From a virus, in IMG/VR virus record IMGVR_UViG_3300030061_001386, positions 1 through 64,000 of that record: a stretch of DNA of 64,000 nucleotides; one strand, 5' to 3'. This document shows positions 1-64,000 of this stretch, in pieces. The position numbers were made by a program, and so were the translations under genes. Position 1 is the stretch's first letter; each line of letters begins with the position of its first letter. A model generated the notes under the pieces. That model saw only the letters and a program-made list of their open reading frames with translations. It had not been told where the DNA came from and made no database searches.

Positions 1-1091
1 TAAGTGAAAGAAATCTTATACATTTGGTCTAAGTATAATGCTTCCTTTTTTTGATGAATATATATTTTAGATTGGGTACTAGTTTCTTTACTCATTTCTA
101 ATGCGCCAGTTGAATAATTAATTTGTTCTATTAATCCAAGAGAGTTTAGATTAGAATCAAAAAGTTCTGTTCCCTTTGCCAACCTGTAAACGTTCATTGG
201 AGTTCCTAAACCCAATGTATAATCAGTGCCTGATTGACCTCCTGTATCTGCCGCCCCTATGTTCGTGTAAGATGTAGTATTACCAACATAGTGACCATAA
301 GAATCATAATACCCTGTTAATTTATGTTCTGCTTTAATCACCGTATCTGTTTCTAATGTTTGAACAGTACCATTTGTTTTTTTGAACTTGGCTACAATCT
401 TATATTCAGCAGGTTGATTATAACTATTTTTAGTTGTATTTTCTAAATATAGTTGTACATTAGTATTATGAAAAATCATTAATTTAAGAGGGGAAGCAGT
501 ATGTAATGCACCATTAGATGTTCCTAATACACTAGTACTCTCATATGTAGTTGCTCTATTGTTATTGAAATCACTTGGGTATGGTGGTGTTTTAGTAGAA
601 TCTAATACTCCAAACTCAGTATTATTATTACTATCATCCTTATACTTAGCAGAACCGTTTACGTCATATGGCGTAATAATACATTCAATAGTAAATGCTC
701 CTGTATTATCCCAAGGAGTTCTGTCTCTAAGATTAGTTAATACATCAGTCTTAAGTTTCTTTAGGTTATTATTATCAGTTAATGCAACCTTATTCTTTTG
801 GTCTAATGTAATTTTACCGTTTATTACTGCAACAACATTTCCTATATGTTCATTACTGGAAGTATATACACTATCACTAATACTAAACTTTGTTGTTGTA
901 TTAGGGCTAGTGTCCACTATAATGTCAACACTTGAATTAATATTCATAGCCCCATTAACTAAAACACCAGTGGATTCTAAATTATCACTAGAAACATTAG
1001 TAAAAAAATCATCATAATTTAATTCTAAATAGCCACTTGACAGTAACGGAAAGACTAGTTTGTATGGACTACCTGCATATGCGTTAACCAT
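1..1091 (-). CDS. Partial tail fibre/appendage-like protein (C-terminus outside window)
   Basis: Open minus-strand frame from an ATG at 1091 through the left window edge, about 363 codons seen. It is Thr/Ser/Asn-rich with many beta-forming stretches and few charged clusters, as in tail fibre or receptor-binding proteins, and no catalytic motif was found. A 'GAFTIECIITPYD' stretch resembles the start of LamG/concanavalin-type lectin domains often found in such proteins, but this is only an impression. It is the last visible gene of the late operon, 10 bases after the preceding gene, which is where distal tail genes normally sit. Confidence is good that it is a gene and moderate that it is a tail appendage. 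Confidence 0.75.
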   Translation of the reverse strand, partial: MVNAYAGSPYKLVFPLLSSGYLELNYDDFFTNVSSDNLESTGVLVNGAMNINSSVDIIVDTSPNTTTKFSISDSVYTSSNEHIGNVVAVINGKITLDQKNKVALTDNNNLKKLKTDVLTNLRDRTPWDNTGAFTIECIITPYDVNGSAKYKDDSNNNTEFGVLDSTKTPPYPSDFNNNRATTYESTSVLGTSNGALHTASPLKLMIFHNTNVQLYLENTTKNSYNQPAEYKIVAKFKKTNGTVQTLETDTVIKAEHKLTGYYDSYGHYVGNTTSYTNIGAADTGGQSGTDYTLGLGTPMNVYRLAKGTELFDSNLNSLGLIEQINYSTGALEMSKETSTQSKIYIHQKKEALYLDQMYKISFT

Positions 1092-1101
1092 TTCTAATCC
1101 C

Positions 1102-1791
1102 TCAATCTAAGAAGTTATCCGCTATCACCTTTGCTTCCTCAAACTCCAATTGGAATTGTACAGATGGAAACTCCTGTCCTGAAACTGTTGTTGAAAATGA
1201 ACGAATGAATCCTGTAATTCCTAGACTAGCAGAATCTATATCACTAGAACTGTATGGAGTAAAATATTCTTTTCCGCCACTAACAGCCGCAGTAAAATCA
1301 TTATCGTATTCTCTGTTCTTCCATGACCAAGGTATTAATTTACAATCATTCAAATCAGTGTTCTCATCAGTATCCTCATGATATTCAAACTCATGGTCAA
1401 CCCTACTTGGTATTAGAATAACAATCTTGTTTATATTTTGGTCATCTTGGAATGTACTAGAATCAACATAAGAATGAATCAACTGTGCTAATTCAAAAGA
1501 AGTGAATCTTCTTACTTTTTCGGTTTCTCCTGCTTCTTTTACTTTAGTAATAGTTTGGTCAACTAATATTCCTGTTACACTAACAGTTTTTTGAGCCATA
1601 CCAATATCCATAGCCAAGTTAAGAGACTCACCTCTTACTGCTCCTGAGAACGGTACTCCTAGATTCATTACTGTTTTACTTGTTGATACTGTTAAGTCAC
1701 TAGCAAGTAAAGCAATTCTATTCTGCTGTCCACTACCAAACTCATTTCTTCTTTGTAGTTCTAAGAAGACTCTGTAATTTGGGTCAGCCAT
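1102..1791 (-). CDS. Distal tail/baseplate-like protein, function unassigned
   Basis: 229 residues. The ATG at 1791 overlaps the stop of the tape measure gene (TGATG), so I prefer it to the GTG one codon upstream. The sequence alternates charged and beta-rich segments with no enzyme motif. Its position directly after the tape measure gene is that of distal tail or baseplate hub proteins in tailed viruses; that placement is the only basis for the assignment. It could equally be a tail-tip adaptor. Confidence 0.75.
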   Translation of the reverse strand: MADPNYRVFLELQRRNEFGSGQQNRIALLASDLTVSTSKTVMNLGVPFSGAVRGESLNLAMDIGMAQKTVSVTGILVDQTITKVKEAGETEKVRRFTSFELAQLIHSYVDSSTFQDDQNINKIVILIPSRVDHEFEYHEDTDENTDLNDCKLIPWSWKNREYDNDFTAAVSGGKEYFTPYSSSDIDSASLGITGFIRSFSTTVSGQEFPSVQFQLEFEEAKVIADNFLD

Positions 1792-3260
1792 CACAATCTC
1801 CCCGTAGTATGTGCTGTTCTATTCATCTTTAGATTAATTTCTCTAGCAACCTTATTTGCTATATCTCGTATCTCCGCATCAGAAGCACCAACTCTACCGT
1901 TAACATGAACGTGTATGTTACTTCCTGCCATCATTCTACTTTCAGCATTAGAGTGTACTCTTGCTCCTGAAGGTAGTCTAACTAGTTCAGGCCCACGTTC
2001 TCCAACTAATGTTAATTCACCTGAACCGACTACTCCGCCATTTGCTCTACCAAAAATATAATTTTTAATTCCACCACCAATACCACTCAAGGCTCTTAGA
2101 AGTAGACCCGGCAACGCCTTTACTATTTCTAACATACCCCTTAGAACTATTTTTACAATAGTTTCTAATATTGATACTAATGTTTTAATTAAAGTTTTAA
2201 ACCCTTTCCATAGCCCTGCTCCATCTCCATCAAATGCCGCTTGAAACATACTAAACACCGCACCTAAAAGTGTTCTAATTTCACCAAATAGTTCTCCAAA
2301 GTAGCCGAACTTCTTCTCAAAGTTTTCCAATCTCTTTTTTATCTCTAATTTTTTAATAATAAATACTAACAGAGCAAGTCCTGTGACGAGTGCTACAAAG
2401 AATAACATTGCCTTACCTAAAACTGCTAACCCTATAACGAAAAATGACTTTACTTTAGATGCTATTGGACTAAGTTTTGTCATTATCTTAGCCCATGCTT
2501 CTTGCGCTCTTGGTGTCTGATATTGTTTACTATTTATCATTTCAAGACCAAACTTACCTTTATCCATTAATGAACGTCCTATTGCTGTAATAGTAGAACG
2601 ACCACCATAATTCCCAAACCTTCTTGTTCCTTCCACACCTTCAAAAAGTTGGTTTAATCCTTTATCATCCGAAACTCCGGGTAATAATGCTCTTTTTCCT
2701 GCCATGAATGCCTTTTTTCCTGCGGATAGTGTTTGACTTATTCCAAATGTTTCGCTCAAAAATTGACCTGTTCCCATTTTACCTTCTATATATTTAGATG
2801 CCCTACTAGGGCGTAAAGCCTTAGTTACAGACCTATCTGCCTTGTTTATTTCATCTCTAGCAGATTTCCACATGTTTTTATATTCTTTAATTCCATCTCT
2901 ACCTGCTTTGTCAAACATTGAAAACAAAGGAGTTTTTCTTATTTGTGCATCAGTTTTCATCAATGCTCTATCTATATCTTTCATTGATTCTGCTAATTTT
3001 TCATTAGCATCAACAGCCTCTAATGTTGATTTTCTTGCTTGTTCTTGCCTGTTATGATATACGTTAATAATATTACCAACCGCACGAATCTGATTCTGTA
3101 ATCTCCACATTCCTGTACCGGAAAGAATACGACTAATGATGTTCCATTCTTGACTACTTTTAGCAAGTTCTCCGAATGCTTGTCCTGTTCTAGTGATGGA
3201 AGTATTAGCCCTATCAAAAGCAGTGGATAACTCACCTAATTCTCTGGTGCTGTCTGTCAT
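1791..3260 (-). CDS. Tail tape measure protein
   Basis: 489 residues. The N-terminal half is helical and charged (residues about 1-130), followed by a Gly/Ala/Lys middle and a long hydrophobic segment around residues 272-302 (FFVIGLAVLGKAMLFFVALV), typical of tape measure proteins that later form a membrane pore. The C-terminal part carries the characteristic 'LVGERGPELVRLPSGARV' block seen in many phage tape measure proteins. It directly follows the chaperone gene with the frameshift at 3468-3474. From the usual rule that tail length scales with tape measure length, this short protein suggests a tail well under 100 nm; that is inference. RBS GGAGG lies upstream of the ATG at 3260. Confidence 0.9.
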   Translation of the reverse strand: MTDSTRELGELSTAFDRANTSITRTGQAFGELAKSSQEWNIISRILSGTGMWRLQNQIRAVGNIINVYHNRQEQARKSTLEAVDANEKLAESMKDIDRALMKTDAQIRKTPLFSMFDKAGRDGIKEYKNMWKSARDEINKADRSVTKALRPSRASKYIEGKMGTGQFLSETFGISQTLSAGKKAFMAGKRALLPGVSDDKGLNQLFEGVEGTRRFGNYGGRSTITAIGRSLMDKGKFGLEMINSKQYQTPRAQEAWAKIMTKLSPIASKVKSFFVIGLAVLGKAMLFFVALVTGLALLVFIIKKLEIKKRLENFEKKFGYFGELFGEIRTLLGAVFSMFQAAFDGDGAGLWKGFKTLIKTLVSILETIVKIVLRGMLEIVKALPGLLLRALSGIGGGIKNYIFGRANGGVVGSGELTLVGERGPELVRLPSGARVHSNAESRMMAGSNIHVHVNGRVGASDAEIRDIANKVAREINLKMNRTAHTTGRL

Positions 3261-3824
3261 GTTTTTTAACCTCCTTTTCCATTTCTTTGTGTTTCATTGT
3301 TTCTACTTCTGAATGAATATTTAACATGGTTAACATTAATTTCATAGGTGTGTTCTGTGCTTCAGCAGGACTTATACTGAAAGCCTTACAATATGAATAT
3401 AACATTATCTCAAAAGCAGTAGAAGTATCTACTTCTTGTCCGTGTAGTGCTTTACGGATTAATCTGCTTTTCCCTTATCCTCCTCCTGCAAATCAAAGAA
3501 TGGGTTTGGGAGGATTTCTTTCAACTGCGCCCCAACATAAGGGCTTAGTCTGAGTAATTCTAAACTAGTAAGTACGGGTTCTGTTTTCTCTACAAACTCT
3601 GTACACATGAACTTGTACATCTTATTCAAGTCAAGATTCATTTCTCCACCATCAGTCATTTGCATGACACTAGATAGTGCTTGCTCGACTTGTAGCCAAG
3701 TGGGTTCTTTAATCCACACTTTTAGCACTTCATCCGAATCAGGGCTTACCTTTATCGTATGGCATTCAGTTGCAATTGTTGCAAACAGGCTGTTCTTATC
3801 ACTTACTATTTTTTCTTCACTCAT
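3232..3824 (-). CDS. Tail assembly chaperone, -1 frameshift long form (gpGT-like)
   Basis: Reading the short chaperone frame to the AAA codon at 3470-3468 and slipping back one base on GGGAAAA (3474-3468) opens a frame of 78 further codons that runs without a stop to the TGA at 3234-3232, overlapping the tape measure start. The product would have about 197 residues. The extension has no start codon or RBS of its own at its beginning and has a helical composition like lambda T. The lambda slippery site is GGGAAAG, nearly identical. The frame, heptamer and overlap are seen directly; that slippage occurs is inferred from the family. Confidence 0.8.
3459..3824 (-). CDS. Tail assembly chaperone, short form (lambda gpG-like)
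   Basis: 121 residues, acidic, with a predicted helical C-terminal half ('LELLRLSPYVGAQLKEILP'). It sits between the major tail protein and the tape measure gene, the position of the G gene in lambda. The last codons contain the heptamer GGGAAAA in the correct X-XXY-YYZ phase, which allows production of a longer form (next entry). The ATG at 3824 has an upstream AGGTGG ribosome binding site and a possible TATA element (TTTATTATAT) further up, around 3880-3895. The family role is to keep the tape measure protein soluble and help tail tube polymerisation around it. Confidence 0.85.
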   Translation of the reverse strand: MSEEKIVSDKNSLFATIATECHTIKVSPDSDEVLKVWIKEPTWLQVEQALSSVMQMTDGGEMNLDLNKMYKFMCTEFVEKTEPVLTSLELLRLSPYVGAQLKEILPNPFFDLQEEDKGKAD

Positions 3825-3913
3825 TGTATTTCCACCTAACTAAAACTAACAAACAAACGATGTTAGTGGAATGTAATGAATATAATAAAGGTTCTAACTT
3901 ACTTAGAATCCCC

Positions 3914-5494
3914 CTATATTCCTGATGCAGATTGAAGTATTTTCCAATCTCCTTGATACTTAGCATCTGCTAATTTCCTAGCAGAAAGAACTACATCTAC
4001 CTGTACTGGCCCTTTATCTTCAGGCAAAGGGATAGTTACGCTTTGTGTAATGTAGTCTTCAAACTTTAATTCAATGTAATCATCTACTGTACTATTATCC
4101 ATATCCTTAGCAAACCTTAGAGTTAGTTGTTGACCACTACCATTAGACTCACCATCCTTTCTTAGTTCATCCCAAATGGTTGTATCTGTTATAAGCAATG
4201 ATAAGTTAATGTCATATGTTCTCTGAGCAGGTATATGTGCTGACATTATTTGACGAGAAGATTGTCCTATGAATCTTTGAGGAGTTATGTTGTTATTGAT
4301 AGCAACACTACCTGACTTTACTCTAGCAACAGTCTGACCGTATAATTTAATCTGACCACCTGAAAACAAGTAAGGTCTGATATTAGTATCATCAGCATGA
4401 TAATTGAATAAACCAGTAGCCGAACTGTCATTTGTTCTTTGCCTTCTTCTAGGTGTATAACCCGCAGGAGCATCAAAAGCCCTTCTTGTAACTAAGTCTA
4501 GATTTGCTTTCAACTCTTGTCCTTCATCGAAGTTCATAGTTAAACTGTTTACTTGACATCCAGTAAATACTCTAGCATAGATGTCTTTGAATGGTCTTGT
4601 AGTGCTATCAGTTGTAGTACCTAATGAACCAACATAATAGTTAGCATCTGCTAATCCTGATTTTTCATATGTTACTTCTAATGCGAAAGAAGGTAATGCG
4701 TCTCCATTATTCTCAGTAAAATCATAGAGATAATAACCACCTGTATTTTCTGTTACTTGTTTTAATGCACTTATATCTGAACTTGGAGGATATTCCTTTC
4801 CTCCTATTGTTCTAACGAGTCTATGGTTAGTTGTATCTAACGCTACTCCTGTACCTGATAAACTACCTGCTGAACCTAATCCATGAGCCGCCCCACCACC
4901 TGCTCCTCCGTTAGCAACAGTATAGTCTCCTAGTGCATAGTATAACCAAGAACCATTACCCATTGAAATATCTAAAGAACCACCACTAACGGTTTCTCCT
5001 TTCTTGTATTGGTATCCTAGATTTCTAGAACCACCTAATGCTAAACTAACTTGTGCTACTTCTACTTCTACATTAGGAGGAGTTAGAGTATTAACAAGAC
5101 CTAGCCAATTATCTGCTAGTAGTGTTGGTTTTCCTGTTATTACATTAGGAGCAGGAGAAGGTGCGCCAAAAGACATGATAGTAATATCAATGTCATCATC
5201 AACTGCGTCTCCAATATTTTCTGCAAAGGTAATAGTGTTTCCAGTATTACTCTTAATCATATATGTTCCATTAAAACTAGCACTTGTAGCGTTTACTATC
5301 TTAGCCATACATCCTTGATATAAGTTAGTCACTAAGGTCATTGCAACACCTTCAACAGCATCAATCAAATCAACAGTAGTAAAATCTGCAAGAAGGTCGC
5401 ATCCTTCAAAATAGATGTCACTTTCAGGTATCATTGTAGCACTTACACCTGCTCCTGTAAACACCTCATCTGTCAAAATTGTTGTTGTCGTCAT
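3914..5494 (-). CDS. Major tail protein (tail tube candidate)
   Basis: 526 residues, rich in beta-forming segments, Thr, Gly and Ser, with a Gly/Ala-rich linker around residues 196-215. There is no cysteine-rich or catalytic motif. It precedes the tail chaperone and follows the tail terminator candidate, the position of the tail tube gene. It is longer than typical siphovirus tube proteins (200-300 residues), which may mean an extra decorating Ig-like domain; a sheath role was considered but no separate tube gene is visible. Start ATG at 5494 overlaps the stop of the upstream gene (ATGA). Confidence 0.75.
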   Translation of the reverse strand: MTTTTILTDEVFTGAGVSATMIPESDIYFEGCDLLADFTTVDLIDAVEGVAMTLVTNLYQGCMAKIVNATSASFNGTYMIKSNTGNTITFAENIGDAVDDDIDITIMSFGAPSPAPNVITGKPTLLADNWLGLVNTLTPPNVEVEVAQVSLALGGSRNLGYQYKKGETVSGGSLDISMGNGSWLYYALGDYTVANGGAGGGAAHGLGSAGSLSGTGVALDTTNHRLVRTIGGKEYPPSSDISALKQVTENTGGYYLYDFTENNGDALPSFALEVTYEKSGLADANYYVGSLGTTTDSTTRPFKDIYARVFTGCQVNSLTMNFDEGQELKANLDLVTRRAFDAPAGYTPRRRQRTNDSSATGLFNYHADDTNIRPYLFSGGQIKLYGQTVARVKSGSVAINNNITPQRFIGQSSRQIMSAHIPAQRTYDINLSLLITDTTIWDELRKDGESNGSGQQLTLRFAKDMDNSTVDDYIELKFEDYITQSVTIPLPEDKGPVQVDVVLSARKLADAKYQGDWKILQSASGI

Positions 5495-6027
5495 ACGCTT
5501 CTCCCCATTCTCTTCATCTCTACGCCTAGTTTATAGCCCAATAACCTTTTCTTTCTATCATTGGCTTCACTCCTACTTTGCAACTTTATTATTTCTGCAC
5601 TATCGGTGTAAACTGTTCCCCCCACTGTCGTAGATATAGTAGGGCTAAGTGAGTTTGTCTCAAGAACATGTCGCAAGATTCTGTATAATATTCTAAGTCT
5701 ATCTCTAGATGTTGTATTATCAGCAAAGTCTCTTCTATGTAATACTCTCATATGTATTGTAAAAGAGAATGTTTCATTTCTAACTGCGTAATCCATAGTA
5801 GGATATGTGGTAGAAGAACTATCTTCATAGACAACAATAACTGCTGAATCACTATCAGCGTCTACTCTTCTTCCTTCCTTTGGTTCAATTGAGCGAACAT
5901 CTATTACTTTAGGAACAGGTAAGTTAACGGATATTTTTCCACTATTGTATAATGATAATGCAGAGGAACTCCAATTATCAGTAATCAATCTCATTACAAA
6001 TGTAACTTCATCAAGGAGTTCTGCCAT
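5491..6027 (-). CDS. Tail terminator/completion-like protein
   Basis: 178 residues, predicted alpha/beta, with an N-terminal helix, a middle strand block ('ETFSFTIHMRVLHRRDF') and a later helix ('RILYRILRHVLET'). Small alpha/beta proteins in this slot, between the head-tail connectors and the tail tube gene, are usually tail terminators or neck proteins in tailed viruses. No sequence signature confirms this. It overlaps the upstream small gene by 17 bases and the tail tube gene by ATGA. Confidence 0.65.
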   Translation of the reverse strand: MAELLDEVTFVMRLITDNWSSSALSLYNSGKISVNLPVPKVIDVRSIEPKEGRRVDADSDSAVIVVYEDSSSTTYPTMDYAVRNETFSFTIHMRVLHRRDFADNTTSRDRLRILYRILRHVLETNSLSPTISTTVGGTVYTDSAEIIKLQSRSEANDRKKRLLGYKLGVEMKRMGRSV

Positions 6028-6199
6028 TTACTGCCTCCATTGCTTTTTCTTGTACTTTACCTACAAAGACATCTAATGCATGTTTGAACACTTCATCATC
6101 ACTAAGAGAAAATCCCGCATAACCTAGTTCTGCAAGTGCTTCATTTCTTTCCATCTCTCTATCCAAGAGTTCACGAAATAAATTGTTTAAGTTTTGCAT
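6011..6199 (-). CDS. Small acidic helical protein in the connector region
   Basis: 62 residues, mostly charged helix ('LLDREMERNEALAELGY'). It lies between the adaptor-like gene and the tail terminator candidate and overlaps the latter. Neck regions of tailed viruses often hold such small head-tail joining proteins; nothing more specific can be said. Confidence 0.6.
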   Translation of the reverse strand: MQNLNNLFRELLDREMERNEALAELGYAGFSLSDDEVFKHALDVFVGKVQEKAMEAVNGRTP

Positions 6200-6203
6200 A
6201 GTA

Positions 6204-7283
6204 TCACGATATGAAATGTATTAGATTCTTTTTACCATCAACTATTTTATTTGCTTCTTCAAGCATAATGTCATGTTTGGTTTTCAAATCAATATTAGAA
6301 TCTGTCTCAGCAATTAAAATTGAGTTGTCATCATGCCTAATAATTTCTGCCGCAACAAACTTAGTCGCCGCTTCATGTATTGGTGCAGGAACTCTACCAT
6401 CACCCGCAACATATGCAACTCTAATTGAATGATTAGTGATGTGAGGATATTCTTGTAAAAAGAATATTTTCCCCTCACTTTTCATTTGCCAAAAGTCTCC
6501 TCTTCTTCTTTGGTCTTGATGGTCAGTAAACCCTTCTACTGTACCGAATGTAGAAGAAATTGTACAGTTAGACCCGTCATCACCTAGAAGTAATGAAGAT
6601 ATTACAATTGTATCTCCTTGTTCTGAATCAGTGGTAGCATAGAAGAAATCTGAAATATGTACGCTATCATTTCCGTTTGCCGTTACAGTTTTAGATGTAG
6701 TTTCTCCTGTAAACCTAGCCGTCTTCATAGGATATACTTCGTTGATAGCATCAACTATCTGACTTGCAGTAGTCTTAGGGCCGAAGTTATCAAAGAACTC
6801 AGTTGCTTCATCTAACTCAAATGTATATGTTCCTACCGTTAAAGATATCTTCCAAGCACTATTAGTTACAGTACTTGGTACTGTTAGTCTAGCAGTTGCT
6901 GATGCTAAGTCTTTCCAATTATTACCTTGATATATTTCTAACCTGACTAACTTCTGAACTTTAGGTTGAGATAGTTGTATGAACCCAACATAATCTTTGT
7001 ATGGTCTTACTGGGTATGCTCCCTGATTGAATGCTGTATCGAAAGAATGAAACTCTTCATGGTGCAATATTGGTCTATATGATTGTTTGATACTGTCATC
7101 TATTTTTTCTTCTACTCTTTTTATTATCTTACCTACTTCTGCTCTTGTAGGTGTTGTTGTATCAGAAAATGCTCCGATTTGTAATAAATTAGAAACATCT
7201 GTATGTGTAGTATAGTAGCCATTACCTAACGCATAACTAACATTAATATTTGTAAAATCACTTGGAGAACTTACTTTACCCAT
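6204..7283 (-). CDS. Head-tail adaptor-like protein
   Basis: 359 residues. An N-terminal helical section ('VGKIIKRVEEKIDDSIKQSY', about residues 65-84) is followed by a long beta-rich region and a C-terminal helix-turn-helix-like section ('IHEAATKFVAAEIIRHDD'). Helical ends with a central insertion are typical of phage head completion/adaptor proteins of the gp6/gp15 type, and the gene sits between head and tail blocks. The beta-rich insert could form a fibre-like decoration. RBS of weak quality; ATG at 7283. Confidence 0.6.
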   Translation of the reverse strand: MGKVSSPSDFTNINVSYALGNGYYTTHTDVSNLLQIGAFSDTTTPTRAEVGKIIKRVEEKIDDSIKQSYRPILHHEEFHSFDTAFNQGAYPVRPYKDYVGFIQLSQPKVQKLVRLEIYQGNNWKDLASATARLTVPSTVTNSAWKISLTVGTYTFELDEATEFFDNFGPKTTASQIVDAINEVYPMKTARFTGETTSKTVTANGNDSVHISDFFYATTDSEQGDTIVISSLLLGDDGSNCTISSTFGTVEGFTDHQDQRRRGDFWQMKSEGKIFFLQEYPHITNHSIRVAYVAGDGRVPAPIHEAATKFVAAEIIRHDDNSILIAETDSNIDLKTKHDIMLEEANKIVDGKKNLIHFIS

Positions 7284-7287
7284 CTAA

Positions 7288-9354
7288 TCACCTTTCTATC
7301 ATTTCCTTTAATCCTTCATACTCAGTATAAACTAATCTTAATTCATCAGCATCATTAGAATCAGTAAGGGTAGTTCTATTTTCTATTTGTTTATCTGAAG
7401 CACCTATTCCTCTTTCAGAAAATCTACCTGTTTTGAATCTATCTTTACCACCACTAGTACGCCGACCAATATTAGTATCTACTTGACTAGTAACTTTTAT
7501 TTTTCTACTAAACGTTAAGATTGGTATTCCTTCAGTATCGGATACTTTGAACTCAACATCTCCTTCTCTTTTCCAATCTTGACTTTCTTCTAACTGTTCT
7601 TTTATTGTAGACATTAATCCATCAGTATCATCAGCCTCTGCTAATAGTGGAATAATGTTAACTGATTCTCTATAATCCCCACTCTTGATGTTCTTTAGTA
7701 TTGCTTCTATTTTTGTTATGAAAGTAGTATGATTTCCGAAAGCAGGATAGTATGGTTTATTTTCAATGACTTGTTTACCATCTTTATCTTTTTTAGGAAT
7801 AATTTTTTGTTCTGTTTTTTCAGTTTTAGGATTTATAAAATCAATATTTTCATATTGTATTTCTTCTATCTCATTATCTTCTTGTAGGTTAAGATTATCT
7901 TGTTTTATATTAATTATTAACATAGAGAAAAAAGCGAGTAATTCCTTTCTTTTTTTCTCAGACAACACTTGTATAAACCTATCAAAAGGTGCTTCGTTTT
8001 TATCATACACATAACTACCCCAATTAGATTCTAAATCATCAAACAGTGATTTTAACATAAGAGTTCTTTTTGTCATATTTTTAACAGCAGATGTAAGTTT
8101 CTTATCTTCATCCTTTCCTCCACCTTTAACAGCCCATAAAATAAATGCTTCTTCATCTTCCCACTCTCTCATTTTCAGAGTAATACTTACTTGGCCTAAA
8201 TCAATTTTATTTGATTGCGGAGTTAATGCTCCTAGTATTGCATCCTTTAATCCTGATTTTCTTTGTGACCTAACTATCTCAATAAGTTCCTTTTCATTTG
8301 GGAGAGATATATCTTGCAAACTTTCCCAAAGTTCCTCTAAGTTTTCACTTCTATTGTCCGTGTTAAATGCTTCTTTCTTACCAAATGAGTTTAATTCATA
8401 TCTACCATTACCTAAAATCTTCAGACTAACAAGTTTGTTAGACCCCTTTGTTTCGGCTTTTCTTAACATCTTCTGAGTAATACCTGCATCATCATCTTCT
8501 TCCTCTTCCATACCTTCAGCAACTTCTCTATCCATTTCTGCTTGGTATGCTTCTTCTTCCTCTGCCTCTTTTTCTTTCTGAGTTTTTTTCTGTTCTGCTA
8601 TTTCCTTAACACTTAGATTCTTTCCTTTAATAGAATTAAATTGAAATGAATCTTCACCTAGTGTTCCATATCCTTCTACCTTGAACAGTTTAGTAAAATA
8701 CCCTTCAGTATCAATAGTAATATCTGTACCTGTTGTTGATAAGAACTCTTGTAGTGTGGATGGATATAGTACAGGCTCACTTCTATCAAATGCGCCTAAC
8801 AGTCTACTGCTTCGAGAAATGTATTTGTCTTTTGCTTTTTCTTGAGCAGGTTTAGTCTTCCTATCAGTATCATCTAACCCCTTACCATATCTGTCTCCTA
8901 AGAGTTTACTTACTTTCAAATCATTACCTAAATCAATAAGACGAGTATTTTGGTCATCCATCACATCTCTCAGACCTTCAGAGAATGCACGATTTTTACC
9001 ATCAGGTTGAATATAACCCATTCCTTGTAGTTCAAGTACTAGTTTGGACAATGGGGCTTTTTCTATAACAGAAAGAAACGATTGTAGATATTCATCATAT
9101 TCTTCCTCATCGAAATACAAGTCAGTACCTTTGTAGTCACTATCATCTAAAGTAATTAGATTTCGTGTGACCCTTCTAACCTTTTGCATGTTAGGTGTAT
9201 CTGATACAGAATTGAATACATATGCGGCTAGGTTTCTGAATAAAGGTTGGTTATCTAACAAATCTTCCCATTTACCTTTTTTATCTTTAGGAGTTAAAAC
9301 AAAACCTGTTTTTAGCCTATCTACCACCTTATCATTTACTCTTATATCCGGCAT
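7288..9354 (-). CDS. Large charged protein of the head-tail region, unknown
   Basis: 688 residues, very rich in Lys, Glu and Asp, with long helical segments and an acidic run of Glu around residues 265-290 likely to be coiled coil. No enzyme motif found. It lies between the Gln-rich minor protein and the adaptor-like protein, so it is probably a structural or internal virion protein. It lacks the terminal W tag found in many proteins of the upstream half of the operon. Confidence 0.7.
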   Translation of the reverse strand: MPDIRVNDKVVDRLKTGFVLTPKDKKGKWEDLLDNQPLFRNLAAYVFNSVSDTPNMQKVRRVTRNLITLDDSDYKGTDLYFDEEEYDEYLQSFLSVIEKAPLSKLVLELQGMGYIQPDGKNRAFSEGLRDVMDDQNTRLIDLGNDLKVSKLLGDRYGKGLDDTDRKTKPAQEKAKDKYISRSSRLLGAFDRSEPVLYPSTLQEFLSTTGTDITIDTEGYFTKLFKVEGYGTLGEDSFQFNSIKGKNLSVKEIAEQKKTQKEKEAEEEEAYQAEMDREVAEGMEEEEDDDAGITQKMLRKAETKGSNKLVSLKILGNGRYELNSFGKKEAFNTDNRSENLEELWESLQDISLPNEKELIEIVRSQRKSGLKDAILGALTPQSNKIDLGQVSITLKMREWEDEEAFILWAVKGGGKDEDKKLTSAVKNMTKRTLMLKSLFDDLESNWGSYVYDKNEAPFDRFIQVLSEKKRKELLAFFSMLIINIKQDNLNLQEDNEIEEIQYENIDFINPKTEKTEQKIIPKKDKDGKQVIENKPYYPAFGNHTTFITKIEAILKNIKSGDYRESVNIIPLLAEADDTDGLMSTIKEQLEESQDWKREGDVEFKVSDTEGIPILTFSRKIKVTSQVDTNIGRRTSGGKDRFKTGRFSERGIGASDKQIENRTTLTDSNDADELRLVYTEYEGLKEMIER

Positions 9355-9369
9355 TCATCAGACCCCAAC

Positions 9370-10080
9370 CTATGCAAGCCATTTAGCCCATGCAACTGCT
9401 TTACCCAAACCTGACGCTAAACCTAATCCACTTTGAGGTGGAGTATATGTCGGCTGTCCTGTTTGCGGGTCTATCCAATACGGATTGTTCATGTTGTCAT
9501 AACCACTTGGAGGAATAGGATAGCCACTACCGTTGTTCATAGCCATTTGCTGTTGGTTTAAGGTATTGTTAAAATTAGTACTCATATTGCCCCCTTGTAT
9601 CTGACTTGGGCTTAAGCCTTGAGGGTTAGGTGCGCCCATACCCATTTGTGGAGTTGTAGTAGGTGTCTGTTGTTGTGGAGAAGAGAAACCTTGTGCTTCT
9701 AGGTATTGTTGTTTAGCCATCCTTCTTTGCATAACAACTTCACTATTGATTGCAGTAGCCAATAGATTCTGCAAATCTAAATCAATATTTTCTTGCGTAA
9801 TACTAGTAAAATCAGAAAGTGCTTCAGGTGACATTACTAAGTTTCCACTTGAACTTTGATTGAACTCTAACTTAACTAACATTTGACTAACTGTTCTTGT
9901 AACTGTATCTTCAATTAGTTTTTCTAATGCTCCTAAGAATGCTTCTCCATGATACTGAAAAAAGTCTTCTACATGATTTTCTTGTAGTGTCAAAAGGTTG
10001 TTCATTGCTTTAAATTGAGTCTGCTGTTGCGCCCCAATTTGTGTTGATAAGTTACTATTGCTTGTTCCGAATAATCCCAT
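9370..10080 (-). CDS. Gln/Pro/Gly-rich minor structural protein
   Basis: 236 residues. Residues 1-115 are helical and Gln/Glu/Leu-rich; from about residue 120 on the sequence is low complexity (Gln, Pro, Gly, Asn, Met), ending in a small Gly/Ala-rich hydrophobic patch ('SGLGLASGLGKAVAWAKWLA'). It overlaps the stop of the upstream gene by one base. The layout suggests a flexible linker or anchor in the neck; no family is recognised. Confidence 0.65.
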   Translation of the reverse strand: MGLFGTSNSNLSTQIGAQQQTQFKAMNNLLTLQENHVEDFFQYHGEAFLGALEKLIEDTVTRTVSQMLVKLEFNQSSSGNLVMSPEALSDFTSITQENIDLDLQNLLATAINSEVVMQRRMAKQQYLEAQGFSSPQQQTPTTTPQMGMGAPNPQGLSPSQIQGGNMSTNFNNTLNQQQMAMNNGSGYPIPPSGYDNMNNPYWIDPQTGQPTYTPPQSGLGLASGLGKAVAWAKWLA

Positions 10081-10754
10081 TACTCTACCTCCTCTTGCTC
10101 CGAACCTGATACTACCTTAGCACCTTCAGTTAATAGTGTTTTGATTCTTTCGTTAATTCCGTTGTTTTCTATTACTAGTCTAAACAACTCTTCTTCCTTA
10201 GTTTCAGAAACACTAGAAGGAGGATGTATTGACCATCCTAAAGATGAAAGAGACTGTATATCTTGTTGCTTTAACCCTGTTAATGGCCCACTTGCTAATG
10301 GGTTTAGAGTTTTAACTGAAGGAATATAAGCACTAAAAGAAAGCCCATGTTCTTCTGCTAATATTTGTTGTTCTAACATTTCATATTGCCTGTGTATCTG
10401 AGCATGTTTTTCACAATAAGTACCACGCATTGGATATCCCTTTCGCACCTTATGTAATGGAAGTGGTGGCCTCATTGCATCCCCTGCTTCCCAAACCTTT
10501 TGTGAACCACATACTACACATCTATCTTTTAAGTTGTATTTGAATCTGTATGGTATCTTCAAGAACTTTTTCTTTTCAGGCATTAATATCTTAGTTATCT
10601 CTTTCAATTGTTTCTTTGGCTTTGTGTTTTTAAACTCATAAAACATTACCGCACCTGCGGCTCTTGCGGCTGAAAACCTATCTAGAAATGGGTTCGCTCC
10701 TGTATTCGCTGACTGTGCGCCAATCAAACTTGGTGGTTGGAATTGCATTGACAT
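10080..10754 (-). CDS. Zinc-binding protein of the neck region, unknown
   Basis: 224 residues. A central zinc site is likely: 'RCVVCGSQKVW' (CxxC) followed about 35 residues later by 'YCEKHAQIHRQYEMLEQQI', giving a C-C-C-H or C-C-C-H-H arrangement. The N-terminus is Ala/Phe-rich and the C-terminus acidic. It follows the GTPase gene and shares its operon with membrane proteins; the function is not evident. Confidence 0.65.
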   Translation of the reverse strand: MSMQFQPPSLIGAQSANTGANPFLDRFSAARAAGAVMFYEFKNTKPKKQLKEITKILMPEKKKFLKIPYRFKYNLKDRCVVCGSQKVWEAGDAMRPPLPLHKVRKGYPMRGTYCEKHAQIHRQYEMLEQQILAEEHGLSFSAYIPSVKTLNPLASGPLTGLKQQDIQSLSSLGWSIHPPSSVSETKEEELFRLVIENNGINERIKTLLTEGAKVVSGSEQEEVE

Positions 10755-10767
10755 CTATCTCTCTCCT

Positions 10768-11439
10768 CTAGTAGTCCCTTATCATTGTTAGGATTCCTCT
10801 ATATACCATCTCTGAATCAGATTTAGCACTTACAATATACTTATGACATGGGATTCCTTTATCATTTAACTTCTGCATCCCATTCCTAAATGACTCAAAT
10901 ATTGGGTGTTTTTCTATCTTACCTTCATAGTCATATTTGTCTTTCCATAAGTCGTATTTGTTAGCCCAAAGAGCAACAGCAATTGGGTAGTCGTGCATTT
11001 TCTTTTTCTTCTTTTTTCCTTTAACGTTCCAATAAGGAGAACAAATAGTATCCACTAAAAAAGTCCAACATAACTGTTGTTCTATATCGTAGTGTTTATC
11101 CATATGTCTATCATCTAACATGAATATAATATATTTAACATGTCGAGTACGCATATCTTCAACCCACTCAGTCCAAAATACAGTCTCTCCACCAACATCA
11201 GCAGTTTTGACAGTATGTGCATCACCATCTAATTTTACATACTTTCTAGATGCTCTCTTTAACCCAACCGTTCTATCTGTAATGGAAGGAACTTCACCTC
11301 TAGTTCTGAGTTGATGATGTAGTGTAGTTTTACCTGCTTTACTTGCTCCATATACCCCAAAAGGAATTGAGTGAAGTCTTTGATATACTTTGTTAAGTCC
11401 TTCAACAAGTAGTATAGCAAAACCTGCCATTACTGACAT
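10768..11439 (-). CDS. Ras/Arf-superfamily small GTPase
   Basis: 223 residues with all nucleotide-binding motifs of the Ras superfamily: G1 GASKAGKTT at residues 31-39, a G2 candidate Thr in 'SITDRTVG' (52-59), G3 DVGGE at 81-85 (the Arf-like DxGG form), G4 NKYD at 160-163 and G5 SAK at 204-206. A Lys run at 142-147 is an insertion. The N-terminal 14 residues are hydrophobic and may contact membrane. It sits in the late operon between a zinc protein and two predicted membrane proteins. Small GTPases act as switches on membranes in eukaryotes and archaea; in a virus particle or assembly module this is unusual. The family call is firm; the role is unknown. Confidence 0.85.
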   Translation of the reverse strand: MSVMAGFAILLVEGLNKVYQRLHSIPFGVYGASKAGKTTLHHQLRTRGEVPSITDRTVGLKRASRKYVKLDGDAHTVKTADVGGETVFWTEWVEDMRTRHVKYIIFMLDDRHMDKHYDIEQQLCWTFLVDTICSPYWNVKGKKKKKKMHDYPIAVALWANKYDLWKDKYDYEGKIEKHPIFESFRNGMQKLNDKGIPCHKYIVSAKSDSEMVYRGILTMIRDY

Positions 11440-11445
11440 TTTGCC

Positions 11446-11673
11446 TCAACCCCATAGATGATGCCAAAAACTAAACATTCCGTCTAATATCCATTGAAAT
11501 ACATTTATCCCAAAAAGAGGTAACATATGTCCAATAGAAAAACTAGCAACACAAGCAATACCACCCCAAAGAAAAAATCTTGCTCTTAAGAACCATATAT
11601 CAGCAGAATGCGCTCTTTGTAAATCATAGGCTAATGTGGATTCATCGAATCCCATTAGTATTTCTGAAACCAT
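11446..11673 (-). CDS. Small membrane protein beside the GTPase
   Basis: 75 residues. A strong hydrophobic segment spans about residues 31-52 ('FFLWGGIACVASFSIGHML') and a second, weaker one is rich in Phe/Trp near the C-terminus. The N-terminus is polar with acidic residues. It lies 6 bases upstream of the GTPase gene, so the two are co-translated and may act together at the host membrane or in an internal virion membrane patch. Confidence 0.7.
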   Translation of the reverse strand: MVSEILMGFDESTLAYDLQRAHSADIWFLRARFFLWGGIACVASFSIGHMLPLFGINVFQWILDGMFSFWHHLWG

Positions 11674-11682
11674 TCTTTACCC

Positions 11683-12144
11683 TCATTCATTGAATTGGGT
11701 TAAAAATGTTGGACTCAATGCGTTTTCGTTTGGTGTAACTGTTTGCATAAATGGAGTCTGAATCTCCCCATAGTTTTGTTGTTGGAATGTTTGATTAAAC
11801 TGACGTAATGAATCTCTAACTCTCTTACGGTTTTCTTCTTCTCTAGCCTTTCTGTTCCAATACCCGTCAATGTTTCTCTTTAGCAAGAACTCTTCTATTA
11901 TGTCATTCAAGAACAAATCGAATACTGCCTTCATAATCATAATGAGTCCTACGGTAGAAATACCAAATAGAACTGCATGAGAGAATCCCCCATATGGAAA
12001 GTTAACTCCTACCATTTGGTAAAAGTAAATATTAACACCACTCATTGCTCCTACGAACAATATGGTCATAATTAATCTTGTATCTGTATCAATTGATGGC
12101 AAAGTATCAACTCCATGTACAGGAGTATGCCCCACCACTCCCAC
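11683..12144 (-). CDS. Membrane protein with two predicted transmembrane helices
   Basis: 153 residues from a GTG at 12144. Hydrophobic segments at about residues 24-45 and 57-80 are followed by a basic helical tail (RKAREEENRKRVRDSL) and a Gln/Asn-rich end. The start is uncertain: the frame overlaps the upstream gene by 38 bases and an ATG near residue 26 would cut the first helix. Genomic context links it to the adjacent membrane protein and GTPase. Confidence 0.65.
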   Translation of the reverse strand: MGVVGHTPVHGVDTLPSIDTDTRLIMTILFVGAMSGVNIYFYQMVGVNFPYGGFSHAVLFGISTVGLIMIMKAVFDLFLNDIIEEFLLKRNIDGYWNRKAREEENRKRVRDSLRQFNQTFQQQNYGEIQTPFMQTVTPNENALSPTFLTQFNE

Positions 12145-12391
12145 TTAGTATTGCGGTAATACCAGTACCCATTGCTCTACCATGAAGGTCAAACTCTGTT
12201 GTTGTATTAGCGGTTAGAATTAATCTAGCAACTTCATCAGATGAACCAACAGTAGTACTAGCACTATCGTAGATTTTTAGTGTTGCAGTACCAGTTGAAG
12301 TGAAATGAACACTATTTAGTTTACAAACACCAGTATTCAAAACTGCACTAGCGGTTCTAACGGGGCTACCTGCGACTCCCCCGACCATCAT
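12107..12391 (-). CDS. Small beta-rich head protein, decoration-like
   Basis: 94 residues, Thr/Ser/Gly/Ala-rich, with a beta pattern ('GTATLKIYDSAS') that resembles small capsid-decorating or minor head proteins of many marine phages. It lies two genes after the major capsid gene. Start ATG at 12391 overlaps the stop of the upstream gene (ATGA); a second ATG follows directly. Confidence 0.6.
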   Translation of the reverse strand: MMVGGVAGSPVRTASAVLNTGVCKLNSVHFTSTGTATLKIYDSASTTVGSSDEVARLILTANTTTEFDLHGRAMGTGITAILSGSGGAYSCTWS

Positions 12392-12807
12392 TTCACATCC
12401 TTCTTAGTGGTCTTTTTAGCAGGTGTTTTCTTTGTGGTTGTTTTCTTAGCAGGTGTTTTCTTCACCTCTTCTTTAGCAGGAGCAATAGTTTCAACAACTG
12501 TTTCCACTACTTCTTCTACTTTCTTTTTGGTGGCTGACTTTTTCTTAGGGTATAGAACTGATAAAACATTATCTTCTTCTGCAACATTCAAATGTGCTTT
12601 CAGATGATTTAGTTTTCGACCTTCTAGTGTTGAAATGTGCTTCTTATCGTCTTGTGTAAAATCAATAAGAATTGATTCATCACCGCAATAATCTATTGCA
12701 ATGTTTGCAGGAACTTCGCACCATGTATGCGCTCCTATCGAATATTCGCCTTTTCCTATTACTATCTCGCCTTCAGGTCTATGTCTTACTAGTTTCATTA
12801 ATGCCAT
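12388..12807 (-). CDS. Small head protein with histone-H1-like Lys/Pro/Ala/Thr tail
   Basis: 139 residues. Residues 1-85 form a compact domain with two cysteines ('IDYCGDESILIDF'); residues about 88-139 are a low-complexity tail with repeats of KTPAKKTT, like histone H1 or bacterial HU-type extensions that bind nucleic acid. The DNA shows the repeat as two near copies of AGCAGGTGTTTTCTT around 12,418-12,467. It is the first gene after the major capsid gene and the strong hairpin. The role may be DNA contact inside the head or at the connector. Confidence 0.65.
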   Translation of the reverse strand: MALMKLVRHRPEGEIVIGKGEYSIGAHTWCEVPANIAIDYCGDESILIDFTQDDKKHISTLEGRKLNHLKAHLNVAEEDNVLSVLYPKKKSATKKKVEEVVETVVETIAPAKEEVKKTPAKKTTTKKTPAKKTTKKDVK

Positions 12808-12829
12808 AATTATGCCTCCATTATATTGG

Positions 12830-12871
12830 GTAGTATCCCCTACCCCGATAGTTCGGAGTAGAGGGTACTAC
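12830..12871 (-). terminator. Strong hairpin after the major capsid gene
   Basis: Outer arms 12830-12843 and 12858-12871 (GTAGTATCCCCTAC / GTAGAGGGTACTAC) pair at 13 of 14 positions with one G-U, and an inner CCGA/TCGG stem (12845-12848 with 12853-12856) closes a 4-base loop. It lies in the 93-base gap between the major capsid stop and the next gene. No long T run follows, so attenuation or RNA end protection is as likely as full termination; this would give capsid mRNA in excess. Confidence 0.6.
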
Positions 12872-12900
12872 TTTACGTTTTCACTTTCTAATGAAGTACC

Positions 12901-14295
12901 TTAAGCACTCTTTAGGTTAGTAATCTTACCTTGTCCTTTGAAGAAGGAACAGCATGTCTCACCCATAGTGCGGTACATACCTTGGTTTCCAAGTTTACCA
13001 ACACCGAATGGGTTTCCACTAGTAATACCATCTTCGAAGTATTGTGTAGGTTTCATTACAGATAGCCATAGGTGGTCAGTATCTAGAATCAGTATATCAC
13101 TGATACGGTTAGATGTACTCAGACCAGTTGAAGGCATGTCCTTAGCAGGTATAATTGGTATGTCATAGTATGTTGCAACTCTGAAACCAACTTCTTGACC
13201 CTTAACACCACGAACACCATTATGGGTAGGAACAATCTCTTTCCTGTCCATGAATCTTTCTTGTGCTTGTAGCAAGTCAGAAAGTTTCTGTATGGTATCA
13301 TATCCAGTAAGGATAACTTTAGGGTTTCCACCGTTTTGGCGTATTTTCCTAATCATATCGTTAAGTAGGCTCAATGTTAGAACTCTACAATCACCGGATG
13401 CATAACCTGCACCGAAATCAACTTCAGCATCTAGGAAAGAAGCAACACCTGTGTATGTGAAGTTTCCACTACTACCTGTGTTTCCAACTGTTACAGTTCT
13501 TGTTGAACCATAGATAGTTGCCGCATCTGCAATGTTAGCAAAAGTACCATCGTTGTTCTTACTGTTGTGGAAGACGTTATCTTCCTGCATCATAGCCAAC
13601 TCAGCCGCAGATGAAACTATCTTCATTAGTGAAGTATAGTTCTTCTCAATACCTGTTGTACCGTTCTCGTTGTACTTCTCAAGAGGCATAACTAGCATCT
13701 TGCTTTGTACTTCAGCGTGTAGTTTACCCATGTCCTCACGAACAATTGCTCTGATGTCACCGACACCATCATCAATTGCGGCAAGTTCCATTCCAAGTTC
13801 TGAGAACTCAAACAGATGTGCAATAGTCTTAGGGCTAACGTATAGTTTTGTGTACTCAGGTGCTAATGCATGGAAGTCTGTACCAATTACAGCATTCTCT
13901 CCAACTCCACCAATAGTATCTGCTCTTGGTGTTGCCGCATCAGCAGAACTAATTGAGCCAGTTACAGCGTTAGAACCTGTTGCGAAATTAGAACCACTAC
14001 CACCAATAGGTCGGCTCTTTAGAACTCTCCAACCTGAAGATGTGTATGGCCTCTTTGCAATCATAGAAAGAGGGTTTACTTCTTGGTTCAGCATAGACCA
14101 AACTTTCTGTCCATAAAGAACGTTGTATAAGTCGCCTAGTCCAGCCGCCGCAGTAAAGGGGTTTGAAGAAGCATCGTGAGGAGTTCCGAATCCTCCAACA
14201 ACTCCACCCGCTTTGAGTAGAGCATTACCGGAGTTTCCACCGTATCCGTACGTAGCCGCTTCTAAGTCTTTCATTGTCTTAATATATCCTGACAT
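12901..14295 (-). CDS. Major capsid protein (HK97-fold candidate)
   Basis: 464 residues. The gene directly follows the prohead protease, the invariant order in HK97-type viruses. The sequence begins with a Gly/Ala-rich arm, continues with 'LYNVLYGQKVWSMLNQEVNP' (the end of an N-arm/E-loop region in such proteins) and has a spine-helix-like section and late 'HLWLSVMKPTQYFEDG', a pattern often seen near the C-terminus of phage capsid proteins. There is no large insertion. It is set off downstream by the strong hairpin at 12830-12871 and upstream by a possible dedicated promoter ahead of the protease gene. Confidence 0.85.
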   Translation of the reverse strand: MSGYIKTMKDLEAATYGYGGNSGNALLKAGGVVGGFGTPHDASSNPFTAAAGLGDLYNVLYGQKVWSMLNQEVNPLSMIAKRPYTSSGWRVLKSRPIGGSGSNFATGSNAVTGSISSADAATPRADTIGGVGENAVIGTDFHALAPEYTKLYVSPKTIAHLFEFSELGMELAAIDDGVGDIRAIVREDMGKLHAEVQSKMLVMPLEKYNENGTTGIEKNYTSLMKIVSSAAELAMMQEDNVFHNSKNNDGTFANIADAATIYGSTRTVTVGNTGSSGNFTYTGVASFLDAEVDFGAGYASGDCRVLTLSLLNDMIRKIRQNGGNPKVILTGYDTIQKLSDLLQAQERFMDRKEIVPTHNGVRGVKGQEVGFRVATYYDIPIIPAKDMPSTGLSTSNRISDILILDTDHLWLSVMKPTQYFEDGITSGNPFGVGKLGNQGMYRTMGETCCSFFKGQGKITNLKSA

Positions 14296-14297
14296 AT

Positions 14298-15515
14298 TTA
14301 ATCACCTCTTGTTAATGCGTGTAGGTCGTCCCAAGACATATCAGCCGCCGCCTCAATGCTTGTTGGAAATCCTTCAGGAAGTGACATAGCCACTTCTTGT
14401 GCTTTCCTAATCTCAGAGTTTCTCTCTGTTAGAGATTTGCGTAGTTCAGCAAACTCTTCTTTCAGAGCCGCTACATCAGTACGAGCATCATATTCTGCTC
14501 TTTCTGCGTTAGCCTTTTTTACAGATAGTTCGTTAGTAAACCTTGCTTCGAACTCTTTGCTTAGAGAATCGTAAGCCATTGCTTCCATTCTCTCTGCTTT
14601 GAACTTAGCATAAGCCTTCTCAACATTTTCAGCACTCAAGTCAAGAGTAGAGAAATCAGTTCCCTCTAATCCTTTTGCTACGTTAAGTGCGGCAGGTGCG
14701 GCAGTAGGCTTTCCTCCACTTACTACTTCTTCTCCTGCTTCGAACTCTCTTGTTTCATCTTCATCAAGAGCCTTCTCTTCCATGTCTTCGTCTGCTTTTT
14801 CTTCCATGTCTTCGTCCATGTCGGCTTTTTCATGTCCATACATTTTCTCATCCATATCTGCATCAGTATCCATATACTCTGCGTTCTTCGTTACGGCGTC
14901 ATCAACTTCACTGTGAACGTTGTTAACTTGTTTCATCAAGTCATTCAACTCTTCCAGTGCTTTTTCCAATTTTTCACTCATTGTTTTATCCTCCATTTTT
15001 AAAATGTCGAACTTTGCTTCGGGATTAATCCCTTTCTCGCAGATTGTAACTTCATGCAGTTCCAACCTGTCTATCTCGTTGTACTCCCCATACTCATCAG
15101 AAGTCTTTTGCTTCTTTGAGATGGCTTGTCCACCTATACTAAAGGAACGAAGTGTTCCTTTTCTAATACCTCTTGATATTTCTTTTGCCTTTTCTATGTC
15201 ATCTCTTAGTTTGATAACTACATAGAACCCTACATCATCAACTGAAGTCTTGTGCAGTACACCGTGACTATCACGATATTGCTCAACAACTTCTCCAACT
15301 TGTACATTAGAATGATTAGACATTACATTTCTGTATTTCTCATCAGACATGTATTTCTTAACAGCATCATTTAATGCTTCTAGTGTGATTAAATCATTTT
15401 GTTTGTCAACTATTTCTATTGAAGCATAACCTCCAATGATTAGATTGTCTGACTTAAGAATGCTGAACTCATGAGAAGATTCTGCCTTCAGTAAAGGAGA
15501 TTCCATCATCAACAT
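14298..15515 (-). CDS. S78-type prohead protease fused to a scaffold-like tail
   Basis: 405 residues from the ATG at 15515 (a TTG at 15524 is in frame). Residues about 1-170 match HK97-type prohead proteases: 'GYASIEIVDKQNDLI' near the start, catalytic His in 'SNHSNVQVGEVVEQ', catalytic Ser in 'RSFSIGG', and 'LHEVTICEKGINPEAKFD'. Residues about 180-395 are acidic coiled coil (DMDEKMYGHEKADMDEDMEEK region), a scaffolding domain. The last 13 residues are MSWDDLHALTRGD, a C-terminal copy of the W tag that begins many neighbouring proteins. The protease is expected to mature the head by cleaving scaffold and capsid arms. Confidence 0.85.
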   Translation of the reverse strand: MLMMESPLLKAESSHEFSILKSDNLIIGGYASIEIVDKQNDLITLEALNDAVKKYMSDEKYRNVMSNHSNVQVGEVVEQYRDSHGVLHKTSVDDVGFYVVIKLRDDIEKAKEISRGIRKGTLRSFSIGGQAISKKQKTSDEYGEYNEIDRLELHEVTICEKGINPEAKFDILKMEDKTMSEKLEKALEELNDLMKQVNNVHSEVDDAVTKNAEYMDTDADMDEKMYGHEKADMDEDMEEKADEDMEEKALDEDETREFEAGEEVVSGGKPTAAPAALNVAKGLEGTDFSTLDLSAENVEKAYAKFKAERMEAMAYDSLSKEFEARFTNELSVKKANAERAEYDARTDVAALKEEFAELRKSLTERNSEIRKAQEVAMSLPEGFPTSIEAAADMSWDDLHALTRGD

Positions 15516-15529
15516 TGCAGTCAAGTTTC

Positions 15530-15558
15530 TACTCTTACTATATTAAATAAATGTAAAA
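15530..15558 (-). promoter_or_regulatory. Possible TATA promoter for protease and capsid genes
   Basis: The 43-base gap before the protease ATG contains TTTATTTAATATAG on the minus strand (about 15,537-15,552), an archaeal TATA-like sequence roughly 25-30 bases from the start codon, compatible with a leaderless or very short-leader message. It lacks the CCC flank and palindrome of the promoters at 38-43 kb, so it may be a late-type promoter. Confidence 0.4.
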
Positions 15559-18153
15559 TTAATCCTTTTTAGGTGTTGGGAAGTCTAATACAGCATATGT
15601 GTCTTCAGTAATATTCCATTTGTTAGGGTTCTCTTTATCCTCTAACATCTCTTGCTTCTTACCTGTCCATGCAATCCAACTCTTTTTCTCATCTAACGGG
15701 ACTACTCTGAAATGCATTCGAGTTTCAAACTTATCTCCATCAAGACGATATTCGTGATAACCATCTTTTTGTATTCCTAATTCAATCTCTCCTTTATCTA
15801 ACACTTTCTTTGACTCTCCTATTTTCTTAGAAACAATAGCAGGATACTTACCTGATTTACCGAATAGGTCATAGATATCTGTATTGCCTTCTATGTCTAT
15901 TGTCCAAGCCATACGTTCATCTTGGTAATCTATGATTAAATCTACATTATCGTCTTCTCTCAAAACGATTGTATATTTTCCCATGTTGTCTTTCTTCACT
16001 AGTTCTTCAATATCTTTTTCTAAAATATCTTCTCTAGCAGTAAACTTGTTCGGATGTAAATAGACTAAATCTTCTTGTTGTTTCATCCACGCCATTAGTT
16101 TACCATCATCTGAATCAAATAAATCTGCAAATGCTCCTTGATGTTTATCTACAACAAAGTCTAGTATTTTGCTAAATGGTAAGTTATCCCTACCACTTTC
16201 TAATATCTCATTCCTAATTGCTAACCTAAACATAGAACGTTTGCTTTTCATTATGTTAGCAACTTGTTCTTTCCACAAATCTATGTTATGTAAAGCATTT
16301 TTCTGCATTAGGCTATCTCCTTCAAACCCATAAATAGTAAATCCATTTAAGTCTTCTTTGAGTATTATTTCAGCAGTACCATGTGTATGGTCTGTAATGT
16401 AATATCCTTTCTTGACTTTCTTTTTCTGACCTCTTGGGTTTTGCAATCCACTAGTAACTTCAAACATCCCACCCACCTTATCTCCAAAGGTATATCCCAT
16501 TGCACTCAATGATTTTTTTGTCTTACTCGCAAGTTGTTCTAATGTCTCAACGGAATCAGAACGGGTGACTTCCGGTATCTCTATTACCTTAGCAGAAAAT
16601 AATTTGAACCCGTCTTTACCTTTTTTCACTTCATCAACTTTAACTCTAACAATACTACCAATCTTAACAGATTCTTTTGTATTCAAAGCCTTACCTACTT
16701 CAAGATAATCTTTATCTTCAAACTCAATTGTTTTGTAATTTCTTGCGGTTTCAGCATTTACTGGGCCAATACCCATAGTGTAAGAGTGTAAATTGCTTTT
16801 AGTTTTCTTAGCATCTAGCACTACTACATCCAAATCAACAAACTTCTTCCACTTAATCCACTTAGGATTTTTCTTAACTCCAATGTAATATGTTGATTCT
16901 ATGTCTTTAATTACAACTCCCTCAGAAGCAGGAAGTTGCATAATCTCTTTTGCATATTCTTCTACTTCCTTAATTGAATCTGCTATCCTTGTGTCTTTCT
17001 TGGATGGGAAGGCTAAGTCTTGTGATGAATGTTGAGAGTATTGATAGAGTAGAATATTATGTCTTTCTCTTAATGTTTCATCAGCAATGTTCTTTCCCTC
17101 ATGAACCATTATATCAAAAACATGCGCTCGTAGTTCCCCGCCCTTTTTATTTTTGAAAACGTGTGCAATTGTGTCTGCTCGGTGTAGTGGCTCATCTTTC
17201 ATAAACAACATTAGTTCACCATCTAATATACAGTCATTGAATGATTTCTTTTCAAGAGCCTTAACTTGCTCAGGACATTTACTAGTTATGTCTTTCTCGT
17301 TGTAAGAATAAATCGTTACCTTATTATTGAACTTATGAAGTTGTATTCTCATACCATCATATTTTTCTTGGACTATGTATTCTCCTGTCAACCCCTTAAC
17401 TTCTTTTAAATCATCAATCTCAAATATTCTATACATTGGTTTATTTGGAATTATGAAGTCAATAGATTGCTTTTCTTCATCACTTTTTGCAATATCTAAA
17501 TCTACTAAACTATCCCACTTATCTTCACTATATTCAGAACCGTAGACTTTTTGTAATAATTTGTATGCTCCCTTGAACTTGTTTTCTATTCTACGGGTAT
17601 CTTCATCTTCTTTACCATAGTGTTCTATAATGTAAAGTGGAATATCTTTAGGTTCTAAATCAAGTCCCATGTAGTCTCTTGTAATCTCATCAGGTTTCAA
17701 ATCAACTGCTAACCATGCTTTATCGGGAAGAGGATTAGCGTGAGAACGTAAAGCATAATGTATGAATGCGGCAAACGTAGACTCATCTTTGAGTAAAGTA
17801 GCAATTACCTTATCACCTAACTGTTTAGAAAATGGGTCACTTACTTCATCTGATTTGAATCTCATTTCCTTTATTGCTTCATACAATTCTTTAGCCTGTC
17901 TTGAACTAGGATTATATGTTTCATCAGAAAACGCTGTGTCTTCTTTTAGATATGTTTTGAGTTCTCTAGTAAAATCATCTATTGTATCGAACTGTTCTCT
18001 AACATCTTTTACTGTTTTTTTCCAAGCATCACCATATTCATCAGGGTTTTCTTTTGCAGAAAGATAAGAATACCTAACACGCTCAAAGAAGTCCAATACT
18101 TTCTTAGTCATTGTATTGGTTTCTTTCTCAAAAGATAACCCTGTCTGTGGCAT
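15559..18153 (-). CDS. Late ATP-dependent DNA ligase, multidomain
   Basis: 864 residues. Residues 1-235 are helical and resemble no domain I know. The nucleotidyltransferase core starts at KYDGMR (catalytic Lys264), followed by an 'LDGELM' motif, 'HVFDIMVHEGK', 'EGVVIKD' and 'KWIKWKKF' (motifs III, IV and V). An OB-type domain follows to about residue 510. The C-terminal third contains 'FETRMHFRVVPLDEKKSWIAW', which recalls proteins related to the LigD phosphoesterase region in other viruses, though this is memory rather than a search. It lies between protease and portal, so it is made late and may be packaged, in contrast to the shorter early ligase at 57827-59377. RBS GGGGG precedes the ATG at 18153; a second ATG is 14 codons in. 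Confidence 0.8.
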   Translation of the reverse strand: MPQTGLSFEKETNTMTKKVLDFFERVRYSYLSAKENPDEYGDAWKKTVKDVREQFDTIDDFTRELKTYLKEDTAFSDETYNPSSRQAKELYEAIKEMRFKSDEVSDPFSKQLGDKVIATLLKDESTFAAFIHYALRSHANPLPDKAWLAVDLKPDEITRDYMGLDLEPKDIPLYIIEHYGKEDEDTRRIENKFKGAYKLLQKVYGSEYSEDKWDSLVDLDIAKSDEEKQSIDFIIPNKPMYRIFEIDDLKEVKGLTGEYIVQEKYDGMRIQLHKFNNKVTIYSYNEKDITSKCPEQVKALEKKSFNDCILDGELMLFMKDEPLHRADTIAHVFKNKKGGELRAHVFDIMVHEGKNIADETLRERHNILLYQYSQHSSQDLAFPSKKDTRIADSIKEVEEYAKEIMQLPASEGVVIKDIESTYYIGVKKNPKWIKWKKFVDLDVVVLDAKKTKSNLHSYTMGIGPVNAETARNYKTIEFEDKDYLEVGKALNTKESVKIGSIVRVKVDEVKKGKDGFKLFSAKVIEIPEVTRSDSVETLEQLASKTKKSLSAMGYTFGDKVGGMFEVTSGLQNPRGQKKKVKKGYYITDHTHGTAEIILKEDLNGFTIYGFEGDSLMQKNALHNIDLWKEQVANIMKSKRSMFRLAIRNEILESGRDNLPFSKILDFVVDKHQGAFADLFDSDDGKLMAWMKQQEDLVYLHPNKFTAREDILEKDIEELVKKDNMGKYTIVLREDDNVDLIIDYQDERMAWTIDIEGNTDIYDLFGKSGKYPAIVSKKIGESKKVLDKGEIELGIQKDGYHEYRLDGDKFETRMHFRVVPLDEKKSWIAWTGKKQEMLEDKENPNKWNITEDTYAVLDFPTPKKD

Positions 18154-18162
18154 GTATCCCCC

Positions 18163-18675
18163 TCAAGCAGATGGTCTTGGAGGATTTATTGAACTTCTAG
18201 AACTAGCAGTTGACCCCATATCCATTTCCATTAGAACTCTAACGGCATTATGTGCTTTCTCCGCAGAACCCTTTCTTCCTTGTTTAAGTTCAGCAGTAGC
18301 CATCTCTAATTGTTTAACTGCATCTTTGTATGCCGCTTCTTCCATTAGGTTAGATTGGCTTTGTTCAAACGGGGAAGCATCACCACCTAAAGGAGAATAC
18401 TTTTCACCATATTGTTTAATTAAAGATTCTAACGCCTCAATCACACTAGCCTTAGTAACCTCATTGAGTTTATCCTCTTTACCTTCAACATTACTTGTCT
18501 TAGGCAGAGGTTCTTCTGATGGGTTTTTCTTAGGTCTTTTCACCTTGACTTCTTCACCTGTTAGTGGCTCATCTAGTTTTAGTGTACCTAGATGTTCTGC
18601 TTCTTGCAATACTTCTTTTGCTTTTAATATAGCCAATTCAACTATTTTTTCTTCCCATGTTACTCTCTCCGGCAT
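18163..18675 (-). CDS. Helical charged protein, unknown
   Basis: 170 residues from the ATG at 18675, preceded by GGAGTGATTAAA; a GTG three codons upstream overlaps the previous stop. Helical at both ends with a Lys/Pro/Glu linker in the middle. Near the N-terminus 'VTWEEKIVELAILK' is reminiscent of, but not a clear match to, the W tag of its neighbours. Probably internal virion or scaffold-associated. Confidence 0.65.
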   Translation of the reverse strand: MPERVTWEEKIVELAILKAKEVLQEAEHLGTLKLDEPLTGEEVKVKRPKKNPSEEPLPKTSNVEGKEDKLNEVTKASVIEALESLIKQYGEKYSPLGGDASPFEQSQSNLMEEAAYKDAVKQLEMATAELKQGRKGSAEKAHNAVRVLMEMDMGSTASSRSSINPPRPSA

Positions 18676-18680
18676 TTTAA

Positions 18681-18911
18681 TCACTCCATATCTTTTACTA
18701 GTTTGTGTATGTCTTCCCAGTCCATACTCTTTTTGATTGTACTTCCACCTACAATATTCCTACTATCCATAGTAGGAGAAGGAGATTCGTAAACAACGTA
18801 TCCCGATTTCATTAGTAGATTATCCTTATGATAAACTGCCTGTTCTAAAGCCTTTACTTTGTCAACTAATTCTTTCATTAACATAAGCATTTCATTATTT
18901 TCTTCACTCAT
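18681..18911 (-). CDS. Small coiled-coil protein with C-terminal W tag
   Basis: 76 residues from the ATG at 18911 (one codon set after an in-frame ATG at 18920). Residues 1-35 form a helix with heptad-like Leu/Met. The last 14 residues are MDWEDIHKLVKDME, nearly the same as the C-terminal end of the prohead protease (MSWDDLHALTRGD). The placement of the tag at the C-terminus suggests it is the tag and not translation initiation that is conserved. Confidence 0.7.
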   Translation of the reverse strand: MSEENNEMLMLMKELVDKVKALEQAVYHKDNLLMKSGYVVYESPSPTMDSRNIVGGSTIKKSMDWEDIHKLVKDME

Positions 18912-18912
18912 T

Positions 18913-18996
18913 TTATGCACCTTCCTGTATGTCTTTCATAGCAATTAACATGTCTTCTCGGATTCTTTGTCTTAGAACTATTTTCCAGTCTATCAT
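18913..18996 (-). CDS. 27-residue protein consisting mainly of a W tag
   Basis: ATG at 18996 to TAA at 18913. The product starts MIDWKIVLRQRIRED and ends after 12 more residues. AGGAG lies about 9 bases upstream of the ATG. It overlaps no real gene except its stop next to the following start. So short a product with the tag supports real translation; its role may be to occupy or compete for tag-binding sites. Confidence 0.6.
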   Translation of the reverse strand: MIDWKIVLRQRIREDMLIAMKDIQEGA

Positions 18997-19039
18997 GTAA
19001 CTCCTGCTCCTTCGTGTAGTGGTCTAGTTCAATAAGGTT

Positions 19040-19387
19040 TCATTTACCATCCTTTTTCTTATTCTCAGGATAAACCATTTTCCTTAGTTGATTGTATAGT
19101 GTTTCATAGTCCTTTCTTAGTTCAGATGCTGATGCAAGTATTTCTAGATTTTTCTCATCAAAACCTTCTACTTGCTTACTTAGTTTCTTATCCGATTTTA
19201 CTATATCAATGTCTTTCAGTTCACCGATTAAGTCTGATAGTTGAGTCATCTCTTGACCCATTGTGTTAGTAGGTTGAGACTTCTGTAAAAGTTTCTTTAG
19301 TTTCTTTTTCTTCTTAGCGTCTATCTTCTCGATAAATACAGGAGAGAAGTAGAAGCCCTCTGCTTTAACAATATCAAACCACTTCAT
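19040..19387 (-). CDS. W-tagged Lys-rich helical protein
   Basis: 115 residues. Begins MKWFDIVKAEGF, then a Lys-rich stretch (KKKKLKKLLQ at residues about 25-34) and helices to the end. It overlaps the upstream gene by ATGA. Likely an internal virion protein; basic residues next to the tag could bind packaged DNA. Confidence 0.75.
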   Translation of the reverse strand: MKWFDIVKAEGFYFSPVFIEKIDAKKKKKLKKLLQKSQPTNTMGQEMTQLSDLIGELKDIDIVKSDKKLSKQVEGFDEKNLEILASASELRKDYETLYNQLRKMVYPENKKKDGK

Positions 19388-21117
19388 TGAGACTCCCCCG
19401 TTGCTTCATCAGATGAGGGTTCATCTAATGATTGTTTTTGTTTAGGCAGATTTTCTAAAACTTTATCAATTACTTTGATTCTATCTTCTAATTCAGGTAA
19501 TTCTTGTTCATAGTAATCTATCCAATCTTCTAGTGATTCTTTCTGTTCCTCTATTTCATCTTCTGCAATATTGTTTGGATTACTACCATCAACTAATCCT
19601 TCTAGCCCTTCTTGATATGCTTCTGTTATTTTCTTATATTGTTCTATTGTTTCTAATAACTTATCTTTAGTTGATGTAAATAATCTAAATTGCTGAGATG
19701 GATTATCCGGTAAGTTTCCTGATTTAGCATCTTCTGCTACTTCCTTAACTTTACCACTGAACTCATTTATTTTGTCTTCAAGTGTTTTAGATTCTTCAAG
19801 TGTTTTAGAGCCAATATACCTATCAGGATATTTGAGAGAAGTCTTACTCCTAATACCAATCCTTTGTGGTGTTACTTTCTTAGGTGCTTTCTGTCTTCTT
19901 TTAGTTGCTTCAGGCGCATACTTCTCAGGGTCTTCTTCATAAAGTTCCCAAGCAGTTTCTAGATTCGGAAACTCTCTATTCATCTTAAGTGGTGAACGTC
20001 TATACTTGGTAGATATACCACGAACTCTTTTGAGCCTACTTTCTTTCAATCTACTAAAATCTCCTGTAAGAGTATTGATTCTAATTAGATATTCTAAAGC
20101 ATCAAATTGTTTTTCTAGTTCTGCTTTCATTTCACTTTCACTCATATCTTCATTAGTAGTATAAATTATGTCAGGAATCAACCTGTAAATCATCCTGAGA
20201 ATATTATCAGAATTAAAAAATAATCTATAATGTTCAGCAGGGTCTGCATTTTTAGTTTGAATTAATTTAGTTATCTCATCTACAAACTTGTCAATGTCTA
20301 AAGAATAATATTGTTCTACCCCTTTCATTCCTGCTTCTAGTTCCCCAACTTTTCTGACTGGGATTCTAGCAACTTGGTATATTTCCATTAGTATATCAAT
20401 GCTAGACTTACCATTGTATTCTCTAACTTCTGACCAACCATCTTCAAAAGTTGCATTTGGAGGAATAAATAATTTTGATACATCAGGCTTTAATCTACCT
20501 TTACCTTCTAGTAAATGTCTTTGAACTAACTTTGCACTAGAGGCTAAGTTTTCTCTCATATCTCTTATCAGATTTTTAGCCTTAGTGTTGTTACCATATT
20601 TAGACCAAGTATCTAATAGAGTTTTCATATTAACTGCAAACTTAATGCTTTGGTCAGTTCTAACACCTAAACCTATTTTTAATTTTTCAAGGGGTTGTTT
20701 ATCTCCTTCAAATAAAAACTCATATAATTCATTTTGTTCTTCTTGTAGCGTACTTAAATCAAGAGTACCTCCTTCTTTGAGTCTATCTAAACTACTTTTT
20801 TCAGGTTTAATTTGACTCTTTAAGTTGTCTATTCTGTTGATAAACTTCTGCTTATCTTTTTCCAAAGCAACAACATCTTTGTACTGTACTCCTCTTCTTG
20901 TTTGAGTTCTAATAGGAGAAGAACGGAAACCCATCCTAAGAATATTTCTTATTTTATTATCTTCTTCAGCCGCACGTTGCAATAACCTATCAGCCCGATA
21001 TAACGAACTTCTGTCAATTTTAGTTTCTTCTTTTTTATTTGCTGTATCAAACGCCCACCAAACATCAGCATGGATATCAGACCCATCTGTTCTTTTGAGG
21101 ACATCCATGAAAGTCAT
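19384..21117 (-). CDS. Large helical protein with W-tag-like N-terminus
   Basis: 577 residues, almost wholly charged helix with Lys/Glu/Arg and several probable coiled coils (for example residues 470-560). It begins MTFMDVLKRTD, which fits the tag with Phe replacing Trp. No enzyme motif was found. Size and composition suggest a core or inner-body protein of the head. Confidence 0.75.
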   Translation of the reverse strand: MTFMDVLKRTDGSDIHADVWWAFDTANKKEETKIDRSSLYRADRLLQRAAEEDNKIRNILRMGFRSSPIRTQTRRGVQYKDVVALEKDKQKFINRIDNLKSQIKPEKSSLDRLKEGGTLDLSTLQEEQNELYEFLFEGDKQPLEKLKIGLGVRTDQSIKFAVNMKTLLDTWSKYGNNTKAKNLIRDMRENLASSAKLVQRHLLEGKGRLKPDVSKLFIPPNATFEDGWSEVREYNGKSSIDILMEIYQVARIPVRKVGELEAGMKGVEQYYSLDIDKFVDEITKLIQTKNADPAEHYRLFFNSDNILRMIYRLIPDIIYTTNEDMSESEMKAELEKQFDALEYLIRINTLTGDFSRLKESRLKRVRGISTKYRRSPLKMNREFPNLETAWELYEEDPEKYAPEATKRRQKAPKKVTPQRIGIRSKTSLKYPDRYIGSKTLEESKTLEDKINEFSGKVKEVAEDAKSGNLPDNPSQQFRLFTSTKDKLLETIEQYKKITEAYQEGLEGLVDGSNPNNIAEDEIEEQKESLEDWIDYYEQELPELEDRIKVIDKVLENLPKQKQSLDEPSSDEATGESQ

Positions 21118-21126
21118 TGTATCGCC

Positions 21127-21354
21127 TCAGAATGGAATATTTTCTTTTCTATTCTTTTGTTTCTTAGGAAGTAATATTGCATCAGGAATATCTGAAGCAT
21201 TTGGTATCTTCTTCTCAACAGTAGTATCTTTATCAATACCACCAATAGAATAATCTCTACTAGGAGTAATCCGGTTTCGTTGTTCTCTACCTTCTCTAAC
21301 TCTAGCCGCTTTTAGTTCTCTTTCTAACTGTCTTACACTTTTTTCTTCACTCAT
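21127..21354 (-). CDS. Small Arg/Lys/Glu-rich protein
   Basis: 75 residues, N-terminal charged helix, then a polar region ending KNRKENIPF. No tag and no known motif. It overlaps the upstream tagged gene by ATGA and so belongs to the run of small late genes. Confidence 0.65.
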   Translation of the reverse strand: MSEEKSVRQLERELKAARVREGREQRNRITPSRDYSIGGIDKDTTVEKKIPNASDIPDAILLPKKQKNRKENIPF

Positions 21355-21644
21355 TGGTTTTTCCTCCTTTTTTCTTCATCGAGATTGTTTTTTGCTCTCC
21401 TCATCAATGCTCTATCTCCCGCATTGTAATCTCTTGGTTGTGGAATTGTTGGGACTCTTGGCATATTGGTTATGTATTGTGGTGATTGCATTCTTGTAGG
21501 TGTGTCCTTCTTGTATTGTGCAATTATCTCTCTGATTCTTTTTGCTTGAGAACTATGAGCCTTAACTGCTTTGTCCAATTCACCTGCTATCTCTTCTAAC
21601 GTCTTTACGTTCATTTCGTTTTTTAGTATATCTTGCCAACTCAT
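21351..21644 (-). CDS. W-tagged small basic protein
   Basis: 97 residues beginning MSWQDILKNEMNV. A helix follows (residues 14-45), then a Pro/Arg-rich section and a basic end (EEKRRKNQ). The ATG at 21644 overlaps the stop of the upstream mini-gene. RBS GGGAGGAGA lies within that mini-gene. Confidence 0.75.
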   Translation of the reverse strand: MSWQDILKNEMNVKTLEEIAGELDKAVKAHSSQAKRIREIIAQYKKDTPTRMQSPQYITNMPRVPTIPQPRDYNAGDRALMRRAKNNLDEEKRRKNQ

Positions 21645-21757
21645 TCTTTCTCCTCCCTTAATTCTTTGAAGTCATCTCCATCAATGTCTCCATCTTTATC
21701 GACATCTAGATTCTTTTGTTTACCTTTTAATTTTTTTATTACGTCAAACCAACTCAT
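21641..21757 (-). CDS. 38-residue W-tagged EF-hand/dockerin-like protein
   Basis: ATG at 21757 to TGA at 21641. After the tag MSWFDVIKK comes a short Lys linker and DVDKDGDIDGDD, a full 12-residue calcium-binding loop with Asp at positions 1, 3, 5, 9 and 12 and Gly at 6. The protein is essentially a tag joined to one calcium loop. It overlaps the next gene by ATGA and has an AGGTGA element upstream. A similar loop occurs in the early membrane protein at 62933-63196. Confidence 0.7.
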   Translation of the reverse strand: MSWFDVIKKLKGKQKNLDVDKDGDIDGDDFKELREEKE

Positions 21758-21763
21758 TCTAAA

Positions 21764-21961
21764 TCACCTTTTTCCTGTTGCTATTTCAATAATTTCCATC
21801 ATTCTCTTTTCTATTTCATCTTCTGATAATCCTATTGCTTTATCTGTATCGCCTAGACCTTTAATGGTGCTGTCTGCTACTTGAACAATAGCATCAAGCC
21901 TACGCAATAACCTTGTTTGTGAATCCAACTCTCTAGATTTAATTATATCTTCCCAACTCAT
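21764..21961 (-). CDS. W-tagged small helical protein
   Basis: 65 residues from the ATG at 21961, beginning MSWEDIIKSRELD; an in-frame ATG five codons upstream would bury the tag and is less likely because the ATG at 21961 overlaps the preceding stop and follows GGAGAG. The rest is charged helix. Confidence 0.75.
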   Translation of the reverse strand: MSWEDIIKSRELDSQTRLLRRLDAIVQVADSTIKGLGDTDKAIGLSEDEIEKRMMEIIEIATGKR

Positions 21962-22356
21962 TATAACTCTCTCCAATCTATTTTACTATAATCATGATTT
22001 TTTATGTCTTCTCTATGCAGTGCCATTGCTACACTATCTGCATTGGATATAAACCTTCTAAGTCGTATTGCGTTCTCTCCATTTAATTCAGGGTCATCTA
22101 AAACTTCATTTAGTAATGTAATATATTTTTGGTCGTCATCCTTGTATAAACCAGTGTTAAGTTCTGCATCTGAACTTTGACCTAAGAAAACAAGAGGTTG
22201 TTTTTTTCCTACTATGTGAATCAGTCCTTTTCTGTCTCCCATAGTTATAGAAATAATACCATTAGAATACATTTGTGGCGTACCTTTTATCTTTTGGTAT
22301 ATTTTTTCTGCTACATTTGTAACAGTGTCTTGTTTTAATATACCTCGCCAACTCAT
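21961..22356 (-). CDS. W-tagged protein, unknown
   Basis: 131 residues beginning MSWRGILKQDTV. The middle is beta-rich ('GIISITMGDRKGLIHIVG'), followed by helices with several acidic residues. No enzyme motif was seen. It is one of a few tagged proteins with a likely globular domain after the tag. Confidence 0.75.
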   Translation of the reverse strand: MSWRGILKQDTVTNVAEKIYQKIKGTPQMYSNGIISITMGDRKGLIHIVGKKQPLVFLGQSSDAELNTGLYKDDDQKYITLLNEVLDDPELNGENAIRLRRFISNADSVAMALHREDIKNHDYSKIDWREL

Positions 22357-22430
22357 TCATCATCACCTATTATTGGTAAACTCATTCCTACTTGCCACAC
22401 TATTATGTCAGATAGTAATCTAAGTTTCAT
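22353..22430 (-). CDS. 25-residue protein between portal and tagged genes
   Basis: ATG at 22430 overlaps the portal stop (ATGA) and TGA at 22353 overlaps the next ATG, so the small frame is perfectly set into the operon. The product, MKLRLLSDIIVWQVGMSL and a short acidic tail, is amphipathic to hydrophobic. No function can be assigned. Confidence 0.5.
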   Translation of the reverse strand: MKLRLLSDIIVWQVGMSLPIIGDDE

Positions 22431-24082
22431 CCTACTCTCCTCTCTGTTCTCTTGTCCACATTCTCATTTCCTGCTTCTCTTGGTAATCCTGTAAATCTTT
22501 TATCCGGCCCTGTGGACATTGACGGTTTGTTTCTCGTAGCGGGGGGGTTCTCTTGAGGTTTGCTCTCTCCTCCTTGATTACCCATCATCATCTGTTCTTG
22601 CATTTGTCCCATCTGACTAGCGTCAATATCTGTTCCTGCATACGGGTCTAAACTAATATCTTCTTCTCCTTCACCACCTTCTGCTTGTTCCGGTTTAGGT
22701 TCAGGTTTAGTGTAAATAAATCTACCTTCATCATCCATATCAACTTCAAATCCTAAGTTCTTAATTGCGGCGGCAACGTTAACTTCTATCTCTCTCTTAC
22801 GAAGAACAGCAATTTCATCTTCTTCTTCTGATGGTGGGAGTTTCAAACACCAATCAGTTATACCGAACTCTTCTGTCATAAACGGGAATACATAATTATT
22901 CCAAATAGTCTGTGCCATTTCCACTGCTCTATTAGTGACTAGTACTTGCATACCTTCGTTATTTAAACCACCACTAGCAGAATTATCTGCCATGAATATT
23001 TTACTCACACCATAGAATGCTGAAATCCTATCTCTCAAATCATCTTTAACTTGTATGTAGTCCATCTCCTTCAGACTATCCATAAACTTGACCCATTCAA
23101 CAGAACCTTTTCCTCCTTCAGATTCTATTCCCATTACAGGTATGAAGTGTGGGTCTTGTTCCATCTTTTCTTTGACACCACGCCAAAACGATTTCATTGA
23201 ATCCATGTTTCTAGTTTGAACAGCCAATAATCCCTTCGGCATTCTTGCCTTAGTATAGGAAGAATTAACATAATTCTCCATAGCAATTAATGTAGTAATG
23301 TTATTCCAAAGTGTTATGACGGGTGAAAGTCCATACAGTCTACTTGGTGAATATTTACTAAAGTGTAAAACTTCACCCTTCACAAAGTACTGTTCTTCTC
23401 CGTTTACTCTGTTAACATAATGAACAGGATGTAGTTCTGAATTACAAGTTTCGCAAAGGTCACTAGCATTTTCATGTACTCTATGTCTATGTCTCAAACA
23501 GGTATAACCATTTTTACCCCTCTCTCCAAGTTGATTAGAATAAATATGCATTGTTACTGGGTCGCCACGATATACTTCTTTGATTCTATGCATCCTAACA
23601 GAATTGTTATTATCAGCATAATATTCCTTAACCATGACCATATACGCATCATCCATGATATTCAAGTCATCTTCAAGTTCTTTCAATACATCAATAAACA
23701 TCTGTTCTGAACAGTTAACATACCCCTCTAAGAACTCTTTAGCATATTTCAGTTGGTCAGGATTTGGCTTTTCTAATTCTAAACTCCCACACTGTACACA
23801 TTCTTTAGTTGCGTTTTCGTGTTCTTTACCACAAGACCTACATTTTACTGCGAACTTAGCATCCCAATTGTAACCTCTTCTAAATATCTCCTGCTTAAGT
23901 TGCGTAATACAAGTTCTAACAATTGTTGATTGCGTAACTATGTGGTAAATGATAGGTGTTGTTAACAGATACGAATTATCCTTCTCCTGAATACCCGGAT
24001 TAAATACGGTTCTATCTGCGGGTTTAGGGGTTGTCTGCCTAAACAAATTGCTAATACTAAATCTTCTCTTTTCTTCTACCAT
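22427..24082 (-). CDS. Portal protein with zinc-ribbon insertions
   Basis: 551 residues. The central part has the portal pattern: 'LHFSKYSPSRLYGLSPV', an upstream beta region and 'GVSKIFMADNSASGG' before the long helix. Near residues 83-102 there is a zinc ribbon (CRSCG ... CVQCG), and a second cluster at about 205-225 (CLRHRHRVH ... CETC) gives another metal site. The C-terminus is Gln/Gly/Pro-rich and disordered. The gene is separated from the terminase by four smaller genes, which is more distant than usual. Portals form the dodecameric DNA gateway at one capsid vertex. Confidence 0.85.
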   Translation of the reverse strand: MVEEKRRFSISNLFRQTTPKPADRTVFNPGIQEKDNSYLLTTPIIYHIVTQSTIVRTCITQLKQEIFRRGYNWDAKFAVKCRSCGKEHENATKECVQCGSLELEKPNPDQLKYAKEFLEGYVNCSEQMFIDVLKELEDDLNIMDDAYMVMVKEYYADNNNSVRMHRIKEVYRGDPVTMHIYSNQLGERGKNGYTCLRHRHRVHENASDLCETCNSELHPVHYVNRVNGEEQYFVKGEVLHFSKYSPSRLYGLSPVITLWNNITTLIAMENYVNSSYTKARMPKGLLAVQTRNMDSMKSFWRGVKEKMEQDPHFIPVMGIESEGGKGSVEWVKFMDSLKEMDYIQVKDDLRDRISAFYGVSKIFMADNSASGGLNNEGMQVLVTNRAVEMAQTIWNNYVFPFMTEEFGITDWCLKLPPSEEEDEIAVLRKREIEVNVAAAIKNLGFEVDMDDEGRFIYTKPEPKPEQAEGGEGEEDISLDPYAGTDIDASQMGQMQEQMMMGNQGGESKPQENPPATRNKPSMSTGPDKRFTGLPREAGNENVDKRTERRVG

Positions 24083-24083
24083 A

Positions 24084-24389
24084 TTACCACTTTACTTTGT
24101 TTGCCCAGTACGCCGCAGAGGTTTTTCCCCGCTTGATGTTCTTAGCATGACGAGCCTTGAATGATGCTTGTTTCTTTTTTCTCTTTCCTTTAGGGTCACT
24201 TTCAGTAACAGTCTTTGCACCTTGTTCCCCAAACCGAATAGTTTTGACTTTCTTCCCATCTTTAACAACCACAACATGTGATTTGGTTTTATGTTTAGGA
24301 GTTCTCTTAGGTTTACTAAAACCACTAACACCTGCTCTCTTCAAAGCAGGGTGCTTGCCCTTTTTCTTTAGAACTTCAAACCAATCCAT
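24084..24389 (-). CDS. W-tagged basic virion protein ending in a conserved phage motif
   Basis: 101 residues beginning MDWFEVLKKKGK. The body is strongly basic and ends 'FKARHAKNIKRGKTSAAYWA', followed by NKVKW. I recall near-identical C-terminal motifs in structural regions of T4-like and other marine phages, without a known function. The tag is therefore attached to a domain that exists elsewhere, as expected for a modular targeting signal. An alternative frame over the same bases is not supported. Confidence 0.8.
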   Translation of the reverse strand: MDWFEVLKKKGKHPALKRAGVSGFSKPKRTPKHKTKSHVVVVKDGKKVKTIRFGEQGAKTVTESDPKGKRKKKQASFKARHAKNIKRGKTSAAYWANKVKW

Positions 24390-24393
24390 AATA

Positions 24394-24669
24394 TCACTTC
24401 TGAGAGAACTTCTTTCCTGTTGGGATGTGTTGCTTCCCTTTCTTACGTCCTTCTTTTTTCTTTTTATCTTGATACTTCAATCTAGATTTAGAAGTTCTTT
24501 TGTAAGTAGCCTTTGGCATGTACCTGCCCTTTGTTTTGGAAGGTGCTTTCTTTCCTTTCTCTTTGGCACTGTGTTGTTCTGAACTTCCCCACTCCTCATC
24601 AGTCCAAGTGGCTAGGTCTTGTTGTGTTTTCTTTTTGGCTTTCAAAGTTACAAACCAATCACTAATCAC
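24394..24669 (-). CDS. W-tagged Lys-rich basic protein
   Basis: 91 residues from a GTG at 24669, reading M-ISDWFVTLKAKKK at the start. A longer ATG-started frame overlaps the upstream gene by 86 bases and would place the tag inside, so the GTG is chosen. The body is extremely Lys-rich with 'TWTDEEWGS' and 'GRYMPKATYKRTS'. DNA binding or condensation in the head is likely from charge alone. Confidence 0.65.
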   Translation of the reverse strand: MISDWFVTLKAKKKTQQDLATWTDEEWGSSEQHSAKEKGKKAPSKTKGRYMPKATYKRTSKSRLKYQDKKKKEGRKKGKQHIPTGKKFSQK

Positions 24670-24865
24670 GATAACCACCACCTGCTCTTTTGTATGCGGC
24701 GGCGAGCATTTGTGCTTTTCTTGCAGACCATTGTCCTGCCGCCCCACCTTTACTACCTGCTTTAATTCTCTGAAATTGTTTTTTTCTCATTGATGGCTTA
24801 GTGTAGTTACCTGCTGAATTAACACTAGATTTCTTTTTCTTCTTAAGAACTTCAAACCAATTCAT
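24662..24865 (-). CDS. W-tagged small basic protein with GQWSARKA motif
   Basis: 67 residues beginning MNWFEVLKKKKKSSV and ending with GGAAGQWSARKAQMLAAAYK and a Gly/Tyr-rich tip. The GxWSARKA...YKxxGGGY motif recurs, as I recall, in small proteins of many large phages and giant viruses. The first seven residues differ from the neighbour at 24084-24389 (MDWFEVLK) by one residue, so the tag was probably copied. It overlaps the upstream gene by ATGA-type spacing. Confidence 0.8.
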   Translation of the reverse strand: MNWFEVLKKKKKSSVNSAGNYTKPSMRKKQFQRIKAGSKGGAAGQWSARKAQMLAAAYKRAGGGYRD

Positions 24866-26187
24866 ATTACTCCCTCCAACTTATCCATTTCTGACATCAT
24901 ACAATTGTCATGTAATTTAGCAACTGTATCTATATCAATATCATATCTAGTAAAATCATAACCAACGTGGTCTTTATGATTTTCATACTTCATTAGTTTG
25001 AATAGTTCATGTCTTCTATCTGAGTACCAATCAGCCTTCTTGTGTGATTTCTTCATTCTAATTAATTCTAGAAGAATATCTGCATTTGGCCCTTTCATTC
25101 TGAAATGTGGCCTACATTTAGTTAACAACTCAGTAACATCATCAGCAGAATAGAAGTTTAGTCTGTTAACAGGTCTAGTGTCTTGTGGAGATTTTTGGTC
25201 TAAATGTAGTCTGCCACAACCTAGAGACTTATGCATCTCTATCATGAAAGCCTTACCTCTATCACCCGTTGCAACTAAACCAACTCTAGGGTTGTATTTT
25301 TTATCCATAGTAATATAGCCATCAGAATCTATGAAAGCCGCAGTATAGGCGTAAATGTCTTTTTTAATTTCATCACTGAACTTATAGAAAGAACCTTCAA
25401 CATTAGTTATGTTACTTTGTTTAGCCATTTTAGCAATTATGCTAGGAGTTGTTTTCTTGAATAAAGTCTTAGGTAATCTTTCGTGTATCTGTCTAGCAGA
25501 TATTCCTGAGTCTTCGCACACTATACTTGTTATGTGATATTTGATGATATCTTTTTGAGTTGTAGTTTTCATATGTTTCTTTAATATTCTCTTAAACTCT
25601 CTCTTAGAATTAGTCATGTTCTTAGTTAATTTTGAGTATTCAGAGTTGAATGGCATCCCATCCTTCTCAACTCTCGCCTCCCAATATTTACAAAGAACAT
25701 CAATCAATTCTCTTCTAGTAGCCTCATCATTAACATATGATAGTTTGATTAGGTTATCTTCAGTGCAAGTCATATCCTTTAGAACAGGTTTGTATTTTCT
25801 AATCCAATAAATAGAATCCATACTAGTATCTAGATGGTCAGAATATGCTTTGATTAGATTCTCTATTGAGTCAGTAATTCTAACCTTTTCTTCTCCTTTC
25901 AAAGTTCTTCTGTATTTTTTTAGTTCTCTGATAGTCTTAGGTATATCATTACCTTCAATCTCAAACTTCTTCAAATCATATTTTAATTGGGATTTAGCAT
26001 CAGATAATGTTAACCTAAAGTCTTCTGCAAACTTCTTTTCTAAAGTTGTATGGTCTTCTAACGCATTGTTGGATAACCACGCTCTCTTCATATCTTCAGT
26101 GATACGTTCAATCTCTTCTTCAGATGTTTCTTTTCGTCTTGCTTCTTCCGCAAGCATCTCAAACTTTTCACTATCTTTCTCCGCCAC
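24862..26187 (-). CDS. LAGLIDADG-type protein with helical N-terminus
   Basis: 441 residues. Residues 1-200 are charged helices. Residues about 215-275 look like a winged helix ('DSGISARQIHERLPKTLF'). Residues about 283-380 match a single LAGLIDADG unit: 'YAYTAAFIDSDGYITMDK', then 'MHKSLGCGRLHLDQ' and 'NRLNFYSADDV'. Stand-alone LAGLIDADG proteins are homing endonucleases or RNA maturases, but this one is in a tight late operon between terminase and small basic proteins with no interrupted gene nearby. It may have been recruited for genome cutting or packaging. Confidence 0.7.
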   Translation of the reverse strand: MAEKDSEKFEMLAEEARRKETSEEEIERITEDMKRAWLSNNALEDHTTLEKKFAEDFRLTLSDAKSQLKYDLKKFEIEGNDIPKTIRELKKYRRTLKGEEKVRITDSIENLIKAYSDHLDTSMDSIYWIRKYKPVLKDMTCTEDNLIKLSYVNDEATRRELIDVLCKYWEARVEKDGMPFNSEYSKLTKNMTNSKREFKRILKKHMKTTTQKDIIKYHITSIVCEDSGISARQIHERLPKTLFKKTTPSIIAKMAKQSNITNVEGSFYKFSDEIKKDIYAYTAAFIDSDGYITMDKKYNPRVGLVATGDRGKAFMIEMHKSLGCGRLHLDQKSPQDTRPVNRLNFYSADDVTELLTKCRPHFRMKGPNADILLELIRMKKSHKKADWYSDRRHELFKLMKYENHKDHVGYDFTRYDIDIDTVAKLHDNCMMSEMDKLEGVI

Positions 26188-26198
26188 GCATATACCCC

Positions 26199-27632
26199 CT
26201 AGAAGTTCAGCCCCATCATACCGCCTAAAGACCTGTTCATTGGCTTAGGGTTATCAAATATTCCCATATCATCCAATAACATGAACACATCTTGGGTTTT
26301 TGTAGCGCAAGCGACTGCCAATGCCAAACTCATAACTAAGTCGTCATGCGCCCCTACACCTTCAAACCTACCACTATGAGTAATAGAGAACATTGATAAT
26401 TCCTCAATCAAAGCATTAGTTAGATTTCTACTATTATTATCACCGTATGGGAAGTTTATCTTTCCGTTTTCTATATTCATTTGAAGACTTAGAATTATCT
26501 CCTGTTTCTTTTTTCTAGTAGTAGTAAAGTCTCTAACATTTAAATCTGAAATATTTCTGAGTTCCTGTGTGAATGCTTTAGCAAAAGTGTTAGTCTCGTA
26601 GAGTATTTCTTCCGGCTCAAATATTCGACCAATCAAACGTATCTTCTCAATGTTTTCTCTGAAGTCAACATTCTTTGCCCTATCAACGTGGACTATGGTT
26701 TTGTTTTTCTCATCATCAACTTCTATCACTGTGATAACATTGTAGTCTCCATCGGTTGAGATAGCAGGGTCAACACCAACGTAATACTTGTATCCCTTAT
26801 CCTTTCTATGTCCTAGTCTCAAAACATAGTCTTTATTTTTACATTTAGCGATAAACTCAGGATTGAACAATGCTGTTCCAGTAGAGATTGGAACACAAAG
26901 ATATTCTCTTGTAAACTTAAGAGAACCTATCTCAGCCTTTCTTTGCATGAGTGCATCAAAGTCCCAACGTTCAGGCCAAAGTGGTTCATTCATTGAATCT
27001 AGACATGGGTATTTCTTAACGGAATATGCGCTATTTTCTTCTAACTGTGCAAAGATATCAGTATAAGTAAATGGTGTACCAATCATTCTCAACTTAGAAG
27101 TGTGATGAAGTGTTGGTATCATATCTCCAAAGAACCAATCTGTAACTCGCTGAATACCTGCAAGGCTGAACTCTTTCAAAGGGTCGTCAATAATAATCTC
27201 TTGAGGGTGAAGTCCTCTAATCTGAGAACCAACAGAACGTTCCAAAATAGCATTACCATTTGTTAATTGTATATTACCAATAGCCCAACCCCTACTAGGC
27301 TTGTACTTCTTAAGAGCAGGATGATTGAAATATCTGTCAATTTCTCTCATGTGAACTAAAGTCTGTTTTTGGTTAGAAGAAATGTATAGCATTTGATATG
27401 GTGGTTCTTGAAACACAAGATTCCATACTACCCAACTGTGCATAAAGACAGATTTCCCGTGGTCTCTGCTACAAATAATAACAGTTCTATCGGTTGTTTC
27501 CATTGATTCTAACCACTCTTGCATGTAAGGAGGAAACATCATACCAAGAACATTCTGAAAAAAATAAGGAAAAGATGTTTTAGATATTTCCATATCCATA
27601 GAGGATATAAAATCTAACTCATCTATTTCCAT
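26199..27632 (-). CDS. terL: Terminase large subunit
   Basis: 477 residues from the ATG at 27632, preceded by GAGGAAATA; an in-frame ATG nine codons upstream overlaps the previous gene. ATPase: Walker A-like CSRDHGKS at residues 54-61 and Walker B 'EIIIDDPLKE'. Nuclease of the RNase H fold: 'GVDPAISTDGDYN', and 'GAHDDLVMSLALAVA' near the end, giving the acidic metal site. It translocates DNA into the prohead through the portal and cuts the concatemer. Length is normal for the family. Confidence 0.93.
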   Translation of the reverse strand: MEIDELDFISSMDMEISKTSFPYFFQNVLGMMFPPYMQEWLESMETTDRTVIICSRDHGKSVFMHSWVVWNLVFQEPPYQMLYISSNQKQTLVHMREIDRYFNHPALKKYKPSRGWAIGNIQLTNGNAILERSVGSQIRGLHPQEIIIDDPLKEFSLAGIQRVTDWFFGDMIPTLHHTSKLRMIGTPFTYTDIFAQLEENSAYSVKKYPCLDSMNEPLWPERWDFDALMQRKAEIGSLKFTREYLCVPISTGTALFNPEFIAKCKNKDYVLRLGHRKDKGYKYYVGVDPAISTDGDYNVITVIEVDDEKNKTIVHVDRAKNVDFRENIEKIRLIGRIFEPEEILYETNTFAKAFTQELRNISDLNVRDFTTTRKKKQEIILSLQMNIENGKINFPYGDNNSRNLTNALIEELSMFSITHSGRFEGVGAHDDLVMSLALAVACATKTQDVFMLLDDMGIFDNPKPMNRSLGGMMGLNF

Positions 27633-27634
27633 TC

Positions 27635-28192
27635 TTATTTCCTCATAATGTAAAACCAATTAGAGACAGGTCTGTAATACAACTTTCTAATTGCAGTCGT
27701 TGGACTTTGTTCTCTCTCTAGTTTTTCTAAGACTTCTTTAACGTCTTCAGGAATATCATCTTGTCTAATTACTTTCATGTTACTATCAAACTCTACTCGT
27801 TGAAAGCCCTGTCTATCAACAAAAACAGAAACTCCTTGTGGCATAGCCGCACCTACTATTGGCCTATGACTATGTAAATCAACTACTTTCTTTGATATCC
27901 ATAGTCCTGCACCTCTAGTTTGTTCTCTAGATAATCCAGTTTCTTTCGCATGGCTAACTAATCCAGTTAACAAAAATATATTCTTGTAAGGAGCAATACC
28001 TTGAACTGCAACAGGCTTACCATCTTTTACAGTTGGATGATATGCAATGTAATATTTCGGTTTAACTTCTGCAAACATCGTACCGTTCAATCGTTGATAG
28101 CGTTGCGCTCTAGTCTTGTAAGTAATATCATGTTCAGCAAACGCACGTACTACTTCTTCCTCAGTCATAGGGTTAGATATTTGAAACTCCAT
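27635..28192 (-). CDS. Protein preceding the terminase, unknown
   Basis: 185 residues, mixed alpha/beta with several Arg/Lys ('TKARAQRYQRLNG'-like basic N-terminal part and 'WFYIMRK' at the end). No motif was recognised. The stop lies just before the terminase start, so the two are probably co-translated; a packaging accessory is possible. Confidence 0.7.
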   Translation of the reverse strand: MEFQISNPMTEEEVVRAFAEHDITYKTRAQRYQRLNGTMFAEVKPKYYIAYHPTVKDGKPVAVQGIAPYKNIFLLTGLVSHAKETGLSREQTRGAGLWISKKVVDLHSHRPIVGAAMPQGVSVFVDRQGFQRVEFDSNMKVIRQDDIPEDVKEVLEKLEREQSPTTAIRKLYYRPVSNWFYIMRK

Positions 28193-28196
28193 CTAA

Positions 28197-30938
28197 TCAC
28201 CTAAAGTTTGCCTTGAGAAAATACACACCTTCCTTCGGTACACCGTGTTTCTTACTCAACTCATCCATTGAGTTTGTTTCAGTAACAATGTTCTCAATTT
28301 CATATGCAGTTATATCAACATTATATTTTGATTTCATGATAAGCATAGCAGAATGAATATGTTCGTAATTGTCAACCTTACCTGTATTATAGTAAACAGG
28401 CTTACCTAACATCTTTCGAATATTATCATGTGCATCTAATAGTTTAGAATCTAAGTCACTCCTAAGAATCTTCATGTCGTCTACTGCAATAATAAATCTC
28501 TGAACGATTGTGTTAGAACCTTTACTTTTTCTATCACTACCACGAACCATAGTTCTCTTACTACCACTATAACCACCCACGTTTCTCTTAATGTGAGATT
28601 CTATTGCCTCAAATGGATACACCTTAGATTCATCATACATCTCATTCCATTCTGCCGGAGTCTTACCTCTTGCATTAGGAAACTTTTCCCCTTCAGGCCA
28701 ATCAATATTATTTGCTTCTAATACCTTATGTAAGTATGAACCAAACTCTATGTTAGTTTCTTGAGATAATATCGAGTTTCTTTTATTCATTAAAACAAAG
28801 TTCACTGCCTTTATTCCTTTAGTTAGTTCATTTACTAACCTACCTATATCTTTCTTGTCATCCACTGAACTCAAAAACTCTAACATTCTAGTCAAGTCTT
28901 CTAACTCAGTTGGTTTTACCATCATATATCCTGACCTGCCTTCTAGTGCTAACACCTTAAACAATGCAGTATCAGTTCTACCAGTTGCTAATGCTCTGAA
29001 TATTCTTTGGGTTTTACTTGTTTTAGTGTCGAACGGAAACTCATCATCGAATGGTTTGTTAGACCCACTAATTGCAACCACGAAATAATCTAAGACTTCT
29101 TGAATCAAATCATCAAACTCTTCCCTTGCTTCTTCTATATCTGCTAAGTGGTCTTTTCTGTTTACTGTTCCTAATTGTGGTCTTGACTGTGGAGGCACAC
29201 CATCACTAGAAGAACCGACTGTGGCTTTAGCAGGAGCAGACGCTCTATCTAAATCATCACCCGCATCTAGTATTTTACTCAGGTTATCTAAAAACTCTCC
29301 AATATTCCTTAACCTATTGTTAATTCCTCTTTCAGTATTCATGGCTTTATCGTCAGTATTCCAACTTTCTGTAACCATGAACCTATTCACTGTTTTTGTT
29401 AGTGGTAGATAATATGGGCCATTTCCTCCTCTAGCCATTGTCTTTTCTACTGCATCAACATATTCATTAATTTCGTCATCCATGTCAACACCCGTTGACA
29501 TTTCTCTAGCCGCCCCTGCACTCAGCATTGCTTCCCTTAATGTGTTAATGTCATTTCTAAAAGCAACAGTATCTTTGAATGCTCCACTATCCTTTGTAAA
29601 AGCATGGTAGAAAAGAGGGTCAACCTTTTGCGTAAGTCTTTCTAATTTAAGCCCAAACCTAGATAACTCTTCCATTTCTTTCTTGTTCTCTGCCGCCCTT
29701 ACATTTCTTTCTTGAGTAACAGCATCATCAGAATCAAACGTTTCCCCGCCATCTTCTACGGTAATAGTCTCCTTGTAATCTCCACTATCTTTATCATAGT
29801 AGCCTTCTCTTCTAGCACTTCTATCATCAGAAGTATCCTTTAGATTATCTAATCCTACATCAGCAATAAACTTCTCATACAAGGCAAGTCCCTTGTGTCT
29901 CTTAAAGTAGGGTTCTAGTTCTTTAGGATTAATTTTCACAACATAGTCTAACTCACCATTATTGATAATAGACTTGAAAGAAAGGAACTTATCTATTACT
30001 TCTGCAATCTCCTGTTTGTCTTTATCGTCTTTATTTTCTTCTGTGTTTAACATATCTCTAATAGGAAGAAAGGCTTCATTACATGCATTATATGCTTCTT
30101 TGAAATCATTATACTTACCCTTATGACCTTTCCAAAAATTGTAAATCCTATTACGTCTATCTAATCTTTTAAGGTCAAGTTCACCAATTATTAGGTCAGC
30201 GTCTAAATGAATTATTTGTTCTTCTACCTCATCTAATGGTCTTAAAACTGAAAGTAGTGGCTGAAGTCTTCTTTGAATAGCAGGAGTTTGATTCTGAATA
30301 ACATACTTCCATTTGTTAATCTCTCTCATGTTTACGTTTCTATTTCTAAGTGAAACTCTAGTTAGTCTCCTATCTCCTTCTATTGTATTCTCATACGTTA
30401 ACATTTTACCATTTTCATCTAAGAAGTTCTTCAGAGTTTTATTTAGTAGTGCTTTGTCTCTTTGAATTGTTTTACTATCATCAATCTCATCTGTGTCTAA
30501 GTCGGTACTCTTAACGCCGCCTTTAACCTCTGATAGTTTTAATAATGTTTTAACCATTATATCTCTAGTAGATTTTGGAATCTCACTAAACCCTTTGTAC
30601 TTATTGTTAATGTCTTCAACTAGAATATTAGTTAACTCACCCAGTTGTTTTCCTTTGAGTTGATATTTACTAGATAGAGTCTTCTTATCATTTCCAAAGA
30701 AGTCATTATCGTTGACTAAGAAAGTATGTAGAAACTCAGGTTTGAATCCATCATCATAATCATCAAGTCTATCGTCTGCTTCCATTTCTATTTTACTTTG
30801 TAAGTTTTTTAATTGTGTAGGTTTCAAATCCCTATATTCTTCAGACTCTTTAACTTTCTTTTCAGCAAAGTCTTCCATCGAATCAGGATTAACCATTAGT
30901 GTTTGGAATGCTTCGTATAGTTCAGTATCTTCTATCAT
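28197..30938 (-). CDS. Very large helical late protein, unknown
   Basis: 913 residues, rich in Asp, Glu, Lys and Leu with long helices and several Asp-rich linkers. No catalytic motif and no tag at either end. It is the largest protein of the window and lies directly upstream of the terminase block in an operon of tagged proteins. It overlaps the upstream gene by ATGA. An internal head body or injected protein is possible by analogy with large internal proteins of other tailed viruses. Confidence 0.75.
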   Translation of the reverse strand: MIEDTELYEAFQTLMVNPDSMEDFAEKKVKESEEYRDLKPTQLKNLQSKIEMEADDRLDDYDDGFKPEFLHTFLVNDNDFFGNDKKTLSSKYQLKGKQLGELTNILVEDINNKYKGFSEIPKSTRDIMVKTLLKLSEVKGGVKSTDLDTDEIDDSKTIQRDKALLNKTLKNFLDENGKMLTYENTIEGDRRLTRVSLRNRNVNMREINKWKYVIQNQTPAIQRRLQPLLSVLRPLDEVEEQIIHLDADLIIGELDLKRLDRRNRIYNFWKGHKGKYNDFKEAYNACNEAFLPIRDMLNTEENKDDKDKQEIAEVIDKFLSFKSIINNGELDYVVKINPKELEPYFKRHKGLALYEKFIADVGLDNLKDTSDDRSARREGYYDKDSGDYKETITVEDGGETFDSDDAVTQERNVRAAENKKEMEELSRFGLKLERLTQKVDPLFYHAFTKDSGAFKDTVAFRNDINTLREAMLSAGAAREMSTGVDMDDEINEYVDAVEKTMARGGNGPYYLPLTKTVNRFMVTESWNTDDKAMNTERGINNRLRNIGEFLDNLSKILDAGDDLDRASAPAKATVGSSSDGVPPQSRPQLGTVNRKDHLADIEEAREEFDDLIQEVLDYFVVAISGSNKPFDDEFPFDTKTSKTQRIFRALATGRTDTALFKVLALEGRSGYMMVKPTELEDLTRMLEFLSSVDDKKDIGRLVNELTKGIKAVNFVLMNKRNSILSQETNIEFGSYLHKVLEANNIDWPEGEKFPNARGKTPAEWNEMYDESKVYPFEAIESHIKRNVGGYSGSKRTMVRGSDRKSKGSNTIVQRFIIAVDDMKILRSDLDSKLLDAHDNIRKMLGKPVYYNTGKVDNYEHIHSAMLIMKSKYNVDITAYEIENIVTETNSMDELSKKHGVPKEGVYFLKANFR

Positions 30939-32725
30939 GCTCTACCACCTTCACTAGCAATCCATTGGTACGGTTGAGTTGCTCCCTTTTTATTATGTAG
31001 TATAGGCTTCTCCATAACCTCAGACATTTTCTCTTTTATTCTAGTTAGTAATTCTTTATGAATATTAGAATAAGTTTCAACTAATTCTTGTTTGAACTTG
31101 TCTATTCCTTCAGAGGTTCTCTCCTTTTTTAGTTTTCTTAGAGAGATTTGTAGGTTTCTATCACCTAACATGTATCCTTCTAGTTGTACTAACATAGTAA
31201 GTAAATCTGAAAATTGCAATGATTGTTTAGATGACACCTTGAAGTCTTTCAACTTCTTTCGTGTGTCTCCTACTTGACCTAAATAATTACCAATTGGGTC
31301 ATTATCAATATCCTCGAATAAAAATTGTAATGTTGGAATACGTTGTGGGTCAGTTATAGAAACAGTTCCTTCTGCTTTCTCTTCCATTTCTTTTAATGCC
31401 GCTAATATCTGTTCAGGTTCTCCAAACTCAACATCACCAACTCTCATGGTTTTTACAGAGCGTCTAACTCTAGAACCAAAAATATGCCCTAGTTCTTTTC
31501 TAACTAATTCTTGTTGTGGCTTTGTCGAACTTCCTTCCATTATAGCAACAAGTGCATCTCGCAAATCTGTCTTTAGAGTATATCTCCTAACTTGTGTTTT
31601 AGAAACTAATTCTTCATACTCCTTTCCTAGTTCTGCATTATACACTGCTGTTTTGAATTGACCATATCCTTTTGTTTGAGTTGGTGTAATACCTTTTTCA
31701 CGTTGATATTTACTAGAAACCCCAGTCTTTACAAACTTATTATACAATGCAACAATCTCTGCGTTATCTACAAGACCATCTCTAATGTCCTGCATAAATT
31801 GCTTCTCTTGTAGGGACTGCTTAGTTTGAGTTTTAACAAATCCAACATCTAGATTCAAAGTATCATTATTCAAAATATAATCCAAAGCAGGATATATTCT
31901 ACTAGTTGAGGCTGAACTTTTTTCTGCCCCAAAGAACTCTCGCTGTATGACTTGCATTGCCCTATTTACACTTTTAACATTTTCAAAATCAGTTAGGTTT
32001 GGCATAAATGGTTCTCTTGCTTGTCCTCTTATTGAACTAATAACCATCTTTAGATACTCTACTGCGAATGAATCTGATATAGTTGAAACATCTAACTTCT
32101 GAGAAGATATAACATCGTCTTCCTTATACTCATCAAGACCAAACACTTTTCCTAATACAGTTCTAACAATTTCTTTATCCGGTTTTCCACCTTGTAATAG
32201 TTTGGCCTGTTCAGGACTCATAAACTCAGGAAGAGTGACCGTCAACTTGCTACCTGAAACAAATGAAAGACCTTCTAATTTATCAGTTTCAAATGTCAAA
32301 GGTAATTGTAGTTCTATACCATCTGTAATATAGCCATAAAGTTCCGGCTTATCCTTGATGTAATTGAATATCTTTTCACCATTTTCTTCATCCCACCTAA
32401 GTAGCCTACTAGTCTTAGCACCTGATTTAGCAGTTCCCTTTTCTAAGAAAGTAATTAGAGGTTTGTGATTACCTGCAAGAAAGTCCTCATATAATTTTAT
32501 TTCTTTAGGATTCTTATAATCATCATCTTTTTTTGAAGCACCTAACTTATCCAACAGAGGTTGAAACGCTTTCTCAGGCAAACCATCTTCTATCAAATTA
32601 TTGACTGCCCTTCTAATTTGAGACTTACCATGATTAGCAAGTATCTCATCAAAGTTACCTGACTTTCTAGAAGCAACAATCTTATCACTGAGAGTTTGCC
32701 TTTTCAGAATCTCTGTCCAATTCAT
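30935..32725 (-). CDS. W-tagged large helical protein
   Basis: 596 residues beginning MNWTEILKRQTLSD. The remainder is helical with basic stretches ('RVRRSVKTMRVGDVEFG') and no recognisable enzyme motif. It overlaps the next tagged gene by ATGA. Together with 32722-33936 and 28197-30938 it makes up a block of about 5.7 kb of large unknown proteins upstream of the terminase. Confidence 0.78.
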   Translation of the reverse strand: MNWTEILKRQTLSDKIVASRKSGNFDEILANHGKSQIRRAVNNLIEDGLPEKAFQPLLDKLGASKKDDDYKNPKEIKLYEDFLAGNHKPLITFLEKGTAKSGAKTSRLLRWDEENGEKIFNYIKDKPELYGYITDGIELQLPLTFETDKLEGLSFVSGSKLTVTLPEFMSPEQAKLLQGGKPDKEIVRTVLGKVFGLDEYKEDDVISSQKLDVSTISDSFAVEYLKMVISSIRGQAREPFMPNLTDFENVKSVNRAMQVIQREFFGAEKSSASTSRIYPALDYILNNDTLNLDVGFVKTQTKQSLQEKQFMQDIRDGLVDNAEIVALYNKFVKTGVSSKYQREKGITPTQTKGYGQFKTAVYNAELGKEYEELVSKTQVRRYTLKTDLRDALVAIMEGSSTKPQQELVRKELGHIFGSRVRRSVKTMRVGDVEFGEPEQILAALKEMEEKAEGTVSITDPQRIPTLQFLFEDIDNDPIGNYLGQVGDTRKKLKDFKVSSKQSLQFSDLLTMLVQLEGYMLGDRNLQISLRKLKKERTSEGIDKFKQELVETYSNIHKELLTRIKEKMSEVMEKPILHNKKGATQPYQWIASEGGRA

Positions 32726-33936
32726 TCTTTCACCCCTATTAATTGACTAAACCATTCTAATGATTTCCTAAACTGGCTATTGTGTCGTTGTGCAGGAGTC
32801 ATCCGTTGCCATCTCTGAGGAGAAATCGAGCGAGGTCTTCTAATTTGACTCTCATTAAGTCGTGAATGTCTTTCTTGCTTTTCGCTTCGTTGTTTTATAG
32901 CATCTGCCATTCTATTCATTTCTTCAGCATCAACCCATGTTGGGTCTTTTTTGACTTGTGCTATTGCGTTGGCTAACTCATATTGTAAACTTTTACGAAC
33001 CCATTCATAATATCTTTTAACTAATCTATCCATAGTTTCTCCGCCTGAAAAATACACAATCAATGAATTAATAGTTGATTCACGGTTTAAGTGTTCTAGC
33101 ATTTTTTCATTATGCCTAGTTTGTAATGCCTCCAAAACTAACCTTTCATTTGATAGTATAGACTCTTTAAGATTTTCAGAATCCTTATATCTACCCTTGT
33201 ATGCTTCATGTTCTTCAGGTATATCAGGTGTAAACTGCTTTAGTGATTCTTCAAACCCTCTAACTCTATATGCAGATAAACTGTTATTTTTCATTACCTC
33301 TTGCGAAAACATTTCTTTTATTCTACCAGTAAAATATTTTTTGAACTTGTCCTGAACTACATTTTCATCAGCATCCAAAAGTGCAAGTTTTTTTCCTTCT
33401 TCTAAAAAACGTTGATACTGTTGCATAGTTCTTTGATGCTTACCATATTTTCTTGGCTTGTTTGGATATTTCATACGCCCACTTGCTATTGTTTCTTTTC
33501 TAGGTGAAAAGAAATATTCTACTGCATCAGGATATTCATTAGTAGTATCTTCCTGAATAGTTTTCCTAACTAAAGTAACGTGCCATTCAGGAAACTTTTC
33601 CCTTAGTTCACTTAATTTACCACTTCCCATAGGTCTTTCTGTTATTAGACGAAGCCCTCTCCAAAGATATTTGCTCGAACCTCTTGGCGACTCACTAAAC
33701 ACTTCTTTACTTTCTCCATGCTTATCAGCAATAGTACGTCTAATTGATGGGTCTATTTCGCCTGTTTGGATTTTAAGGGCGGTAACATCTAAATCATATT
33801 CATTTAATCTTCTATCAAGTTCTTTGAGTTTTAACTCATATTCAGCCTCACGTTCAATGTCTGAACTTCTCATTGGTTGTTTTTTACCATCAGCCCCTAC
33901 AACCATTGGCATTTTCAAAACGCTAAACCAACTCAT
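32722..33936 (-). CDS. W-tagged Arg/Lys-rich protein
   Basis: 404 residues beginning MSWFSVLKMPMVVG. Helical N-terminal half with Glu/Arg coiled coil; the C-terminal region is Arg/Gln/Ser-rich ('RRPRSISPQRWQRMTPAQRH') and ends close to a second Trp-containing helix ('SLEWFSQLIGVKE'), which may be a C-terminal tag variant. No enzyme motif was seen. Confidence 0.75.
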   Translation of the reverse strand: MSWFSVLKMPMVVGADGKKQPMRSSDIEREAEYELKLKELDRRLNEYDLDVTALKIQTGEIDPSIRRTIADKHGESKEVFSESPRGSSKYLWRGLRLITERPMGSGKLSELREKFPEWHVTLVRKTIQEDTTNEYPDAVEYFFSPRKETIASGRMKYPNKPRKYGKHQRTMQQYQRFLEEGKKLALLDADENVVQDKFKKYFTGRIKEMFSQEVMKNNSLSAYRVRGFEESLKQFTPDIPEEHEAYKGRYKDSENLKESILSNERLVLEALQTRHNEKMLEHLNRESTINSLIVYFSGGETMDRLVKRYYEWVRKSLQYELANAIAQVKKDPTWVDAEEMNRMADAIKQRSEKQERHSRLNESQIRRPRSISPQRWQRMTPAQRHNSQFRKSLEWFSQLIGVKE

Positions 33937-34526
33937 TGTAACTCCTCCAACTCAGGTTCTAAAATCTCCTTCTCATCTTCCTTCCTTCTTGAAGTTGAAT
34001 CTTTAGGAGACTTATATCCTCTACCTCGTAAACCAGTTCCTTTTGATTTACCAGTTCTTTTAATGATATCAACCCAACTTTTTATTATTCCCATTCTTTT
34101 CATCCATTGTTGCTCACGATAAACGTCTTCAGGGCGTTTTTTTGGACTAAAAGTTTTACGAGAGTCTCTCAACATTTTTTCCCTCTCTTCCTTAAAATCT
34201 CTCGCTGCTATATTGATGGATTGTTTGAAAGCACGATAGAGTTCTTCTTCTCCATCTCCTTGTTCTCCCATTTTTGAAGTGTACATCAAATGTGGCCCTT
34301 GAGCCATGTACAACTCCCCATCACGAAACTTGAACTCATACACTGAACGTCTATCTTCACCCGCAATTTTTGACCTTAGAGTTAACTCAAAATCATCTCC
34401 CATTTTTCTGTTTATTCTTATTATCATGGTTCTGTCGCCAAACTTTTCTATGCCTTCTCTTCTAGCAATATCCTTTAGCCTTGATTGCATAGGCGTTAAC
34501 TGTTTTATTATATTGAACCAACTCAT
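33933..34526 (-). CDS. Protein with two W tags
   Basis: 197 residues. It begins MSWFNIIKQLTPMQ and has a second copy, SWVDIIKRTGKSKG, at residues 150-163. Residues 17-140 form a beta-rich then helical domain; the part after the second tag is basic and then acidic. The second tag could mark the fused remnant of an independent tagged gene, or allow bivalent attachment. It is overlapped by ATGA on both sides. Confidence 0.75.
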   Translation of the reverse strand: MSWFNIIKQLTPMQSRLKDIARREGIEKFGDRTMIIRINRKMGDDFELTLRSKIAGEDRRSVYEFKFRDGELYMAQGPHLMYTSKMGEQGDGEEELYRAFKQSINIAARDFKEEREKMLRDSRKTFSPKKRPEDVYREQQWMKRMGIIKSWVDIIKRTGKSKGTGLRGRGYKSPKDSTSRRKEDEKEILEPELEELQ

Positions 34527-35179
34527 TGTAACTTATCCTCCATTTGCTTTCTAACGTCTAACCAAACTTCAGGATGATTCTGTGCCAATACTTCTTTGAT
34601 GATTTGCATTTGGTGAATAATAACAGTGTCTTGTCTCTTGTGGACTAACTTACCCTTGAACTCCATTAGATACTTCAAAGATTCACGAACCTCTTTTGCT
34701 AACTTAGTTAGTGAATCTATGTACTTAGCATCCAAATCATCTGAATCCATGAGTTGGTCTAACTTACCTTCAAGCCTAGAGATGTTACCACTAAGAGTAT
34801 CAATCTCATTTACTTCCTTAACTGCTAGAATATGTGCGGCGGCTTTTTGGACTAGAGGTTGAGTGTGTTGTTTTATGTGTCTGACAACTTGCTCCTTAGA
34901 ACTACCAACAATCTTAGCCGCTAAATCAGGAGTCATATCTCCACTGTAAAGTTCTTGCTCAATTTCTGAACGGTTCTCATATGTACATAGTTTACATCTT
35001 GGATTTGAAGCATCTGCATATCCTTCCATGTGATTACGTTGATGTTTTGCACTTGTGCCACTAGGCCAATTCATTCTAATATCCAAATCATCAGGTGAAC
35101 AAATCATAGTCTCCAAATCAGATTCAAGGGATTCCCTGTCCTCATGATTACAAAGCCTACAACGTTTTCTTGTTACCAT
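34523..35179 (-). CDS. Duplicated zinc-ribbon DNA-binding protein; small terminase candidate
   Basis: 218 residues. Two related halves: 'RCRLCNHEDRESLESDLE' at residues 5-22 and 'RCKLCTYENRSEIEQELY' at about 60-77, each a CxxC followed by a helix and a downstream His-rich helix ('HQRNHMEGY', 'VRHIKQHTQ'), which gives CCHH-type sites. The second unit continues as 'MTPDLAAKIVGSSKEQVVRH', a helix-turn-helix-like segment. The C-terminal half is coiled coil ending in an amphipathic helix. Zinc plus HTH plus oligomerising coil upstream of terminase fits a small terminase, but a transcription regulator is also possible. Confidence 0.55.
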   Translation of the reverse strand: MVTRKRCRLCNHEDRESLESDLETMICSPDDLDIRMNWPSGTSAKHQRNHMEGYADASNPRCKLCTYENRSEIEQELYSGDMTPDLAAKIVGSSKEQVVRHIKQHTQPLVQKAAAHILAVKEVNEIDTLSGNISRLEGKLDQLMDSDDLDAKYIDSLTKLAKEVRESLKYLMEFKGKLVHKRQDTVIIHQMQIIKEVLAQNHPEVWLDVRKQMEDKLQ

Positions 35180-35260
35180 TCAATATTCACCACAATAAGG
35201 ACACATAGTTCCTGACCAGTTATCTTCATCAATTTTCTTTATTCCTCTACAACAACTCAT
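35180..35260 (-). CDS. 26-residue zinc microprotein
   Basis: ATG at 35260 overlaps the upstream stop; TGA ends at 35180, one base from the next start. The product has CC near the N-terminus (MSCCRGIKKID) and CPYCGEY at the end, enough for one zinc ion. The reading frame fills an otherwise empty 77-base gap in a gapless operon, which supports it. Confidence 0.55.
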   Translation of the reverse strand: MSCCRGIKKIDEDNWSGTMCPYCGEY

Positions 35261-36342
35261 AATCTCACCAACATATCTTGCCAATTATCAAACGACTTCT
35301 TCTGTTCATCGGGTTCAGGTCTTTCACCAAACTTGAGTGGACTTCTTGCCACATCTCCACTTGTCTGTTTGAAGTGCATTGCCATTCCTTTTGACTTGGC
35401 ACGAATAACAGCCATCCTCTTAATCTGCCTTCTAGACAACTTGAACCAACATTCTTCAATTTCATTTGGGATATTCAGATTCTTCAATGTCTTAACAGCA
35501 TCTGATTCCTTTTCATTTCTAATATCAAAAGATTGATTTTTGAACATTCTATAAATGGTAGAATCAGGAAATGAACCTGTTGTACCCTTGCCTTTATCCA
35601 AAGCAGAATCAATTACCTGTCTGATAACTGATATTGTTAGAGCCGTAGTTGCAGCCTTCGCTCCTTCAATGGGTACGGGGTTATCTTTTCCAATAGTTAA
35701 CTTGGCGTCATCTAAACGCTTTAACGCATTCTTAACAATAGTATGTAAACTAGGGGAATTGAAAGGTGAAGTATTGCCATCACCGTAAAGCACTTGCCAC
35801 ATTGGAGGTTCAGCAGTATTAGGACTAGTATTATACCATTCAGAATCTTTAGCAGGAACATCTTCATCTTTCAGTTCTCTAACTATTTCATATTGGTCAG
35901 TTCTGTAATGTCCATAAATAGGCTTAGTAGATATAACTGTCCCATTATCATCATCCCAATTACTAGGATTTGAAAATATAATATTTCTAGGGTCTGCTTT
36001 TGTTCCTTGAATACCATCCATCACACTATCTAATGCTTTGAGTGCTGTCTCTTGTTCAGGACTCATAGAAGGAGAATTGAATATAGACTTTAGTGCTTTA
36101 AAAATCTGAACTCCGCCTTTACCTTTTATCTTAGTTCCAGTCTTTCCCTTAACTCTACCTGCTATACCTTGATTCTTTACTAAATCTAGTAAACTCATTC
36201 CACTTGCTTCAGGACTTATCATACCAATAGCATCACCAGTAAGACCTTCAGCCTTTCTTTCCCAAATCTCAAACTCTTGTCTAAATGACTTAGCCTGAAT
36301 ATCAGTAGTGGCCTTACTACCATCAGGTAGTTTTACTGCCAT
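35257..36342 (-). CDS. Late protein with C-terminal W-tag variant
   Basis: 361 residues from the ATG at 36342 (AAAGGT upstream); a GTG at 36381 would extend into the basic tail of the upstream gene. Mixed helical protein with Gly/Lys-rich segment (KGKTGTKIKGKGG, near residue 70). The last residues are KKSFDNWQDMLVRL, similar to KKSMDWEDIHKLVKD at the end of 18681-18911. No enzymatic motif was found. Confidence 0.7.
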   Translation of the reverse strand: MAVKLPDGSKATTDIQAKSFRQEFEIWERKAEGLTGDAIGMISPEASGMSLLDLVKNQGIAGRVKGKTGTKIKGKGGVQIFKALKSIFNSPSMSPEQETALKALDSVMDGIQGTKADPRNIIFSNPSNWDDDNGTVISTKPIYGHYRTDQYEIVRELKDEDVPAKDSEWYNTSPNTAEPPMWQVLYGDGNTSPFNSPSLHTIVKNALKRLDDAKLTIGKDNPVPIEGAKAATTALTISVIRQVIDSALDKGKGTTGSFPDSTIYRMFKNQSFDIRNEKESDAVKTLKNLNIPNEIEECWFKLSRRQIKRMAVIRAKSKGMAMHFKQTSGDVARSPLKFGERPEPDEQKKSFDNWQDMLVRL

Positions 36343-37144
36343 ACCTTTCTTTTTTCTTACGGGCTTTTTTCTTGCTACCACGTTTTTTTCCCCCTCCTGT
36401 TTTATTGTTGAATAATGCCGATGTTCCTGTTGCGGTAGTAGTAACTGCCCCTCCCATTCTTAGTATGTTAAACCAAGAATCATCATCGGCGTTTACTGAA
36501 CCCTGCATAGTCGCACTATGATGAAGACTATCAAACTTGCTAATATTAACATTAGTACCTTTATTCGATGCTTCTACAAACTCCCACATTTTCAATCTAG
36601 GAGTAATACCATGTTCTCTAGCCCATGCCATTGTTTTCATATCATTTTCTTTAGCCTTTGTTCTTAACTCACTAACAACCTTAGAAGCCGCTTCACGAAT
36701 GTTTTCATCCACCGAATAGTGTTGAGACAAACCATCTAATGCTTGTATCTCTTTATCCATCATTCCATACGCAACTAGTTCCTGTGCATTTCCATCTTTT
36801 ATTCTAGCATCTAAAAAATTACTAGAATTAGCCTTTTTCCATTCTTGCCATTCTCTAGCGAATACAGGGTCTTCCATTGTTATTTTATGAAGATACTCAT
36901 GGGTAAGAGTATCACTAAGTAAATCTACTACCTTTTCTTCAGAAACTTCAGGGTTATCCATTAATTTCTTAAACGCATTTAGAAAGATAGTGGTTTCACC
37001 AGTCTTAGGTTTGTAAACTCCGGCCATAGTTATAGGTGGTTTATTGATTTGTTTTAGAAACCAATTAACTCCACGCAATACTTTACCTGCTTTTCCTCCT
37101 AATTTAAATTGGAAGTCTTTTCTAATTGGGTCAAAGTAACTCAT
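36323..37144 (-). CDS. Zincin-like metallopeptidase with internal W tag
   Basis: 273 residues. 'LTHEYLHKI' at residues 80-88 has the HExxH zinc-protease signature in a helix; the third ligand is not obvious, though Glu or His residues follow ('NAQELVAYGM'). Near the C-terminus DDDSWFNILRMGG (tag core at 223-229) precedes a very basic tail (KKRGSKKKARKKK). The N-terminus MSYFDPIRKDF is loosely tag-like. A packaged protease that acts on head contents or on the host cell surface is possible; activity is not proven. Confidence 0.6.
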   Translation of the reverse strand: MSYFDPIRKDFQFKLGGKAGKVLRGVNWFLKQINKPPITMAGVYKPKTGETTIFLNAFKKLMDNPEVSEEKVVDLLSDTLTHEYLHKITMEDPVFAREWQEWKKANSSNFLDARIKDGNAQELVAYGMMDKEIQALDGLSQHYSVDENIREAASKVVSELRTKAKENDMKTMAWAREHGITPRLKMWEFVEASNKGTNVNISKFDSLHHSATMQGSVNADDDSWFNILRMGGAVTTTATGTSALFNNKTGGGKKRGSKKKARKKKERYGSKTT

Positions 37145-37287
37145 TTCTTTCTCCCCTTCTTAGGTGTAAGTATGTTCCTTGCAGTTTGCGAACAGTACCT
37201 TATTTTCTGAGTTGATTCTAGTGTCCAAAAAGAATCTCTTTCTAAACCAAACTTATCTTCAATATGACAACATAACTCGCAAAATCG
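37141..37287 (-). CDS. Possible zinc microprotein without a normal start codon
   Basis: A frame of 48 codons after a stop at about 37,288, beginning FCELCCHIED and ending in a basic tail (TPKKGRKK) with TGA overlapping the next ATG. It has no ATG, GTG or TTG; an ATT at about 37,263 is the only near-start. It could be reached by -1 slippage from the gene at 37242-37400, with which it overlaps by 46 bases, but I see no slippery heptamer. Kept because it fills the gap and has a cysteine cluster. Confidence 0.25.
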   Translation of the reverse strand, partial: RFCELCCHIEDKFGLERDSFWTLESTQKIRYCSQTARNILTPKKGRKK

Positions 37288-37400
37288 TCATCTATCTCTA
37301 AACCAAGAACAGGGCCAGTAGGATGAACTAACTTCTTATCTAACCAAACATACACATTACCCATGAATGCAATCAACTTTCTAATTAGCCACTGCTTCAT
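37242..37400 (-). CDS. Small protein, unknown
   Basis: 52 residues from the ATG at 37400, which overlaps the stop of the upstream zinc microprotein. N-terminal amphipathic helix (KQWLIRKLIAFMGNVYVWL), then a polar region and a hydrophobic end. The longer frame from 37433 would erase most of the upstream gene. Function unknown. Confidence 0.5.
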   Translation of the reverse strand: MKQWLIRKLIAFMGNVYVWLDKKLVHPTGPVLGLEIDDDFASYVVILKISLV

Positions 37401-37501
37401 TCTACATACGCCCCACAATAAGAACAGAAACAACCCTGACTTGAAAACTCTATCATTCTAACCCACTCACAAGTAAAACAAATACCAACAAACGGTTGCA
37501 T
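37397..37501 (-). CDS. 34-residue zinc microprotein
   Basis: ATG at 37501 overlaps the upstream stop and TGA overlaps the next ATG. Cysteines: CFTC at residues 8-11 and CFCSYC at 24-29, a classic zinc-ribbon spacing. One of a set of tiny zinc proteins spread over both operons. Confidence 0.6.
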   Translation of the reverse strand: MQPFVGICFTCEWVRMIEFSSQGCFCSYCGAYVE

Positions 37502-38142
37502 CAGTTACCACCTAATCTAGTTTCCCTATCGGTTAGTTGTTCTCTAGCATTCCAAGTCCCACTCCAAATGTCTCTGAAATTAGAACTGCCTTCTCTTTCT
37601 TTCCATTCCTTATACCCATGAACACTATTAAGAATTAATACCTTTCTTAGAGGCGGATTCAGCCAACCATTAACGTCTTTAATTAATCCTTCAGTATTCA
37701 ACGAATTAAGTAATTTAGTAGGTGTCAAATTAACGTCTGTTGCAAACTCAAGCCTTCGCTTAATATCTTGCACTGTATAGGAAAAGGTTGAATCTACATT
37801 TCCTTTACCTTCAGAGTCTTTATCTCCTGCACTAACAAAAGCATCATACGTTCCGGCCATTAACCCTTTATTCTCAATAGCCACTATTGCATCTTTCAAA
37901 GGGTATTGTTTATGATTGCGTAATCTAGCATATTTTTTTGCTTGGCTATTAAAGTGCGGCCTGACGATAACCATCGTTCCACTTTTAGTTCTGAAGATAT
38001 GACATTTGTCAAAGTTAGGCTTTACTTTATCTTCTAAGAAAAGAGTAGGTACAGCGAGAAAATTAGCCATCGGACTAACAGACCCATCATCCCCTGAGAA
38101 CTTCAACACATCGAACCATGACGGACTTATATCAAAGGGCAA
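37501..38142 (-). CDS. First protein of the late operon, near-N-terminal W tag
   Basis: 213 residues from a TTG at 38142. The tag is SPSWFDVLKFSGDDG at residues 7-21, slightly displaced from the N-terminus. A mixed alpha/beta domain follows with Arg-rich basic stretches ('YARLRNHKQYPLKD') and ends RETRLGGN. The unusual TTG start and the tiny frame overlapping it at 38132-38215 leave the true start open. Confidence 0.65.
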   Translation of the reverse strand: MPFDISPSWFDVLKFSGDDGSVSPMANFLAVPTLFLEDKVKPNFDKCHIFRTKSGTMVIVRPHFNSQAKKYARLRNHKQYPLKDAIVAIENKGLMAGTYDAFVSAGDKDSEGKGNVDSTFSYTVQDIKRRLEFATDVNLTPTKLLNSLNTEGLIKDVNGWLNPPLRKVLILNSVHGYKEWKEREGSSNFRDIWSGTWNAREQLTDRETRLGGN

Positions 38143-38215
38143 AATGTTTTACCCCCTTCTTTTTCAAAAAATGGGCGGTAATTTTTTTACCACTAGCGAA
38201 TTTTTTTTCGTCCAT
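38132..38215 (-). CDS. Possible 27-residue leader peptide of the late operon
   Basis: ATG at 38215 to TGA at 38132, overlapping the TTG start of the next gene by 11 bases. Basic product (MDEKKFASGKKITAHFLKKK and a short end). GATAAA precedes the ATG with no clear RBS. It may be a leader peptide whose translation delivers ribosomes to the TTG start, or chance. Confidence 0.3.
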   Translation of the reverse strand: MDEKKFASGKKITAHFLKKKGVKHFAL

Positions 38216-38217
38216 TT

Positions 38218-38254
38218 TATCCTATTCCCAATATAAAAATCATAAGAGTGTTAT
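38218..38254 (-). promoter_or_regulatory. Candidate late-operon promoter
   Basis: On the minus strand, GATTTTTATATTGGG (about 38,230-38,244) is a good archaeal TATA-like sequence 20-30 bases upstream of the first start codon of the 38-kb late operon. It lacks the CCC flank and palindrome of the adjacent regulon promoters. A GGTAATTTTTTTACC inverted repeat at about 38,175-38,189 lies downstream of it, over the leader, and could be an operator or attenuator. Confidence 0.4.
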
Positions 38255-38467
38255 TTACTTAAAGTCTGTAAGTCTTGTTTGCCTAAACACCTTATCTAGT
38301 ATCACGTTTGCTAATTCTTTTGTAGCCGATTTTATTGCAACAAGTTTTCTATCTAAAGAAGGCTCTAATCGGCCATGTGCCTTAATATCGTTGATTTCTT
38401 CTCGTATGCTAGACAGTATTGCATTGGCTTTTTCTAGCAATTCACGATTTAATGCCTCATCTGCCAT
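38255..38467 (-). CDS. Small helical protein, unknown
   Basis: 70 residues from the ATG at 38467 (MADEALNRELLEKAN...). The reading frame can be extended upstream to a TTG, but that section (FFISLRLNKVNLFN) lacks coding character and overlaps a promoter element. Charged helix throughout. First gene left of the regulon region; upstream at 38534-38557 is a degenerate copy of the palindromic element. Confidence 0.6.
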   Translation of the reverse strand: MADEALNRELLEKANAILSSIREEINDIKAHGRLEPSLDRKLVAIKSATKELANVILDKVFRQTRLTDFK

Positions 38468-38533
38468 AGCCTTGGGTAAGGGGTTAAACAAATTAACTTT
38501 GTTAAGGCGTAGAGAAATAAAAAAATTGTAAAG

Positions 38534-38557
38534 CAAAGCATATGGTTGGAGTACTTT
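38534..38557. promoter_or_regulatory. Degenerate palindromic operator
   Basis: CAAAG-CATATGGT and ACTTTG at compressed spacing. It keeps CATATGGT and both outer arms but lost symmetry. It lies about 70 bp upstream of the start at 38467. A GNRA-capped mini-hairpin (CCC-GAAA-GGG on the minus strand, 38576-38585) follows the neighbouring gene end. Confidence 0.45.
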
Positions 38558-38600
38558 GTTACATAGACCACAAAGCCCTTTCGGGACAATGGGTTACGTC

Positions 38601-39332
38601 TCACTCTTCTTCTTGAGTGGCATTACGAGCATCAATAGAGGCTTGCTTTCTCATTGCAATGATGTCGGGAGTACATTCAGATGTTGATAATGTCTCACAT
38701 CTGAAATTGCAGTCAATGCCGATAGGCTCAGTTATACCAAGAGCATCTTCAACTATACTCTGAATTAAACCAAGGTCAGCCAATGGTGCTTGAACCATAG
38801 TAGATTCAATAACTGCTTTCCTAGCAACTTTCTCGGTTTCCCAACGAGTAGTAAATGTAAGAATAAGACCATCAGAAGAATTACTCAGAGTAGGGGTCAT
38901 AACAACCGAATCATCATAACATAGTTTCAAGTAATCGTATGTTTTGTTTGTCTCAATCCCTAATGATTCATGCATATACATGGAAGACCCTCTAGGTTTA
39001 GCCCACACTTCTTTAGTTGTCTCAACCCTTTCAGTGGTATAATCACAATCGAAACCGTTCTCTGTCAATTGAGTTTTCCATGCTCTAGCATCTGAGCCGT
39101 ATTTTGTAGTAATAGCATGTTTACCGTCTATTGAAACAAGAAAATTGGTTTTAGTATCCACTTCTTCAACTAAACCATATGTAACATTCGGAGGAGTACT
39201 GGTATAATGAGAAGAGGAGCAAAGAATCAAACCTTTCTCTGATAACTTTGAGGCTACCTTAGAGAAGGCTTTATCGCTCATCTTTTCTTCTGCATATATG
39301 TATTTGGCAACTTGCACGTAACTAACTGACAT
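38601..39332 (-). CDS. Regulon protein, unknown (palindrome promoter)
   Basis: 243 residues from the ATG at 39332, which lies 26 bp from the centre of the TATA box at 39353-39365, so the transcript is probably leaderless; the longer frame to 39392 would cross the promoter. N-terminal part is helical with a winged-helix flavour ('MSVSYVQVAKYIYAEEKM', then 'KLSEKGLIL'); the remainder is beta-rich and Thr-rich. It might be a DNA-binding regulator, but no helix-turn-helix is certain. Confidence 0.7.
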   Translation of the reverse strand: MSVSYVQVAKYIYAEEKMSDKAFSKVASKLSEKGLILCSSSHYTSTPPNVTYGLVEEVDTKTNFLVSIDGKHAITTKYGSDARAWKTQLTENGFDCDYTTERVETTKEVWAKPRGSSMYMHESLGIETNKTYDYLKLCYDDSVVMTPTLSNSSDGLILTFTTRWETEKVARKAVIESTMVQAPLADLGLIQSIVEDALGITEPIGIDCNFRCETLSTSECTPDIIAMRKQASIDARNATQEEE

Positions 39333-39352
39333 GGTATATACTCTGAATAACT

Positions 39353-39410
39353 GGTATATAGGGTACTCGTTTAACAAAGTATCTCTTACCATATGGTTGT
39401 AATTACTTTG
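39353..39410 (-). promoter_or_regulatory. Palindrome-TATA promoter 1
   Basis: Operator CAAAGT (39375-39380), ACCATATGGT (39388-39397), ACTTTG (39405-39410), arms at 7-base spacing on each side. Ten bases further in the direction of transcription is TACCCTATATACC (complement of 39353-39365). Start codon at 39332. Confidence 0.8.
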
Positions 39411-39475
39411 TGATTATGGAAACCCCAAGGAGTAGAGGAGGCCATTTCTGACCCCCCCTACGGGGTTTTGCGTGT

Positions 39476-40012
39476 TTACTCGGTTGTTGAGGGTGCTTCG
39501 GGTGTTTCCACCACTTTTTGAACAATTAAGTTCTTCAAAGCCTTACCCTTAACGTATTGATAGTCTTTTGAACTACCACGTATTGCGCTGTGAACTCTAG
39601 CATCAAAAGAAGCAAGTTCGTAATCTGCAAAGGTTTCAGCATCGGCGAAAACTCCTCCTCCGCCTCTCTTACTCCTTACTGCAAATCTTTGAAAGAAATT
39701 AGTATTCCAAAGAGTAATTAGAGCAGTTCGTGCTTCTGCTCTGCCTGAATTATAGTCTTCAAGAAGTTTCGAATCCATTGTTGTAGCCTTACCTGTTTTG
39801 AAAGGGCTAGTTGCTATATCCATGAAGAGAGTTCGAACAGTAGACATAATTCTACTTCTTCGGTCTGCATTTTTCTTACCTTTCTTCATAAGAGTAGTCA
39901 GAGAATCCAAATCCTCTGAATAGTTGTCATGACCTTCGTCATTCCAACCCTTATTGGCTTTCTGCCACGTTTTCACTGTTGTTTCAAAATTATTCCACTT
40001 ATCATCTGTCAT
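39476..40012 (-). CDS. Regulon protein, paralogue of 41415-41888
   Basis: 178 residues. Helical; a block 'RRSRIMSTVRTLFMDIATSP' aligns with 'RQVRISSTIREIARDYANAP' of the protein at 41415-41888, and both begin with a Trp/Phe/Thr-rich N-terminus. RBS GTAGGAGA precedes the ATG. C-terminal tail is acidic and Pro/Thr-rich. The family is not known to me. Promoter 2 lies 36-91 bp upstream. A short G-rich hairpin sequence follows the gene at about 39,450-39,470. Confidence 0.7.
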   Translation of the reverse strand: MTDDKWNNFETTVKTWQKANKGWNDEGHDNYSEDLDSLTTLMKKGKKNADRRSRIMSTVRTLFMDIATSPFKTGKATTMDSKLLEDYNSGRAEARTALITLWNTNFFQRFAVRSKRGGGGVFADAETFADYELASFDARVHSAIRGSSKDYQYVKGKALKNLIVQKVVETPEAPSTTE

Positions 40013-40047
40013 AATGGGTGTCTCCTACTATATCTGACGTTTTGGGG

Positions 40048-40103
40048 GTATATAGGGTATTCAGATTCACAAAGTAGTTCATACCATATGGTAGGATACT
40101 TTG
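40048..40103 (-). promoter_or_regulatory. Palindrome-TATA promoter 2
   Basis: CAAAGT 40070-40075, ACCATATGGT 40083-40092, ACTTTG 40098-40103; TATA box ACCCTATATACC as complement of 40048-40059, ten bases from the operator. The downstream ATG is 36 bases beyond the TATA edge, leaving room for the RBS. Confidence 0.8.
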
Positions 40104-40130
40104 TCATCATACCTGATGGGAGGAAGAGGC

Positions 40131-40292
40131 TCACTCTTCTTCTCCGCAATCATCAGGGTCACAAACTGAAATATCATATTCACTGTAATCATGCCCTTCA
40201 TCAATAGTATTTCCACACTTAGAACATTCTTCAGTATAGAAAACCCAAGAGGGCAAACTATCCTCCGGTAATGCATTACTCCTATCACGCAT
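40131..40292 (-). CDS. 53-residue zinc microprotein
   Basis: ATG at 40292 with GAGAGGTGG upstream, TGA at 40131. Cysteines in 'ECSKCGNTID' and 'VCDPDDCGEEE' form one probable zinc site; the rest is acidic. Last gene of the short operon started by promoter 3. Confidence 0.65.
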   Translation of the reverse strand: MRDRSNALPEDSLPSWVFYTEECSKCGNTIDEGHDYSEYDISVCDPDDCGEEE

Positions 40293-40350
40293 AATTCCAC
40301 CTCTCAAAAATATACTCTTCTGTTTCTACTCTCAAAACTAATTTCATCAT
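40285..40350 (-). CDS. Possible 21-residue peptide
   Basis: ATG at 40350 overlapping the previous stop (ATGATG) and TGA overlapping the next ATG at 40292. Product MMKLVLRVETEEYIFERWNY plus one residue. The interlocking stops and starts support translation or at least ribosome transit; weak case because of length. Confidence 0.35.
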   Translation of the reverse strand: MMKLVLRVETEEYIFERWNYA

Positions 40351-40490
40351 TCCTCTTCACCTTCTTGTTTTACAAGTATTACCTCGACACCATCAACGAA
40401 CCAAGTCATACGATGACCTCCCCTCAATAGTTGTTCAAAAATGTCGATATCATGTTCAGTAATTGTTAACGTTATTGTTTTATAACTCAT
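40347..40490 (-). CDS. 47-residue protein, unknown
   Basis: ATG at 40490 directly after the preceding TAA, with GGAGG about 12 bases upstream. Beta-alpha pattern: 'YKTITLTITEHDIDIFEQLL' then 'WFVDGVEVILVKQEGEEE'. No motif recognised. Part of the operon 41247-40131. Confidence 0.6.
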   Translation of the reverse strand: MSYKTITLTITEHDIDIFEQLLRGGHRMTWFVDGVEVILVKQEGEEE

Positions 40491-40628
40491 TTAATCAGCC
40501 TCCAATTCAGCAAGATATTCATCAATCATTTGTGCTATATCATTGGGTATAGTTGCAATGCTTACTCTCTCGCCATTCTCTAATTCTGCATCAATACACC
40601 AACTCACTACTCTTAACAAGGTAAACAC
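40491..40628 (-). CDS. 45-residue protein, unknown
   Basis: Frame from a GTG at 40628 (GGAGT just upstream) that overlaps the end of the zinc microprotein at 40613-40756. The C-terminal half is an acidic helix ('IAQMIDEYLAELEAD'). A TTG three codons later is an alternative start. Confidence 0.5.
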   Translation of the reverse strand: MFTLLRVVSWCIDAELENGERVSIATIPNDIAQMIDEYLAELEAD

Positions 40629-40756
40629 ACTCCACATATTTCATTACTGCACACATACCAAATCATAGTCATAGGTTTTCTAGTAATCATATTGAAATCC
40701 CTACGCTCAAACATATTGTCCTCATCAATTATAGTATTACATTCACCACATCTCAT
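40613..40756 (-). CDS. 47-residue zinc microprotein
   Basis: ATG at 40756 preceded by GGAGTGATTAAA. Cysteines CGEC at residues 3-6 and VCSNEICGVCLPC at the end, sufficient for one or two zinc ions. In operon with five other tiny genes. Confidence 0.65.
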   Translation of the reverse strand: MRCGECNTIIDEDNMFERRDFNMITRKPMTMIWYVCSNEICGVCLPC

Positions 40757-40761
40757 TTTAA

Positions 40762-40935
40762 TCACTCCTCCGTATAGGAATCAAACCACATTCCACGCTT
40801 TTTCATATCTGAACAAGTCTCACCACTTGTTTCAGGGTTTTGACAATGTTCTTGTGCTTCTTCAAGGGTTAACCCTTTCTTTATCGTTGTATGATTCCCA
40901 TTAAATCTCTGTCTTATTATCTTATATCTTACCAT
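40762..40935 (-). CDS. 57-residue phage-conserved small protein
   Basis: ATG at 40935 with GGAGG upstream. The pattern 'KKGLTLEEAQEHCQNPETS' followed by ETCSDM and a final WFDSYTEE closely resembles a small protein I remember from many bacteriophages, of unknown function. If so it is a gene shared across host domains. Confidence 0.7.
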   Translation of the reverse strand: MVRYKIIRQRFNGNHTTIKKGLTLEEAQEHCQNPETSGETCSDMKKRGMWFDSYTEE

Positions 40936-41247
40936 TTATATTCCTCCACTGTTTTTATTTGTATATAGAGTAAACTCTGTCCTAAACCTCTTAGGTTGAA
41001 ACTTAGGATTAGTACCAACTAACAACTCTGAAAGTTTTTGAACTTGAGTATGAGTCATATCCATTTCATGTGCCATTTGTACCATCCATTCATAATGTCT
41101 TCTAGTAAAAAGAGTCGAAGACGGTTTAGGATATGCTTTACCCTTAGTTCTTGCACCACATGAACACACGAACTCTATTAGACTATCAATATCGTCTATT
41201 TCTGTACTCTCTCCACACTTCCAACATTCGATTATACTTGTCTGCAT
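40936..41247 (-). CDS. Zinc-ribbon protein with helical C-terminal domain
   Basis: 103 residues. Residues 8-33 hold a zinc ribbon (CWKCGES ... CSCGART). Residues about 50-85 are helical with an HTH-like 'MDMTHTQVQKLSELLVG'. ATG at 41247 lies 21 bases from the TATA edge (41268), so the message is probably leaderless. First gene of the operon controlled by promoter 3; could be a regulator. Confidence 0.7.
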   Translation of the reverse strand: MQTSIIECWKCGESTEIDDIDSLIEFVCSCGARTKGKAYPKPSSTLFTRRHYEWMVQMAHEMDMTHTQVQKLSELLVGTNPKFQPKRFRTEFTLYTNKNSGGI

Positions 41248-41267
41248 ACTCTATACCCCTAATAGTA

Positions 41268-41323
41268 GGTATATATAGGGTTTTTACGACAAAGTGCCGA
41301 ACCATATGGTAAGATGTACTTTG
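41268..41323 (-). promoter_or_regulatory. Palindrome-TATA promoter 3
   Basis: CAAAGT 41290-41295, ACCATATGGT 41301-41310, ACTTTG 41318-41323; TATA box CCCTATATATACC as complement of 41268-41280, ten bases from the operator. Confidence 0.82.
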
Positions 41324-41351
41324 TCACATCAACCCCATATACCCAAAGAGA

Positions 41352-41373
41352 TAGAGGAGAATTAACTCCTCTA
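41352..41373 (-). terminator. Hairpin after gene 41415-41888
   Basis: TAGAGGAG (41352-41359) and CTCCTCTA (41366-41373) form a perfect 8-bp stem with a 6-base loop in the gap between the gene end and promoter 3. T-rich bases follow only weakly, so termination is probable rather than certain. Confidence 0.5.
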
Positions 41374-41414
41374 CCTCTCAATAAGGTTGCTCAGAAGGGA
41401 TGAGAACACCCACC

Positions 41415-41888
41415 TTATTCTTGACCTCCGTTAGAAGGTAAAGTAGATACAAGACTGTCATGAGTACCGTCCCAAGTGCCTGACTTAGACATACCAACAG
41501 CAACGCTGTTAATATTCTTCAGTACACTTGAAGCCCACGCCTGACCATTAGCATAGTGCTTAACTTTGCTTCTTTGGTTAGGTAGCATCAATGCTCTGAT
41601 AGCATCTCCGCCATTATCGAAAGCCTCAGCCATTGCATTAACTGCTTCAGTTACTGAAGCAACAACTGCCTGACCCTCAGCAGGAAGAGAGTAACCTCTC
41701 TGTCCATAAGGAGCGTTTGCGTAGTCCCTTGCAATCTCTCTAATAGTAGAGGAAATGCGAACTTGCCTTGATTCGTTACTTGTTCCTTTTTCAATCATCT
41801 TGCGGATAGTTGCATTATCTGCTTTATCCACTGTCTTGTCTGCGTCTAGCCATGCTAGAGTAGTTCCTGTAAATTGCGTCCATTCCAT
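41415..41888 (-). CDS. Regulon protein, paralogue of 39476-40012
   Basis: 157 residues beginning MEWTQFTGTTLAWL. Helical, with 'RQVRISSTIREIARDYANAP' matching the related block of the neighbour. Upstream CAGGTGATATAAATG provides an RBS, in agreement with the longer leader here (about 68 bases from the TATA edge). It ends with Ser/Thr-rich sequence. Duplication together with promoter seems to have produced the pair. Confidence 0.7.
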   Translation of the reverse strand: MEWTQFTGTTLAWLDADKTVDKADNATIRKMIEKGTSNESRQVRISSTIREIARDYANAPYGQRGYSLPAEGQAVVASVTEAVNAMAEAFDNGGDAIRALMLPNQRSKVKHYANGQAWASSVLKNINSVAVGMSKSGTWDGTHDSLVSTLPSNGGQE

Positions 41889-41955
41889 TTATATCACCTG
41901 TTAAGATAGATAGGTTTTCTCAAACCCTTCTAAGCAATATTATGTTGGTTATATC

Positions 41956-42010
41956 GGTATATGGGGTCTCTGCTACAAAGTGCCACAACCATATGGTAAT
42001 AGAAATAAAC
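41956..42010 (-). promoter_or_regulatory. Palindrome-TATA promoter 4, with half operator and A/T box
   Basis: CAAAGT 41976-41981 and ACCATATGGT 41988-41997 are present but the distal ACTTTG arm is replaced by TAATAGAAATAAAC (41997-42010), a box shared with promoter 6 and with the inverted repeat at 46209-46315. TATA box ACCCCATATACC as complement of 41956-41967. Confidence 0.75.
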
Positions 42011-42072
42011 GAAGGTTTGTGAAAAAACGACTGTCGGATGGCAAGAGGGAAAATGTGTAAATATTTACACAA

Positions 42073-42096
42073 GCATATGGTTGGTACGTTACTTTG
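42073..42096. promoter_or_regulatory. Isolated half operator
   Basis: GCATATGGT (42073-42081) and ACTTTG (42091-42096). It lacks a left arm and lies 76 bp from promoter 4. It may be the detached partner arm of that promoter or a decayed copy; no gene obviously starts from it. Confidence 0.45.
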
Positions 42097-42142
42097 GGAA
42101 GTTAAACCCCAATAAGATGACCCGAAGGCCAAATTATCGGAT

Positions 42143-42403
42143 TTAACTCCATCTGTCGTTAACGCTGAGTTCGGTAACTGAATAGGGTAGGTTAGTTAGT
42201 ATATTTTCAATTTCTATCCTTCGTGGTCTACCACTTCCTCGCATTGCTCCGTTCAATGTTGCTAATTCCTTAGTTAGTAAAAGTATGACTCTATCATTGA
42301 GACGCTTGCATTCTGCTAATGCAACTCTTTCTCTCTGATACAACCCTCTCGATATTTTACCATCTTCAGTATTCTTATTCACCTGATATATCACGCTTGA
42401 CAT
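42143..42403 (-). CDS. Small basic helical protein, leaderless
   Basis: 86 residues. ATG at 42403 is 26 bp from the centre of its TATA box and lacks an RBS, so leaderless translation is expected. Helical, with Arg-rich 'RGSGRPRRIEIENILTNL'. No motif recognised. It is divergent from the plus-strand gene at 42519 across a shared operator. Confidence 0.65.
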   Translation of the reverse strand: MSSVIYQVNKNTEDGKISRGLYQRERVALAECKRLNDRVILLLTKELATLNGAMRGSGRPRRIEIENILTNLPYSVTELSVNDRWS

Positions 42404-42423
42404 GGTATATACTACAAAAAATA

Positions 42424-42498
42424 GGTATATGTAGGGTACTGTTCACAAAGTATTGTACCATATGGTGGGGCTACTTTGTCAGAATCACCCCATATATC
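42424..42498. promoter_or_regulatory. Palindrome-TATA promoter 5, divergent
   Basis: CAAAGT 42446-42451, ACCATATGGT 42457-42466, ACTTTG 42473-42478. On the left, CCCTACATATACC (complement of 42424-42436) serves the minus gene; on the right, CCCCATATATC (42488-42498) serves the plus gene at 42519. Both TATA elements are ten bases from the operator, so one symmetric site probably controls both directions. Confidence 0.85.
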
Positions 42499-42518
42499 AG
42501 ATAAGTGCGATATATAAT

Positions 42519-42704
42519 ATGTCAAGACTTATTGAAGGCAAGGTTTACCCTTATGAGTTAGAGGTTGGTCACTCTAAATCAGGTTCACACCAAGTATTAG
42601 TAATCAAAAGCCTAAAGGTCAAAGGTGATGACTTAGCCAAGGCATTAGAAGAGTTGCATTCAGCAATCAATGTATTCAATGAAATACTAAACCAAAATAA
42701 TTAG
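42519..42704 (+). CDS. Small regulon protein on the plus strand
   Basis: 61 residues from the ATG at 42519 (MSRLIEGKVYPYELEV...), 25 bp from the centre of its TATA box and without RBS, hence probably leaderless; the longer frame from 42453 would cross the operator. Short beta-beta-alpha layout with a C-terminal helix ('ALEELHSAINVFNEILNQN'). Confidence 0.65.
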   Translation: MSRLIEGKVYPYELEVGHSKSGSHQVLVIKSLKVKGDDLAKALEELHSAINVFNEILNQNN

Positions 42705-43004
42705 ATTCCCATATGGGGCTGAAAGTGGATTGGATGAAATCACAGGATTTATCCCACTCTAGGATTTGTCAGAACGTTTGTTCTTGTATCCTCTCTAATC
42801 TCAACGACATATACTCACTATTCTAGAACAGTTGTGTATAATTACTCGGTTGAGCATGATTGAACAACAAACTTCCCACTGCTTAGAGAACGAAAAAATA
42901 TCACCGTTCACCGAAGCCCCATATATTTCACATTCTTGGTAGACCAATTCGCCCTATAAACGGCCAGAACTTGGGACTACTACTTTCTGTAAATAACGTA
43001 ATGA
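42705..43004. other. Non-coding spacer with small hairpins and one TATA-like site
   Basis: No credible frame. AGAAC-GTTT-GTTCT (42771-42784) is a small hairpin. CCCCATATAT at 42917-42926 repeats the TATA form of the regulon on the plus strand but has no palindrome next to it and no gene after it. Confidence 0.5.
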
Positions 43005-43145
43005 AAAAAGCGAAAACGCAGGTAATAGAGAGGTAGCCGAGTACACAATTTCGGTGTGTACCAAAACCGTAACCGAGGTTCTGAGTAAACGTAACTTGCT
43101 AGCGTAGACGTTTACAATAAGAACCGTCAAGTCGTGGGACTACTT
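43005..43145 (-). ncRNA. Candidate structured non-coding RNA driven by promoter 6
   Basis: Read on the minus strand from about 43,140 to a T run at 43,009-43,004. Arms 43077-43082/43120-43125 (GGTTCT/AGAACC) enclose a second perfect arm pair 43085-43092/43108-43115 (GTAAACGT/ACGTTTAC), giving a 14-bp interrupted stem. A separate stem 43041-43047/43055-43061 (GTACACA/TGTGTAC) follows. No start codon gives more than a dozen residues. The promoter has the same layout as those of protein genes, and the T run fits archaeal termination. Confidence 0.6.
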
Positions 43146-43164
43146 TCTATTAACTGTATTTTTA

Positions 43165-43229
43165 GTATATATGGGGATGCCGACAAAGTGGCCTACCATA
43201 TGGTTGTAATTTTACAATAGAAATAAACT
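43165..43229 (-). promoter_or_regulatory. Palindrome-TATA promoter 6, no protein gene downstream
   Basis: CAAAGT 43184-43189, ACCATATGGT 43195-43204; distal arm absent but AATAGAAATAAACT is at 43216-43229 as in promoter 4. TATA box CCCCATATATAC is the complement of 43165-43176. Confidence 0.75.
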
Positions 43230-43309
43230 CGGCGGAGGTGTTCGCAGAGGTGGCAGGGATATATATACCGAATCGGGGATTTTAGTATTGTCAGCGAGTG
43301 TCATTCATT

Positions 43310-43790
43310 CGCATGTTTATCCTAATGATATATTTAATCAACACCTTATCTTAGATACACAACCTTTGACACCTACAAATCAATACAATTTATTGGGTAT
43401 AAACTACCCTTCCCATATAGTATAATATAATATACTAATATTAGTATGGTATAACATATAATTAATATCTATATTGTAACAGTCTCTGATTCTGCTTTCG
43501 TTTATCCTCGTTTATCTAGTCAAATGATAAATGGGAACGCTAGAAAAGTGGATTTCTGAGTCATATAGATAGATTTAGTATATTCATTTATCATTTATTA
43601 TTATTATACATATATTATATCTCATACATTCACACTCAATATCTACTATCACCTACTACTATTATTATTATAGGAGCATGGTGATAAACGTGATAAACGA
43701 TAGATGAATAGGAAAATCTGCGAATCCTAAATAATTTCGCAGAATAATGTTTATCATTGGCCTGTATAATTGGCCGATAAACGACATCAC
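43310..43790. other. Candidate replication origin: iterons around an AT-rich tract
   Basis: CGTTTATC at 43499-43506 and 43509-43516; the reverse form GATAAACG at 43683-43690, 43692-43699 and 43776-43783; close variants at 43314-43321, 43526-43533, 43585-43592 and 43748-43755. Between and left of them lies an A/T-only-like tract (43,381-43,480 and 43,561-43,660). The last two sites form an inverted repeat around GGCC (43748-43783). It lies near the switch from leftward to rightward transcription, where origins often are. No initiator gene is visible in the window. Confidence 0.5.
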
Positions 43791-43989
43791 ACTCAACAAT
43801 TTATGGAAGACGAGAAATGCGTTTGGCATACTTAGCGGTATGTCATCTGACAAGCGAAGTAGTGACTTTAGGAGGACTACCATATCCGAATAGAGGAATG
43901 ACGGAGTGACAGAGTATTGGCATAAGTTGAGAATTGTAGGTTACTTACAGTAATTGAACAGATAGATACAGGAGTTCGCCCTTCAAACA
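43791..43989. other. Spacer, nothing recognised
   Basis: No frame, repeat or fold worth reporting. Confidence 0.4.
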
Positions 43990-44310
43990 AGATGAGGACA
44001 AGCCCTACTTCGGTAGGTGAGTTTGACTTTTGTGAGATTGAATACCTAACCCTTGGGAGTTGTCCTTGGGTTGCTTTGCGCTATAAAAAAGAGCAGTCGG
44101 TATTGCGGTAAATATCATCAATGTGTTACTTCAGCATATTACATCACCTCCGAGTAAGACGGCATAGTACGTCTGTTCACCCTACACATCACACTCGCAA
44201 GAGTAAGGCGTTCAATTGCATAAGTCCTGACGAGGCAATAAGAACTTAATGAAGACAAAACCAGTTGCGGTGCAAAGTTTTCACCTTATTCTCAACAGTA
44301 GAGTTTACTG
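43990..44310 (+). ncRNA. Candidate structured RNA with UUCG and GNRA tetraloops
   Basis: On the plus strand CCTAC-TTCG-GTAGG (44004-44017) is a UUCG-capped hairpin enclosed by GGACAA/TTGTCC (43996-44001 with 44060-44065). AGACG/CGTCT pair at 44157-44161 and 44170-44174. ACTC-GCAA-GAGT (44193-44204) is GNRA-capped, and its first arm can instead pair with CGAGT at 44151-44155. CAGTA/TACTG pair at 44296-44300 and 44306-44310. Both tetraloops are correct only on the plus strand. No protein frame. Not a recognisable tRNA or RNase P RNA. Confidence 0.45.
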
Positions 44311-44480
44311 AAATAAAAAAGACAAATCGAGGTGGATTAGATTTCCATCCAAAGCAGTGATTAAATGACCTGCCCAATCTTGAATTAATTTTCGAGTATC
44401 AGTAATGTGGTTTTCGCCCATGTCTTTCTCTACTATTCACACTCAAAGTACAAGGTTTTTACTTCCTAAAACTATATTTG
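44311..44480. other. Spacer, nothing recognised
   Basis: No frame longer than a few codons with an RBS, and no clear repeat. Confidence 0.4.
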
Positions 44481-44481
44481 A

Positions 44482-44614
44482 TTGGGGCTGATTACCCCAA
44501 CTTAACTGAGGCTCAACCCGACATCATGTGTCGGAAAATCCTATTCATAGGTCTTACTCAGAATAAGATAGTTTATCCTTGTGCGTACAAATGGTGTTGG
44601 GTAGCCCTCAGTTA
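44482..44614 (+). ncRNA. Candidate compact folded RNA upstream of the early operon
   Basis: A perfect 9-bp closing stem TAACTGAGG/CCTCAGTTA (44503-44511 with 44606-44614) encloses hairpins CCGACA/TGTCGG (44518-44523 with 44529-44534), CCTAT/ATAGG (44540-44551) and TCTTA/TAAGA (44552-44568). A further hairpin TTGGGG/CCCCAA (44482-44500) adjoins it. This is a multi-branched domain. Strand is not fixed by the pairing; it lies 118 bases before the first plus-strand gene, so a leader element or independent RNA is possible. Confidence 0.5.
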
Positions 44615-44731
44615 GTTCTGCTAGGGTAACATCTAAGAGTTGGGTTTTGATTAGGTAATAAATTATGGTCGATTGAGCATCGTAGGTAATTTTCCCAACT
44701 AATCACATTCAAAGAAAGGAGAGAAATAAAA

Positions 44732-45013
44732 ATGAAAATAAGTAAAAACGGATTTGTAGAAAACAAGACATACATACACATGATAACTGATAGGTATCAT
44801 ACTCACATGAAAGTGTCAGTATTTGATTCGCCAAACTTAGGTGGAATGATTTTACATAAAGAACGGGATGTTACAACAAGTAACAAATCGAAGATATATA
44901 AATGGGCTAGAGAGAATGGATATCCTGTATATCATTGGAAACAGGAAGCATTCATGTCGCCCTATATTTATTCACCAAGTATCGCTGAACCAATTGACCC
45001 AAGGGGATATTGA
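44732..45013 (+). CDS. First early-operon protein, unknown
   Basis: 93 residues. ATG at 44732 after AAAGGAGAG. Mixed composition with many Tyr/His/Lys; no motif seen. Overlaps the next gene by four bases. Confidence 0.65.
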   Translation: MKISKNGFVENKTYIHMITDRYHTHMKVSVFDSPNLGGMILHKERDVTTSNKSKIYKWARENGYPVYHWKQEAFMSPYIYSPSIAEPIDPRGY

Positions 45014-45546
45014 AAATGAACATATTTGTATTAGACAACTGCCCTAGAGAAAGTGCTAGAATGATGGCAGACAAACACGTAGTAAAAATGCCAACTGAAA
45101 GTTTACAGATGATTTCAACAATACTAAACTTGTATGGATTGAAGAGTCCTTACAAACCTGTAATGTTAAATCATCCTTGTACCATTTGGTCAAGAGAGAC
45201 AAAACAGAATATGCAATTCTTACTAGACCATGCAGATGAGTTGTGTAAAGAGTACACACGTAGATATGGTAAAGTTCACAAAGTCGAACTCTCAATGAAA
45301 GAGTTTGCAGAAGAAATAGAGAAGGTTCTAACCTTGTTACCTGATGATGGTTTAACCCCATTTGCAGTAGCAATCAGTGAGAATCAAAAATGCAGAAGTG
45401 CAGTGGAAAACTTTGATAGTTTATCAACTGTTGAGAAGTATAGAGCATATTACATTCACGACAAGTATTGGTTTGCAACATGGAGGTGGCCGTTAAATCC
45501 ACCTTCTTGGTATGCCAAACATGTGAATCAGTATGCTAGGTTTTAG
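45010..45546 (+). CDS. Conserved phage protein of the DKHVVKM family
   Basis: 178 residues. N-terminal 'MNIFVLDNCPRESARMMADK' and the following HVVKMPTESLQM, then 'NHPCTIWSRET' and 'YRAYYIHDKYWFATWRWP', match a protein that I remember from many marine phages, sometimes annotated as pyrimidine dimer DNA glycosylase. I would not assert that activity. The ATG at 45010 is followed two codons later by another; either is possible. Confidence 0.75.
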   Translation: MKMNIFVLDNCPRESARMMADKHVVKMPTESLQMISTILNLYGLKSPYKPVMLNHPCTIWSRETKQNMQFLLDHADELCKEYTRRYGKVHKVELSMKEFAEEIEKVLTLLPDDGLTPFAVAISENQKCRSAVENFDSLSTVEKYRAYYIHDKYWFATWRWPLNPPSWYAKHVNQYARF

Positions 45547-45557
45547 GAGAGATAGTA

Positions 45558-46112
45558 ATGACACGATTTAATAAACATATGAATAGAAATGTAAACACTA
45601 AATTGCATCGTAAATCAGAACGCTTTTGTTCGTATATCAAAGAAGATGGACATAGATGTAATACCCCTTTTGTGGGCTTTACACTTAAGCATATATTTTG
45701 TGATGAACACAAACCTGATGATGCTGTTGATGACAATTCAACCGAACCTAAAAATCTAAGAAATAGATATGCAAGAAACACAAACACAGAGGAGATGAGA
45801 CTTTTCATTGTTGATTTAATGAAAAGAGATTCAGAGGGTTTGTTGGGTAAAAGTAATGGTAGGTCTAAGGTCGAAAAGGAACTCAAGGAATTGAAGAAAG
45901 AGGTCAAGGAATTGAAGAATATAGTCAAAGCCGTCAATAAAGAAAACAAGAAATTGAGAGAAGACAAAGATAGTGTGTCTTCAATACTAGAGAATATTGA
46001 TGAGTTGAACAAGACAGTTGAAAAGTTTAGAAAAACAACCCTAGTTAATTCAGGGAGAATTAAGAACATTAGAGTTGATATTGACGCTCTTAAAGAAAAA
46101 TGGGGTCTTTGA
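45558..46112 (+). CDS. Zinc-finger plus coiled-coil protein
   Basis: 184 residues. Residues about 24-51 have a CCCH arrangement ('RFCSYIKEDGHRCNTPF', 'IFCDEH'). Residues about 100-178 are a long Lys/Glu/Leu coiled coil ('KELKELKKEVKELKNIVKAV'). GGAGAG precedes the ATG. Possible nucleic-acid-binding scaffold. Confidence 0.7.
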   Translation: MTRFNKHMNRNVNTKLHRKSERFCSYIKEDGHRCNTPFVGFTLKHIFCDEHKPDDAVDDNSTEPKNLRNRYARNTNTEEMRLFIVDLMKRDSEGLLGKSNGRSKVEKELKELKKEVKELKNIVKAVNKENKKLREDKDSVSSILENIDELNKTVEKFRKTTLVNSGRIKNIRVDIDALKEKWGL

Positions 46113-46345
46113 CCCAAACACAATCAAGTCGGTTTCCACAGTAATTAGTGAGATTCTCAAAAATCGTGGTGTTGCTCTCTCCGCATAATCACTTTCCGAC
46201 ATTAAATGTAATAGAAATAAACTATTTTATGTAAAAAGCAGAAACAATGTGCTATTTTGTACAGTTTAAGTAGTCTCAGGATTTATTTTTCACAAGAATT
46301 AGTTTATTTCTATTATGAATGAGTTAAAGAGTAAGAGGAATTAAA
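46113..46345. promoter_or_regulatory. Intergenic region with 15-bp inverted repeat of the A/T box
   Basis: TAATAGAAATAAACT (46209-46223) and its exact complement AGTTTATTTCTATTA (46301-46315) flank 77 bases. The same core occurs at promoters 4 and 6. GTCGG/CCGAC (46126-46130 with 46196-46200) can also pair. The second copy ends 30 bases before the next start, so it could be a promoter element or operator for genes from 46346 on. Confidence 0.5.
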
Positions 46346-46534
46346 ATGGTAATAAGTAACAATAAATTAAATAATAAAGAGTTTTACTGTAACATCTGTA
46401 ATGACACAGAGCAAGTTGCGGTACAAACAAAGTATGGTGAATATGAAGTTGAAGAATGTCTTTGTGTTATGCAGAAGTTCTATGAGAGACATGGTATAGA
46501 GGTTGAAGACGATGACCAAGAAGATAATAGGTAG
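46346..46534 (+). CDS. 62-residue zinc microprotein
   Basis: CNIC at residues 15-18 and CLC at 38-40 give three or four potential zinc ligands; the tail is acidic (EDDDQEDNR). GAGGAATTAAA precedes the ATG. Confidence 0.65.
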   Translation: MVISNNKLNNKEFYCNICNDTEQVAVQTKYGEYEVEECLCVMQKFYERHGIEVEDDDQEDNR

Positions 46535-46622
46535 ATGTGAAATATGTCATGTCAGAAAGGCTATTTGGACTAATCAACCCAAAGATACATGTTACGACTG
46601 CTATCAGACCCTAACATGTTAG
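46512..46622 (+). CDS. 36-residue zinc microprotein
   Basis: ATG at 46512 inside the end of the previous gene, TAG at 46622. CEICH at residues 9-13 and CYDCYQTLTC at the end give a CxxC...CxxC zinc ribbon. The next gene begins at an ATG overlapping its final codons, so it is set into the operon with coupling on both sides. Confidence 0.6.
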   Translation: MTKKIIGRCEICHVRKAIWTNQPKDTCYDCYQTLTC

Positions 46623-46888
46623 AGAGAGACAAGCAGTATATTAGATTTAAGAATGCACTTCTTTCGGTGAAAGAGATTCAAGCATTTACTTGGTCTAATC
46701 TGAAAGAAACAGATGAAATGAATAGGTTGTTCTATGGTGATAGATTAGGTGAACATGGAAGACCAAAGTACTACAAGGTAGTAGTCTTTCTTCGTGGAGG
46801 ACAAAACTTTGTATCTGCTTGCACAAAGAAGAACCTTGACCATTTGATTAGAAGATTCAAGAGACAATGGTCTGATGAAGAGGAATAA
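46616..46888 (+). CDS. Small basic protein, unknown
   Basis: 90 residues from the ATG at 46616 (MLERDKQYIRFKNAL...), chosen over an ATG at 46589 because that would read through the zinc microprotein in another frame. Helical start, then 'YKVVVFLRGGQNFVSAC'. Function unknown. Confidence 0.65.
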   Translation: MLERDKQYIRFKNALLSVKEIQAFTWSNLKETDEMNRLFYGDRLGEHGRPKYYKVVVFLRGGQNFVSACTKKNLDHLIRRFKRQWSDEEE

Positions 46889-46890
46889 TA

Positions 46891-47091
46891 ATGACAGATA
46901 ATATGAGAGATATAATAGCAGTCAATGTAGAGAAAATGAAGAATCATTACAATGGTATGGTTGAGGCATACGAGAAGTTGCCTGAACTTAAGCCTGTAAG
47001 AAAACAGATAATAGAAGATGCTATCTTAGTGATTGGGGTCACTATGGATGGTGTGATAAAAGAAATAATAGATGAAGGAGGAAGAATATAA
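46891..47091 (+). CDS. Small helical protein
   Basis: 66 residues, two amphipathic helices ('NVEKMKNHYNGMVEAYEKL', 'QIIEDAILVIGVTMDGVIKE'). Stop overlaps the next ATG (TAATG). No family recognised. Confidence 0.6.
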   Translation: MTDNMRDIIAVNVEKMKNHYNGMVEAYEKLPELKPVRKQIIEDAILVIGVTMDGVIKEIIDEGGRI

Positions 47092-47174
47092 TGTTTGGAA
47101 TATTAAAAACGATGTATCAGATAGCAACACCTTGGAACTGGACTAGTGACGGTACAGGGAACGATGACGTCTGA
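47091..47174 (+). CDS. Possible 27-residue peptide
   Basis: ATG overlaps the preceding stop, GGAGGAAG lies just upstream. Product MFGILKTMYQIATPWNWTSD and a short end. Real by context, unknown role. Confidence 0.45.
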   Translation: MFGILKTMYQIATPWNWTSDGTGNDDV

Positions 47175-47290
47175 GTGAATTAACAGCGAATGTAGAGTTT
47201 AAATACTCTCAGAAAGAATAAGAAATAAAGAGGAGAAAAAGATGAAAATAGGAAAGATATACTACAATCAAGGTAGTATTTATTGGAGGA

Positions 47291-47542
47291 ATGAAAATGA
47301 TAAAACAAGAAACTAATGTAGAGTTTAGGATGGTAAATGATGATGAAATGCCACCTATGGTAATAACGATGAATGATAATGATGAAGTTAAGGTAGTACT
47401 TAACCAACGCTTTTTAATTTGGCTATCGCTGAATAGAAAGACAATTGGTGGTTTACCTGAAGCACTGTATGGTAATATAGACATGCTTCTAGATGGATTC
47501 TTGAGAGAACAGAGAAACAACGAAAGGATGGATTTAGAATGA
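47291..47542 (+). CDS. Small acidic protein, unknown
   Basis: 83 residues with GGAGG upstream of the ATG at 47291. N-terminal beta pattern with many Glu/Asp, C-terminal helix. Overlaps the next gene by ATGA. A 24-codon frame at 47242-47316 lies upstream and was left out. Confidence 0.6.
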   Translation: MKMIKQETNVEFRMVNDDEMPPMVITMNDNDEVKVVLNQRFLIWLSLNRKTIGGLPEALYGNIDMLLDGFLREQRNNERMDLE

Positions 47543-47775
47543 GTGACGATATTAAAGATGATATTAAAGAGTTAACTGAGAAAATAACCACAGCAGTAGG
47601 TTTCCCTACACAAATAGCAACTGAATGTATGGAGCATCTTATCAAAATTGATGCTATGATTCAGAAAACTGCTAAAGACTCAAGACACCTAACATTAGTA
47701 ACTCTATCTAGAATACAAATGCTGATTACTGAGATGGGTGAAACTGTTCAAACCATTGGTGATTCAGATGAATGA
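47539..47775 (+). CDS. Small helical protein, unknown
   Basis: 78 residues, all-helical with acidic N-terminus. Coupled to the following gene by overlap. Confidence 0.6.
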   Translation: MSDDIKDDIKELTEKITTAVGFPTQIATECMEHLIKIDAMIQKTAKDSRHLTLVTLSRIQMLITEMGETVQTIGDSDE

Positions 47776-48946
47776 TATAGATAATGAAAGGAACTTAAAG
47801 AGAGGTAATAATTACCCTGCTTTAACTTCAAGATTGTTAGCATTGTCTGAGTCAGATGACTATGAGATAGCAAAGAAAGAATGGCGTATCACAGGTAATG
47901 TTTGGAAGAAGTCACCTATTGGAAGATATAGAGACATTATTCTAAATCATCCTAGTGGTCATCCACATAATTGTCTATGTGGTAAAGATATTGTTTATCA
48001 CTTTGAAATAGAGAACACTGTAAACAATGTTAAGGAGATTGTTGGTTCAACATGTATCAACAATTGGATGGTTCTAAGACATATGTCTGAGACACTTAAC
48101 ATTCCTATTAGTGCTATCACTGAAGAAAAGATAGAAGAATGGAAGAACGTTGCTGTTCAGACTTTGATTAGAGAAGCATGGTGGGACGATGAAGGAGAAG
48201 AGTTTACCAAACTGTTTGATGAAATCAAAGACCTAGACTTGAGGCTTAACGTTAAGAAGACAGATAAGAAGTACTATGACACTGAACTCAAAGAATACCG
48301 CCCTGTAACTTACATTAGAAAAACAGGTTCAGGTAAGTTCGGTAGGGAGGACTATCAAATGGCTTCTATTGTTTGGAGATGGAATCATCCTGATAACAAG
48401 AGAGCGCAGAGTAAGACTAGAGGTTATCCTAATGATAAGTTGTTAGGTGATATGGACTTATTTTCAATATACATTGATGACTATCTAGAACAACTAGGTG
48501 TTGAGGACAAGTATGTAGAAGACAGAAAAGCATTCCTAGAAAACTTAGACTTAGACATTAAGGATAAGATGAGTAAACTCAGAGAACATGATGTAACAGA
48601 ACGTAGGTTCATGGAAGCATGTCTATACTTTGGTTTCCCTGTTTTTGATGCGTTTGAAGATGGTATTAATTCTTGGGAACGTGGTTTTCTGAGAGATATG
48701 AAGCGATTATTCACTAGAGGAGGCGAGCCAACAGTAAAGCAAGCCGAAAGGTTAAAGGAGATTTTACTAACACGTAAGACTACCAAGGCAACAGAGCCAC
48801 AACTTAACTTTCTAAAAGGATTAGGATACAAAGGGGATATGACATTACTCACTAAACAGCAAGCATCTAAGGAGATAGAAATATTAAAAAAAACTGATGC
48901 ATGGCCGGTAGTGAGAAAAGGTACATGGAGGGAAGTTCATGAGTAA
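47768..48946 (+). CDS. Zinc-site protein with a phage-type C-terminal motif
   Basis: 392 residues from the ATG at 47768 that overlaps the previous stop. Residues about 65-95 contain 'HNCLCGKDIVYHFEIEN' and then 'VGSTCINNW', a likely C-C-H-C zinc site seen in phage nucleic-acid proteins. Near the C-terminus 'TEPQLNFLKGLGYKGDMTLL', followed by TKQQASKEIEIL, matches a short motif I know from exonuclease- and helicase-associated phage proteins. DNA processing is therefore a guess. Confidence 0.65.
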   Translation: MNDIDNERNLKRGNNYPALTSRLLALSESDDYEIAKKEWRITGNVWKKSPIGRYRDIILNHPSGHPHNCLCGKDIVYHFEIENTVNNVKEIVGSTCINNWMVLRHMSETLNIPISAITEEKIEEWKNVAVQTLIREAWWDDEGEEFTKLFDEIKDLDLRLNVKKTDKKYYDTELKEYRPVTYIRKTGSGKFGREDYQMASIVWRWNHPDNKRAQSKTRGYPNDKLLGDMDLFSIYIDDYLEQLGVEDKYVEDRKAFLENLDLDIKDKMSKLREHDVTERRFMEACLYFGFPVFDAFEDGINSWERGFLRDMKRLFTRGGEPTVKQAERLKEILLTRKTTKATEPQLNFLKGLGYKGDMTLLTKQQASKEIEILKKTDAWPVVRKGTWREVHE

Positions 48947-49211
48947 GAAGAATAAAGAAACAAAAGAAGAAACTGAAGTAACAGAAGAAGTAGTGGTGGA
49001 GCAAACACCCGTAAACACATTGCAAGAAGATTTCAATCGTCTTCTAGAGTATGCTAAAGGTTTAGAAGGAACTATTCAAGCATTCAGACAGAAGGTTGAA
49101 GTTTACGAGTCAATGCAGATACAACTCCTTGGTGATAAGAAGGAATTAAAATCCTACATTTCATCATTAGAGAACACGCTTAACCAAGCAAGACAGTCAA
49201 CAGAGTCTTAA
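48939..49211 (+). CDS. Acidic coiled-coil protein
   Basis: 90 residues. Glu/Thr/Val-rich low-complexity N-terminus, then a coiled coil from about residue 30 to the end. Overlaps the upstream gene by eight bases and is followed by the ubiquitin-like gene. Confidence 0.6.
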   Translation: MSKKNKETKEETEVTEEVVVEQTPVNTLQEDFNRLLEYAKGLEGTIQAFRQKVEVYESMQIQLLGDKKELKSYISSLENTLNQARQSTES

Positions 49212-49238
49212 AAATAGTTGAATAAAAAAAAAGAGGTA

Positions 49239-49445
49239 ATGAAAATGAAATTGCGAATAATGAATGAAACAGGCCACACTGAACTAGAAGTATCTAGTGC
49301 AGAGATGATTGAGCAGATAGCAGAACACCCAACTCATTGGGTTTATGTTAACGGTGATATGGTAAGCAGACAGAACATAACCAACATAGATTGGTCAACT
49401 GTTGATAATGTGAACCTAGTCCCTGCTATTGTCGGCGGCTATTAA
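49239..49445 (+). CDS. Beta-grasp ubiquitin/ThiS/MoaD-like protein ending in Gly-Gly-Tyr
   Basis: 68 residues from the ATG at 49239, chosen for GAGGT four bases upstream (49218 and 49245 are in-frame alternatives). Pattern: beta hairpin 'MKLRIMNETGHTELEVSS', a short helix (AEMIEQIAEH), then VYVNGDMVSR and VDNVNLVPAIVGGY. The VxVNGxxV and (V/I)xxVGG blocks are those of ThiS and MoaD sulfur carriers and related ubiquitin-like proteins. Gly66-Gly67 is followed by one extra Tyr, so a protease would have to expose the diglycine. An E1-like gene and a JAMM protease gene occur 4.5 and 6 kb downstream in the same operon. Confidence 0.7.
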   Translation: MKMKLRIMNETGHTELEVSSAEMIEQIAEHPTHWVYVNGDMVSRQNITNIDWSTVDNVNLVPAIVGGY

Positions 49446-49611
49446 TTCGATAAATAAAACAAGTCGGATTTTCAAGAAACCCCTTGTGGTATATACACTT
49501 GGGAGATAACTACTATATGCTGTATCACGCACGTTTGTAGTCCTAGCATCGGGGCAGATGTCAAGTAGGTGAAATGCCTACTAAAAACACTTATTAAAGG
49601 AGAGAAGGAAA
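49446..49611 (+). promoter_or_regulatory. Leader of ribonucleotide reductase with folded segments
   Basis: 166 bases without a frame. AGTAGG/CCTACT (about 49,564-49,582) is a hairpin just before the RBS; ACTAC/GTAGT further up can pair across 29 bases. GGTATATACACTTGGG (about 49,489-49,504) could be a TATA region. Because the gene encodes a B12-dependent enzyme I looked for a cobalamin riboswitch and did not find its conserved box. Confidence 0.45.
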
Positions 49612-51513
49612 ATGAAATTAGGAAATGAAGTACTAGCAGAAACCGTAGAGAATATGAAGTATGCTAAGTGGCTAGAAACAGAACAACGAAAAGAAACATG
49701 GGATGAGATTTGCGATAGAAATCGGGATATGCATCTTAAACATATTAAACAAAAATTAGACTTAGATACAGATAATTCTGTTGTTGTTGCAACTAAATTA
49801 TATGAAGTGTATGAAGACTTTGTTAAGACTCGAAAGATACTTCCATCAATGCGTTCAATGCAGTTTGGCGGAAAGCCAATAGAAGTATCTCCAAATAGAA
49901 TATACAATTGTGCATTCTTACCAGTAGATAGTACGCTATCTTTTAGTGAAGCAATGTTCTTACTATTAGGTGGAACAGGAGTTGGCTTCTCGGTACAGAA
50001 ACATCACATTGACAAACTACCTGTTGTTAGAAAGCCTAGTACTGAAAGAACTTACAGATACAAAGTAGCAGACACAATAGAAGGTTGGGCTGAAGCGATT
50101 AGAGTACTCTTTGATAGTTACACAGGTAAGAGAACAACCATGCCTAGATTCGACTATTCTGATGTTAGACCTAAAGGTGCTAGACTCAAAACAACAGGTG
50201 GAAATGCACCCGGCCCTGAACCACTAAAGAAATGTATTGTTATCATTCAAGGAATGTTCAACGAGATGGAAGAAGGTCATAAGATTAAACCAATCGAAGC
50301 ACATGATATGATGTGCTATATTGCTGATACTGTTTTATCAGGCGGTATTCGCCGTTCTGCTTTAATCAGTTTATTCAGTGCTGATGATAGAGAGATGATT
50401 AATGCTAAAGCAGGTAACTTTGCAGAAGAAGGTAATGCTCAAAGATATAGAGCAAACAATTCAGCAGTTGTATTAAGGCATAGAGTTACTGAAGATTTCT
50501 TCAAAGAACTAATGTCTAATGTTGCTAATAGTTTCTCAGGCGAACCCGGAGTTTATCTAACCAATGACAAAGATTGGGGTACAAATCCTTGTGTAGAAAT
50601 TGGACTACGCCCGTATCAGTTCTGCAATCTTTGCGAGGTTAATGTATCCAATATTGAAAATGAAAATGATTTACTACAACGTGTAGAAGCGGCTACATTC
50701 TTAGGAACAGTACAAGCAACATATACTGACTTTCATTATCTTAGAGAAGTTTGGAGAAGAAACACCGAGAAAGACGCTCTTATTGGTATTGGTATGACAG
50801 GTATTGCTAGTAACAAAGTAGAAGGTTCTTGGTATAATAAAGCGGCAATGTTAGTTAAGACAACTAATGCTACTTACGCTAAGATGCTTGGTATTAACGA
50901 AGCCGCTAGAACTACATGCGTTAAACCCGCAGGAACAACTAGTTGTGTTTTAGGTACTTCTAGTGGTATTCATGCATGGTATGGTAAGTACTACATTAGG
51001 TCAGTTCGTGTAGGTAAGAGTGAAGCAATTTATCCTTACTTGTTAGACAAACTTCCTGATTTGGTTGAAGATGAAATAGGTAAAGAGGATGAGAGTGCAG
51101 TACTGTCTATACCACAAACTATTCCATACGACTATGTGACTACAAGAGCAGATGAAACTGCTTTGGAGATGTTAGAACGAGTAAAGTTTGTTTCTGAGAA
51201 TTGGGTTAAAACAGGTCATCGTAGAGGAAACAATGGTCACAATGTTTCAGCAACTGTTTTTGTTAAACCAACAGAATGGAAAGAAGTAACTCAATGGTTA
51301 TGGGATAATAGACATTCATACAATGGTATGTCTTTCCTACCTTATGATGGAGGAGAATACCCACAAGCCCCATTCGAAGAAATAGATGAAGAAAGATATA
51401 ACGAAATGGTCAAAAAACTACATCCAATAGATTTGACTGAAGTAGTAGAATTGGAGGATACCACCAACCTTCAGGGCGAAATAGCCTGTGCAGGTGGAGC
51501 ATGTGAAGTATAG
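49612..51513 (+). CDS. nrdJ: Adenosylcobalamin-dependent ribonucleoside triphosphate reductase (class II)
   Basis: 633 residues. Motifs of the monomeric class II enzyme: 'LPSMRSMQFGG', 'RIYNCAFLPV' (first redox Cys), 'LLGGTGVGFSVQ', 'NPCVEIGL' (thiyl-radical Cys near residue 326 with Asn and Glu partners), 'CNLCEVN', 'PAGTTSCVLGTSSGIHAWYG', and a C-terminal CAGGACEV with the CxxxxC shuttle pair. It makes dNTPs from NTPs with B12, without oxygen. Slightly shorter than the Lactobacillus enzyme. RBS AAAGGAGAG. Planktonic archaea and their viruses depend on host cobalamin for this. Confidence 0.9.
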   Translation: MKLGNEVLAETVENMKYAKWLETEQRKETWDEICDRNRDMHLKHIKQKLDLDTDNSVVVATKLYEVYEDFVKTRKILPSMRSMQFGGKPIEVSPNRIYNCAFLPVDSTLSFSEAMFLLLGGTGVGFSVQKHHIDKLPVVRKPSTERTYRYKVADTIEGWAEAIRVLFDSYTGKRTTMPRFDYSDVRPKGARLKTTGGNAPGPEPLKKCIVIIQGMFNEMEEGHKIKPIEAHDMMCYIADTVLSGGIRRSALISLFSADDREMINAKAGNFAEEGNAQRYRANNSAVVLRHRVTEDFFKELMSNVANSFSGEPGVYLTNDKDWGTNPCVEIGLRPYQFCNLCEVNVSNIENENDLLQRVEAATFLGTVQATYTDFHYLREVWRRNTEKDALIGIGMTGIASNKVEGSWYNKAAMLVKTTNATYAKMLGINEAARTTCVKPAGTTSCVLGTSSGIHAWYGKYYIRSVRVGKSEAIYPYLLDKLPDLVEDEIGKEDESAVLSIPQTIPYDYVTTRADETALEMLERVKFVSENWVKTGHRRGNNGHNVSATVFVKPTEWKEVTQWLWDNRHSYNGMSFLPYDGGEYPQAPFEEIDEERYNEMVKKLHPIDLTEVVELEDTTNLQGEIACAGGACEV

Positions 51514-51837
51514 ATGTTAATTAAAGAAAAAGATTTCCTTAACTTTGAGTATGTTATTAGGACTAGTGTAACTATCCCTCAAAGGGTTTGGTTAGATAAG
51601 AGTTTCAAACTATACAAGAGTGGTAATCTCAGATACAGTAAGTTGTATTATTCTATGGAACGTGCTGTTGTAGGAGGGCATAGTTCTTTCAAATCAATGG
51701 AAGAACTTGCCTCTCACATAGAAAGAGACGCATGGTATTTACACAATTATGGTGATGCCAAACATTGGGAAAAAGAAAATAAAAAGGTGAATAAAAATGG
51801 TAAAAATAAAAGTAATAATTCCCTCAGTGGGAGATGA
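51514..51837 (+). CDS. Protein following RNR, unknown
   Basis: 107 residues. The ATG follows the RNR stop with no gap. Basic; N-terminal beta pattern and a helical middle, C-terminal Lys/Asn-rich tail (KENKKVNKNGKNKSNN) that overlaps the next gene by 41 bases. Confidence 0.6.
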   Translation: MLIKEKDFLNFEYVIRTSVTIPQRVWLDKSFKLYKSGNLRYSKLYYSMERAVVGGHSSFKSMEELASHIERDAWYLHNYGDAKHWEKENKKVNKNGKNKSNNSLSGR

Positions 51838-53113
51838 CACAAGAAATTACACAACTAGTAGTTTTTTATTGAGGTCTTCAAAGAAACAATTGTTTCGTAG
51901 TATTTGGACTCCAAATCCCCCAACACATACAAATAAGTTTAGAACTCATAGAAATAGTGTAAATCAATTTGGGGAATTACAGTGGCAAGTAACTAGGCCA
52001 AGTCTATCAAATGTTAGAGGTGAACAAGACCCTATACTAACAAAAACTTCTACACTAATATCTAACACATTGTTAACTAAAGTACAGAATGAAAACTTCT
52101 TGAACACTATGACTTTCAAATACCATAACGGTGAAAGCATTATTGTTTATGGTCGAAAAGGTAGTGGACACCATATTGATGGAGTTAGGGTAAGTAAGAA
52201 AGACCTCGCAGTTGTTCTATCCAAGATAATAATACGTGGTGCGTTTGTAAGAGACGTACTTGTAATGGATGATTATATTGAAAAGGTTGTTCACTATCCA
52301 CCTAATGTTCTTCATGCTATTGAGAATAGAAGTAATTACAACTTTTATCATGTAGGTGAAAAGCATGAGGTGTTGATTAACACTAAAGTTATCAGTGAGA
52401 CTGAATGTGCATTAGAGATTTCAGAAGGTGTTTGGGGTGCTATTACTCTTAAGGATTTGAATGTCTTCATTAATACATTTAGATTTGGTCAATCAAAGTC
52501 CAAAACTTGGTACAGAGCAGACCCCTCAAAACTATGGCGATTACTAATGGGTAATATGCCTAGTCCAACAGAACTAAAGTTATGTGTAGCATGGTTAATG
52601 CAAAACAGAAAGCAGAATATGGTTGAAGACAGAGCAACAAAACTACTACATGATATGGATGCTGAATACCCAAACATTAGATTGGTTCAATTCAGAAACC
52701 CAATGAACAAGGCTCTATTCGTTAGAGGTAAAGTTGCTGATTGGGTTGTTGTTGATGAGAGGAAAGGTATGAAACTTGGTCATCAGAATGTTAACACATA
52801 CTTGATTAATGGTAAAGATTCAGACAATTCTAAAACTTGGAAAGGTCATTCACTCACTGGGCCAATATGTATTGATAATATCCATAGGAACTCAAGCATT
52901 GGCGACCAACTAACTGCTAGAGCATTAGCACTAATGAATGATGAAACATCTGCCAAGAGTATCTATACTATTGTTGATTACGTGAAGAAAGCATCTGAAA
53001 GAAACTTAGTAAACCCTGATAATTACCGTATGGATATGTCCAAACTAAACTCTTGGTCTAAACAGAAAGAACAGGACTATGCGGCAAAGAAAGCATTGGA
53101 GGCTAAAGCGTGA
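51797..53113 (+). CDS. 438-residue protein, possible E2-like C-terminal domain
   Basis: Alpha/beta protein with an internal basic section. In the last quarter, 'WKGHSLTGPICIDNIH' (Cys358), preceded by a beta-rich segment ('NKALFVRGKVADWVVVDE') and followed by a helix ('GDQLTARALALMND'), has the order strand-meander, turn, G-x-(I/V)-C-(I/L)-D, helix found at the active site of E2 ubiquitin-conjugating enzymes. The canonical HPN is absent. The gene lies between the ubiquitin-like and the E1-like genes and overlaps TFB by four bases. Only a fold prediction could decide; unknown otherwise. Confidence 0.45.
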   Translation: MVKIKVIIPSVGDDTRNYTTSSFLLRSSKKQLFRSIWTPNPPTHTNKFRTHRNSVNQFGELQWQVTRPSLSNVRGEQDPILTKTSTLISNTLLTKVQNENFLNTMTFKYHNGESIIVYGRKGSGHHIDGVRVSKKDLAVVLSKIIIRGAFVRDVLVMDDYIEKVVHYPPNVLHAIENRSNYNFYHVGEKHEVLINTKVISETECALEISEGVWGAITLKDLNVFINTFRFGQSKSKTWYRADPSKLWRLLMGNMPSPTELKLCVAWLMQNRKQNMVEDRATKLLHDMDAEYPNIRLVQFRNPMNKALFVRGKVADWVVVDERKGMKLGHQNVNTYLINGKDSDNSKTWKGHSLTGPICIDNIHRNSSIGDQLTARALALMNDETSAKSIYTIVDYVKKASERNLVNPDNYRMDMSKLNSWSKQKEQDYAAKKALEAKA

Positions 53114-53988
53114 AGTGTATGGAGTGTGGCTCAACTGAATCATCGTTTGATGATAGGTTGGGCTACCACATATGTTCTGATTGTGGTCTTGTGCTTAATG
53201 TCGAGATATTCGAGGAAACATCTAGTGCAATGGAATCAGATTCTAAATATGCTATGGGCAGTACAATACAATTCGGTAATAGAAGTAAAACGTCTGTAAA
53301 ACATAGTCTAAGACTCAACCATATTAAGACTGAGGCAAAGAGTAAGTTTTGGTCAGAAGGAGATATAGCAACTCACAATACATGTATGATGTATCTATCT
53401 CCTTACAAACCGTATAAACTCTCATTAAGAAGAGAGGTAGAACACTACTATCAAGAGTTACAACGAAATAGAGTATTAGTTGGTCTACCAATAGAAGTTA
53501 GAGCGGCAGGTTTAGCATACTTCATTCTAAAGGATGAAAGTATTTTCGTATCGCTCAAGTCTTTACAGAAAACAACAGGAGTTCATAGAAGTAAGATAAT
53601 GAGGGCTTCTAAAAAGATAGCCAAGTTCTATCGTAAGTCTCATATCTTTGGTGTTAGAAACGTTCATGATGTAGTGACTGTATGTTTAGATAAGTCAGGG
53701 GCAGATATCAAAGACAGAAAACCTGTTTATACATTCGTTGACTATGTATCTAACTATTATGAAACTGTTAACGTTAGAGTGGGTAATGGTGAAATCGCAG
53801 GAGCAGTATATATTGCATGTAAAATGTTAGATTACCCTGTATTACAGAGAGAACTAGCATCAACAGTCAATATTAGTGAAGTAACATTAAGAATACACAT
53901 AAAAAAAATATGTGAACTAATACAGATAGAAAGAACTATCTTGAATAAATATAATGTAAATAAAATAATTGGAGGAATAAGAGAATGA
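53110..53988 (+). CDS. tfb: Transcription initiation factor B (TFB/TFIIB-like)
   Basis: 292 residues from a GTG at 53110. N-terminal zinc ribbon CMECGS ... CSDCGLV (residues 3-26), a B-reader/linker-like acidic region, and two cyclin-fold repeats (about 105-195 and 200-285, the second with 'EIAGAVYIACKMLDYPV' and 'ASTVNISEVTLRIHIKKI', a helix-turn-helix that in TFB contacts the BRE). TFB bridges TBP-TATA and RNA polymerase. A viral copy can redirect host polymerase to viral promoters. Stop overlaps the E1-like start. Confidence 0.9.
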   Translation: MKCMECGSTESSFDDRLGYHICSDCGLVLNVEIFEETSSAMESDSKYAMGSTIQFGNRSKTSVKHSLRLNHIKTEAKSKFWSEGDIATHNTCMMYLSPYKPYKLSLRREVEHYYQELQRNRVLVGLPIEVRAAGLAYFILKDESIFVSLKSLQKTTGVHRSKIMRASKKIAKFYRKSHIFGVRNVHDVVTVCLDKSGADIKDRKPVYTFVDYVSNYYETVNVRVGNGEIAGAVYIACKMLDYPVLQRELASTVNISEVTLRIHIKKICELIQIERTILNKYNVNKIIGGIRE

Positions 53989-54575
53989 GAAAAGTAATGA
54001 TAATAGGAACAGGTGGAATTGGAAGTTATTTAGTTGACTTCCTATCGAGAATTGGTATTTATGACATAACAGTATTTGATGACGATAAGTTAGAAGAGAA
54101 GAATCTAACATATCAAAACTTCATGGCGGATATGGTAGGGCAGACAAAGGTTAATGCTCTCAATAATAGATTGAAGGTAAATGGGTTAAAACCTGTAAAG
54201 CCTCAACCGTATCAAGTATTAGTAGAGAAGCAATTGAAAGGGTATGACCTAGTAGTTTGTTGTGCTGATAACCTAGCAGTAAGGCGATTATTATATCGTC
54301 AAGGTTATGGTGATGATGCTAAAACTAAGTGGTTAGACTTGAGAGCGCAAGGCCGTAATGCGGCATTAATCTCTTACAAGGTTAACGCTAATCTCGTTGA
54401 TGATTTGTTAGCAGGTGCAGAAGGTTCATTCAGTTGTCAAGGCGGAGATTGGGATGGTAGTCCTGAACAAGTAAACTGTATGCAAGTTGCAATTGCAGGT
54501 ATTGCAGTACAGTGGATTCAAAGATGGTGGCAAGACAATGAGAACGTTGCTGATAAAATGGTGGTGAATGTTTGA
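53985..54575 (+). CDS. Minimal E1/ThiF/MoeB-like adenylating enzyme
   Basis: 196 residues. Rossmann GTGGIGS at residues 8-14, then 'FDDDKLEEKNLTYQNF' (31-46) with the Asp, Asn40 and Gln44 of the ATP site, Lys55 in 'VGQTKVNAL', and 'CCADN' at 92-96. Cys151 (FSCQGG) and Cys165 (VNCMQ) are catalytic-cysteine candidates. The CxxC zinc pairs of MoeB/ThiF are absent and the length is that of a bare adenylation domain, like phage- and plasmid-borne ThiF proteins. It is expected to adenylate the C-terminal Gly of a ubiquitin-like protein; the one at 49239 is the natural partner. Translation is coupled to TFB by ATGA overlap. Confidence 0.85.
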   Translation: MRKVMIIGTGGIGSYLVDFLSRIGIYDITVFDDDKLEEKNLTYQNFMADMVGQTKVNALNNRLKVNGLKPVKPQPYQVLVEKQLKGYDLVVCCADNLAVRRLLYRQGYGDDAKTKWLDLRAQGRNAALISYKVNANLVDDLLAGAEGSFSCQGGDWDGSPEQVNCMQVAIAGIAVQWIQRWWQDNENVADKMVVNV

Positions 54576-54802
54576 GAGCCGCTTCTAAGATACATGTCGA
54601 GTATGAAGTACTGAAGCATCTTATGGATAGAATAGACTTAACAGAATTAGAAGAGAAGATGTGTCCTTCAGGTGACAAGACAGCAGAGAAAAGATTCTTG
54701 GATGGGGCTGACTCTGTTTCTTCTCTTATCAATAATATGATGAGTAGAAGATTACATAGATTACCAAAGACACATTCTGCATACAAGGAGAAAGGAGAAT
54801 GA
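54572..54802 (+). CDS. Small helical protein, unknown
   Basis: 76 residues from a TTG overlapping the E1 stop. Helical with charged ends; one Cys (MCPSGD). No family recognised. An alternative start is the Met at residue 18. Confidence 0.55.
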   Translation: MRAASKIHVEYEVLKHLMDRIDLTELEEKMCPSGDKTAEKRFLDGADSVSSLINNMMSRRLHRLPKTHSAYKEKGE

Positions 54803-55071
54803 AATACATCTGCTTTTCAATATTAGGAAAGACTCTTTGTGGTAAAGAGGATGAGCCTGTTCCCGAACACTTGGCAGATAGCAGAAGGTTCTGCAATGAC
54901 TGTGTTCAAGTAATGTGGAGAGAACAGTACAGGCGAAGAATAAAGAGTGGTGTAAGTGCTTTTAGTAAAACTACAACAGTAGTAGAATCTAAAACAGAAA
55001 CCAAGGTCGAGAGTAAACAAATACTCAGGCCAATAAAAACATTAAGACATTATATGAAGGTGAAAATATGA
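54799..55071 (+). CDS. Zinc protein with basic tail
   Basis: 90 residues. Cys at 5, 14, then 'RRFCNDCVQVMW' (CxxC); Lys/Thr/Val-rich tail. ATGA overlaps both ends. Confidence 0.65.
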   Translation: MKYICFSILGKTLCGKEDEPVPEHLADSRRFCNDCVQVMWREQYRRRIKSGVSAFSKTTTVVESKTETKVESKQILRPIKTLRHYMKVKI

Positions 55072-55307
55072 GTGATGAAGAGAATATAGAAGACATAGAT
55101 GAACAAATGATTGACGAAGTTATGAATGTAATTTCAACAGACGGATATTACCAACAAGCAGAGATAGTAAAGGTTACTTGTCCTGTTTGTGGTGAGGAGT
55201 TCTTAGGAACTAAAAGACATGCAGGTGGATTCATTGCGGGTCATCGAGCCTATCATGAGTTTGTTAACAGTCAAGATATAATTATAGATAATATGGGGGG
55301 AATATAA
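55068..55307 (+). CDS. C2H2-like zinc-finger protein
   Basis: 79 residues. Acidic N-terminus, then 'VTCPVCGEEFLGTKRHAGGF' and IAGHRAYHEFV: CxxC followed by His-rich spacing as in C2H2 fingers. Adjacent to the next gene by TAATG. Confidence 0.7.
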   Translation: MSDEENIEDIDEQMIDEVMNVISTDGYYQQAEIVKVTCPVCGEEFLGTKRHAGGFIAGHRAYHEFVNSQDIIIDNMGGI

Positions 55308-55450
55308 TGGGAAAGATGGGAAGAAAGTTTCAAGAGATGCGTGATGATTATGAGCAAGCATTACTTGATGGAAAAATAAATGAAAGTCTAACGTTTTCTA
55401 ATTGGATTCAATTAGAGAGAGCGTCAGCAAAGAAAAATGAGGAGGAATAA
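55307..55450 (+). CDS. 47-residue helical protein
   Basis: ATG at 55307 overlapping the previous stop, TAA at 55450. Charged helix ('KMGRKFQEMRDDYEQALLDG') with 'FSNWIQLERAS'. Ends just before the RBS of the JAMM gene, which it contains (GAGGAGGAATAA). Confidence 0.6.
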   Translation: MGKMGRKFQEMRDDYEQALLDGKINESLTFSNWIQLERASAKKNEEE

Positions 55451-55452
55451 AA

Positions 55453-55962
55453 ATGGAAAAAGAAGTAACAGAAAATGAAAAGGCAATGAAGGAGTTTGAT
55501 TGGAAACAGCACATAAGAGATGTGCATAATGATATGGCAGATGATATAGAATATCTCTTCCCTAACAATTCCACTGAAGCCTTCTTGACAGCAATATGGA
55601 AAATGTCAATAGATACATTAGAAGGAATGGAAGTACAAGTAATTGTTGATGATAAAGATGATTTATACATCAGTAGTGGCGACCCATCCTATGTATCATT
55701 CGAAGGACATGAAGATGAACTAGTAAACGGCGCACCGATGAGAATACCAATTAAGTGTTGGATTCACACTCATCCTTTTGGTCAGGCTTATTTCAGTTCA
55801 ACTGATTGGTCAACAATTAACACTTGGAAACCTATACTAAAGTCTGCTATTGTTCTTGGTGATAACCAATATCTAGCATTCAATCCTGAAACTATTGTAG
55901 CAAAGAAAGTTTTCTATGGGCTATTAGAACAACAGAGTTCATACAGTGGGGAAGAAGAATGA
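55453..55962 (+). CDS. JAB/JAMM metalloprotease-like protein
   Basis: 169 residues. The signature H-x-H-x7-S-x2-D is complete: His105, His107, Ser115 and Asp118 in 'WIHTHPFGQAYFSSTDWS', with Glu57 or Glu60 as the upstream general base candidate. JAMM proteins cleave after the C-terminal Gly of ubiquitin-like proteins or remove them from targets. In lambda-like phages a JAB domain occurs in tail assembly, but here the gene lies in the early operon near TFB and E1, so processing of the Gly-Gly-Tyr protein is the better explanation. AGGAGG precedes the ATG. Confidence 0.85.
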   Translation: MEKEVTENEKAMKEFDWKQHIRDVHNDMADDIEYLFPNNSTEAFLTAIWKMSIDTLEGMEVQVIVDDKDDLYISSGDPSYVSFEGHEDELVNGAPMRIPIKCWIHTHPFGQAYFSSTDWSTINTWKPILKSAIVLGDNQYLAFNPETIVAKKVFYGLLEQQSSYSGEEE

Positions 55963-56189
55963 GATTGATTAGTCTAGTAACTAATTCAGGTGTCACTACT
56001 CTAAAGGTAGATGATATTAGTGGGTATTGTGTTAATGAAGAAGCACAAGGTATGTTGAAGAAAAACACATATCTCACTGATATTCATATGATTAGTGGTA
56101 CTATATTTACTAGTCATATGACTGAAGCACAACTTCATGCGTTTGAAGATGTGATGCACGAAAGAAGGAAGGCGAAAGAAGATGAGTGA
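55959..56189 (+). CDS. Small protein, unknown
   Basis: 76 residues, beta-rich first two thirds, charged helix at the end. ATGA overlap with the JAMM gene suggests a linked role, but no motif is present. Confidence 0.6.
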   Translation: MRLISLVTNSGVTTLKVDDISGYCVNEEAQGMLKKNTYLTDIHMISGTIFTSHMTEAQLHAFEDVMHERRKAKEDE

Positions 56190-56367
56190 AATAGAAGAGA
56201 TAGTAATAGGAAAGTTAAGGCAACGAGCCGAAATAGGTAAGAGGAAGTATAATACTACTATGGAAAGAAAAGACTTGACTCGAAAAGCATGGTTAATCCA
56301 TGCTCAGGAAGAGGCTTTGGATTTAGCAGTATATCTACAAAAATGTATAATATTGGAGGAAGAATAA
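56182..56367 (+). CDS. MazG-like small protein
   Basis: 61 residues. 'GKRKYNTTMERKDLTRKAWL' and the following IHAQEEALDLAVYLQKCI match the core of small phage MazG-type proteins (KYG..L.R.D ... HA.EE..D...YL). MazG-like enzymes hydrolyse NTPs and could keep nucleotide pools suitable for replication; the second metal-binding helix is short here. Confidence 0.65.
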   Translation: MSEIEEIVIGKLRQRAEIGKRKYNTTMERKDLTRKAWLIHAQEEALDLAVYLQKCIILEEE

Positions 56368-56727
56368 ATGAATAGAAGAACGGGATTGATAGATAAAAAA
56401 TTGATAGAAGATGCGAATGATGTAGCGAAGAATGTTAAAACACTAGTAAAACATAACACGGAACTGTTAGACCTTGTTTGTTTTATGAGGAAAATGTTGG
56501 ATGACTGTATGATTACCAAGAATGGTATGACTGAACAGATTGATTTCTCTAACAAGAAATTAGATAGGGCATTTACTATTATGATGGAAGTACAACACGA
56601 AAAAGACATACTTAAGGAATTAAAACGCCAAGAAAAGACTGATAACCTACATGTTGAAGGGGTAATTGCATTTGATGGTGGCTCAGAGCCTACCATTGAT
56701 GCTTTTTATGACGAGGAAGAAATATGA
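56368..56727 (+). CDS. Coiled-coil protein, unknown
   Basis: 119 residues, helical with heptads ('VKTLVKHNTELLDLVCFMRK'), acidic C-terminus. GGAGGAAG precedes the ATG. Overlaps the lipoprotein gene by ATGA. Confidence 0.6.
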   Translation: MNRRTGLIDKKLIEDANDVAKNVKTLVKHNTELLDLVCFMRKMLDDCMITKNGMTEQIDFSNKKLDRAFTIMMEVQHEKDILKELKRQEKTDNLHVEGVIAFDGGSEPTIDAFYDEEEI

Positions 56728-57215
56728 GTGATGAAAGATTAACTATGGAAAACAGCAGACAAACAACTCTTAAGGAGTTTGGATTTGTATTCTTAATTCT
56801 TACAACTTTGTTAGCAGGATGTACAATCCCTACACCTGATGAAGTGTTTGATGAAGAAGCAGAAGCACCCAAAGAATGGACAACCATTAATGGTACGTTC
56901 ACATTTTTAATTAACGACAGTAATAACTCAACACAGCAAACTGTTTGGTTGGATGTTAATACTACTTATGGGTTGATTGAGTTAGATTATTTTCATTATA
57001 ATGTAACCCATCTTAGTTTTGATATTGTGAATAACTCTGTTATATTTAACAACTATTCATTTAACATTGAAGGTCATTTACTACAAGATAGTCTACTATG
57101 GAATACAGGATACGCACCACAATTTGGGAATGCAACACTTATGTTTGCTACTTTCCCATTCGATGTAACAGTTGAATATGAAGTAAAATATCGTGTATGG
57201 AATGGTAGAGAATGA
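56724..57215 (+). CDS. Predicted lipoprotein with many N-glycosylation sites
   Basis: 163 residues. Signal sequence 'FGFVFLILTTLLAGC' with lipobox LLAGC (Cys33). After Cys33 the chain is acidic then beta-rich with about eight N-x-(S/T) sites (for example NGT, NST, NTT, NVT, NYS, NAT), fitting an externally exposed archaeal glycoprotein. Short N-terminal extension before the hydrophobic core; Met8 is an alternative start. An early viral surface lipoprotein may block superinfection or alter the host envelope. Confidence 0.75.
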   Translation: MSDERLTMENSRQTTLKEFGFVFLILTTLLAGCTIPTPDEVFDEEAEAPKEWTTINGTFTFLINDSNNSTQQTVWLDVNTTYGLIELDYFHYNVTHLSFDIVNNSVIFNNYSFNIEGHLLQDSLLWNTGYAPQFGNATLMFATFPFDVTVEYEVKYRVWNGRE

Positions 57216-57613
57216 AAAAGAAAGCAGTAACTGTTCAGTTCCCTGCTCCGCTTCCTGCGGAGATAGAGTGTCCTATTTGTTTAGGCAACAAATGTATTGT
57301 TTGTGAAATGAGTGGTAAAATAAAACTAGTAGTTGATGCTAAAGTCCCAATACAAAAGGCATTGATAATAAAGTATGTTGCTAACAACATTAACTCAATA
57401 AGTTCAGAACTATCTAAGAACTATGGTTTAGTTCCTGAGATAGAAACTATGGAAGTTTTTGAACATCCTGAGAATAGAACATATGAGATAATTAAGATTA
57501 GTAGTTTAGGGGGCGTGGTGTATATCGCCACAAGAGTAGATGACGTTGAAGGAATTAGAACGTTCACCTCTCTAAAAGATTTGAATAGATTTAAGGAAGG
57601 TTGGTACGAATGA
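57212..57613 (+). CDS. Zinc-motif protein, unknown
   Basis: 133 residues. 'ECPICLGNKCIVCEMSGKI' at about residues 20-38 has the CxxC...CxxC spacing of a DnaJ-type or rubredoxin-like knuckle. The remainder is alpha/beta. Overlaps neighbours by ATGA. Confidence 0.65.
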   Translation: MKKKAVTVQFPAPLPAEIECPICLGNKCIVCEMSGKIKLVVDAKVPIQKALIIKYVANNINSISSELSKNYGLVPEIETMEVFEHPENRTYEIIKISSLGGVVYIATRVDDVEGIRTFTSLKDLNRFKEGWYE

Positions 57614-57840
57614 GTAAAGAATTAGAAACGGTATTAAGAATACCAAGAAATGCGACAATGGAAATGATAGTAAAGAAAGGACAATACTACAAAATAGATG
57701 TAGTAGATGTTAGGTGGTACACTAATGGTAAACCGTCTAGAAAAGGAATCCGAATGAACATGGATGAACTAGATGTTTTACTGAAAGGTTTGACTAAGAT
57801 TAATGATAATTATAAGGTGAACTCCGATGAGTCTAATTAG
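57610..57840 (+). CDS. Small protein before DNA ligase
   Basis: 76 residues from the ATG at 57610, which overlaps the upstream stop. Beta-rich, basic middle. Overlaps the ligase start by 14 bases. Unknown. Confidence 0.6.
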   Translation: MSKELETVLRIPRNATMEMIVKKGQYYKIDVVDVRWYTNGKPSRKGIRMNMDELDVLLKGLTKINDNYKVNSDESN

Positions 57841-59377
57841 ATTTGCAAGAATGTGCGAAGCAATAGAACAACAGAATAGAACAACAGACAAGATTAGAAT
57901 ACTAGATGAGTCACTTAGTTCATTTAGTAACCCTAATGTTGTATTAGATATTCTATCACTGAATCTTGAGACTAATAACATTGGTAACAAGAGAGCAGTT
58001 ACATGGATTGCTAACTCATTACAGATGTTTGAAGACGAGGTTAAATCACAAGCAGGTATGTGGAGTGATTTAGGTGAAGGAATATACAAGTTTCTAGATG
58101 GTGAGTGGAACAAAGATTCTAACTATACAATTAGAAATATGTATTCGCTCCTAACATTAGATTGTTCTTCTATCAATAGTAATTCATACACTATGATTAA
58201 TGAAGCATTGAATGAAATGTCAGCATTAGAAGTTAAGTGGTTTATTCGCTATTGGCTTAGACACCCTAGAAACGGTATCGGAGAAAAGGCTCTCGCTTCT
58301 CTATTGAAGCGTAGGTTCAACACTCAATTTCGTGAAGAATATCTCAAACTACATTCACCTTCTGAAGTGTTTAGGTATCTATCTAGTGGTAATACACCAC
58401 CAACACATTCAGGAGTTGGTAAGTATATTCAGTGTTCACTAGCGAAGAAGTTTAAGACCCCGTATGTAACACCTGATAATTATCTAATTGATTACAAGTA
58501 TGATGGTAATAGGTATCAGATTCATCGAGACAGGGATAACGTAATTATATTCAACAGGAAAGGTAAGGTAGTCACTAGACAATATCCTGACATAGTTGAG
58601 TTGGCTAAAACGTTTAATGCTAGTACCTTTATTTTAGATACTGAGATTTACCCCGTAGAAAGAGTAGGTAGTACAGCACCTGCTGACCATAAGAAACTAG
58701 CAACAAGAGTTCATTCTAAAGACATTGAAACTGCGGTGGAAACATGTCCTGTACACTTAGTTATCTTTGACATATTATATTACATGGGTCATAGTTTGAT
58801 AGAACAAAAATACAAAGAACGTTTAATTCATATGCCTGACTTTCCTTCTATTAATAGAGCAATATCCTTTACAGATAAAGACATTGAAAGAGCCTATAAC
58901 ATGGCTATCAACGAAGGTTTTGAAGGTATTATGATAAAAGATTTAGACGCTACTTATCAGGCAGGAAGAAGAACTAGTGCTATGGTAAAACACAAACCAC
59001 CTAGAATTGATTTAGATGTAGTGATTACTTCTGCTAAGTATGGTGATGGTAAAAGAAGTAATGTCTTTGGTACGTTTGGTATTTCAGTTAAAGATGACTC
59101 TTCTCCTACTGGTTATCTATCAGTGGGTTCAGTAGGAACAGGATTGTCTGATGGTGATTTAATGTTCTTAACAACTGAACTAAAGAAGATTATTGAGAAG
59201 TTCAATGCTGAAGTTTTCCATGTACTACCTAGAGTTGTATTAGAAGTTACTTGTGACTTAATATCAAGGGATGCAGAAGGTAATTATGGACTGCGTTTTC
59301 CTAGAGTTCTAAGGATTAGAAACGATAAGTTCGCTAAGGAATGTAACTCTATTTTAGACTTGCAGATGATGGCTTAG
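57827..59377 (+). CDS. lig: ATP-dependent DNA ligase, archaeal type
   Basis: 516 residues. N-terminal DNA-binding domain (residues 1-210, with 'WFIRYWLRHPRNGIGEKAL'), adenylation motif I KYDGNR with Lys224, motif III 'VHLVIFDILYYMG', motif IV 'EGIMIKDLDATY', motif V 'AMVKHKPPRIDLDVV', and an OB domain to the end. Length and domain order match archaeal/eukaryotic LigI-type ligases. It seals Okazaki fragments during viral replication. This is the early counterpart of the late ligase at 15559-18153. Confidence 0.92.
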   Translation: MSLIRFARMCEAIEQQNRTTDKIRILDESLSSFSNPNVVLDILSLNLETNNIGNKRAVTWIANSLQMFEDEVKSQAGMWSDLGEGIYKFLDGEWNKDSNYTIRNMYSLLTLDCSSINSNSYTMINEALNEMSALEVKWFIRYWLRHPRNGIGEKALASLLKRRFNTQFREEYLKLHSPSEVFRYLSSGNTPPTHSGVGKYIQCSLAKKFKTPYVTPDNYLIDYKYDGNRYQIHRDRDNVIIFNRKGKVVTRQYPDIVELAKTFNASTFILDTEIYPVERVGSTAPADHKKLATRVHSKDIETAVETCPVHLVIFDILYYMGHSLIEQKYKERLIHMPDFPSINRAISFTDKDIERAYNMAINEGFEGIMIKDLDATYQAGRRTSAMVKHKPPRIDLDVVITSAKYGDGKRSNVFGTFGISVKDDSSPTGYLSVGSVGTGLSDGDLMFLTTELKKIIEKFNAEVFHVLPRVVLEVTCDLISRDAEGNYGLRFPRVLRIRNDKFAKECNSILDLQMMA

Positions 59378-59414
59378 GGTAAATGGTTATGTACCTATTC
59401 GCATAGGGCTAATC

Positions 59415-59870
59415 GTGTGGAATACAGCGTCAGTTGTTGGATTGAACAAAGATGTTATTTCAGGTGTATGTGCAATATTAGCAAAGCCTGTGGTTGTTAT
59501 CAATAGAGATAGTAATCATGATTTGGGGTATAAGGTTAAACTCTCAATTGTAATGAGAGGAGATATGCACTTACTAACTAAAGTACAACGGGTATTTATG
59601 CAGAATGGTATCTACTGTAATATCAAAGAAGTAGAGTCTAAAGTAAGACCTAGACCAATATTGAGGATAGGAAGATTGGAACATATTAGAAACTTTCAAT
59701 CAACCTATCTTCAAAATGCTTTAGATGAAGATAATGCTCTTTACATTGGGGATGAAGGTAGTAGAGATGTATGGCTAAAGTTTCTATTGATACTTGCTAA
59801 TGTTGAAGGAAAGAAACATCTTACATCAGAAGGTCTTGATGAGATATTGAAACTCAAAGGGGTACTCTGA
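59415..59870 (+). CDS. Degenerate LAGLIDADG-like protein
   Basis: 151 residues from a GTG. 'SIVMRGDMHLLTKVQRVFMQ' and 'RPILRIGRLEHIRNFQSTY' recall the beta-sheet saddle of LAGLIDADG domains, but the acidic LAGLIDADG helix itself is not clear. It may be a remnant of a homing endonuclease downstream of ligase. A short frame MVMYLFA stops just before it at about 59,384-59,407. Confidence 0.45.
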   Translation: MWNTASVVGLNKDVISGVCAILAKPVVVINRDSNHDLGYKVKLSIVMRGDMHLLTKVQRVFMQNGIYCNIKEVESKVRPRPILRIGRLEHIRNFQSTYLQNALDEDNALYIGDEGSRDVWLKFLLILANVEGKKHLTSEGLDEILKLKGVL

Positions 59871-60208
59871 TGTTATGCTCTAGATGTAATCATAGAGAAT
59901 CTGAACATAACAGAGATGTATGTTCCGTTTGTTCTATTAATTTAGTAGGTCAAAAAATAGAATCCTTTGGTGTTGGTGAAACAAAAGAAGATATGTCTGA
60001 TTTTGAGATAGTAAGACACCACACTGTTAGGATGTTAATGGATGGATGTAGAGAATGCGGAAACAAAGACTTCGGTTTTGAGGTCGGAGTTAAAGAAGAA
60101 AGCGAATTAAAATGGTATGTAGCGCACATACACTGTGGAAATTGCCACACACAATATAAAGAAATAATGGAAGTGAGAATAAATGAGTCTGATAAAGACA
60201 GCAAATGA
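59870..60208 (+). CDS. Multi-zinc-ribbon protein
   Basis: 112 residues with three cysteine groups: 'CSRCNHRESEH' plus 'VCSVC' at residues 3-22, 'CRECGNKDFGF' in the middle and 'HIHCGNCHTQY' near the end. The latter two together resemble a TFIIS-type zinc ribbon. Possible transcription elongation or RNA polymerase cofactor; unproven. Confidence 0.65.
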   Translation: MLCSRCNHRESEHNRDVCSVCSINLVGQKIESFGVGETKEDMSDFEIVRHHTVRMLMDGCRECGNKDFGFEVGVKEESELKWYVAHIHCGNCHTQYKEIMEVRINESDKDSK

Positions 60209-61034
60209 ACATATGAATAACAAACCAATGATAATAGTAGGTAACACTAAACTAGACAAGATGGACAAAGCGTTGTCTTTCGTGTCTAACAATCCTATTG
60301 TGATGTATGCTAACGAATATACTATTGATGATAATTATAGCATCCCTAGTGATAGAGGTATTATTATTGACGAAGTACACTACAAACCTAATACTGCCTT
60401 AATCAAAAAGACGATGTTAGAGTATAGAGGACAAGTTATATTAGTTTCTGATAATCAAAAATCAGTACCTAAAGAATTGTTTTCATTATGTAAATTGAAG
60501 AGAGCAGGTAAGAAAATAGAACATGAAGTAGAATCACCTAGAGCAGATGATGCTAAAGAGTATGATATTGACATGTATCCTATGATAAGAGAGTATTTGA
60601 AAAACCCTAATCGAGATGAGATAGCATCAATGTTGAAGTTATCTAAACCTAGTGATATTCATTTCTTATCGTGGTTAGTTCCTAACCTACATCCTAACAA
60701 GTTGTCATTTGTAGATTTCTCAGTTAAGAGGCGTTGGCCTAGTTCATATTTTTATGAAATGCTTGCATATACACATGATGGCAGATTAAACCGTAAGATG
60801 CAAATGCCTAAACGTGGTAGTTATTCTAAACTACCCAATTTAGCATCAAGGTTAGGATTAAAACGTCATGAGTGTTATCTACTCACTGACTTACTTAAGG
60901 ATGATAAGTTTGCAGAATATGCTAAAACTAAACTAAACAATGGCGAATGTAGACTATTGGGTTTAGGAGAAAAGAAAAGAAGAAAGAAAACAGATAGAAT
61001 AGTACCACAACAAGGATTGGGAGAGTGGTTTTAA
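60183..61034 (+). CDS. RFC large-subunit-like degenerate AAA protein with PIP box
   Basis: 283 residues. 'MIIVGNTKLDKMD' replaces a P-loop (no GKT), while 'RGIIIDEVHYKP' keeps a Walker B-like DEVH. The C-terminal half is helical and very basic near the end, which is QQGLGEWF, a proper Q-x-x-L-x-x-W-F PCNA-interacting peptide at the extreme C-terminus, as in archaeal RFC-L. The RFC small subunit gene lies two genes downstream. I infer a degenerate clamp-loader arm that fixes the complex to PCNA. The 26-base overlap with the upstream gene makes ATG 60213 an alternative start. Confidence 0.6.
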   Translation: MSLIKTANEHMNNKPMIIVGNTKLDKMDKALSFVSNNPIVMYANEYTIDDNYSIPSDRGIIIDEVHYKPNTALIKKTMLEYRGQVILVSDNQKSVPKELFSLCKLKRAGKKIEHEVESPRADDAKEYDIDMYPMIREYLKNPNRDEIASMLKLSKPSDIHFLSWLVPNLHPNKLSFVDFSVKRRWPSSYFYEMLAYTHDGRLNRKMQMPKRGSYSKLPNLASRLGLKRHECYLLTDLLKDDKFAEYAKTKLNNGECRLLGLGEKKRRKKTDRIVPQQGLGEWF

Positions 61035-61135
61035 TGGATAAGATATGCTTATCCTGTTTACACGTTTTACCTCACGTTAGAACAAGAAGAGGTAACTTAG
61101 TCTGCAAAAGATGTGGACACCGTACAAAGGAGTAA
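61034..61135 (+). CDS. 33-residue zinc microprotein
   Basis: ATG at 61034 overlaps the preceding TAA. CLSCLH at residues 5-10 and CKRCGH at 24-29 form a zinc ribbon with a basic loop. Comparable in size to RpoP-like zinc ribbons of archaeal RNA polymerase, though not recognisably that family. Confidence 0.65.
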   Translation: MDKICLSCLHVLPHVRTRRGNLVCKRCGHRTKE

Positions 61136-61141
61136 AAATAA

Positions 61142-61936
61142 ATGTATAATAATAAGAAAAATAGAAATGTAAAAAATAAGAAAAGTAAAAAACTTTACAC
61201 TAATAGAATGTGGCTTGAAGAACAGTATGTATTAAAAGATAAGTCTGCTAAAGAAATAAGTGATATGTTTAATGTTCCTGTTGGGACTATAATCAAATAT
61301 ATTGAAATGTTTAATTTAGAACTTGAACATAATAGAGAAGAACAACAAGTTAAGGAATACTTCGAAACTGTAAGCAAACCTAAGAAGGTTGAGAAGAAAA
61401 AAGTTTGGGGGTCAAAGCCTAAGAAAAAACCTAAAACACAGAAATACAAATCTAAGACTGTTCTTAAGAGATTGTTCTATGATGAAAATATGCCTATTTA
61501 TCAGATGGCAAAACAATTCGGTGTATCTGAAGCAGTAGTAAGATATTGGTTAAAAAAATATGGATTAACAAAATCAGGTAAAGCCGCATATAGAACACGA
61601 AAAGAGGATAGGTTTCTGTTAGCACAACAACAAACTATTGCCCCTAGAACTGTTCAAGTAAACCCCTATTCTAAACCTACACCTAGTAATATTACAAAGA
61701 ATAGAAAGGCATATAGTACTATTAGAAACTATGAAACAGGGTTGTATGATGTTGTTGGTGTTATAGAACATGAACATGGCTATCATCATCTTGAACATGG
61801 TATGTTCTTAGAGTTAACAAAAGAAGTTGCTTCTGAATTAGCAGTTAATATGAATAGAACAATGGGTCTTAAGGACTCTGAAGCAAATATGATTATTCTA
61901 TCTTCATTAGGTTGGGATAAAAAGGTGAGACAATGA
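61142..61936 (+). CDS. Double helix-turn-helix DNA-binding protein
   Basis: 264 residues. Two related HTH units: 'LKDKSAKEISDMFNVPVGTI' followed by IKYI at residues about 31-54, and 'YDENMPIYQMAKQFGVSEAV' followed by VRYWLKKYGL at about 115-144. A Lys-rich linker (KPKKVEKKKVWGSKPKKKPK) joins them. The C-terminal domain has His-rich 'EHEHGYHHLEHGMFLEL'. Candidate regulator or origin-binding protein; its repeat recognition could suit the iterons at 43.3-43.8 kb, which is speculation. Confidence 0.75.
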   Translation: MYNNKKNRNVKNKKSKKLYTNRMWLEEQYVLKDKSAKEISDMFNVPVGTIIKYIEMFNLELEHNREEQQVKEYFETVSKPKKVEKKKVWGSKPKKKPKTQKYKSKTVLKRLFYDENMPIYQMAKQFGVSEAVVRYWLKKYGLTKSGKAAYRTRKEDRFLLAQQQTIAPRTVQVNPYSKPTPSNITKNRKAYSTIRNYETGLYDVVGVIEHEHGYHHLEHGMFLELTKEVASELAVNMNRTMGLKDSEANMIILSSLGWDKKVRQ

Positions 61937-62850
61937 GCGAATTATGGACAGAGAAATATAGACCAAATAGATTGAGTGAGATAGTAGGACAACTAAGTTT
62001 TGTATTAGATGCAGAACATTGGGTTACATCAGGTAATATGCCTAATGTATTGTTTTACGGTGTAGCAGGTACAGGTAAAACTGCGGCTTCTGTTGCGTTA
62101 GTCAATGAATTACTAGGTGATAATAAACAAGGTAACTTCTTTGAGATTAATGCGTCTGATGATAGGAAACTAGAAACTGTCAGAACCAAGATTAAGGAAA
62201 TTGCATCTACCAAAGTTATCGGTGATGCTCCTTTCAAGATTATACTTCTTGATGAGATGGATGGTATGACTAAAGATGCTCAGAATGCATTGAAGAGAGT
62301 CATGGAAAGGTATGCTGATAATTGTAGGTTCATTATTACATGTAATGAGAGACACAAGATTATTCATCCTCTACAATCTAGATGTGCCAACTACCAATTT
62401 AAGAGAGTCAACCCCACAAGTATGTTAGATATTTTCACAAAAATCTTGGCTGAAGAAGGTGTGAATCAGTATTCTGACGAAGAGTTGCAAAGGTTTATTA
62501 CCTATTTGCAGGGTGATTTGAGACGAGGGATTAACGAATTACAGGCATCCTCATCGAGTAATCGAAGCCTACAAAACCAAATAGACAGAAGTTTAGAACC
62601 GTACTCTGAAATAATGAAAATGATAAATGAAAATGACTATAATAATGCTTTAGAGAAGGTGCATAAATTGATTTACGATTCTACTGATATGAAGACTATA
62701 TGCATTAATTTGCACGATATTATATTAAAGATGGATTCTTCGCACCAATCCAAGTTCAAGATGCTCCGTGTAGTAGGAGAGGCTGAGTGGAGAAGTAGTA
62801 ATATGACTCCAAAAGTATTAGCATCTTGGATGATAGGACAGATGGTGTAA
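61933..62850 (+). CDS. rfcS: Replication factor C small subunit
   Basis: 305 residues. 'WTEKYRPNRLSEIVGQ' at the start is the RFC signature. Walker A GVAGTGKT at 43-50, Walker B 'IILLDEMDGM', sensor 1 'RFIITCNE', the SRC arginine-finger motif in 'LQSRCANYQF', and sensor 2 'GDLRRGINELQ'. It belongs to the archaeal/eukaryotic RFC family that loads PCNA. PCNA and polymerase genes are not in the window. Overlaps the HTH gene by ATGA. Confidence 0.93.
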   Translation: MSELWTEKYRPNRLSEIVGQLSFVLDAEHWVTSGNMPNVLFYGVAGTGKTAASVALVNELLGDNKQGNFFEINASDDRKLETVRTKIKEIASTKVIGDAPFKIILLDEMDGMTKDAQNALKRVMERYADNCRFIITCNERHKIIHPLQSRCANYQFKRVNPTSMLDIFTKILAEEGVNQYSDEELQRFITYLQGDLRRGINELQASSSSNRSLQNQIDRSLEPYSEIMKMINENDYNNALEKVHKLIYDSTDMKTICINLHDIILKMDSSHQSKFKMLRVVGEAEWRSSNMTPKVLASWMIGQMV

Positions 62851-62933
62851 TGGAAGGAGTAGCAGTTTTACTTGGGTTTATTGTATTGAGATTTTTAATG
62901 AGAATGGATAAACGAGGTAGGAGGAGATGGTAA
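62850..62933 (+). CDS. 27-residue single-pass membrane peptide
   Basis: ATG at 62850 overlaps the RFC stop. 'VAVLLGFIVLRFLM' is a membrane segment, followed by a basic end (RMDKRGRRRW). TAATG links it to the next gene. Confidence 0.55.
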   Translation: MEGVAVLLGFIVLRFLMRMDKRGRRRW

Positions 62934-63196
62934 TGAGTAAATTAGATATTAATGAAGACGGCGTAGTGGATATTGAAGATGTTAAACATCTACTACTACG
63001 CTATGAGATAATAGCGTTAGGCGGTGCGTTGCTGATAGTACTGCCTGTACTAAACACGCTAAATTATATCAGCGTAGATTCTAATTTCTTTTGGATATTG
63101 TGTGGCGTAGTCATGCTGACAGAAGGATTAGTGGAAATAAGACACGAAAGAAAAAGAATGAAAACCCCAAAAGGAGGAAAAATAAATGAAAAATGA
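62933..63196 (+). CDS. EF-hand/dockerin-like membrane protein
   Basis: 87 residues from the ATG at 62933 overlapping the previous stop. DINEDGVVDIED at residues 5-16 is a full calcium loop. Two hydrophobic segments follow (about residues 27-47 and 53-70), then a basic tail. The loop would face the cytosol or outside depending on orientation. Confidence 0.7.
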   Translation: MSKLDINEDGVVDIEDVKHLLLRYEIIALGGALLIVLPVLNTLNYISVDSNFFWILCGVVMLTEGLVEIRHERKRMKTPKGGKINEK

Positions 63197-64000
63197 AAAT
63201 GAAATAAAGGAAATGATAGCGAAAACAGCGTCTGCAATCGGTCTAACCGAAGCAGAAGCACTAGCGAAGTTCGATGACATATGTCAGAAGAACAACGTTA
63301 GTGTCCAAGATGAAGGCATGTTATGTCTCAACTTGTGGAAAGAGTTCTACAACAGTGCGTTAAGAGCGCAAAAGAACAGTATGAACACCAATGCAACAAC
63401 AAGTGGTGGCGGATTTTACAAGCAAGCATTTGGTTTCTTTGCATCACTAGATGAAGCAAGAGATATGTTAGCAAGAAAGAATGAAGCAGTTATTACTGAT
63501 TATAGAAGAGATAAAGATACGTCTTTCTCTACTGGTCAAGTAGCAGTGTTCACTGAAGTTGATGGTAAGTACGAAGGTAGAATGATGAGAGATGGTGAAG
63601 AGTTAGTTAAGACTATGGATAAACTACCTGCTAACCATACTGACATGGATGACGGTACATACGTTACTCCTCTTGACACAAACGATGCTGATTGGAATAA
63701 AGCAAGATATGGTAAACCACTTGCTGTTTCAGAATGGAGACGCTCAGGTGTTTTTATCGGAGAAGTTGATGGTAAGTTCGGTAAGTTCTTCTTTAACTAC
63801 AAAGGAGAGTCTACAAAAGACTTCACCCCTAAGACCTTTGAGTTTGTACACTTTGATTGTATCTTAAACTCGAATGATGGTACTAAGATACATGGTGGAA
63901 AAGCAAGAACTCTAGAGTCTCTTGTTGTAAACAGTTCTCTTGCTGATGATGACCCTCGTAAAGAGAATACATCTGACATAAACATGCAAGACGCTTTAAT
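63186..64000 (+). CDS. Partial protein at the right edge, unknown
   Basis: Open frame of 271 codons from the ATG at 63186 to the window end. N-terminal helices (1-60, 'KTASAIGLTEAEALAKFDDI'), then beta-rich sequence with 'GVFIGEVDGKFGKFFFNYKG' and a following 'FVHFDCILNSNDG'. Its position in a replication operon and its beta content would fit an OB-fold single-stranded-DNA-binding protein, but I cannot identify one. AGGAGG upstream. Confidence 0.6.
   Translation, partial: MKNENEIKEMIAKTASAIGLTEAEALAKFDDICQKNNVSVQDEGMLCLNLWKEFYNSALRAQKNSMNTNATTSGGGFYKQAFGFFASLDEARDMLARKNEAVITDYRRDKDTSFSTGQVAVFTEVDGKYEGRMMRDGEELVKTMDKLPANHTDMDDGTYVTPLDTNDADWNKARYGKPLAVSEWRRSGVFIGEVDGKFGKFFFNYKGESTKDFTPKTFEFVHFDCILNSNDGTKIHGGKARTLESLVVNSSLADDDPRKENTSDINMQDAL

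What the first reader, a model, noticed from the sequence alone, without database searches (positions are those of the whole stretch)
10768..12144. Small GTPase with two membrane proteins inside the virion gene block
All five G motifs of the Ras/Arf superfamily are present, including an Arf-like DVGGE. It is embedded between capsid and connector genes next to two small membrane proteins, so it is made late. Nucleotide switches on membranes are not part of any tailed-virus assembly scheme I know; it could drive envelope contact at lysis, entry or release.
Basis: partly seen in the sequence, partly recalled or inferred. Interest (0 to 1): 0.75.

Follow-up and report, generated by a model that had tools for sequence, protein, structure and literature searches.

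The report
Membrane GTPase switch of magroviruses
A very common but uncultured group of ocean viruses that infect archaea carries, in the middle of its capsid and tail genes, a well-preserved Ras/Arf-like GTPase switch together with two small membrane proteins; no tailed virus was known to use such a switch, and it may control how the virus works on its host's cell membrane.

Summary
Window 10771-11439 (-) encodes a 223-aa Ras-superfamily G domain with G1-G5. It lies directly downstream of two small membrane proteins (11446-11673; ~11683-12102) and upstream of a conserved Cys/His protein (10080-10754), inside the late block between major capsid protein (MCP) and head-tail adaptor. The record (92.7 kb) looks like a magrovirus: Druskaviridae-related MCP, split PolB, TFB, RFC. 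The GTPase is not a stray host gene. Every MCP-bearing locus found with over 3 kb of downstream sequence has it (282 with, 0 without), in fixed order. In 161 distinct full-length proteins, down to 58% identity, the G1-G4 residues are invariant; one short-ORF contig (L184) has lost G1/G2. It evolves as slowly as the MCP (dN/dS 0.02-0.07). Druskaviridae lack it; no phage, plasmid or cellular homologue was found. Arf-type signs: hydrophobic N-helix, T-x-G, D-x-GG-[QE]-x6-W. All Pfam scores are below cutoff, so it is a separate family. Best reading: a membrane-recruited late switch acting with the two membrane proteins at the host membrane, most likely for release or membrane-site assembly. The closest functional analogue is the euryarchaeal vesiculating GTPase ArvA; its partners ArvB and ArvC are absent. 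The mechanism is inferred, not shown.

The parts
10771..11439 (-). Small GTPase, 223 aa: N-terminal hydrophobic/amphipathic helix (residues 2-22), then Ras-like G domain; G1 31-38, G2 T57, G3 81-85 (DVGGE), G4 160-163 (NKYD), G5 204-206 (SAK); basic loop about 139-147
11446..11673 (-). 75-aa membrane protein, one clear TM segment (about residues 38-56); cytosolic-type N-terminal motif with near-invariant RAHSAD
   Evidence: adjacent to the GTPase in the loci read
11683..12102 (-). About 139-aa membrane protein (probable TTG start 12102; ORF opens at GTG 12144), two TM segments, charged cytosolic-type C-terminal region
10080..10754 (-). 224-aa cytosolic protein with conserved C-x2-C ... C-x2-H (probable zinc site), directly downstream of the GTPase; candidate regulator or effector
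   Evidence: no Pfam or fold match
9370..10080 (-). 236-aa protein, next gene of the conserved block, low-complexity C-terminal part
12107..12391 (-). 94-aa protein upstream of the module; same position as HVTV-1 gp123; possible capsid-associated protein (inference)
12388..12807 (-). 139-aa Lys/Ala-rich protein following the MCP
12901..14295 (-). Major capsid protein (HK97-like; relatives in HVTV-1/HCTV-1)
6204..7283 (-). Head-tail adaptor-like protein; its C-terminal part matches phrog_17057 and it resembles HVTV-1 gp125 by eye, which follows directly after the small genes in Druskaviridae

Best explanation
A virus-specific, core small GTPase that works as a late membrane switch. Made together with virion proteins, it is held at the host cytoplasmic membrane by its N-terminal helix and by the two co-encoded membrane proteins; the RAHSAD-containing cytosolic segment of the 75-aa protein is the best candidate docking site. 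In its GTP state it recruits or triggers a membrane step needed late in infection, most likely timed opening or remodelling of the envelope for release, or anchoring of assembly at the membrane. The adjacent Cys/His protein is a candidate regulator or effector. Shown: a G domain with all motifs kept, invariable gene neighbourhood, strong purifying selection, presence as a core gene. Inferred: GTP binding and hydrolysis, membrane localisation, partner contacts, timing, and the step served.
For: Catalytic residues invariant in 161 distinct relatives, with only E or Q at the catalytic-Gln position; only 3 E/Q changes on the tree. Gene order MCP - 2TM protein - 1TM protein - GTPase - Cys/His protein identical in 154 of 154 dereplicated loci. 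No MCP-bearing locus with over 3 kb downstream lacks it (282 vs 0). Median identity 0.66, equal to the MCP (0.65), and divergence most correlated with the 75-aa membrane protein (r 0.90, against 0.80 with the MCP). N-helix mean hydrophobicity 0.65 and moment 0.37 over 161 relatives; basic loop with net charge of mostly +2 to +5. RAHSAD conserved in at least 97% of 125 distinct 75-aa proteins. dN/dS 0.02-0.07. Functional precedent in Euryarchaeota: small GTPase ArvA with an N-terminal amphipathic helix drives vesicle budding in Haloferax, and a Zn-ribbon protein of its operon is a proposed GAP (PMC10927574).
Against: No experiment of any kind. Membrane association rests on hydropathy and neighbourhood. 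The higher GTPase/75-aa correlation could reflect physical linkage, since the other neighbour correlates almost as well (0.89). Nothing ties the module specifically to release; no lysis gene was recognised to compare with. The structure model is of modest confidence, with switch regions under pLDDT 50.
Confidence: 0.48

Rival explanations
1. Virion component for entry: the GTPase and the two membrane proteins are packaged in or on the particle and act at the membrane of the next cell during genome delivery.
For: Genes sit inside the virion block next to the capsid genes and evolve at the pace of the MCP. Druskaviridae also have a small one-TM protein (HVTV-1 gp124) at this place.
Against: GTP is hardly available outside a cell. 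The partner membrane proteins have 1-2 TM segments, which is unusual for a naked tailed particle. Profiles of the four module proteins do not match HVTV-1/HCTV-1.
Confidence: 0.17
2. Host-directed effector: the GTPase interferes with or replaces a host membrane GTPase system (ArvA-type vesiculation, SRP-receptor-like targeting, polarity), for example to insert the viral membrane proteins or change the cell surface.
For: SRPRB is the top Pfam hit for the window protein, Arf and MMR_HSR1 are close. ArvA-type GTPases are widespread in Euryarchaeota (PMC10927574).
Against: Location in the late structural block rather than with early genes. No cellular homologue found in 84,980 species at pattern sensitivity. 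ArvB and a conserved ArvC are absent.
Confidence: 0.15
3. Assembly GTPase without a membrane role: a GTP-driven chaperone or checkpoint for head completion, portal or adaptor docking.
For: Position between MCP and adaptor genes; the downstream Cys/His protein and 236-aa protein are cytosolic by hydropathy.
Against: Two membrane proteins always lie immediately upstream and the GTPase starts with a hydrophobic helix. Druskaviridae, whose MCP and adaptor genes lie in the same order, manage without it.
Confidence: 0.12
4. Degenerate or structural G domain: nucleotide binding is no longer used and the fold serves as scaffold.
For: All family scores are below curated cutoffs; one contig (L184) lacks about 150 nt covering G1-G2.
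Against: G1-G4 residues invariant in 161 of 161 distinct full-length relatives.
Confidence: 0.04

Closest known systems
ArvA (OapA, HVO_3014), archaeal vesiculating GTPase of Haloferax volcanii (PMC10927574)
   Same: Small single-domain GTPase of Euryarchaeota with N-terminal amphipathic helix; best Pfam neighbours PF01926/PF00025; operon with a zinc-ribbon protein; membrane budding function shown there.
   Different: Viral late-block gene; two membrane proteins in the operon; no ArvB (PF09846) or conserved ArvC (PF09845) in the viral genomes; the downstream Cys/His protein has no Pfam match; direct sequence comparison with ArvA could not be run here.
Arf/Sar1/G-alpha branch of the Ras superfamily
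   Same: T-x-G in switch I, D-x-GG-[QE] followed by Trp at +7, hydrophobic helix before strand 1 (motif comparison from general knowledge).
   Different: Ser rather than Gly at position 2, so no Arf-type myristoylation; Glu at the catalytic position in 117 of 161; Ras-type SAK G5; PF00025 score below cutoff.
SRP receptor beta subunit (PF09439)
   Same: Top Pfam hit of the window protein (20.4 bits, residues 30-115); membrane-bound GTPase.
   Different: Below cutoff (25 bits); the SRP-receptor alpha partner was not looked for.
Ras/Rab GTPases of giant viruses (for example mimivirus Rab, PDB 5xc5)
   Same: Virus-encoded small GTPases; the viral fold matches listed.
   Different: Viruses of eukaryotes, a different virus realm; Rab/Ras-type proteins with no known fixed virion operon (general knowledge).
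Druskaviridae (HVTV-1, HCTV-1) virion block
   Same: Related MCP and similar order MCP - small proteins - adaptor.
   Different: No GTPase, Cys/His protein or matching membrane proteins; only one small one-TM protein (gp124) at this place.

Membership tests
Ras-like small GTPase superfamily | G1, G3, G4 motifs present and conserved | tested here: met
   161 of 161 full-length relatives
Ras-like small GTPase superfamily | Ras-type alpha/beta fold | tested here: met
   Low-confidence model (pLDDT 65), but about 1,000 PDB matches at E<=0.001 led by G-alpha, Rab and Ras
Ras-like small GTPase superfamily | GTP binding and hydrolysis | not testable with these tools
   Needs purified protein
Arf family (PF00025) | Score above curated cutoff | tested here: not met
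   17.0 vs 22.3 bits; 13 of 20 relatives hit weakly
Arf family (PF00025) | Helix before the first strand, T-x-G, D-x-GG-Q-x6-W | tested here: met
   T57, G59, D81, GG83-84, W92 in 161/161; but Q replaced by E in 117
Arf family (PF00025) | Gly2 for N-myristoylation | tested here: not met
   Ser2 is invariant in the 20-sequence alignment
ArvA vesiculating GTPase | Small GTPase with N-terminal amphipathic helix | tested here: met
ArvA vesiculating GTPase | ArvB (DUF2073, PF09846) in the operon | tested here: not met
   0 of 5 virus records
ArvA vesiculating GTPase | ArvC (DUF2072, PF09845) zinc-ribbon protein in the operon | tested here: not met
   Only a 23.3-bit hit on a charged coil region of the 688-aa protein, absent from close relative G001; the downstream Cys/His protein does not match
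ArvA vesiculating GTPase | Sequence orthology to HVO_3014 | not tested
SRP receptor beta (PF09439) | Score above curated cutoff | tested here: not met
   20.4 vs 25 bits
Magrovirales (host virus) | About 90-110 kb, HK97 MCP related to Druskaviridae, own PolB (split), TFB, RFC, two divergent gene blocks | tested here: met
   criteria from PMC10768690 and PMC12999244
Magrovirales (host virus) | Placement in a named family by reference genome | tested here: inconclusive
   Reference genomes ON649702 and OR863078 are not in the collections
Holin or lysis module | Membrane permeabilisation activity | not testable with these tools
   No convincing family match for the two membrane proteins

The most novel reading that the evidence does not exclude
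Magroviruses encode their own GTPase-driven membrane-remodelling machine (GTPase, two membrane proteins, Cys/His regulator) that releases virions by budding, vesiculation or controlled envelope opening: a small-GTPase analogue of holin timing or ESCRT-type egress, and the first in any tailed virus.
Probability: 0.25. Interest if true: 0.9.

Novelty: new variant of a known kind. Interest (0 to 1): 0.74.

Why it matters
Viruses of Marine Group II archaea are reported among the most abundant in the surface ocean, yet how tailed viruses of archaea leave their cells is largely unknown (general knowledge). A small GTPase kept as strictly as the capsid protein in all sampled members points to an essential nucleotide-controlled membrane step that textbook tailed-phage assembly does not have. 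It also adds a viral branch to the archaeal membrane GTPases that bear on the origin of eukaryotic vesicle traffic.

Tried and rejected
(1) Chance motifs or dead gene: rejected by motif shuffles, dN/dS and conservation. (2) Recent host-gene capture: rejected; it is in every sampled member and diverges in step with the MCP. (3) Homologue in Druskaviridae: profile search of the HVTV-1, HCTV-1 and vir335 regions found only the MCP. (4) ArvB/ArvC partners: absent; the OapC hit on the 688-aa protein was judged spurious (low-complexity region, not in relatives). (5) Identity of the Cys/His protein: no usable Pfam, PHROG or NCBIfam match; poor model (pTM 0.46) without fold hits. (6) The genome-contig scan found one locus only (L085), labelled Maricaulis but with magrovirus gene order, so a virus contig in a bin. 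(8) Papers on magroviruses held here do not mention a GTPase; Philosof 2017 and Prabhu 2025 are not held.

Full report
What is there. The ORF at 10768-11439 on the minus strand encodes a 223-aa protein. It has an N-terminal helix (2-22) followed by a Ras-like domain with GASKAGKT, T57, DVGGE, NKYD and SAK. Library scores are weak but agree: SRPRB, Roc, Arf and MMR_HSR1 in Pfam, small_GTP in NCBIfam, all below cutoff. Over 20 relatives MMR_HSR1 is hit by all, Roc and SRPRB by 17, Arf by 13 and Ras by 11. The AlphaFold2 model has modest confidence (pLDDT 65) with poor switch regions, but its topology matches Ras, Rab and G-alpha at E about 1e-7. In the viral structure library the listed matches are GTPases of giant viruses; no tailed virus appears among them. 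tblastn against 50,697 phage records and 72,556 plasmids finds nothing.

The virus. The window is part of a 92.7-kb IMG/VR record. The MCP matches HVTV-1/HCTV-1 at 24-26% identity. The genome has a split PolB, TFB-like protein, RFC-like ATPase, ThiF, DNA ligases, RNR, portal, terminase and tape measure, in two divergent blocks. This fits Magrovirales as described in PMC10768690 and PMC12999244. Distant members of the same set carry chaperonin genes, another reported magrovirus trait (PMC5332604). Host (Poseidoniales) is inferred from this kinship.

Distribution. Scans with the GTPase, MCP and Cys/His-protein profiles gave about 330 loci; some are the same contig fetched twice. 282 loci carry MCP and GTPase, and none with more than 3 kb after the MCP lacks it. 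The sampling is bounded: each scan keeps the best 80, so remoter magrovirus groups may not be covered. Among 161 distinct full-length proteins (58-100% identical to the window), the key residues of G1-G4, T57, G59, W89 and W92 are invariant; residue 85 is E in 117 and Q in 44, with 3 changes on a tree. One contig, L184, lacks about 150 nt covering G1-G2, a deletion or assembly error.

Neighbourhood. In 154 of 154 dereplicated loci the order is MCP, two-TM protein, one-TM protein, GTPase, Cys/His protein, all on one strand. The head protease and a DNA ligase precede the MCP, and the adaptor-like protein follows. Gaps between the module genes in the window are 6-13 nt, so a polycistronic late message is likely (inference). 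In Druskaviridae the adaptor gene follows the small post-MCP genes with no GTPase; HVTV-1 gp124, at this place, is a short one-TM protein but shows no profile match.

Constraint. dN/dS is 0.02-0.07. Median pairwise identity of the GTPase (0.66) equals that of the MCP (0.65), above the Cys/His protein (0.53) and the membrane proteins (0.48, 0.52). GTPase divergence correlates with MCP at 0.80, Cys/His protein at 0.89 and 75-aa protein at 0.90. The 75-aa protein keeps RAHSAD in at least 97% of 125 distinct sequences while its TM part drifts. A soluble segment kept like this beside a switch protein suggests a binding site (inference).

Mechanism. The hydrophobic N-helix (mean hydrophobicity 0.65, moment 0.37, n=161) and a basic loop suggest membrane contact, as in Arf and ArvA. 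ArvA drives vesicle formation in Haloferax; its operon holds a Zn-ribbon protein whose loss raises vesiculation and which the authors propose as a GAP (PMC10927574). The virus has a comparable layout, a GTPase followed by a Cys/His protein, but its partners are not ArvB/ArvC homologues. I therefore say it may work like ArvA and do not file it as ArvA. My leading model is a late membrane switch, most likely for release or membrane-site assembly. Entry, host interference and non-membrane assembly roles remain open.

Novelty. The superfamily is known and virus-encoded small GTPases exist in giant viruses. New are a separate, strictly conserved small-GTPase family in tailed viruses, its fixed place in the virion operon and its membrane partners. 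I did not find it described in the papers available; the two main magrovirus papers not held (Philosof 2017, Prabhu 2025) may list the gene.

Noticed in passing
15559-18153 (-) and 57827-59377 (+): Two ATP-dependent DNA ligases in one virus genome; the 864-aa one sits directly before the head protease and MCP, and relatives keep a ligase there too.
   Followed up: partly
L259:3023-4714 and L259:4922-5839 (record 66522-69338): Family-B DNA polymerase split into two ORFs, as reported for aoguangviruses.
   Followed up: partly
11446-11673: RAHSAD motif of the 75-aa membrane protein is nearly invariant although the rest of the protein drifts to below 50% identity.
   Followed up: partly
L184:11899-12418: GTPase gene with about 150 nt missing across G1-G2; the only such case among the contigs read.
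   Followed up: yes
L085 (NZMJ01000101.1): A magrovirus contig filed in a Maricaulis metagenome-assembled genome, apparently a binning error.
   Followed up: partly
L292 (IMGVR_UViG_3300021958_000021): 184.7-kb contig with this MCP, about twice the usual magrovirus size; could be a larger virus or a concatenated assembly.
   Followed up: no
7288-9354: 688-aa acidic protein between the module and the adaptor, poorly conserved in relatives; borderline OapC match on a charged coil region.
   Followed up: partly
about 42700-44730: Stretch with few ORFs between the two divergent gene blocks; could hold the origin, promoters or RNAs.
   Followed up: no
53985-54575: ThiF/E1-like protein of 196 aa in the replication block; function in the virus unknown.
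   Followed up: no
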